Shown here one piece after another: positions 1 through 23,176 of a DNA stretch of 23,176 nucleotides. The position numbers were made by a program, and so were the translations under genes. The stretch lies in IMG/VR virus record IMGVR_UViG_3300040806_000349, positions 1-23,176 of that record. One strand, 5' to 3'. Every line of letters begins with the position of its first letter. Position 1 is the first letter of the stretch. Source of the stretch: a virus. A model generated the notes under the pieces. That model was not told where the DNA came from. It was given only the letters and a program-made list of their open reading frames with translations, and did not search any database.

Positions 1-582
1 GCCAGCTGAAAAAGATATATCAAAGTCATTTAATTTAGTATAGTAATTACCACTAATAGTTTTATCATTACCATTACCACCAATACTTAATTTTTTATCA
101 TAATCTACAGTTGTTCTAAAATTAATTGCACCACCAACAGCGTCTGCTCCCCAATGAGCACCTTGTGACCCTTTGTATACATCTATTTGTACAACATTAA
201 ACATAAAGTCTTGACCAACATCGTGGGCGCCTGTAGGTGTAGAGTAATCATTGATTGATATTCCATTTAATAATACTAATGTATGATTAGAATTAGTGCC
301 TCTTAAAAACACCGATGATTGTTGACCTGTAGGACCTGATTGAGTTATGTCTAAACCTTGAACATAGTTTAATACTTTAGGTAAATCAATTAGATTATAC
401 TTTTGAATTTCAGATTTTTTAATTGTAAGTGTAGGTGTTATCTTATCACCTAATGCGTTTGAGTTGTTTATGTTTGGATATATTGTAAGACAAGGAATAT
501 CGTCATCCCATTTACAATCATCTTCCTTGGAATAGGCAACATTAGCCCATACCAAGATTAATATAAGAATTAATCTTATCAT
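1..582 (-). CDS. btuB: BtuB-like TonB-dependent vitamin B12 receptor, N-terminal part (runs off left edge)
   Basis: This frame stays open for 194 codons from an ATG at 582 to the window edge, so only the N-terminus is seen. Residues 1-18 are a signal peptide (hydrophobic L/I run, then A-Y-S before K19), which implies export to the outer membrane. Residues about 55-60 (TPTLTI) sit where a TonB box would be. Residues about 65-165 form the plug domain. The stretches LDITQSG, SSVFLRGTN, HTLVLLNGISIN, VYKGSQGAHWG and DAVGGAIN follow the order and spacing of E. coli BtuB's plug (recalled: DITQNG, SSIFIRGTN, LVLIDGVRLN, YGSDAIGGVVN). Known BtuB proteins are 22-stranded barrels that import cobalamin using TonB energy; the barrel here would lie beyond the window. 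The cobalamin riboswitch in its leader independently supports B12 as substrate. Such a gene is unexpected in a T4-like phage. It could serve uptake during infection or alter the receptor landscape. Another TonB receptor specificity is possible but less likely. Confidence 0.88.
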   Translation of the reverse strand, partial: MIRLILILILVWANVAYSKEDDCKWDDDIPCLTIYPNINNSNALGDKITPTLTIKKSEIQKYNLIDLPKVLNYVQGLDITQSGPTGQQSSVFLRGTNSNHTLVLLNGISINDYSTPTGAHDVGQDFMFNVVQIDVYKGSQGAHWGADAVGGAINFRTTVDYDKKLSIGGNGNDKTISGNYYTKLNDFDISFSAG

Positions 583-690
583 GTTGAGTTTCCTTGCTCG
601 TTGTATGGCCTAGGTGGCATTCGGAGTATAACCGTATCAAGTAATCTGGACGAATTTCACGTCACTTTCCCACTACACTTTTAGGCCATT
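583..690 (-). promoter_or_regulatory. Cobalamin riboswitch (env8 hydroxocobalamin / AdoCbl-variant type) controlling the btuB-like gene
   Basis: Read on the minus strand, the leader opens with ATGGCCTA (689-682), which pairs perfectly with TAGGCCAT (612-605) as the closing helix. Between them are GTGGGAAAG and the hallmark stem-loop GACG-TGAAATT-CGTC (663-649), equivalent to the conserved CCGG-UGAAAAU-CCGG element of cobalamin aptamers. A joining segment with ACTTGATACGGTTA and the CCGAATGCCACC strand follow. Downstream, GAG/CTC (599-597 with 588-586) closes a loop, CAAGGAAA, that contains the Shine-Dalgarno AAGGA just before the ATG at 582. CTTG at 641-638 in the aptamer is complementary to CAAG at 596-593, matching the L5-L13 kissing loop that hides the ribosome-binding site in this class. 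Cobalamin binding is therefore expected to switch translation off. From memory the sequence differs from the env8 crystal construct at only a few positions. Confidence 0.93.
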
Positions 691-691
691 G

Positions 692-713
692 TTATATACT
701 ATATAGTATATAA
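692..713. repeat. Perfect 22-bp palindrome overlapping the btuB promoter -10
   Basis: Positions 692-713 read the same on both strands (core TATACTATATAGTATA). The symmetry stops at 691/714. It covers the -10 hexamer of the minus-strand promoter. It could be an operator for a dimeric regulator, or simply a symmetric AT-rich promoter giving a second -10 on the plus strand (695-700). No protein is identified. Confidence 0.55.
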
Positions 714-733
714 TATTTTATCTAAAATGGCAA
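705..733 (-). promoter_or_regulatory. Sigma70-like promoter for the riboswitch/btuB transcript
   Basis: On the minus strand TTGCCA (733-728) and TATACT (710-705) are separated by exactly 17 bases, close to the TTGACA/TATAAT consensus. Initiation would fall near 698-695, just before the aptamer's first helix strand at 689. A host-polymerase promoter, rather than the T4 late motif, suggests that this gene is expressed early. The -10 lies inside a perfect palindrome (692-713). Confidence 0.6.
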
Positions 734-742
734 CTTTCCGAA

Positions 743-750
743 TATAAATA
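743..750 (+). promoter_or_regulatory. T4-type late promoter (TATAAATA)
   Basis: This is an exact match to the T4 late consensus, which in T4 occupies -13 to -6. That convention places +1 at 756, the A of the start codon of the downstream gene, so the message would be leaderless. No Shine-Dalgarno is visible in the preceding 20 bases. Confidence 0.7.
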
Positions 751-755
751 ACTGT

Positions 756-1097
756 ATGGCTGGAATAGCAAACTTAACGATAGACCAAGGGTCCAATTTT
801 ACATACGATTTAGAAGTCACTAATACCGATGGTACAGATTTTGATCTTACTGGATTTACGATGGTTGCTAAAATGTCTAAAGGTTATTCCTCTACATATC
901 CTAGAACATCATTTACTTGTACAGTAACAAATCCTACAGAGGGTGTGGTAACTATAAGTTTAACTGCCGATCAAACAAAAGCTTTAAAGGCAGGTCGTCA
1001 CGTATTTGATGTTGTAGCTACTCACGCTGATAGTACTGTTACTCGTTTATTAGAGGGTATTGTTATCGTAACTCCATCTGTAGTCAAATCTTTTTAA
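756..1097 (+). CDS. Small virion structural-type protein (beta-sandwich-like), function unknown
   Basis: This 113-residue protein has no signal peptide or membrane segment. It is rich in alternating Thr/Val/Asp and reads as an all-beta domain: an N-terminal strand region (NLTIDQGSNFTYDLEV), a hinge at LTGFTMVAKM, and a C-terminal half (GVVTISLTADQTKAL, then GRHVFDVVA). This pattern is familiar from small immunoglobulin-like or baseplate-upper-protein-like domains annotated as virion structural proteins in marine T4-like phages. I cannot assign a more exact role. The start at 756 is favoured because the MAGIANLTIDQG opening looks like a complete N-terminus. It has no Shine-Dalgarno and sits directly on a late promoter. 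Its 3' end overlaps the convergent glycosyltransferase/methyltransferase gene by four bases, with no terminator between them. Confidence 0.75.
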   Translation: MAGIANLTIDQGSNFTYDLEVTNTDGTDFDLTGFTMVAKMSKGYSSTYPRTSFTCTVTNPTEGVVTISLTADQTKALKAGRHVFDVVATHADSTVTRLLEGIVIVTPSVVKSF

Positions 1098-2470
1098 GCA
1101 AGATATTCAAATACTGCTTTGTTCATACCTTTGTTAACAAGTTTAAACTGTGCTTTAGTCATAAAGCTTTCTAGAGTAGCCCAATTTAAACCACTTATAT
1201 CGTCAAAAACCCATACAGTTTGATCTGCTTTTCTTTGATTAAAGAATACTGCTTCTTTTAAAACACTTTTTGTATCATGTGGACCGTCAAAGTGTATCAT
1301 TTCATATTTGTCTATCATTCTTTTATATTCATCATAGACAGGATAACCATTAGCAAAACTATTCATAAATTCTGAATCTTCTAGATTTACAAGATGAAAC
1401 TCTGGATAATCTTCAGCAAAATTTATTAGCGTAGTTTTTCTCATTAAATTATCATAGTTAAATTTTCTGGCTAATACACTATCAGAAGCTGCATAGTCAA
1501 TATTACCATATGGATCAACACCTAAATGAACAAGACTAGTATTAGGATGATAATGTCTGTATGCGTCTATAATAGTTTTACTTCCTAGACCTAATCTAAC
1601 ACCAATCTCCATACTTTGACCAATAGGATTTTTTAATCTTTGTACTGCTTCTGCTAATGAAGTATATTCTACACTATCACCAGTAAATTTTTCTCCTTCA
1701 TTTACTTCTAGTGAATATTTTCCAGTTTTAGGATCAATACCTGGATAAACTCTACTAACATCTTTTGCAGTCTTATCAATAAATCTAGTATCTTTTTCAC
1801 CTTTGCCTTCAACTTCTTGAACATAAGTTTTTTCAATAGGTGGTTTTTCTTCAAACATATTACGATTATCCATAATTTGTCCTACTTCAAATGTACTGTT
1901 ACCTGTGTGTCTACAACGTATTGTAGTATCTGCCCATATTTTAAAACCTTTTGCTCTTGCTTTTCTACAAAAGTCAACATCTTCAGATAATGTATTATTA
2001 TGATCAAGTGCTGAATGATATGTGTATTGAGGATAACCAACTTCTCTAAATACTTTTCCTTTAATAAGGGCACAACCCATACCACAACCAACTATTTCTA
2101 AAAACGGAGTATCTTTAACTTTTACCCAAGGAATACGTCTAGAACCACCGTTATTAGAAGCTTCATAAATTTCTAATGAGTGTGTTCCTGGTATTCTTTG
2201 AATATAAAGACCTGATACAATATCTACATCATGTGCTAACATTTTAACTAGTGTATCTTTATCAAAAGATATATCACTATCTACTGAAAACAAATAATCA
2301 TAATGTTCTCCCCATTTAGCAATTAGATTTCTAATTTGATCTACTTGATAACCAAAAAAGAATTGAAATTCAACTTTGTATCCTTCTGGTATTGTAAGAT
2401 CATATATCGCTTTGTATGTTTCTGGTTCTATATACTTGTTTGTTGGTATTGCTATTAATACTTTTTTCAT
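1094..2470 (-). CDS. Two-domain enzyme: GT-A glycosyltransferase fused to a SAM-dependent methyltransferase-like domain
   Basis: The protein has 458 residues. Residues 1-200 look like a GT-A glycosyltransferase: a beta-strand start (KKVLIAIPTN), then VDSDISFD with a DxD metal/nucleotide-sugar motif at D64-D66, and the acceptor-side acidic motif SEDVDFC near 162-168. Residues about 270-458 resemble a class I methyltransferase. EIGVRLGLGS (288-297) fits the glycine-rich SAM loop, HFDGPHD (393-399) resembles the HIDGxH motif of Methyltransf_24-type enzymes, and VFDDI (421-425) is a following acidic strand. A charged linker joins the halves. The likely reaction is sugar transfer followed by methylation of the glycan or of its protein or lipid carrier; the substrate is not evident. 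The start overlaps the stop of the upstream glycosyltransferase gene (ATGA), indicating translational coupling. The two genes lie antisense to the structural genes. Confidence 0.78.
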   Translation of the reverse strand: MKKVLIAIPTNKYIEPETYKAIYDLTIPEGYKVEFQFFFGYQVDQIRNLIAKWGEHYDYLFSVDSDISFDKDTLVKMLAHDVDIVSGLYIQRIPGTHSLEIYEASNNGGSRRIPWVKVKDTPFLEIVGCGMGCALIKGKVFREVGYPQYTYHSALDHNNTLSEDVDFCRKARAKGFKIWADTTIRCRHTGNSTFEVGQIMDNRNMFEEKPPIEKTYVQEVEGKGEKDTRFIDKTAKDVSRVYPGIDPKTGKYSLEVNEGEKFTGDSVEYTSLAEAVQRLKNPIGQSMEIGVRLGLGSKTIIDAYRHYHPNTSLVHLGVDPYGNIDYAASDSVLARKFNYDNLMRKTTLINFAEDYPEFHLVNLEDSEFMNSFANGYPVYDEYKRMIDKYEMIHFDGPHDTKSVLKEAVFFNQRKADQTVWVFDDISGLNWATLESFMTKAQFKLVNKGMNKAVFEYLA

Positions 2471-4497
2471 TGTTTCATTATCCTATTCGCATTTTTGGTT
2501 TGTTCGTCTCCGTTAATTTTATAATCGTTTAAAGGATTTATATCATTATAATTATATATTATATCTGATACAACTTTTACCTTATCTGGATCAGCTTGTT
2601 CTATGAGTGAATAAAATATAGAACCGTCTCCGCCAGCTTTGTACCAGTTTTTGTTTTCGTCTTGGAAATTACTGTCATCAATATCATTTAAAAGTCCTGC
2701 TTTAAATGTTCTCAAATGTGTGTATGGCATGTTCCAATTAAATTTGTATTTTCTATATTCTTTCTTTTGTTTTATTTCCTCTGGATAGTTTTGTGCTATC
2801 AAAGGTATTCTATCAACCATTGAGTAACAAGACCCATAGGTAAATTCTGTAGTGCCGTCATAAAGATTATTGTAAAAGTGAAGTATCTCATTATCATTTA
2901 TAAAAGAATCATCACCATCTAAAAACATAACAATGTCATCTTCTTTACAATATTTTCTTATAGACTCTATTTGATTTCTAACAGCGCCTTTATTTTCTTC
3001 ATTACGAATCACTTTTATTTTATCACTTTCCCATTGTTTGGCAATGTTGTAAGTATTATCTGTAGAGGCGTCATCAATTACAATCATTTCATAGTTATCA
3101 TAATCTTGTGAGACAACTGATTCAATACAGTTGCTAATATATTTTTCAGAGTTGTAAGTAGGAGATATTATAACTATCTTTTGTTCTACTTTTCTTGGTA
3201 AATAATTTTCTTCTATATTAGTAAATCTTCTACCAAAAACTTTTCTAACTCTAGAATTTATATGACATACTTTTCTATATTCTTCTTTTGATAAGTAATT
3301 TCCTAATTGTCTATATAGATGTTGTTTCCATTGTAAGGCTACAGAGTCCCAACCTACAATACCTTTAATTTGATTACAAGCATATTGTTTTTGTTGATGT
3401 AAATATCTATTATGATGAGCCATTAATACAGTGTTGACAAATTTATCTACTTGTTTCTTTTTTGGTATCCATGGAAATAAACCATTAGGTTCTATTGCAT
3501 AATCTATTAAGTAACAAGCTTCGTTTACTGCTGTTTCTTCTAAAGCACCAAAACGTGTAGTGATTAAAGGAGTGTTATATGCTATTGCTTCTAAAGATGA
3601 TATACCAAATGTTTCAGGAAAAGCACCTGGAAATAATTTATAACTTGCTCTTTCTAATATATCTGCTATTTCAGATTGTTTTATAACACCTGTAAATTCT
3701 ATACCTAAATTTTTATTTTTAGGATCATTTGACATTTTAGTCCATTCTTTTCCTTGAGCGTCTAACTCTTGTCCTGGAAAAACATAAAAACCACCAATAC
3801 ATATTAGTTTAGCTTCAGGTATTTTTTCTTTTATTTTTGGCCATATATCGTTAACTAAAGGTGCCATACCTTTTGTGAAAGCTGCATTGAAAACATATAA
3901 GTGTGGGTCTTTCTTTCTTATATCAACATCATTTTTATAAGTTACTATTCCATTTCTAGTTTGAAAAAATTTATGTTTTAATACTTCCATGTTTCTTCTT
4001 TTACCATGGTCACAATTCATCACATAAGTTGAATGAAAATCTGATAAAGTAAATACTTCATCTATATGCCCTTGTATTAAAAGGTCTTCTAATATAAGAT
4101 CGCCGTTTGCAAATGTGTCATGCATCCAAACTGCTTTATGTCTAGCATTAGCTGTGATTGCTGAATATCTTTGAGGATTATATCCTTCAAACTGTTTATA
4201 TAAGTTAGGTGTTATGAAAGGAATTATAGTTCTTAATGAAATTACAATATCAAATTTGAAATCACTTTTATAATCTAAAATAGTATTGTCAAAATATTGT
4301 ACACCATCATAAGTGCCTTCTCTTGCGAGTTTTGAGTCTTTATTACAGTTGTTGAAAATAGTTACTTTGAAACCTAACTTTGTTAGTTCTTTGGCCATCA
4401 AGATAGTCGCAGACTCGCTACCACCAAGGCCTCTTTTCTTTAATGTATCTCCGTCATACGGAAGACCAATTATATCTAAAAATGCAATAGAAATCAT
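2467..4497 (-). CDS. Bifunctional glycosyltransferase: GT4 (GT-B) domain followed by GT2 (GT-A) domain
   Basis: The protein has 676 residues and two recognisable catalytic modules. Residues 1 to about 410 are a GT-B enzyme of family GT4: the N-terminal GLGGSES loop (23-29) that contacts the acceptor or sugar, a mid-protein Rossmann strand (AKLICIGGFYVF), and the donor-binding EX7E signature at E295 and E303 within PGAFPETFGISSLEA. Residues about 440-676 are a GT2 domain: KIVIISPTYNSEKY opens it, VIDDASTDNT carries the first aspartates (475-476), and FLDGDDSF carries the DxD (527-530). It therefore probably adds two sugars in sequence. No membrane segment is visible, so it should act in the cytoplasm. 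A late promoter lies 29 bases upstream, and its stop overlaps the next gene's start. The target may be host surface glycan or phage fibre protein; the sequence does not decide. Confidence 0.88.
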   Translation of the reverse strand: MISIAFLDIIGLPYDGDTLKKRGLGGSESATILMAKELTKLGFKVTIFNNCNKDSKLAREGTYDGVQYFDNTILDYKSDFKFDIVISLRTIIPFITPNLYKQFEGYNPQRYSAITANARHKAVWMHDTFANGDLILEDLLIQGHIDEVFTLSDFHSTYVMNCDHGKRRNMEVLKHKFFQTRNGIVTYKNDVDIRKKDPHLYVFNAAFTKGMAPLVNDIWPKIKEKIPEAKLICIGGFYVFPGQELDAQGKEWTKMSNDPKNKNLGIEFTGVIKQSEIADILERASYKLFPGAFPETFGISSLEAIAYNTPLITTRFGALEETAVNEACYLIDYAIEPNGLFPWIPKKKQVDKFVNTVLMAHHNRYLHQQKQYACNQIKGIVGWDSVALQWKQHLYRQLGNYLSKEEYRKVCHINSRVRKVFGRRFTNIEENYLPRKVEQKIVIISPTYNSEKYISNCIESVVSQDYDNYEMIVIDDASTDNTYNIAKQWESDKIKVIRNEENKGAVRNQIESIRKYCKEDDIVMFLDGDDSFINDNEILHFYNNLYDGTTEFTYGSCYSMVDRIPLIAQNYPEEIKQKKEYRKYKFNWNMPYTHLRTFKAGLLNDIDDSNFQDENKNWYKAGGDGSIFYSLIEQADPDKVKVVSDIIYNYNDINPLNDYKINGDEQTKNANRIMKQ

Positions 4498-4525
4498 TTA
4501 TTTAAATTATCAACTCACTACAGTT

Positions 4526-4537
4526 TATTTATAAATA
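4526..4537. promoter_or_regulatory. Bidirectional T4-type late promoter (palindromic TATTTATAAATA)
   Basis: TATAAATA occurs on the minus strand at 4533-4526 and on the plus strand at 4530-4537. The two copies share four bases in a perfect 12-bp palindrome. Using T4 spacing, minus-strand transcription would start near 4520, giving a 22-base leader to the glycosyltransferase gene. Plus-strand transcription would start near 4543, giving a 71-base leader to the first fibre gene. Confidence 0.65.
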
Positions 4538-4613
4538 TACTATAACAGAATATTAAAAAAATGTCAATGCTTGGACATTAAAATAAAAATATGAGGGAAA
4601 TAAGTATCGCAAT

Positions 4614-6665
4614 ATGCCAGTAATTCAAAACGCTAGTGTTCGTGTCGGCCTAGGACGTATAGGTTATACAGGATCAGGAGGTCCAACAGGTTTTACAGGT
4701 TCCAAAGGGGATCCAGGGGCTGCCGGATCACCAGGTGGTTATTCAGGTTCACAAGGTTTCACAGGATCACGTGGTGAACAAGGTCCAGGTGGTGGTTACA
4801 CTGGTTCAGTAGGTGCTGTAGGTTTTACAGGATCCTCAGGAGGTTTAGGGTACACAGGTTCATCTGGTACAGTTGGTTTCACTGGCTCAACAGGAGTAGG
4901 TTATACAGGATCAAAAGGTGCTGACGGATCAGATGGTGCTGTTGGTTTTACTGGTTCTACCGGAGCAGGATATACAGGATCAAAAGGTGACGCAGGCTCA
5001 GATGGTGCCGTAGGTTTTTCAGGATCAAAAGGAGATACAGGTTCACAAGGTATACAAGGTGTAACAGGTTTTTCAGGATCAAAAGGAGATACTGGTACAG
5101 CAGGCGCTATAGGATATTCAGGATCAAAAGGAGATACAGGTTCACAAGGTATACAAGGTGTAACAGGTTTTTCAGGATCAAAAGGTGACGCAGGCTCAGA
5201 TGGTGCCGTAGGTTTTACAGGATCAAAAGGTGATCAAGGTGTAATAGGTTTTTCAGGTTCAAAAGGAGATACAGGAACAGCAGGTGCTGATGGTTCAGAT
5301 GGTGCCGTAGGTTTTACAGGATCAGTTGGTATAGGTTACACTGGTTCAGCAGGTGCCACAGGTCCTCAAGGTCCAGGTGGTGGTTATACTGGTTCAGCAG
5401 GTGCCGTAGGTTTTACAGGATCAGCAGGATCAGGAGGAGATTCTCCTTTTGTATTTACAACTTCAGGAGATTATAGAACACTTACAGGTTATATAGAAAG
5501 TGGTGTAACAAGTACAGTTAGAACAGCAGAATTTTCAGGTGATCTTTTAAGATTAACTTTAGCAACTTTTACTCCTACATTTTCAGCTTCATCAACTCCA
5601 AGTTCATCATTAAATTGGGATGTTCCTTGTACAGGATTTTCTGTATCAGTAGATAACCCTAGTGATGTCACAAACGATTTTATAAGTTCAGTTTACTCTA
5701 TCACTCAATCAAGTGGAAGTGTTAACGGTACTTTAAGTAATTATTCAGCAGGTAGTTATTCACAAACACCAGCAGGTGGTGTAGATTGGAATCAAACTTT
5801 TACTGTAGACAATTCAAGTTCATATATTAGACCAATATCAACTAGTCGTACTGGAGGTTCGGCTGGTGCAACAATTAAATTTAATCATAATGACGGCAGT
5901 GAATCAGAATATACAGATTCAAATACAAGTTTTTCTGTAAACTGGTCAACAGCGTCTATGAGTTTATCTAAAACTAATGTTAGCGGAAAAACATTTTTAA
6001 AATCTTATGCTAGTACATCGTACTCTACTAGCACAAGTGGTATATCAAATTCAAGTAACACTTCACATGCTTTAACAGCAAGTGGTGGTTCTTTGAGTAC
6101 AAATTCAGGAAGCGGATATGTGAGTGGGACATTTACATTTACATCACCTATACACAAAGACAATACAAGCGATACACGTACTATCTCAAATACGTGTACG
6201 TTTACAAGACCTGTTGATGTAACAGGTTCCTCATATACGACAGATCAGTCGTCAACAACAAGCAACATATCTGCTTCATTTACGTATCCGTCTTTCTGGA
6301 TCTGGACAACAGGAGTAGGAACTACTCCAACACTCTCCGATATAATAGATGATTCAACATCTACAGGTTTTGAATCGGCAGTTAATCAGTTGTCAGATCA
6401 AACAAGAACATTTTCAGTACAATCAGTTACTAATTCAGATTCTAATCCTAGGGCATTTTGGTTTGCTGTTAGAAATTCAGCGTCTCAACCTGGTACATTT
6501 AAAACAGGTGCAAGTGCAGGATTATTAAGTGATGTTAGTACAACAGATGGTGGAACAATTACACTAGTACCTGATTCACCATTATCAGGACAAACAGGAG
6601 AAAGTTATCATTTATATGGATTTACTTTACAACCAGGAACAACTTACGTGGAGATAGGAGCATAG
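4614..6665 (+). CDS. Collagen-like tail fibre protein with large Ser/Thr-rich C-terminal domain
   Basis: The protein has 683 residues. After a 16-residue head (MPVIQNASVRVGLGRI), residues 17-275 are nearly continuous Gly-X-Y triplets built from GFTGS, GYTGS, GFSGSKGD and GIQG units. Collagen-like repeats of this kind form trimeric triple-helical shafts in phage fibres. Residues 276-683 are beta-rich, extremely rich in Ser, Thr and Asn, and low in charge. They end in LYGFTLQPGTTYVEIGA, a type of ending I associate with marine phage fibre proteins. The protein is presumably a tail or side fibre that contacts the host surface. GAGGG (4593-4597) is the only Shine-Dalgarno-like sequence and sits 16 bases from the ATG, longer than usual. 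It is first in a fibre operon and divergent from the glycosyltransferase genes. The Ser/Thr-rich parts are plausible glycosylation targets, which is inference. Confidence 0.85.
   Translation: MPVIQNASVRVGLGRIGYTGSGGPTGFTGSKGDPGAAGSPGGYSGSQGFTGSRGEQGPGGGYTGSVGAVGFTGSSGGLGYTGSSGTVGFTGSTGVGYTGSKGADGSDGAVGFTGSTGAGYTGSKGDAGSDGAVGFSGSKGDTGSQGIQGVTGFSGSKGDTGTAGAIGYSGSKGDTGSQGIQGVTGFSGSKGDAGSDGAVGFTGSKGDQGVIGFSGSKGDTGTAGADGSDGAVGFTGSVGIGYTGSAGATGPQGPGGGYTGSAGAVGFTGSAGSGGDSPFVFTTSGDYRTLTGYIESGVTSTVRTAEFSGDLLRLTLATFTPTFSASSTPSSSLNWDVPCTGFSVSVDNPSDVTNDFISSVYSITQSSGSVNGTLSNYSAGSYSQTPAGGVDWNQTFTVDNSSSYIRPISTSRTGGSAGATIKFNHNDGSESEYTDSNTSFSVNWSTASMSLSKTNVSGKTFLKSYASTSYSTSTSGISNSSNTSHALTASGGSLSTNSGSGYVSGTFTFTSPIHKDNTSDTRTISNTCTFTRPVDVTGSSYTTDQSSTTSNISASFTYPSFWIWTTGVGTTPTLSDIIDDSTSTGFESAVNQLSDQTRTFSVQSVTNSDSNPRAFWFAVRNSASQPGTFKTGASAGLLSDVSTTDGGTITLVPDSPLSGQTGESYHLYGFTLQPGTTYVEIGA
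4662..5438 (+). repeat. Collagen-coding tandem repeat tract
   Basis: These are imperfect direct repeats of 9-45 bases encoding Gly-X-Y triplets. One long unit (facaggttttt-type, ending in GGATCAAAAGGAGAT) recurs near-exactly at about 5019-5060 and 5139-5180. Similar tracts occur at 7003-7560 and 8677-9045. They are coding, not CRISPR: units vary in length, stay in frame and have no unique spacers. Confidence 0.85.
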
Positions 6666-6666
6666 T

Positions 6667-8160
6667 ATGGCTACAAATTACGATGGTCTAACACGAAACG
6701 TCTGGCCAGGAACATGGAGTACCGGCACTAACTCGCCTATCGTTATAGATACGGAAGTTAGAGGTACACTTCAAAGTATTTCTGGTGATAGTGGAGATAG
6801 ATTAACAGATATTCCAGGTGCAAGAATAACAGAGGGTATGTTAGTATATGTTAAAAACGGATATACTTCAGGTTCAACTACATACACAGCAGACAAATAT
6901 TATACTTACAAACTTCAAGGTAGTGAAGTACGTAGTAGTGTTACAGGTGCAGTGCCAAATGCCGACGCCAACTGGTCATTATTCAGTGTTGGTGGTGGAT
7001 CAGGTTATACAGGATCAGCCGGCGCTATAGGTTTTACAGGATCAGCAGGTGCTGTAGGTTTTACAGGATCAGCAGGCGCTATAGGATATTCAGGATCAAA
7101 AGGTGATCAAGGTACTGTAGGTTTTTCAGGTTCAAAAGGAGATATAGGATATTCAGGATCAAAAGGAGATACTGGTACAGCAGGCGCTATAGGATATTCA
7201 GGATCAAAAGGAGATACTGGTACAGCAGGCGCTATAGGATATTCAGGATCAAAAGGTGATCAAGGTGTTATTGGTTACACAGGTTCAATAGGTTTTTCAG
7301 GATCAAAAGGAGATATAGGATATTCAGGATCAAAAGGAGATACTGGAACAACAGGTGCTGATGGTTTAGATGGTGCTGTAGGTTTTTCAGGTTCAAAAGG
7401 AGATATAGGATATTCAGGATCAAAAGGTGATCAAGGTATAATTGGTTATACAGGTTCAAAAGGTGATCAAGGTGATCAAGGTGTTATTGGTTACACAGGT
7501 TCAATAGGTTTTTCAGGATCAAAAGGTGATCAAGGTATAATTGGTTATACAGGTTCAGAGGGAAATTTAGATATAGCAGTTGCTTCAACTCCTCCAGTTT
7601 CAGCAGGTATTGGTGATGTTTGGATTGATGACGCAACAGGTATTCAATACTTCTACATGAACGATGGTAACAGTAATCAATGGGTAGAATTAAGTAACCA
7701 AGGTGTTGTAGGATTTACAGGTTCAGCTGGTGCTAGTACGTTATCTTCTCTTACAGACGTAACTATTAGTACACCACAAAAAGGCCATACTTTAGTTTAT
7801 GATGGTTCAGGTTGGGTACAAACACAAACTCCAATTTCACAATTTGTTGTAACAGCCAATGGTTCAAGTGCATACAGATTTGATGGTGCAGGATTCCCTA
7901 GTACGAGTGGCGATAATCCTACTATCTACCTTAAAAAAGGTCAAACATATTACTTTAGAAATACAACTAGTGGACATCCATTTAGAATACAATCTACTAC
8001 AGGTACAGGTGGAACAGTATATGATACAGGTGTTACTGATAATAACGCCTCAGGATCAACAGGTGTAGTTATATTTCATGTTCCTATGAGTGCTCCTGCG
8101 ACATTATACTATCAATGTTCATCGCATGGTTCTATGGTAGGAACAATTACTATAGTTTAA
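6667..8160 (+). CDS. Collagen-like fibre protein with C-terminal cupredoxin-like domain
   Basis: The protein has 497 residues in four parts. Residues 1-112 are a globular head (MATNYDGLTRNVWPGTW at the start, YVKNGYTSGSTTYTADKYYTY later). Residues 113-298 are Gly-X-Y triplets. Residues 299-350 are a small module (GDVWIDDATGIQYFY, QWVELSNQGVVG) also present in the next fibre gene. Residues about 390-497 resemble a cupredoxin: beta strands around IYLKKGQTYYFRN, SGHPFRIQ and YYQCSSHGSMVG. H437, C484, H487 and M490 reproduce the four type-1 copper ligands, with C-x2-H-x2-M spacing as in amicyanin. Whether copper is bound is unknown, and the fold may be purely structural. Its ATG follows the previous stop by one base, with GGAG motifs at 6652-6661 as ribosome-binding site, so it is co-translated with the preceding fibre. 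Confidence 0.85.
   Translation: MATNYDGLTRNVWPGTWSTGTNSPIVIDTEVRGTLQSISGDSGDRLTDIPGARITEGMLVYVKNGYTSGSTTYTADKYYTYKLQGSEVRSSVTGAVPNADANWSLFSVGGGSGYTGSAGAIGFTGSAGAVGFTGSAGAIGYSGSKGDQGTVGFSGSKGDIGYSGSKGDTGTAGAIGYSGSKGDTGTAGAIGYSGSKGDQGVIGYTGSIGFSGSKGDIGYSGSKGDTGTTGADGLDGAVGFSGSKGDIGYSGSKGDQGIIGYTGSKGDQGDQGVIGYTGSIGFSGSKGDQGIIGYTGSEGNLDIAVASTPPVSAGIGDVWIDDATGIQYFYMNDGNSNQWVELSNQGVVGFTGSAGASTLSSLTDVTISTPQKGHTLVYDGSGWVQTQTPISQFVVTANGSSAYRFDGAGFPSTSGDNPTIYLKKGQTYYFRNTTSGHPFRIQSTTGTGGTVYDTGVTDNNASGSTGVVIFHVPMSAPATLYYQCSSHGSMVGTITIV
7003..7560 (+). repeat. Collagen-coding tandem repeat tract
   Basis: These are in-frame direct repeats encoding GYSGSKGD, GDTGTAGAI and GDQGVIGYTGS units. A 45-base unit (GATACTGGTACAGCAGGCGC followed by TATAGGATATTC and GGATCAAAAGG) is repeated head to tail at about 7168-7257. 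It also occurs almost verbatim in the preceding gene near 5089-5130, which points to recombination or duplication between the two genes. Confidence 0.85.
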
Positions 8161-8204
8161 TTAAAAACTATTGTATTATTAACAGATTTGAAGAAGAATT
8201 ATAT

Positions 8205-8212
8205 TATAAATA
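8205..8212 (+). promoter_or_regulatory. T4-type late promoter (TATAAATA)
   Basis: This is an exact late-promoter octamer in the 153-base gap between two fibre genes. T4 spacing puts +1 at 8218, giving a 96-base leader for the gene at 8314. Confidence 0.75.
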
Positions 8213-8217
8213 GATGT

Positions 8218-8241
8218 AGAAAAGAAAAAAAAGACTTTTCT
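8218..8241 (+). promoter_or_regulatory. 5'-terminal stem-loop of a late leader
   Basis: AGAAAAG (8218-8224) pairs with CTTTTCT (8235-8241) around a ten-base A-rich loop. The stem starts exactly at the predicted transcription start. A 5'-terminal hairpin of this kind can protect an mRNA from decay; that role is inferred. The rest of the leader to 8313 is A-rich, with a Shine-Dalgarno (AGGAG) about 10 bases before the ATG. Confidence 0.45.
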
Positions 8242-8313
8242 TGCAAGAATTATATGATAAAGAATTGAATTTTTAAATTTAAAAAAACAATAATAAATTA
8301 GGAGACAACAAAA

Positions 8314-9327
8314 ATGGCAATTAACTTTCCAAGTAGTCCCGCATTAAATGACATATACACTCTCGGTACAAGACAGTGGAAATGGAATGGTAATGGCTGG
8401 GCTCTACAACCTCTTACAGCGGGTTTCACTGGATCAATCGGTTATACTGGTTCTAAAGGTGATATCGGGTATACAGGTTCTAAAGGGGATACTGGTTTAG
8501 GCTTCAACATTGCGAAGACATACACTAGTGTCGCTAACTTAACAGCGGATACAAGTCCATCAGGCATTAATACTGGTGAATTTGCTATCATTGAAAACGG
8601 CTCTTTAACAGACGCCGAAAATTCTAGATTATACCTATGGAACGGTTCAGCATACTCATTCGTATCTGACCTTTCAGGTACAATTGGTTTCACAGGATCT
8701 TTTGGTTACACTGGATCTAAAGGGGATCAAGGTGTTATAGGTTACACTGGTTCTAAAGGGGATCAAGGTGTTATAGGTTACACTGGTTCTAAAGGTTTCA
8801 CAGGATCAAAAGGTGACATTGGTTACACTGGTTCTAAAGGGGATCAAGGTGATATAGGTTACACAGGATCAAAAGGTGACATTGGTTACACTGGTTCTAA
8901 AGGTTTCACAGGATCACAAGGTGACATTGGTTACACTGGATCAAAAGGTGACATTGGTTACACTGGATCTTTAGGTTTCACAGGATCAAAAGGTGATATA
9001 GGTTACACAGGATCAAAAGGTGACATTGGTTACACTGGATCTGAAGGTAATCTTGATATCACAACTTCATCTACTCCGCCAACATCTGGCGTAGGCGAAG
9101 GTGATATTTGGGTAGACAGCGCAACTGGTGTACAATACTTTTACTACAACGATGGTAACAGTACACAATGGGTAGAGCTTTCTAACCAAGGTGTTGTTGG
9201 ATTTACAGGATCACAAGGTGCTCAAGTAGACACTGTTGATTCAAGTAACTTCAGCTCAGCTGTAACTTTACTAATCAAAAATAGTTCAGGTACTACATTA
9301 AAAACAATCATAGGTAACGCTACATAA
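8314..9327 (+). CDS. Collagen-like tail fibre protein with conserved INFPSSP head module
   Basis: The protein has 337 residues. Residues 1-36 form a compact head (INFPSSPALNDIYTLG, then RQWKWNGNGWALQPL) nearly matched by the large fibre gene at 10429. This suggests a common attachment or folding module. A short Gly-X-Y block (37-62) is followed by a globular insert with GEFAIIENGSLTDAENSRLYLWNG, as seen in phage structural proteins. A long Gly-X-Y shaft of GYTGSKGD units (122-244) leads to the small GDIWVDSATGVQYFY module (about 250-295) shared with the previous gene, and a short tail ends in TTLKTIIGNAT. It has its own late promoter and a good Shine-Dalgarno. Its repeat codons (GGTTCTAAAGGGGAT) differ from the GGATCAAAAGGAGAT dialect of the two upstream fibres, so its shaft probably expanded separately. 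Confidence 0.85.
   Translation: MAINFPSSPALNDIYTLGTRQWKWNGNGWALQPLTAGFTGSIGYTGSKGDIGYTGSKGDTGLGFNIAKTYTSVANLTADTSPSGINTGEFAIIENGSLTDAENSRLYLWNGSAYSFVSDLSGTIGFTGSFGYTGSKGDQGVIGYTGSKGDQGVIGYTGSKGFTGSKGDIGYTGSKGDQGDIGYTGSKGDIGYTGSKGFTGSQGDIGYTGSKGDIGYTGSLGFTGSKGDIGYTGSKGDIGYTGSEGNLDITTSSTPPTSGVGEGDIWVDSATGVQYFYYNDGNSTQWVELSNQGVVGFTGSQGAQVDTVDSSNFSSAVTLLIKNSSGTTLKTIIGNAT
8677..9045 (+). repeat. Collagen-coding tandem repeat tract
   Basis: This is a direct-repeat tract with highly regular GGTGACATTGGTTACACTGG units encoding GDIGYTGSK. It is the most uniform of the three collagen tracts and therefore the likeliest to have expanded recently. Confidence 0.85.
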
Positions 9328-9360
9328 TAAGTAGAGCAAATTAAAAGGAGAAAATAAATT

Positions 9361-10290
9361 ATGGCAACAAGAAACCCATTAGTATACAGCAGTGGAAATC
9401 TAGTTGAAATGACTTCAGCTCAAGTTGACGCAGTTATAGATAATATTGTTTATCAATATTCTTTATCGCCGTCAGTTACGTTATCAGTAGTAGGTTCAAG
9501 TGGCTCTTTAGGAGCAATTTCTGATACAAGATTACAAGCAGGTGCTATTTCTAATAGTTCTACTAGTTTTCCAGGATCAGGTACAACACAAGACCCTCAA
9601 ACTGTAACAACAAACTATGATAAAGTAAGTCAAACAGTTGCTTCGGTTACGCCGACAACTGATACAGGTACAACATGGCCGGTATACTACACAAGTGGTG
9701 GTGAAATTCATGCTATGCCTTTAGCAGATATTAAGGATACGTTCTTACATCCTGCTATTGATTTACTTACAGCAAGTACAACTACAACGCAACAAGGTGG
9801 TACATATTTTGTATCATCTTCAGCGTCTGTTAGTGGTGCTACTGAAGTTAGTGGTTCAAACACACCTATATTCATTGACACAAGAGCCAACACTGGCGCT
9901 TATGCTGCTGGATCTATAGGTGACCACGCACAAGATAACCCAACTACGATTACTAGTTACTATTTACAGAGAGTAAATGGTGCTACGTCATCTTACGAAA
10001 ATCTATTAAATATAGACGGTACAACTCACTTACAACAAACTGGTTCATCTTTTGATACTTTGTGTCAAGAGTGGATTAGAGCGACTGCAAGTGCTTCAGT
10101 AGACGGATATACGATTAGATACAACTTTAATGGTTCAGGTACTACAAGAGGTACAGGTATGGCTAACACTATACTTGATGGCTCTAGTTACAATACTAGA
10201 CAAGTTGGTGATGACTATAGAGCGCAAGAGTTTCCAGCAGGTTCGGTAACGACAGCTGCAACTCACACGCTAAAGATTGTTAAAGCATAA
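9361..10290 (+). CDS. Virion structural protein of marine T4-like phages, unknown role
   Basis: This 309-residue protein lacks collagen repeats and starts MATRNPLVYSSGNLVEM, a type of opening I associate with virion structural proteins of cyanophages and pelagiphages. A short helix-prone segment (SAQVDAVIDNIVYQYS, 20-35) is followed by a Ser/Thr/Gly-rich middle (42-105). A more globular region follows, with WPVYYTSGGEIHAMPLADIKDTFLHPAIDLL and TPIFIDTRANTGAY, and a beta-rich end (YTIRYNFNGSG to HTLKIVKA). It may be a baseplate- or fibre-associated protein, judging from its neighbours. The start has AAGGAGAA about nine bases upstream. It is the last gene before a strong intrinsic terminator, closing the transcript from the 8205 promoter. 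Confidence 0.7.
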   Translation: MATRNPLVYSSGNLVEMTSAQVDAVIDNIVYQYSLSPSVTLSVVGSSGSLGAISDTRLQAGAISNSSTSFPGSGTTQDPQTVTTNYDKVSQTVASVTPTTDTGTTWPVYYTSGGEIHAMPLADIKDTFLHPAIDLLTASTTTTQQGGTYFVSSSASVSGATEVSGSNTPIFIDTRANTGAYAAGSIGDHAQDNPTTITSYYLQRVNGATSSYENLLNIDGTTHLQQTGSSFDTLCQEWIRATASASVDGYTIRYNFNGSGTTRGTGMANTILDGSSYNTRQVGDDYRAQEFPAGSVTTAATHTLKIVKA

Positions 10291-10318
10291 TAATCTATAG
10301 TAATCAAAGGTGCAAAAT

Positions 10319-10352
10319 TAACCCCCGGAGCCTAGGTTTCGGGGGTTTTTTA
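10319..10352 (+). terminator. Strong intrinsic terminator
   Basis: AACCCCCG (10320-10327) pairs with CGGGGGTT (10340-10347) around a 12-base loop, followed by an uninterrupted T run to 10351. This is the strongest GC hairpin in an otherwise AT-rich window. It ends the 8314-9361 transcript just before the next promoters. Confidence 0.9.
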
Positions 10353-10377
10353 TTGGAAAATAACTTGTTTAAAATGT

Positions 10378-10394
10378 TATAAATATTATAAATA
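10378..10394 (+). promoter_or_regulatory. Tandem T4-type late promoters
   Basis: Two exact TATAAATA octamers occur at 10378-10385 and 10387-10394, nine bases apart. T4 spacing gives starts near 10391 and 10400. Leaders of 38 and 29 bases would precede the large fibre gene, whose Shine-Dalgarno is AAGGA at about 10413. Confidence 0.75.
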
Positions 10395-10428
10395 TGGTGA
10401 TAGAACAAATAGAAGGAACAAAATTTAA

Positions 10429-12900
10429 ATGCCAACAATAAACTTTCCATCAGGTCCGTCTCTAAACGATACATATAATTTAGGTTTACGTACATGGAAA
10501 TGGAATGGGGACGCATGGGCTTTAGAACCATTAACAGGTGGATTTACAGGATCACAAGGTTATACAGGATCAGTTGGTATAGGTTATACAGGATCAGTTG
10601 GTATAGGTTACACTGGTTCATCAGGTTATACAGGATCTAATATTGTTTTATTAGACGAAACACAAACTTTAACAAATAAAACACTTACAACACCAGATGT
10701 TAATACATCATTGAAAATGGTTAGTAGTGGACAATTACAATTCAGAGATAATCAATCGTATATTTCAGAAAATGGTGGAATTTTGTTATTTAACGGAGCG
10801 GCAGGACGTGGAGTTAGAATGTATTCTGCCGGTGCTGAAAGAGTTGCTGTAACATATGCTGGTGACTTAGAATTAAAAGCAGGTACAGATATAATCTTTG
10901 AAGGATCAACAGCAAACGATTTTGAAACAACACTAACGGTTACTGACCCAACAGCAGACAGAAATATAACATTACCTGACTCAAGTGGTACAGTTGTACT
11001 AGCAGACACTACTGACACATTAACAAATAAAACACTTACTAGTCCAAACATAAACGAAGCAGTTGCGTTGACTGCTACTGCTACGGAACTTAACTATTTG
11101 GATGGTGTTACTGGTATTACATTAGGTACTGCTAACGAATTACTTGTTGTTGGTAGTGATGGTTCTAGTATTGCAAGCGATAGCACTTTAGCAGTTGATA
11201 CTAGCAATAATAGATTAGGTATCAATCAATCCTCACCTGAAGTAACATTACATATGACAGGCGAAGATGCTCAAACAGCACAAATTCGTATGGAACAGTA
11301 CAATGATAGTGCTGACGCTCCAGATGTAAGAACAAGAAGATACAGAGGTACAATTGCCTCACCAAGTGCCGTATCATCAGGCGATTATCTATTTAGAAGT
11401 AACCACGAATACTATAATGGTTCATCACTTATTGTCGGTGGTAGTTTTGCTTTTGATAACACTAACAATGCCAATAGAACACAGTTTGCTGTTTCAGTTA
11501 ACACAGATGGTACATCAGCGGATCCTAATATCGCAAGTAAAACACAATTTAAGATTGATGGTAATGATAGTGGTGCTATTACATTCAACAACGCATACAA
11601 GTTTCCAACAATTGATGGTAACGCTAATCAAGTTTTAAAAACAGATGGTTCAGGAAATTTATCTTTTACAGATGTTTCTGGTGGATCTGGTGGAACTTCT
11701 TGGCAATCAACTATCGTAACAGGAACAACTTTAACAGCAGTAGCTGGAAATGGTTATTGGATTAACACAACATCAAATGCTTGTACTGTTACACTTCCTG
11801 CTTCAGCAAGTGTTGGAGATTCAATTCAAATAGTAGATTACGCAGGTACTTTTGCCACAAACAATATTACATTAACTTCTAGTTTAAATATAGAAGGTGG
11901 AACAAGTGATAAATTTTTAACTACCAACAGAGAAGGCGTAACCATAACTTACGCAGATGCTACTCAAGGTTGGGTTGCAACATCTGGAGTTAATTCAGGC
12001 GACCAAGGAATAGACCCAACTAATTCAGCTATTATAGCAGACTTTTTAGTTATTGCTGGAGGTGGTGGGGGTGGCTCAAGTGGTCAAGTTGATACAGCTG
12101 GTGGTGGTGGAGGTGCTGGTGGTTACAGAAATTCTTATTCCACAGAAAGTTCTGGTGGAGGTGGTTCTTCTGAAACATCTTTAAATTTAACTACTGGAAC
12201 AACTTATACAATAACAGTTGGTGCTGGTGGTGGAGGTGGTGCAGGAGGAGCTGCTGGCTCAGTTTGGAATCAAGGTGCTACTGGTTCTAATTCTATTATA
12301 TCTGGTTCTGATATTACAACAATTACTTCATCAGGTGGTGGTGGAGGTGGAACATATTATGATGGTGGTATTGCTGGTGGTTCTGGTGGTGGTGGAGGTG
12401 CTTTTACTGCTCAAACAGGTGGAAGTGGAACATCTAATCAAGGTTTTTCTGGTCAAACTACTTCTTCTCAAGGACAAAATTCAGGTCAAATAGCTGGTGG
12501 AGGAGGTGGAGCTTCTGAAGCTGGAGGTACAGATGGTGCTGGTCATGGAGGAGATGGATTATCTTCTTCTATAACTGGTTCGTCAGTATCTAGAGGTGCT
12601 GGTGGTGGAGGTGCTGGAAACGTATCAAGTAGTGGAGGAACTGGTGGAGGTGGTGATGGAAAAAATTCATCTGGAGCTGGTAATGGTACTGCTGGAACAA
12701 CAAATACTGGTAGTGGTGGAGGTGGTGCATATACAGGCAATTCAGGTAGTCATTCAGGAGGAGCAGGAGGTTCAGGTGTCGTAATTTTAAGATTACCAAC
12801 ATCACAATATTCTGGCACAACAACAGGTTCTCCAACTGTTACAACAGATGGAACAGACACAATATTAATTTATAACGCAAGTGGGAGTTACACAGCATAA
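10429..12900 (+). CDS. Large tail fibre with polyglycine-rich adhesin-like C-terminal domain
   Basis: The protein has 823 residues. Residues 1-36 repeat the INFPSGPSLNDTYNLG / WKWNGDAWALEPL head of the fibre at 8314. A short Gly-X-Y piece (38-70) follows. Residues about 75-240 carry two LTNKTLT(S/T)P modules and ATELNYLDGVTG, common in phage fibre shafts. Residues 240-540 include GNANQVLKTDGSGNL and a beta-rich region before FLVIAGGGGG. Residues 544-784 are dominated by GGGGGAGG-type runs. Residues 785-823 end in VVILRLP and LIYNASGSYTA. Glycine-rich tips recall the polyglycine sandwich of T-even gp38 adhesins. This domain is probably the receptor-binding tip, which is inference. Its stop overlaps the ATG of the next gene (TAATG). 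Confidence 0.83.
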   Translation: MPTINFPSGPSLNDTYNLGLRTWKWNGDAWALEPLTGGFTGSQGYTGSVGIGYTGSVGIGYTGSSGYTGSNIVLLDETQTLTNKTLTTPDVNTSLKMVSSGQLQFRDNQSYISENGGILLFNGAAGRGVRMYSAGAERVAVTYAGDLELKAGTDIIFEGSTANDFETTLTVTDPTADRNITLPDSSGTVVLADTTDTLTNKTLTSPNINEAVALTATATELNYLDGVTGITLGTANELLVVGSDGSSIASDSTLAVDTSNNRLGINQSSPEVTLHMTGEDAQTAQIRMEQYNDSADAPDVRTRRYRGTIASPSAVSSGDYLFRSNHEYYNGSSLIVGGSFAFDNTNNANRTQFAVSVNTDGTSADPNIASKTQFKIDGNDSGAITFNNAYKFPTIDGNANQVLKTDGSGNLSFTDVSGGSGGTSWQSTIVTGTTLTAVAGNGYWINTTSNACTVTLPASASVGDSIQIVDYAGTFATNNITLTSSLNIEGGTSDKFLTTNREGVTITYADATQGWVATSGVNSGDQGIDPTNSAIIADFLVIAGGGGGGSSGQVDTAGGGGGAGGYRNSYSTESSGGGGSSETSLNLTTGTTYTITVGAGGGGGAGGAAGSVWNQGATGSNSIISGSDITTITSSGGGGGGTYYDGGIAGGSGGGGGAFTAQTGGSGTSNQGFSGQTTSSQGQNSGQIAGGGGGASEAGGTDGAGHGGDGLSSSITGSSVSRGAGGGGAGNVSSSGGTGGGGDGKNSSGAGNGTAGTTNTGSGGGGAYTGNSGSHSGGAGGSGVVILRLPTSQYSGTTTGSPTVTTDGTDTILIYNASGSYTA
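12058..12779 (+). repeat. Polyglycine-coding GGT/GGA-rich tract
   Basis: Irregular runs of GGT and GGA codons encode four- to six-glycine strings separated by short variable Ser/Thr/Asn loops. Local composition is far more G-rich than the flanks, and the antisense frames are artefactually open. It encodes the presumed adhesin tip of the large fibre. Confidence 0.8.
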
Positions 12901-13277
12901 TGGCACATTTCGCAAAATTAGGAGTTGGTAATATAATTGAAAGAGTTGAAGTAGTATCAAATGATATTGCAACAACTGAACAAGCAGGAATAGATTTTTT
13001 AAATAATTTATATAATTCAAGAGATGTTTGGAAACAGACTTCTTATAATACTTATGGTGGAGAACATAGATTAGGTGGAACACCATTTAGAAAAAATTAT
13101 GCTGGAGTTGGTTATTCTTATGACCAAACTAGAGACGCTTTCATATCACCTAAACCTTTTAATAGTTGGATATTAAATGAAACAACTTGTCTTTGGGAAG
13201 CACCAGTTGCTTATCCAGATGATGATAACGACTATACTTGGAATGAATCAACACAAACTTGGGATTTAGTTGAATAG
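12900..13277 (+). CDS. Conserved marine-phage protein of the 'MAHFAKL' family, function unknown
   Basis: This 125-residue protein begins MAHFAKLGVGNIIERVEVV and contains GIDFLNNLY, WKQTSYNTYGGEHRLGGTPFRKNYAGVGYSYD, RDAFISPKPFNSW and a Trp-rich end (WNESTQTWDLVE). I recognise this combination as a family that is very common in cyanophages and pelagiphages, often several copies per genome near fibre genes, without a settled function. It is aromatic- and Asn-rich and has no signal peptide or membrane segment. The start overlaps the stop of the large fibre gene (TAATG). It is therefore translationally coupled and may be made in step with that fibre as a partner or chaperone, which is inference. 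Confidence 0.8.
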   Translation: MAHFAKLGVGNIIERVEVVSNDIATTEQAGIDFLNNLYNSRDVWKQTSYNTYGGEHRLGGTPFRKNYAGVGYSYDQTRDAFISPKPFNSWILNETTCLWEAPVAYPDDDNDYTWNESTQTWDLVE

Positions 13278-13297
13278 TATAAAGGATTAAAAAAAAG

Positions 13298-13305
13298 GAT
13301 AAATA
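13298..13305 (+). promoter_or_regulatory. Probable late promoter (GATAAATA) at the neck gene
   Basis: GATAAATA matches the relaxed NATAAATA late motif reported for marine T4-like phages. T4 spacing places +1 at 13311, exactly the A of the gp13 start codon. It overlaps a possible Shine-Dalgarno (AAGGAT, 13295-13300) that would serve read-through transcripts. Confidence 0.45.
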
Positions 13306-13310
13306 TAAAC

Positions 13311-14123
13311 ATGGCAACTCCAACAACAAGAGAAGAATTAAAAGACTACGCTTTAAGAGCATTAGGTCAACCTGTTATAGAAATTAACGTTGACAATGAT
13401 CAATTAGAGGATAGATTAGATGAAGCTTTACAATATTATTCTCAATATCATATGAATGCAATAAGAAGATGTTACTTAAAATATGAGTATACACAAGCTG
13501 ATTATGATAGAATTGTTACTAACGGAGACGTAGCAGAATCACAAACTAAAAATTCGGTAACTACAACATGGAAAGAAAATCAAAATTTTATAGTAGTTCC
13601 TGAATCAGTTATATCTGTCACTAATTTATTTCCTTTTTCAAGTAAAGGAAGTTTGAATTTATTTGATGTAAGATATCAGATGAGACTAAATGATCTCTAT
13701 GATTTTTCTTCAACATCGGTAGTTAACTATGATCTTGTGATGAGACAGTTAGACTTTTTAGATCACATTTTAGTTGGTGAAAAACCATTAAGATTTAATC
13801 AAAACGATAATAAATTATTCATTGATATGGATTGGAAAGAAGATTTACAAGTAGGTGAATTTTTAGTAATAGATTGTTTTAGAAAATTAGATCCAGAAAC
13901 ATTTACAGATGTATATAATGACCAATGGTTAAAAAGATATGTCACAACACTATTTAAAAAACAATGGGGAGCAAACCTATCTAAATTCAATGGCGTTGCT
14001 ATGGTGGGTGGTGTGACTCTTAACGGAGGTCAAATATATTCTGAATCACTACAAGAGTGTGAAAAATTAGAAACAGAAATACGTACAACGTTTGAAGAGC
14101 CTCATAACTTTCTAATAGGATAA
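13311..14123 (+). CDS. gp13: Neck protein gp13 (head completion)
   Basis: The protein has 270 residues, somewhat shorter than T4 gp13 (309). It opens with a helix-rich segment typical of the family (TREELKDYALRALGQPVIEINV, then DDQLEDRLDEALQYYSQYH-like residues near 27-47). A central part has LFPFSSKGSLNLFDVRYQM, and a C-terminal half has DWKEDLQVGEFLVIDCFRK, WLKRYVTTLFKKQWGANLSKFNGVAMVGGVTLNGGQIYSE and a closing EEPHNFLIG. In T4, gp13 assembles with gp14 to seal the DNA-filled head after packaging and provides the site for tail joining. The identity rests on these features and on the following order gp14-15-16-17-18-19-20. Confidence 0.93.
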   Translation: MATPTTREELKDYALRALGQPVIEINVDNDQLEDRLDEALQYYSQYHMNAIRRCYLKYEYTQADYDRIVTNGDVAESQTKNSVTTTWKENQNFIVVPESVISVTNLFPFSSKGSLNLFDVRYQMRLNDLYDFSSTSVVNYDLVMRQLDFLDHILVGEKPLRFNQNDNKLFIDMDWKEDLQVGEFLVIDCFRKLDPETFTDVYNDQWLKRYVTTLFKKQWGANLSKFNGVAMVGGVTLNGGQIYSESLQECEKLETEIRTTFEEPHNFLIG

Positions 14124-14128
14124 AAACT

Positions 14129-14935
14129 ATGGTAATAATGAATCCATACTTTCAGCACGGAGATGGCATCGGAAATGCATCCGAAAAATATCTATACGAA
14201 GATTTAATCATAGAAGGATTAAAAATATATGGTAATTTAATTTACTATATGCCGAGAGAAATTGTAAACAGAGATTTAGTATTAGGTGAAGACGTTAATA
14301 GTAAATTTAAAAATGCTTTTCCTATTGAAATGTATTTTGAAACTACTGAAGGATTTGCTGGTCAACAAGAATTAATCAATAAGTTTGGATTAGAAATTAG
14401 AGAAGATACTACATTGATGGTATCTAAAAGACGTTTTCATAATAAGATAGACATTAAAACAGAATTAAATGTAAAAGGTAGACCAAACGAAGGAGATATA
14501 TTATTTTTTCCTTTGATGAACAGTTTCTTTGAAATTCAATTTGTAGAAGATCAGGAACCTTTTTTTCAATTAGGTAACTTACCTGTTTACAAATTAAGAG
14601 TTACACGTTGGGAATATTCAAACGAAGAAATAGATGTCGGAATAAATGACATTGATAAAAGAGAAAGAGAAAATTCAGTTAATCTATTAGTAGACAGAGT
14701 GCGTTTAGAAAACGAAGCTGGTAGTATGCAACTAGAACAAGATGATGAATCATCTGGTAATGCTAACTTCTTATTAAACGAAGAATATGACGCCACAGAA
14801 ACTACAGTAGAAACTCAATCAGATTATGCACAAAATTTAGATTTAGATACAGCGGCCGGTTTTGATACTGCTTCTGTAGCAGATGACGTACTAGACTTTA
14901 CAGAAAGAAATCCATTTGGGGAGGTAGACATTTAA
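14129..14935 (+). CDS. gp14: Neck protein gp14 (head completion)
   Basis: The protein has 268 residues, close to T4 gp14 (256). The N-terminal NPYFQHGDGIGNASEKYLYEDLIIEGLKIYG and the YYMPREIVNRDLVLGED segment (around 40-60) are typical of the family. A beta-rich middle with GDILFFPLMNSFFEIQFVED is followed by an acidic, probably flexible C-terminus that ends in DFTERNPFGEVDI. It partners gp13 in the neck. ATG at 14129 has AGGA nine bases upstream in the end of gp13. A second ATG at 14138 (MNPYFQHG) matches the usual family start and may be the true one. The stop overlaps the next small gene (TAATG). Confidence 0.92.
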   Translation: MVIMNPYFQHGDGIGNASEKYLYEDLIIEGLKIYGNLIYYMPREIVNRDLVLGEDVNSKFKNAFPIEMYFETTEGFAGQQELINKFGLEIREDTTLMVSKRRFHNKIDIKTELNVKGRPNEGDILFFPLMNSFFEIQFVEDQEPFFQLGNLPVYKLRVTRWEYSNEEIDVGINDIDKRERENSVNLLVDRVRLENEAGSMQLEQDDESSGNANFLLNEEYDATETTVETQSDYAQNLDLDTAAGFDTASVADDVLDFTERNPFGEVDI

Positions 14936-15114
14936 TGGAAAGAGATAGACATAGACAATTACATGAGTTTCATAATAAAACTTTAAAACAAAAAAAACAA
15001 ATGGAACTATCAAAAAATTTAAAAAAAGAAGTAAATACCGGTGCAAACGGCACACAAAAATATGTAATTAAAGAAGGAATTAACAAAGGTAAGATAGCCA
15101 ATAAAGGACAATAA
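14935..15114 (+). CDS. 59-residue basic protein between gp14 and gp15, unknown
   Basis: This short frame is locked in place by overlaps on both sides: its ATG shares bases with the gp14 stop (TAATG) and its TAA shares its last A with the gp15 ATG. The product starts MERDRHRQLHEFHNKTLKQK and ends INKGKIANKGQ. It is strongly basic (many K/R), with an N-terminal helix-prone half and a small Gly/Asn-rich middle (TGANGTQKYVI). I do not recognise it. GAGG about 13 bases upstream can serve ribosome binding, and coupling to gp14 is likely. The absence of any gap makes non-coding status unlikely. It could be a small neck or tail-completion accessory protein, judging only from position. Confidence 0.75.
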   Translation: MERDRHRQLHEFHNKTLKQKKQMELSKNLKKEVNTGANGTQKYVIKEGINKGKIANKGQ

Positions 15115-16058
15115 TGTTTGGAACACCGTTTTACAATGAAGGATTAAGAAAGATTATTATTGCTTTCGGACAACTATTTAATAATATAGTTATTGAAAGT
15201 ACTAATAAGGATACTGGTGCTGTACTAAAAAGAATAAAAGTTCCTTTAGCATATGCTCCTAAAGAAAAGTTTTTAGTCCGTTTAGATGAACAAAAAGATT
15301 TAGATGATAGATCAATGGCATTAACTTTACCTAGAATAGGTTTTGAAATATCAGGATTATCATATGACCCTAGTAGAAAATTAACAAGGGTTCAAAAATA
15401 TAGAACGGAAAAAACACCATTGACAAGAGATCAATCTGTTGCTAAAATGGACAGAGTATATATGGAAGATGATAGTGGTCATATTCAGTTTGAAAAAGCA
15501 AATGTTACAACAGGATATGCTGAATATCCATTATTAGAAACATCGCCAACAGATTTTGAAGATTCAAAAAAACAAAGTTTTAATTATACACCTGTACCAT
15601 ATAACATAAGTTTAAATGTTTATGCTTTTACAGCAACTGCTGAAAATGGTTTACAAATTGTAGAACAAATATTACCTTTCTTTCAACCAGATTATACAGT
15701 AACAGTAAATGTTATGCCTGATATGAATATAAAAAGAGACGTACCTATTATTCTAAACAGTGTAAACTATGAAGACAGCTATGATGGTGCATTTACAAAT
15801 AGAAGAGCAGTAATATACTCAATGAATTTCACTGCTAAAACATATCTATTTGGGCCTACAACTAATCAAGGTGTTATTAAAAAAGTACAAGCAGATTTAT
15901 ATGCTGATACGGAAAACTCTCCGCCAAGAGAAGAAAGAATTACAGTTGTACCAGATCCAGTATCAGCTGATGTGAATGATGATTTTGGATTTACAACAAC
16001 AATAGAAAATTTTACTGACGGTAAAAAATATAACGTGAAGACAGGAAGTGATGAATAA
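15114..16058 (+). CDS. gp15: Tail sheath stabiliser and completion protein gp15
   Basis: The protein has 314 residues (T4 gp15 has 272). The N-terminus MFGTPFYNEGLRKIIIAFGQLFNN, followed by IKVPLAYAPKEKFLVRL and ALTLPRIGFEISGLSYDPSRKL, is the gp15 family core. The central NVYAFTATAENGLQIVEQILPFFQPDYTV and NVMPDMNIKRDVPIILNSVNYEDSYDG segments are also typical. In T4, gp15 forms a hexameric ring on top of the finished tail, contacts gp18 and gp3, and docks the tail to the gp13/gp14 neck. The extra length is a C-terminal acidic tail (TFGFTT-like, then NFTDGKKYNVKTGSDE). The start overlaps the preceding 59-codon gene. gp16 starts three bases after its stop. Confidence 0.94.
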   Translation: MFGTPFYNEGLRKIIIAFGQLFNNIVIESTNKDTGAVLKRIKVPLAYAPKEKFLVRLDEQKDLDDRSMALTLPRIGFEISGLSYDPSRKLTRVQKYRTEKTPLTRDQSVAKMDRVYMEDDSGHIQFEKANVTTGYAEYPLLETSPTDFEDSKKQSFNYTPVPYNISLNVYAFTATAENGLQIVEQILPFFQPDYTVTVNVMPDMNIKRDVPIILNSVNYEDSYDGAFTNRRAVIYSMNFTAKTYLFGPTTNQGVIKKVQADLYADTENSPPREERITVVPDPVSADVNDDFGFTTTIENFTDGKKYNVKTGSDE

Positions 16059-16060
16059 TT

Positions 16061-16525
16061 ATGGCCAAACTAGAAGACAAGGTAAATGAAATTCTAGGTA
16101 TTGAAAGTATACCTGAAGCTACACAACCAAAAGAATTTAAACCACCTGTGGAAAGACCAAAAGGTGATGTAGAAATAAAAACAGAAAAAGATATCAATCA
16201 AGATTACGCTTATAGTAGAGATAGTTATTACAATCTAATAGATAAAGGTCAAGAAGCCATTGATGGAATATTAGAGATAGCAAAAGAAGGCCAACACCCT
16301 AGAGCATATGAGGTTGCAGGTCAATTGTTAGGACAAGTTGCAACTACAGTTGATAAGTTACAAGACTTACAAAAAAAATTAAAAGATTTAAAAGAAGTAC
16401 CAAAGTCTGCTAGTACAAATGTAAAAAATGCTCTTTTTGTTGGATCAACTGCCGAGTTACAGAAAATGTTAAATAGGAAAGATGATGATACAATTGAAAA
16501 AAATATTACTCCCAAAAAGGAGTAG
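16061..16525 (+). CDS. gp16: Small terminase subunit gp16
   Basis: The protein has 154 residues, close to T4 gp16 (164). An N-terminal segment (MAKLEDKVNEILGIE) is followed by a Pro/Lys-rich linker. The central coiled-coil core spans about 47-110: DYAYSRDSYYNLIDKGQEAIDGILEIAKE, HPRAYEVAGQLLGQVATTVDKLQDLQKKLKDL. The tail has NALFVGSTAELQKML. In T4, gp16 forms rings that recognise DNA and regulate the gp17 motor. It lies directly upstream of gp17, separated by three bases, with AAGGAG at the end of its coding region serving as the gp17 ribosome-binding site. Confidence 0.93.
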   Translation: MAKLEDKVNEILGIESIPEATQPKEFKPPVERPKGDVEIKTEKDINQDYAYSRDSYYNLIDKGQEAIDGILEIAKEGQHPRAYEVAGQLLGQVATTVDKLQDLQKKLKDLKEVPKSASTNVKNALFVGSTAELQKMLNRKDDDTIEKNITPKKE

Positions 16526-16528
16526 AAA

Positions 16529-18160
16529 ATGAGTGAAGCATATTTAGGGAATCCTAACCTTAAAAAGGTTAATACTCCTGTTGAATACTCACAAGATCAA
16601 ATAGTAGAATACCAGAAATGTGCTGGCAATCCAATATACTTTATGGAAAAATATATCCGTATTGTATCTCTTGATGAGGGTCTTGTGCCTTTTAAAATGT
16701 ATGGATTTCAAAAAGATATTGTTCAAAAAATTCACGATAATAGATTTACTATATGTAAACTACCAAGACAATCAGGAAAATCTACAACAACTATTTCTTA
16801 TCTATTGCATTATGCATTATTTAATCCAAACTCTAACATAGCCATACTTGCAAACAAAAGTTCTACTGCTAGAGATATATTGGGTAGACTGCAACTTGCA
16901 TATGAAAATTTACCAAAATGGTTACAACAAGGTGTAATAAACTGGAACAAAGGTAATATAGAATTAGAAAATAAATCTACCATTGTTGCGGCTGCCACTT
17001 CTTCAAGTGCTATTCGGGGTGGTTCATTTAATATTATCTTTCTTGATGAGTTTGCTTTCGTACCTACTAACATTGCTGAAATGTTTTTTAGTTCAGTTTA
17101 TCCTACAATATCTGCTGGTACAAGAACTAAAATGATTATAGTATCTACACCTTATGGTATGAACATGTACTATAAGATTTGGATGGACGCTATCAATAAA
17201 AAAAATGATTACATTCCTATAGAGGTACATTGGAGTGAGGTGCCAGGCCGTGATGAAGATTGGAAAATACAAACAATACGTAACACAAGTGAAGAACAAT
17301 TCCAACAAGAGTTTGAGTGTGAGTTTTTAGGTTCTGTAAATACTTTAATATCAGCTTCTAAAATTAAGGCAACGCCTTATATAACACCTATAAAGTCTGC
17401 TCAAGGCGTTGACATATATGAAGATAAAAAAGAAGGACACACTTATGTGGCTGCTGTTGATGTATCACGTGGTGTAGATAAAGATTATTCTGCCTTTTTA
17501 GTATTTGATGTAACTAGTATGCCTTATAAAGTTGTAGCAAAATATAGAAGTAACGAAATTAAACCTTTTGTATTTCCTAATATAATATCTAGAGTTTGCT
17601 TAGCATATAATCAAGCACATATATTAACAGAGGTAAATGATATAGGCCAACAAGTGGCTGAAGCCTTACAATTTGAAATTGAGTACCCTAATTTATTAAT
17701 GACAACACAAAAAGGTCGTGCTGGTCAAATATTAGGTGCTATGTATAGTGGTCGTGGTTCATCTATGGGTGTTCGTATGACAAAATCTATTAAAAAAGTA
17801 GGTTGTTCAAACTTAAAAACATTAATTGAGGGAGACAAAGTTGTTGTTAATGATTTCAATATCATACAGGAGATGTCAACATTTACTAAAAGAGGTCAAA
17901 GTTGGCAGGCCGAAGACGGTTCCAATGATGATTTAATGATGTGTTTAGTCATTTTTGGTTGGTTATCTAATCAACCTTATTTTAAGGAGTTGACAAATAC
18001 CAATGCACGTTTAAAAATGTATGAGGAACAAAAGAATTTGATAGAACAGGACATGGCACCATTTGGTTTTGTAGACGATGGAGTGACTGATCCTGAAGAC
18101 GAGGAAGTAGTTGATGAGTACGGTACCAGATGGTTTCCTGTTTCTAGAAAGGGACAATAG
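16529..18160 (+). CDS. gp17: Large terminase subunit gp17 (packaging ATPase-nuclease)
   Basis: The protein has 543 residues (T4 gp17 has 610). The N-terminal ATPase has Walker A KLPRQSGKSTT (77-87), Walker B IIFLDE (169-174) with catalytic E174, and the coupling motif STP (206-208). The C-terminal RNase-H-like nuclease starts AAVDVSRGVDKDYS with D311. E368 or D371 (LTEVNDIG) and D467 (SNDDLMM) complete the acidic triad corresponding to T4 D401, E458 and D542. It cuts concatemeric DNA and pumps it into the prohead through the portal gp20. It is shorter than T4 gp17, mostly at the N-terminus. The gene is uninterrupted, with no intron or inserted endonuclease. Confidence 0.97.
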   Translation: MSEAYLGNPNLKKVNTPVEYSQDQIVEYQKCAGNPIYFMEKYIRIVSLDEGLVPFKMYGFQKDIVQKIHDNRFTICKLPRQSGKSTTTISYLLHYALFNPNSNIAILANKSSTARDILGRLQLAYENLPKWLQQGVINWNKGNIELENKSTIVAAATSSSAIRGGSFNIIFLDEFAFVPTNIAEMFFSSVYPTISAGTRTKMIIVSTPYGMNMYYKIWMDAINKKNDYIPIEVHWSEVPGRDEDWKIQTIRNTSEEQFQQEFECEFLGSVNTLISASKIKATPYITPIKSAQGVDIYEDKKEGHTYVAAVDVSRGVDKDYSAFLVFDVTSMPYKVVAKYRSNEIKPFVFPNIISRVCLAYNQAHILTEVNDIGQQVAEALQFEIEYPNLLMTTQKGRAGQILGAMYSGRGSSMGVRMTKSIKKVGCSNLKTLIEGDKVVVNDFNIIQEMSTFTKRGQSWQAEDGSNDDLMMCLVIFGWLSNQPYFKELTNTNARLKMYEEQKNLIEQDMAPFGFVDDGVTDPEDEEVVDEYGTRWFPVSRKGQ

Positions 18161-18176
18161 TCTATTTCTAGGTTAT

Positions 18177-18184
18177 TATAAATA
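18177..18184 (+). promoter_or_regulatory. T4-type late promoter (TATAAATA) for tail sheath
   Basis: This is an exact octamer in the gp17-gp18 gap. T4 spacing puts +1 at 18190 and gives an 87-base leader. The leader holds a hairpin (TGTAAG-AAAA-CTTACA, 18208-18223) and, before the ATG, a clear Shine-Dalgarno AAGAGGAG. An own promoter fits the high copy number of sheath protein. Confidence 0.75.
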
Positions 18185-18276
18185 TCAGTACTGGCTTTAA
18201 ATATGGATGTAAGAAAACTTACAAAGATGTGAATTATAATATATTAATAATTAGCTAATTAAGAGGAGAATAACCT

Positions 18277-20202
18277 ATGGCATTTCAAGTATCACCAGGT
18301 GTTCTTGTACAGGAAAGAGACTTAACTAGAATCATTCCTGCTGTATCAACTTCAATAGGCGCTTTTGCTGGCGAGTTCAGAAAAGGTCCTTTAGATGAGA
18401 TTACATCAATCTCTAGTGAACAAGAGTTAGTAAATGTTTTCGGCAAACCGGATAATTCAAATTTTGAATCATTCTTTTCAGCTGCAAACTTTTTACAATA
18501 CTCTAACGCATTAAGAGTAGTACGAGTACAAAATACTGGTTTAGCAAACGCAGCCGTTTCAGGCTCAGCAATTGCTATCAAAAATACACAAGACTACCAG
18601 GATAATTACAATACTGGTCAGGCGTCTGTCGGAGAATGGGCAGCTAGAACAGCGGGAGCATGGGGCAACGGCCTTAAAGTTTCTGCTTGTCACAGCGCAA
18701 CAGCTTTCCAAGAGGATGCAAAAACAACAATAAGTGATTCTGCTATGTCTGTTGGTCACACAACAGTAACATTAGATGACGCAACTGGTTTTGCAGTCGG
18801 CGATATCGTTGAGTTTTCAACGAGTGCTGCTGGAACAGATTATGATGGCAGAAAATATAAAATAACAGGTGTTAACACTAACGACATAACTTTTGTTAGA
18901 GCGGATACACTACAAGGTGGTTTACATCAAGTACCAGCTGATGGTGCAAACGTAAGAAGATTTTGGGAGTTCCATGAATTTGTTTCAGGTGCTCCAGGAA
19001 CATCTCCTTACGCTGCTTCAAAAAGCGGAGTAAATGATGAAATGCACGTTGTCGTTGTAGACGAAGACGGTAATATCACAGGAAAAACTGGCGAAGTAAT
19101 TGAAGTTTACGATAGAGTATCAAAAGCTTCAGACGCTAAATCACCACAAGGCGATTCAAACTATGTAAGAGACGTAATTTATAATAAATCAAATTACATT
19201 TACTGGATGGATCATCACGCTTCAGGATCAAACCATGGTTCAGCAGCTGCAGGAATAACTTTCACAGCAGTTGATACACCAAAAACTGATTCTTTAGTTA
19301 ACGGTGCAGATGGTTCAGCAGCAACAGCTGGCGAAATCAAAACTGCTTACGAGTTGTTTGAAGACGCAGAAACAGTTGATGTAGGTTTAATCATCGGTGG
19401 ATCTTGTAACGCTACACATGTAGACGATCTAATAACAATTGCAGAAAAAAGAAAAGACGCTATCGCATTCGTATCTCCAGAGAGATCAGATGTTGCTGGT
19501 ATCACTTCTTCAATCACTCAAACACAAAACGTATTAGCATTTATGAACGGTATTCGTTCTTCATCTTACGTTATGTTAGATAGTGGTTACAAATACATGT
19601 ACGACAGATATAATGACGTATATAGATTTGTTCCATTAAACGGTGACATTGCAGGCCTAGCAGCTAGAACTGACTTAATCGCAGATAGCTGGTTTTCTCC
19701 AGCAGGATTAAACAGAGGTGTTATCAGAGGTGCTGTTAAGTTAGCATATAATCCAAGTAAATCTCAAAGAGACGAATTGTACAAAGCAAGAATTAACCCA
19801 GTGGTTACATTCCCAGGCCAAGGTACAGTATTGTTTGGAGATAAAACTGGTTTATCTGCTCCTAGCGCATTTGATAGAATCAACGTTAGAAGATTGTTCA
19901 TTGTTTTAGAGAAGGCAATATCAACTGCTTCTAAATTCCAACTTTTTGAATTCAATGATGAATTTACAAGAGCGAATTTCAGAAACATTGTAGAACCTTT
20001 TTTAAGAGAAGTACAAGGTAGACGAGGTATCACAGACTTTTTAGTAGTATGTGATGAAACAAATAACACAGGTGAAGTAATTGATAGAAATGAATTTATT
20101 GCTGAGATATTTATTAAACCAGCAAGAAGTATCAACTTTATTACATTACAATTCATCGCAACACGAACCGGCGTTTCTTTTGAAGAAGTCGCAGGCGGTT
20201 AA
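18277..20202 (+). CDS. gp18: Contractile tail sheath protein gp18
   Basis: The protein has 641 residues (T4 gp18 has 659). The N-terminus FQVSPGVLVQERDLTRIIPAVSTSIGAFAGEFRKGPL is the typical sheath start. Variable, surface-exposed insert domains occupy roughly 100-340. The conserved C-terminal sheath domain runs from about 420 to the end. It includes WFSPAGLNRGVIRGAVKLAY, the NPVVTFPGQGTVLFGDKTG region and FIVLEKAISTASKFQLFEFNDEFTRANFRN-type residues, then INFITLQFIATRTGVSFEE. Hexameric rings of this protein contract to drive the gp19 tube through the host envelope. Codon use is richer in GCT/GAC/ATC than in neighbouring genes, as expected for a highly expressed gene. gp19 follows after 21 bases with a strong Shine-Dalgarno. 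Confidence 0.97.
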   Translation: MAFQVSPGVLVQERDLTRIIPAVSTSIGAFAGEFRKGPLDEITSISSEQELVNVFGKPDNSNFESFFSAANFLQYSNALRVVRVQNTGLANAAVSGSAIAIKNTQDYQDNYNTGQASVGEWAARTAGAWGNGLKVSACHSATAFQEDAKTTISDSAMSVGHTTVTLDDATGFAVGDIVEFSTSAAGTDYDGRKYKITGVNTNDITFVRADTLQGGLHQVPADGANVRRFWEFHEFVSGAPGTSPYAASKSGVNDEMHVVVVDEDGNITGKTGEVIEVYDRVSKASDAKSPQGDSNYVRDVIYNKSNYIYWMDHHASGSNHGSAAAGITFTAVDTPKTDSLVNGADGSAATAGEIKTAYELFEDAETVDVGLIIGGSCNATHVDDLITIAEKRKDAIAFVSPERSDVAGITSSITQTQNVLAFMNGIRSSSYVMLDSGYKYMYDRYNDVYRFVPLNGDIAGLAARTDLIADSWFSPAGLNRGVIRGAVKLAYNPSKSQRDELYKARINPVVTFPGQGTVLFGDKTGLSAPSAFDRINVRRLFIVLEKAISTASKFQLFEFNDEFTRANFRNIVEPFLREVQGRRGITDFLVVCDETNNTGEVIDRNEFIAEIFIKPARSINFITLQFIATRTGVSFEEVAGG

Positions 20203-20223
20203 TTAGTAGAGGAGAAATAAAAA

Positions 20224-20751
20224 ATGGCAAACATTAATGACTTCAAAGCTAAACTTGCAGGCGGTGGCGCAAGAGCCAATCAGTTTAAGGTTACAATGCC
20301 TTTTCCTGGTTATGCACAGGTTGGTGGAGAAATAGAAGACTTAGCATTTTTATGTACAGCTACATCTATACCAGGTATGACCGTTGCTAATATCAACGTT
20401 CCATTTAGAGGTAGAGCAATTAAAATTGCAGGTGATAGAACAATTCCGTCATGGTCAATTACGGTACTAAACGATACAAATTTCAAAATCAGAAATGCTT
20501 TTGAAAGATGGCAGAATGGTATCAATAATATGACTGATAACGAGGGGTTAACTAATCCAGTTGACTACCAAGTAGACGCTTTTGTTGATCATCTTGACAG
20601 AAATGGTAATAACGTTAAATCGTATACTTTGAGAGGACTGTTTCCTACAGAGATCGGTGGTATTGATTTAAGTATGGGCGAAGCAACAGAAATAGAAACT
20701 TTTGGTGTGACGTTTGAATATCAATACTTTGAAACAAATACTACAACGTAA
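20224..20751 (+). CDS. gp19: Tail tube protein gp19
   Basis: The protein has 175 residues (T4 gp19 has 163). It begins ANINDFKAKLAGGGARANQFKVTM and has CTATSIPGMTVANINVPFRGRAIKIAGDRTIPSW, the family core, then FKIRNAFERWQNGINN and a C-terminal GEATEIETFGVTFEYQYFE. Stacked hexamers form the inner tube through which DNA passes, surrounded by the gp18 sheath. Its ribosome-binding site is GAGGAG eight bases upstream. It ends the sheath-tube transcript: a GC hairpin follows within 10 bases of the stop. Confidence 0.96.
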   Translation: MANINDFKAKLAGGGARANQFKVTMPFPGYAQVGGEIEDLAFLCTATSIPGMTVANINVPFRGRAIKIAGDRTIPSWSITVLNDTNFKIRNAFERWQNGINNMTDNEGLTNPVDYQVDAFVDHLDRNGNNVKSYTLRGLFPTEIGGIDLSMGEATEIETFGVTFEYQYFETNTTT

Positions 20752-20760
20752 TACAAAATT

Positions 20761-20790
20761 AGGAGGCGGCCTAAAAACCGCCTTCTTAAA
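20761..20790 (+). terminator. Hairpin terminator after the tail tube gene
   Basis: AGGAGGCGG (20761-20769) pairs with CCGCCTTCT (20778-20786), nine pairs with one G-T, around a CCTAAAAA loop. The following T run is short and broken (CTTCTTAAAA), so termination may be partial. The position between gp19 and the gp20 promoter supports the call. Confidence 0.65.
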
Positions 20791-20795
20791 ACTAT

Positions 20796-20803
20796 TATAA
20801 GTA
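20796..20803 (+). promoter_or_regulatory. Probable late promoter (TATAAGTA) for portal gene
   Basis: There is one mismatch to TATAAATA, placed between a hairpin terminator and gp20. T4 spacing gives +1 near 20809 and a 22-base leader carrying AGGAG. Confidence 0.5.
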
Positions 20804-20830
20804 GTAGTAGAACAAACAGGAGATAATATT

Positions 20831-22351
20831 ATGGCAGAGTTTTTTGGATTTAAGATTACACGAGATAAACCTAAATCCGATCCAAAACAAAACTTTAGTA
20901 CACCACAAGCAGAGGACGGTACACAAGTAGTCGCTGCTGGAGGGTATTTTGCGTCTCACCTTGACATGGAAGGAAACGCAAAGACTGAAGCGGATCTAAT
21001 AAGAAGATACAGAGAAATTTCAATACATCCAGAATGTGATATGGCGATTGAGGATATTGTCAATGAGGCAATAGTTTCAAACGAAAATAAACAGGCTGTT
21101 AGATTAATGACAGATAATGTTCCTTACAGTAGGGATATTAAGAGAAGACTTGAAGAAGAATTTACAGAGATATTAAGATTACTACAATTCAACAGTAGAG
21201 GCCACGAGTTGTTTAGACGTTGGTATGTTGATGGTAGAATATACTTTCAAAAGATAATTGATACAGAATCAGGTAAGAAAGGTATTACAGAATTAAAATA
21301 TCTTGATCCTCGGAAAATCAAAAAAATCAGAGAAGTAAGAAAGAGAAGACCTGACGGAGTTGCTCCATCGGCTACGAATTTAGTAGACGAAACTATGGAA
21401 TACTTTTTGTATAATGAAAGAGGTGTAGGTGGTGCTAGTTTACAAGGTATTAAAATTGCCGTAGACACTATCGCATTTTGTCCATCAGGATTAATAGATC
21501 AAAACAAAAATTTAATTTTATCGTTTTTACATAAAGCAATTAAACCAGTTAATCAATTAAGAATGATTGAAGACGCTGCTGTTATTTACAGAATAGCAAG
21601 AGCGCCTGAAAGACGTATATTCAAAATTGATGTTGGTAATTTGCCTAAAATGAAAGCTGAACAATATTTAAGAGACGTTATGGCAAGATACAGAAACAAA
21701 CTTGTATATGACGCAGCTACTGGTGAAATCAGAGACGATAGAAATTATATGTCAATGTTAGAAGACTTTTGGTTACCAAGCAGAGAGGGTGGTAGAGGTA
21801 CAGATATTACTACTTTACCAGGTGGTCAGAATTTAGGTGAGATTACAGACATAGAATACTTTAGAGCAAAACTTTATAGATCATTGAATGTACCTTCAAG
21901 TAGATTAGAAGCTTCAACAGGTTTTAATTTAGGAAGATCAACAGAAATAACAAGAGACGAATTAAAATTTACTAAATTTGTTCAAAAATTAAGAAAAAAA
22001 TTTATTGAACTATTTAATGATATTTTAAAAACACAATTAATATTAAAAGGAATCATTGCTGAAGAAGAATGGCCAATGATTAGAGATAATATTTTTTATG
22101 ATTTTTTACAAGACGGTCACTTTGCAGAATTAAAGCAGGCTGAAATGTTAAAAGATAGAATACAACTGGCTAACGATGTAAGAGATTATGTTGGTAAGTA
22201 TTTTTCAGTTGAGTATGTTAGAAAAAATATACTAAAACAATCTGATCAAGATATAGAGAAGATTGATAGTCAAATCAAAAAAGAAATTGACGATGGAATT
22301 ATATCATCACCACAAGATCAGGTTGTTGATAGTGAGGATTCGTTCAATTAA
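20831..22351 (+). CDS. gp20: Portal vertex protein gp20
   Basis: The protein has 506 residues (T4 gp20 has 524). Typical family segments are LIRRYREISIHPECDMAIEDIVNEAIV (about 56-82), FNSRGHELFRRWYVDGRIYFQKIID, ELKYLDPRKIKKIREV, the PVNQLRMIEDAAVIYRIARAPERRIFKIDVGNLPK block, and LYRSLNVPSSRLE plus GFNLGRSTEITRDELKFTKFV in the C-terminal half. Twelve copies form the ring at one capsid vertex through which gp17 pumps DNA and to which the gp13/gp14 neck later binds. In the T4 order it leads the head gene block (prohead core, protease, scaffold, major capsid), which would lie to the right. The stop is 20 bases before the next small gene. Confidence 0.97.
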   Translation: MAEFFGFKITRDKPKSDPKQNFSTPQAEDGTQVVAAGGYFASHLDMEGNAKTEADLIRRYREISIHPECDMAIEDIVNEAIVSNENKQAVRLMTDNVPYSRDIKRRLEEEFTEILRLLQFNSRGHELFRRWYVDGRIYFQKIIDTESGKKGITELKYLDPRKIKKIREVRKRRPDGVAPSATNLVDETMEYFLYNERGVGGASLQGIKIAVDTIAFCPSGLIDQNKNLILSFLHKAIKPVNQLRMIEDAAVIYRIARAPERRIFKIDVGNLPKMKAEQYLRDVMARYRNKLVYDAATGEIRDDRNYMSMLEDFWLPSREGGRGTDITTLPGGQNLGEITDIEYFRAKLYRSLNVPSSRLEASTGFNLGRSTEITRDELKFTKFVQKLRKKFIELFNDILKTQLILKGIIAEEEWPMIRDNIFYDFLQDGHFAELKQAEMLKDRIQLANDVRDYVGKYFSVEYVRKNILKQSDQDIEKIDSQIKKEIDDGIISSPQDQVVDSEDSFN

Positions 22352-22371
22352 TAAATTAATGGAGAACAATT

Positions 22372-22707
22372 ATGAGTAGTGAAGTAAAAAACTTTATAGA
22401 TAAATTAAGTGCCGGTAAAAACGCAGAAGCCGGTGACGCTTTTAAAGACGCATTAAGAACAAAAGTAGGTGACGCATTAGACCAGAAAAGACAAGATGTT
22501 GCTGGCAATATGTTTAACGCAATTGGTGATAAAAAACCTGAAGTAGCAACTCCAGGACAATTCAATCAAGACGGAACAATTACAAATGCCGATGGTACAC
22601 CAGGTCAAACAGGTGCAGAAATGTCAGCAGCTACGGCTCCTGAAGTAACAGAACCATCTGTTGATTTAGCGCCAGAAACACCAGCAGTTGATACACCAGA
22701 GGTATAA
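22372..22707 (+). CDS. Small acidic protein downstream of portal, possible prohead core component
   Basis: This 111-residue protein starts SSEVKNFIDKLSAGKNAEAGDAFKDAL. The first 60 residues are helix-prone and charged, including KVGDALDQKRQDVAGNMFNAIGD. The last 50 are disordered, rich in Pro, Thr, Ala and Glu (TAPEVTEPSVDLAPETPAVDTPEV). In T4 the genes between 20 and 21 encode the small internal head proteins gp67 and gp68, and this gene is in the gp67 position. Composition and place fit a scaffold-core protein, but I see no decisive motif. Shine-Dalgarno GGAGAA precedes the ATG. Confidence 0.65.
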   Translation: MSSEVKNFIDKLSAGKNAEAGDAFKDALRTKVGDALDQKRQDVAGNMFNAIGDKKPEVATPGQFNQDGTITNADGTPGQTGAEMSAATAPEVTEPSVDLAPETPAVDTPEV

Positions 22708-22711
22708 TTAA

Positions 22712-22978
22712 ATGTTAAGAGTAAGTGACATTGTAGAAGAACAAAAACTATTTAATAGTAATGCATTTAAACAATTAACTCCTGTTTTACAAGACGCTGT
22801 TAAACAAATATACAAAACTATAGAAGAAGACGAAAATATTACTGTTGATAATTTGGCAGAAAAATTTGAACTTGCTGTAGATAATGTTGCTACTATTAAC
22901 ACGATAGAAAAAGAACAATTAGAGGGTTATTTTGATGATGAAATAACTGAACAATTAGAGAAATTAGGAGAAGAATAA
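22712..22978 (+). CDS. Small helical acidic protein, unknown (gp68 position)
   Basis: This 88-residue protein is almost entirely predicted helix and acidic: MLRVSDIVEEQKLFNSNAFKQ at the start, VLQDAVKQIYKTIEEDENITVDNL in the middle and an ELAV/TINTIEKEQLEGYFDDEI end. It lies four bases after the previous stop and its stop overlaps the next ATG (TAATG), so it belongs to the same translational unit. Its place corresponds to gp68 of T4, a minor prohead core protein. I do not recognise it by sequence, and another structural accessory role is possible. Confidence 0.6.
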   Translation: MLRVSDIVEEQKLFNSNAFKQLTPVLQDAVKQIYKTIEEDENITVDNLAEKFELAVDNVATINTIEKEQLEGYFDDEITEQLEKLGEE

Positions 22979-23176
22979 TGGCAGATACAGTTACAACTCA
23001 AACCATATCAGATACATCTGGTATAAAGTATGTAGTTAAATTGACTAACATATCAGATGGTACTGGAGAAACTTTAGTAAAAAAAATAGACGCTTCAGCG
23101 TTAACTTTTATGACCGAAGATGGTAATAGAAAGTTAAGTAAGATATGGTATTCAGTAAATACTAACAATAATAAAT
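22978..23176 (+). CDS. Virion structural-type protein, N-terminal 66 residues (runs off right edge)
   Basis: The frame opens with ATG overlapping the previous stop and stays open to the window end. The visible part begins MADTVTTQTISDTSGIKYVV, continues KLTNISDGTGETLVKKIDASAL and reaches RKLSKIWYSVN. I associate this pattern (DTVTTQT, LTNxSDGTGET, KIDxSAL, KIWY) with a small beta-rich virion protein family common in marine phages. The C-terminal part is missing, so length and role cannot be judged. AGGAGAAG in the end of the preceding gene serves as ribosome-binding site. Confidence 0.65.
   Translation, partial: MADTVTTQTISDTSGIKYVVKLTNISDGTGETLVKKIDASALTFMTEDGNRKLSKIWYSVNTNNNK

Follow-up and report, generated by a model that had tools for sequence, protein, structure and literature searches.

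A cobalamin riboswitch precedes a BtuB-like receptor gene

We analysed a window of 23,176 nucleotides (positions 1 to 23,176 of IMG/VR virus record IMGVR_UViG_3300040806_000349), whose minus strand encodes the first 194 aa of a BtuB-like TonB-dependent receptor (582-1; PF07715), truncated at the window end. The divergent neighbour on the plus strand is a tail-fibre-assembly-like protein (756-1097; PHROG 1084/3304; 49.6% to a Mosig tail fibre protein), and the receptor leader carries a full-length AdoCbl-II cobalamin aptamer (687-607, minus strand). Running cmscan on the full window matched this aptamer to Rfam family RF01689 at 75.2 bits (E = 2.2e-17), which meets the terms of family membership, with a gathering score of 36.5 bits and all 81 model positions (1-81) covered. 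RF00174 is absent from the cmscan list, but it belongs to the same clan as RF01689, and cmscan retains just the better of two clan members; two further matches, with E up to 1, both fell well under their gathering scores.

The anatomy of the leader, all on the minus strand, can be read directly from its letters. A perfect 8-bp closing helix, P1 (689-682 with 612-605), encloses the hairpin GACG-TGAAATT-CGTC (P4; 663-649), which lies within the Rfam match. Three pairs (599-597 with 588-586) make up the P13 hairpin (599-586), whose loop contains both CAAG (596-593) and the Shine-Dalgarno sequence AAGGA (595-591), 8 bases before the receptor ATG (582-580). The L5 loop sequence CTTG (641-638) is complementary to CAAG (596-593) and is proposed as its kissing partner on complementarity alone, without covariation. 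Because a fourth loop-loop pair (638-596) would disrupt the U-G pair closing Rfam's P5, we regard three pairs (641-639 with 595-593) as the clean core. An earlier note, made without database searches, had described a cobalamin aptamer at 583-690 with this closing helix, hairpin and pair of complementary loops, and had placed the Shine-Dalgarno sequence inside the kissing loop; its coordinates and each of these claims held, while its four-pair CTTG/CAAG kiss held only in part, being complementary throughout but clean over three pairs.

The best promoter candidate is a sigma70-like TTGCCA-17-TATACT (733-705, minus strand; 10/12 consensus matches), from which a transcript would begin ~10 bases before the aptamer; a second candidate site (726-698; 9/12 matches) overlaps it. 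Promoter-like pairs in the region were not above chance (4 found vs. 2.7 +/- 1.7 expected). The plain fold energy of the leader was also not unusual (z = -0.97, with 35/200 shuffles as good), so free energy alone provides no evidence for a riboswitch and was dropped from the argument. The leader is a genuine, well-placed member of a known cobalamin riboswitch class.

The window comes from a T4-like phage

The plus strand of the window encodes a series of T4-type proteins, namely a large terminase (16529-18160; domain and PHROG matches; Mosig 77.1%), a tail sheath (18277-20202; domain match), a tail tube (20224-20751; domain match) and a portal protein (20831-22351; PF07230, E = 1e-183; Mosig 76.4%), and its neck and sheath stabiliser proteins are T4-type as well. 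Terminase and portal are closest to those of Pelagibacter phage Mosig (77% and 76%), followed by those of Melnitz of OM43 (65% and 62%). Mosig, Melnitz-1 and HTVC008M are listed as Kyanoviridae, and the Mosig listing shows the same T4-type genes. The structural genes and the kinship to Mosig bear out the earlier claim of a T4-like phage, and from gene content and nearest named phages, in the absence of a formal classification, the window very likely represents a marine T4-like, Kyanoviridae-like phage. SAR11 or OM43 are possible hosts, inferred from phage kinship only; SAR11 has been called B12-auxotrophic, and the B12 regulation of its btuB has been called unknown (PMC9296465).

Neither RF01689 nor the plug domain was found in the complete genomes of Mosig, Melnitz-1 and HTVC008M, and at the riboswitch side of its tail-fibre counterpart Mosig carries a hypothetical gene followed by a metabolic gene block. 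The glutamine riboswitch of Melnitz and Mosig (PMC9004378) resembles the present case in belonging to Kyanoviridae phages of streamlined marine bacteria, but it has another ligand and another gene, and the complete Mosig and Melnitz-1 genomes are without RF01689.

Two other regions of the window are recorded here as observations in their own right. Several ORFs with collagen-like GYTGSKGD repeats lie between 4614 and 9327 and are probably tail fibres, judged from the ORF list only, and two genes on the minus strand (1094-4497), beside the tail genes, carry methyltransferase-like and glycosyltransferase domains.

The receptor resembles BtuB and is under purifying selection

Comparison with solved structures matched the receptor best to BtuB, whose chains took the first six places among eight PDB matches (E = 2e-23 at best, vs. 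6e-4 for FecA), consistent with the earlier description of a BtuB-like receptor. This match falls mostly on the plug (48-171), the only domain that Pfam detects in the receptor. Since the receptor (L009) scored under both NCBIfam BtuB cut-offs (TIGR01779, 97.6 of 599.7 bits; NF007926, 91.8 of 836 bits), we name it only "BtuB-like". A structure model (AlphaFold with 12 sequences, pLDDT 33.8) was too poor for structure search.

Among relatives of the receptor, the frame is open throughout in all 21 sequences (20 loci plus the window), 14 of which contain a complete gene of 535 or 543 aa. Nei-Gojobori dN/dS values lie between 0.07 and 0.23 (11 sequences; printed pairs with pS above 0.05 and computable dS), and the receptor is thus under purifying selection. 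In the receptor of contig L039, synonymous sites are saturated relative to L009, yet the protein remains 86% identical.

Six GenBank phage records matched the receptor, at 18-21% coverage and 30-40% identity; three are Salmonella records, two are "Acinetobacter phage MD-2021a" records annotated btuB_1, and one is unannotated. Plasmid matches were found in 93 of 72,556 records, none of them reaching 60% identity or 80% coverage, and a search of bacterial genome contigs with two 7-residue patterns only returned no receptor relative.

The leader is likely of the env8 type

Env8 (PDB 4FRN and 4FRG), which comes from a marine metagenome, and env2 belong to the same Rfam class as the window leader. 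The earlier note had gone further and identified the leader with env8, from which it was said to differ at only a few positions. To place published env8 residues on the window we number them as n = 688 minus the window position. A9, G12, U13 and U69 are parent residues of point mutations in the A-tag (PDB 4FRN; PMC12138973), and G19, A20 and A68 are numbered env8 residues with roles in the pocket (PMC11838749). All seven match the window in register, which occurs in only 8 of 46,132 registers across both strands of the window, with pocket residues G19 and A20 falling at 669-668 and A68 at 620 (minus strand). According to PMC7689651, adenosylcobalamin is occluded by A20 and A68, and env8 has a marine metagenome as its source.

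In env8, ligand-driven docking joins L5 to the loop of P13, where the ribosome-binding site lies (PMC10907184), and the kissing loop contains a mismatch and a bulge (PMC10653944). The window leader has parts corresponding to this description, with its ribosome-binding site likewise in the P13 loop and L5 likewise complementary to L13. It differs by two counted positions from the haplotype of contigs L006 and L015, which is presumed to equal the 4FRN sequence. From residue register and anatomy, without a comparison to the full 4FRN sequence, we consider the leader likely to be env8-type; it is the seven published residues that support the identity, while the number of differences claimed earlier is unverified. 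Env8 has been known without a gene or a genome, whereas the window leader has both. The label "Env8" in PMC6775973 is that of an unrelated phage genome.

Env8-type leaders recur across viral contigs with compensatory changes

A first pattern search found the leader in 20 IMG/VR contigs, and a separate search by receptor alignment returned 31 viral contigs, of which 26 carry an env8-type leader, one (L039) carries another AdoCbl-II leader and four (L038, L044, L045 and L049) carry no riboswitch. A wide leader pattern then gave 39 stretches in IMG/VR, each in a separate contig; 29 have A at position 20 (27 close ones plus L082 and L090) and ten have G. In all, the env8-type leader is present in 29 other IMG/VR contigs. 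All 11 newly found contigs scored above the Rfam cut-off, at 78-85 bits. The leaders of L082 and L090 retain G19, A20 and A68, although 18 and 21 of their 107 columns, respectively, depart from the window. Some contigs are near-duplicates, so leader counts do not represent independent events. A BLAST search of GenBank phages with the leader returned 16 records matching 8-14% pieces of the query (best E = 6e-4), which we took as AT-rich chance.

In an alignment of the nine distinct leaders, 92.9% of cells can pair, vs. 24-49% when the alignment is slid by 1-3 positions. Five pairs changed on both sides (four of the eight pairs of P1 and one in P13, where G-C becomes A-U in L090), a number reached by none of 500 shuffles; the first seven leaders alone gave two such pairs, both in L033, with 9/500 shuffles as good. 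Pocket residues, loops and Shine-Dalgarno sequence are intact in all nine. Two of Rfam's pairs are unpaired in every one of these leaders, and since the three loop-loop pairs are invariant, covariation is silent on the kissing interaction.

Leader and gene start appear to move together

Comparison of individual loci revealed a mosaic around the receptor start. Contigs L016 and L044 are 86-100% identical up to about -118 and 92-100% identical from about +80 of the gene onward (50-column steps). In between, L016 carries an env8-type leader that L044 lacks, and over the interval from about -118 to +30 L016 matches L009 at 94-100% identity, although the rest of the two genes differs at 44% of synonymous sites. 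The end of the second promoter hexamer is separated from the ATG by 5 or 10 bases in the four loci without a switch; this distance is 111-122 bases in L037, L016 and L009, and 184 in L033. The difference in spacing, together with the comparison of L016 and L044, shows the same receptor in leaderless-like and switch-controlled forms. It is likely that leader and first codons move as one recombined cassette, which appears to have replaced a leaderless-like gene start in one phage group.

Other cobalamin riboswitches in viral contigs

Cobalamin riboswitches in viral contigs extend beyond the env8 type, with a second AdoCbl-II type in ten contigs and a third in three, several of them located before a DUF6580 gene and a BtuB-like receptor. 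The second type (L039/L084-type) has a G at position 20, where the env8 type has A, in its ten contigs, and the L039 leader is identical to the window in 43 of 81 columns; we ruled out a classical RF00174 identity for this leader, as it matches RF01689 at 82.9 bits. Within the G type, L039 and L079 have the leader before a receptor like the window's, while L078, L081, L084, L085 and L088 have it before DUF6580 and receptor, and the L089 record shows both DUF6580 and receptor domains near the leader; contigs L083 and L086 end too early to show either. Scanning with a general cobalamin pattern gave seven stretches distributed over six contigs; of these contigs, four pass Rfam (L064, L065 and L066 as RF01689, L061 as RF00174). 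In L065 the switch is followed by DUF6580 and then by a receptor whose match to BtuB covers 65-621 (E = 3e-36). Like the window, the L039/L084-type and L064/L065-type leaders are RF01689 members before B12-uptake-like genes, but they have a longer 3' part and often precede DUF6580. In the env8-type contig L090, DUF6580 precedes the leader.

T4-type hallmark genes were detected in part of these riboswitch records, with a portal in 2/8 (L084 and L089) and a terminase in 2/7 (L086 and L066). Neither was found for L082 (172 kb), L090 or L079, and no T4-type terminase was found for L039, where the portal was not tried.

As a separate observation, the DUF6580 membrane protein sits beside a BtuB-like receptor under AdoCbl-II leaders in L084, L088, L078, L081, L085 and L065, a gene neighbourhood suggesting that DUF6580 takes part in B12 uptake. 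In L061 (3181-5387), the RF00174 riboswitch (93.9 bits) precedes an anaerobic ribonucleotide reductase gene, NrdD, near a large terminase gene.

A model for vitamin-gated receptor synthesis and its rivals

The reading we prefer is that an env8-type class II riboswitch of a marine T4-like phage controls translation of a phage BtuB-like receptor, which is likely, in the absence of ligand or expression data. Its parts are shown: an aptamer, a hairpin bearing the Shine-Dalgarno sequence, loops complementary to each other and a receptor gene, all in a phage context, with recurrence in other viral contigs, compensatory base changes and a receptor under purifying selection. The steps that would join them are inferred. 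Counting against this reading are the low BtuB scores of the receptor, the lack of variation in the loop-loop pairs, the four receptor contigs without a riboswitch and the absence of both switch and receptor from the complete Mosig, Melnitz-1 and HTVC008M genomes. During infection, host RNA polymerase would transcribe the leader. At low cobalamin the P13 loop would be free, ribosomes would bind AAGGA and the receptor would be made, and the infected, probably B12-dependent cell may then import more cobalamin via its own TonB and inner-membrane transporter; no such uptake system was seen among the window genes examined. With cobalamin bound, by analogy with env8 studies, L5 and L13 would kiss, hiding the Shine-Dalgarno sequence and stopping receptor synthesis. 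Given the presence of A20 and A68, the ligand is predicted to be hydroxo- or methylcobalamin rather than adenosylcobalamin, with binding itself inferred. The phage B12 feedback during infection proposed in the earlier note likewise remains an inference from anatomy, with no ligand, expression or infection data behind it. The E. coli btuB riboswitch is comparable in being a cobalamin switch before an outer-membrane B12 receptor, but unlike the one described here it is adenosylcobalamin-selective (PMC12870672) and lies on a bacterial chromosome.

The least secure step is the benefit, which we can only guess to be B12 for host methionine and one-carbon metabolism during phage DNA and protein synthesis. 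The idea that cobalamin is imported for a B12-dependent ribonucleotide reductase found no support; among 12 viral records, which are fragments, two encode a large ribonucleotide reductase, and both of these enzymes pass the class Ia cut-off but not that of NrdJ.

Several rival explanations can be weighed against this model. The locus could be a bacterial cassette recently derived from a host, or a chimeric assembly, with env8 itself being bacterial. Bacteria indeed often have cobalamin riboswitches before btuB, one is present in OM43 strain H5P1, which is host to a relative of the window's phage (PMC9004378), and a bacterial home of the leader is not excluded in the absence of a valid leader search of bacterial genomes. 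Against this, the leader-receptor pair recurs in 26 of the 31 viral receptor contigs with up to 44% synonymous difference, the two 7-residue patterns found no receptor relative in bacterial genome contigs, and plasmid matches all stay below 60% identity with none covering 80%. We consider a recent bacterial origin unlikely, while an old one is not excluded.

It is also conceivable that the leader does no regulating, being either a relic or stuck in a single state. The four of 31 receptor contigs without a leader speak for this, and with a promoter hexamer 5-10 bases before the ATG they indicate that control is dispensable; however, pocket, loops and Shine-Dalgarno sequence are intact in 9/9 leaders, and both P1 and P13 show compensatory changes, which makes a non-regulating leader very unlikely. 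Alternatively, the riboswitch may work while the receptor serves another ligand or superinfection masking, B12 being a mere cue. BtuB-like proteins serve as phage receptors, and the missed NCBIfam BtuB cut-offs leave room for another role, but BtuB is by far the best solved match, and related switches precede DUF6580 and a receptor whose match to BtuB spans 65-621 at 3e-36, so we hold this alternative to be unlikely as well.

Returning to the preferred reading of riboswitch-controlled receptor translation, a bolder joint version would make env8 a virus RNA and its leader a portable B12-control module, moved between Kyanoviridae-like phages by recombination and placing a formerly leaderless receptor gene under vitamin control, with several phage groups gating B12-uptake genes by three AdoCbl-II leader types; on balance we lean toward this version, by a modest margin. 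Within the searches made, the phage home, the apparent mobility and the recurrent riboswitch-gated B12-uptake genes in viral contigs seem new. We found no report placing env8 or an AdoCbl-II riboswitch in a phage in the open-access literature searched, with most subscription journals outside its reach.

Crystal structures, the Riboglow RNA-imaging tag and work on drug design all build on env8, which the same papers describe as a metagenome sequence or as bacterial (PMC10907184, PMC11838749, PMC12930364). If our reading is true, a phage home would give env8 a gene, likely hosts and a natural variant set that includes switch-less versions of the gene, and phages would gate vitamin B12 import by sensing B12. 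A previous survey reported no riboswitches among the pelagimyophages and cyanomyophages that it covered (PMC7029224), a picture that a phage env8-type switch would extend or correct.

Additional elements in related contigs

Two related contigs carry further elements of note. In L033, a structured element of ~65 nt (983-1049; fold z = -2.42, with 3/200 shuffles as good) lies between the promoter and the env8-type aptamer. It has no Rfam match up to E = 5 and was found by pattern only in the contigs of L033, L034 and L035, and the TGGCCGG in its hairpin loop is a possible pairing partner for CCGGCCA, which lies immediately 3' of the closing helix. In L039, the region 512-12296 is dense in host-like genes, identified by eye from the ORF list, such as small heat-shock-like, ClpS-like, ferredoxin and SufE-like genes, along with a ThyX-like gene after the receptor and PstS-like and KdsA-like genes.
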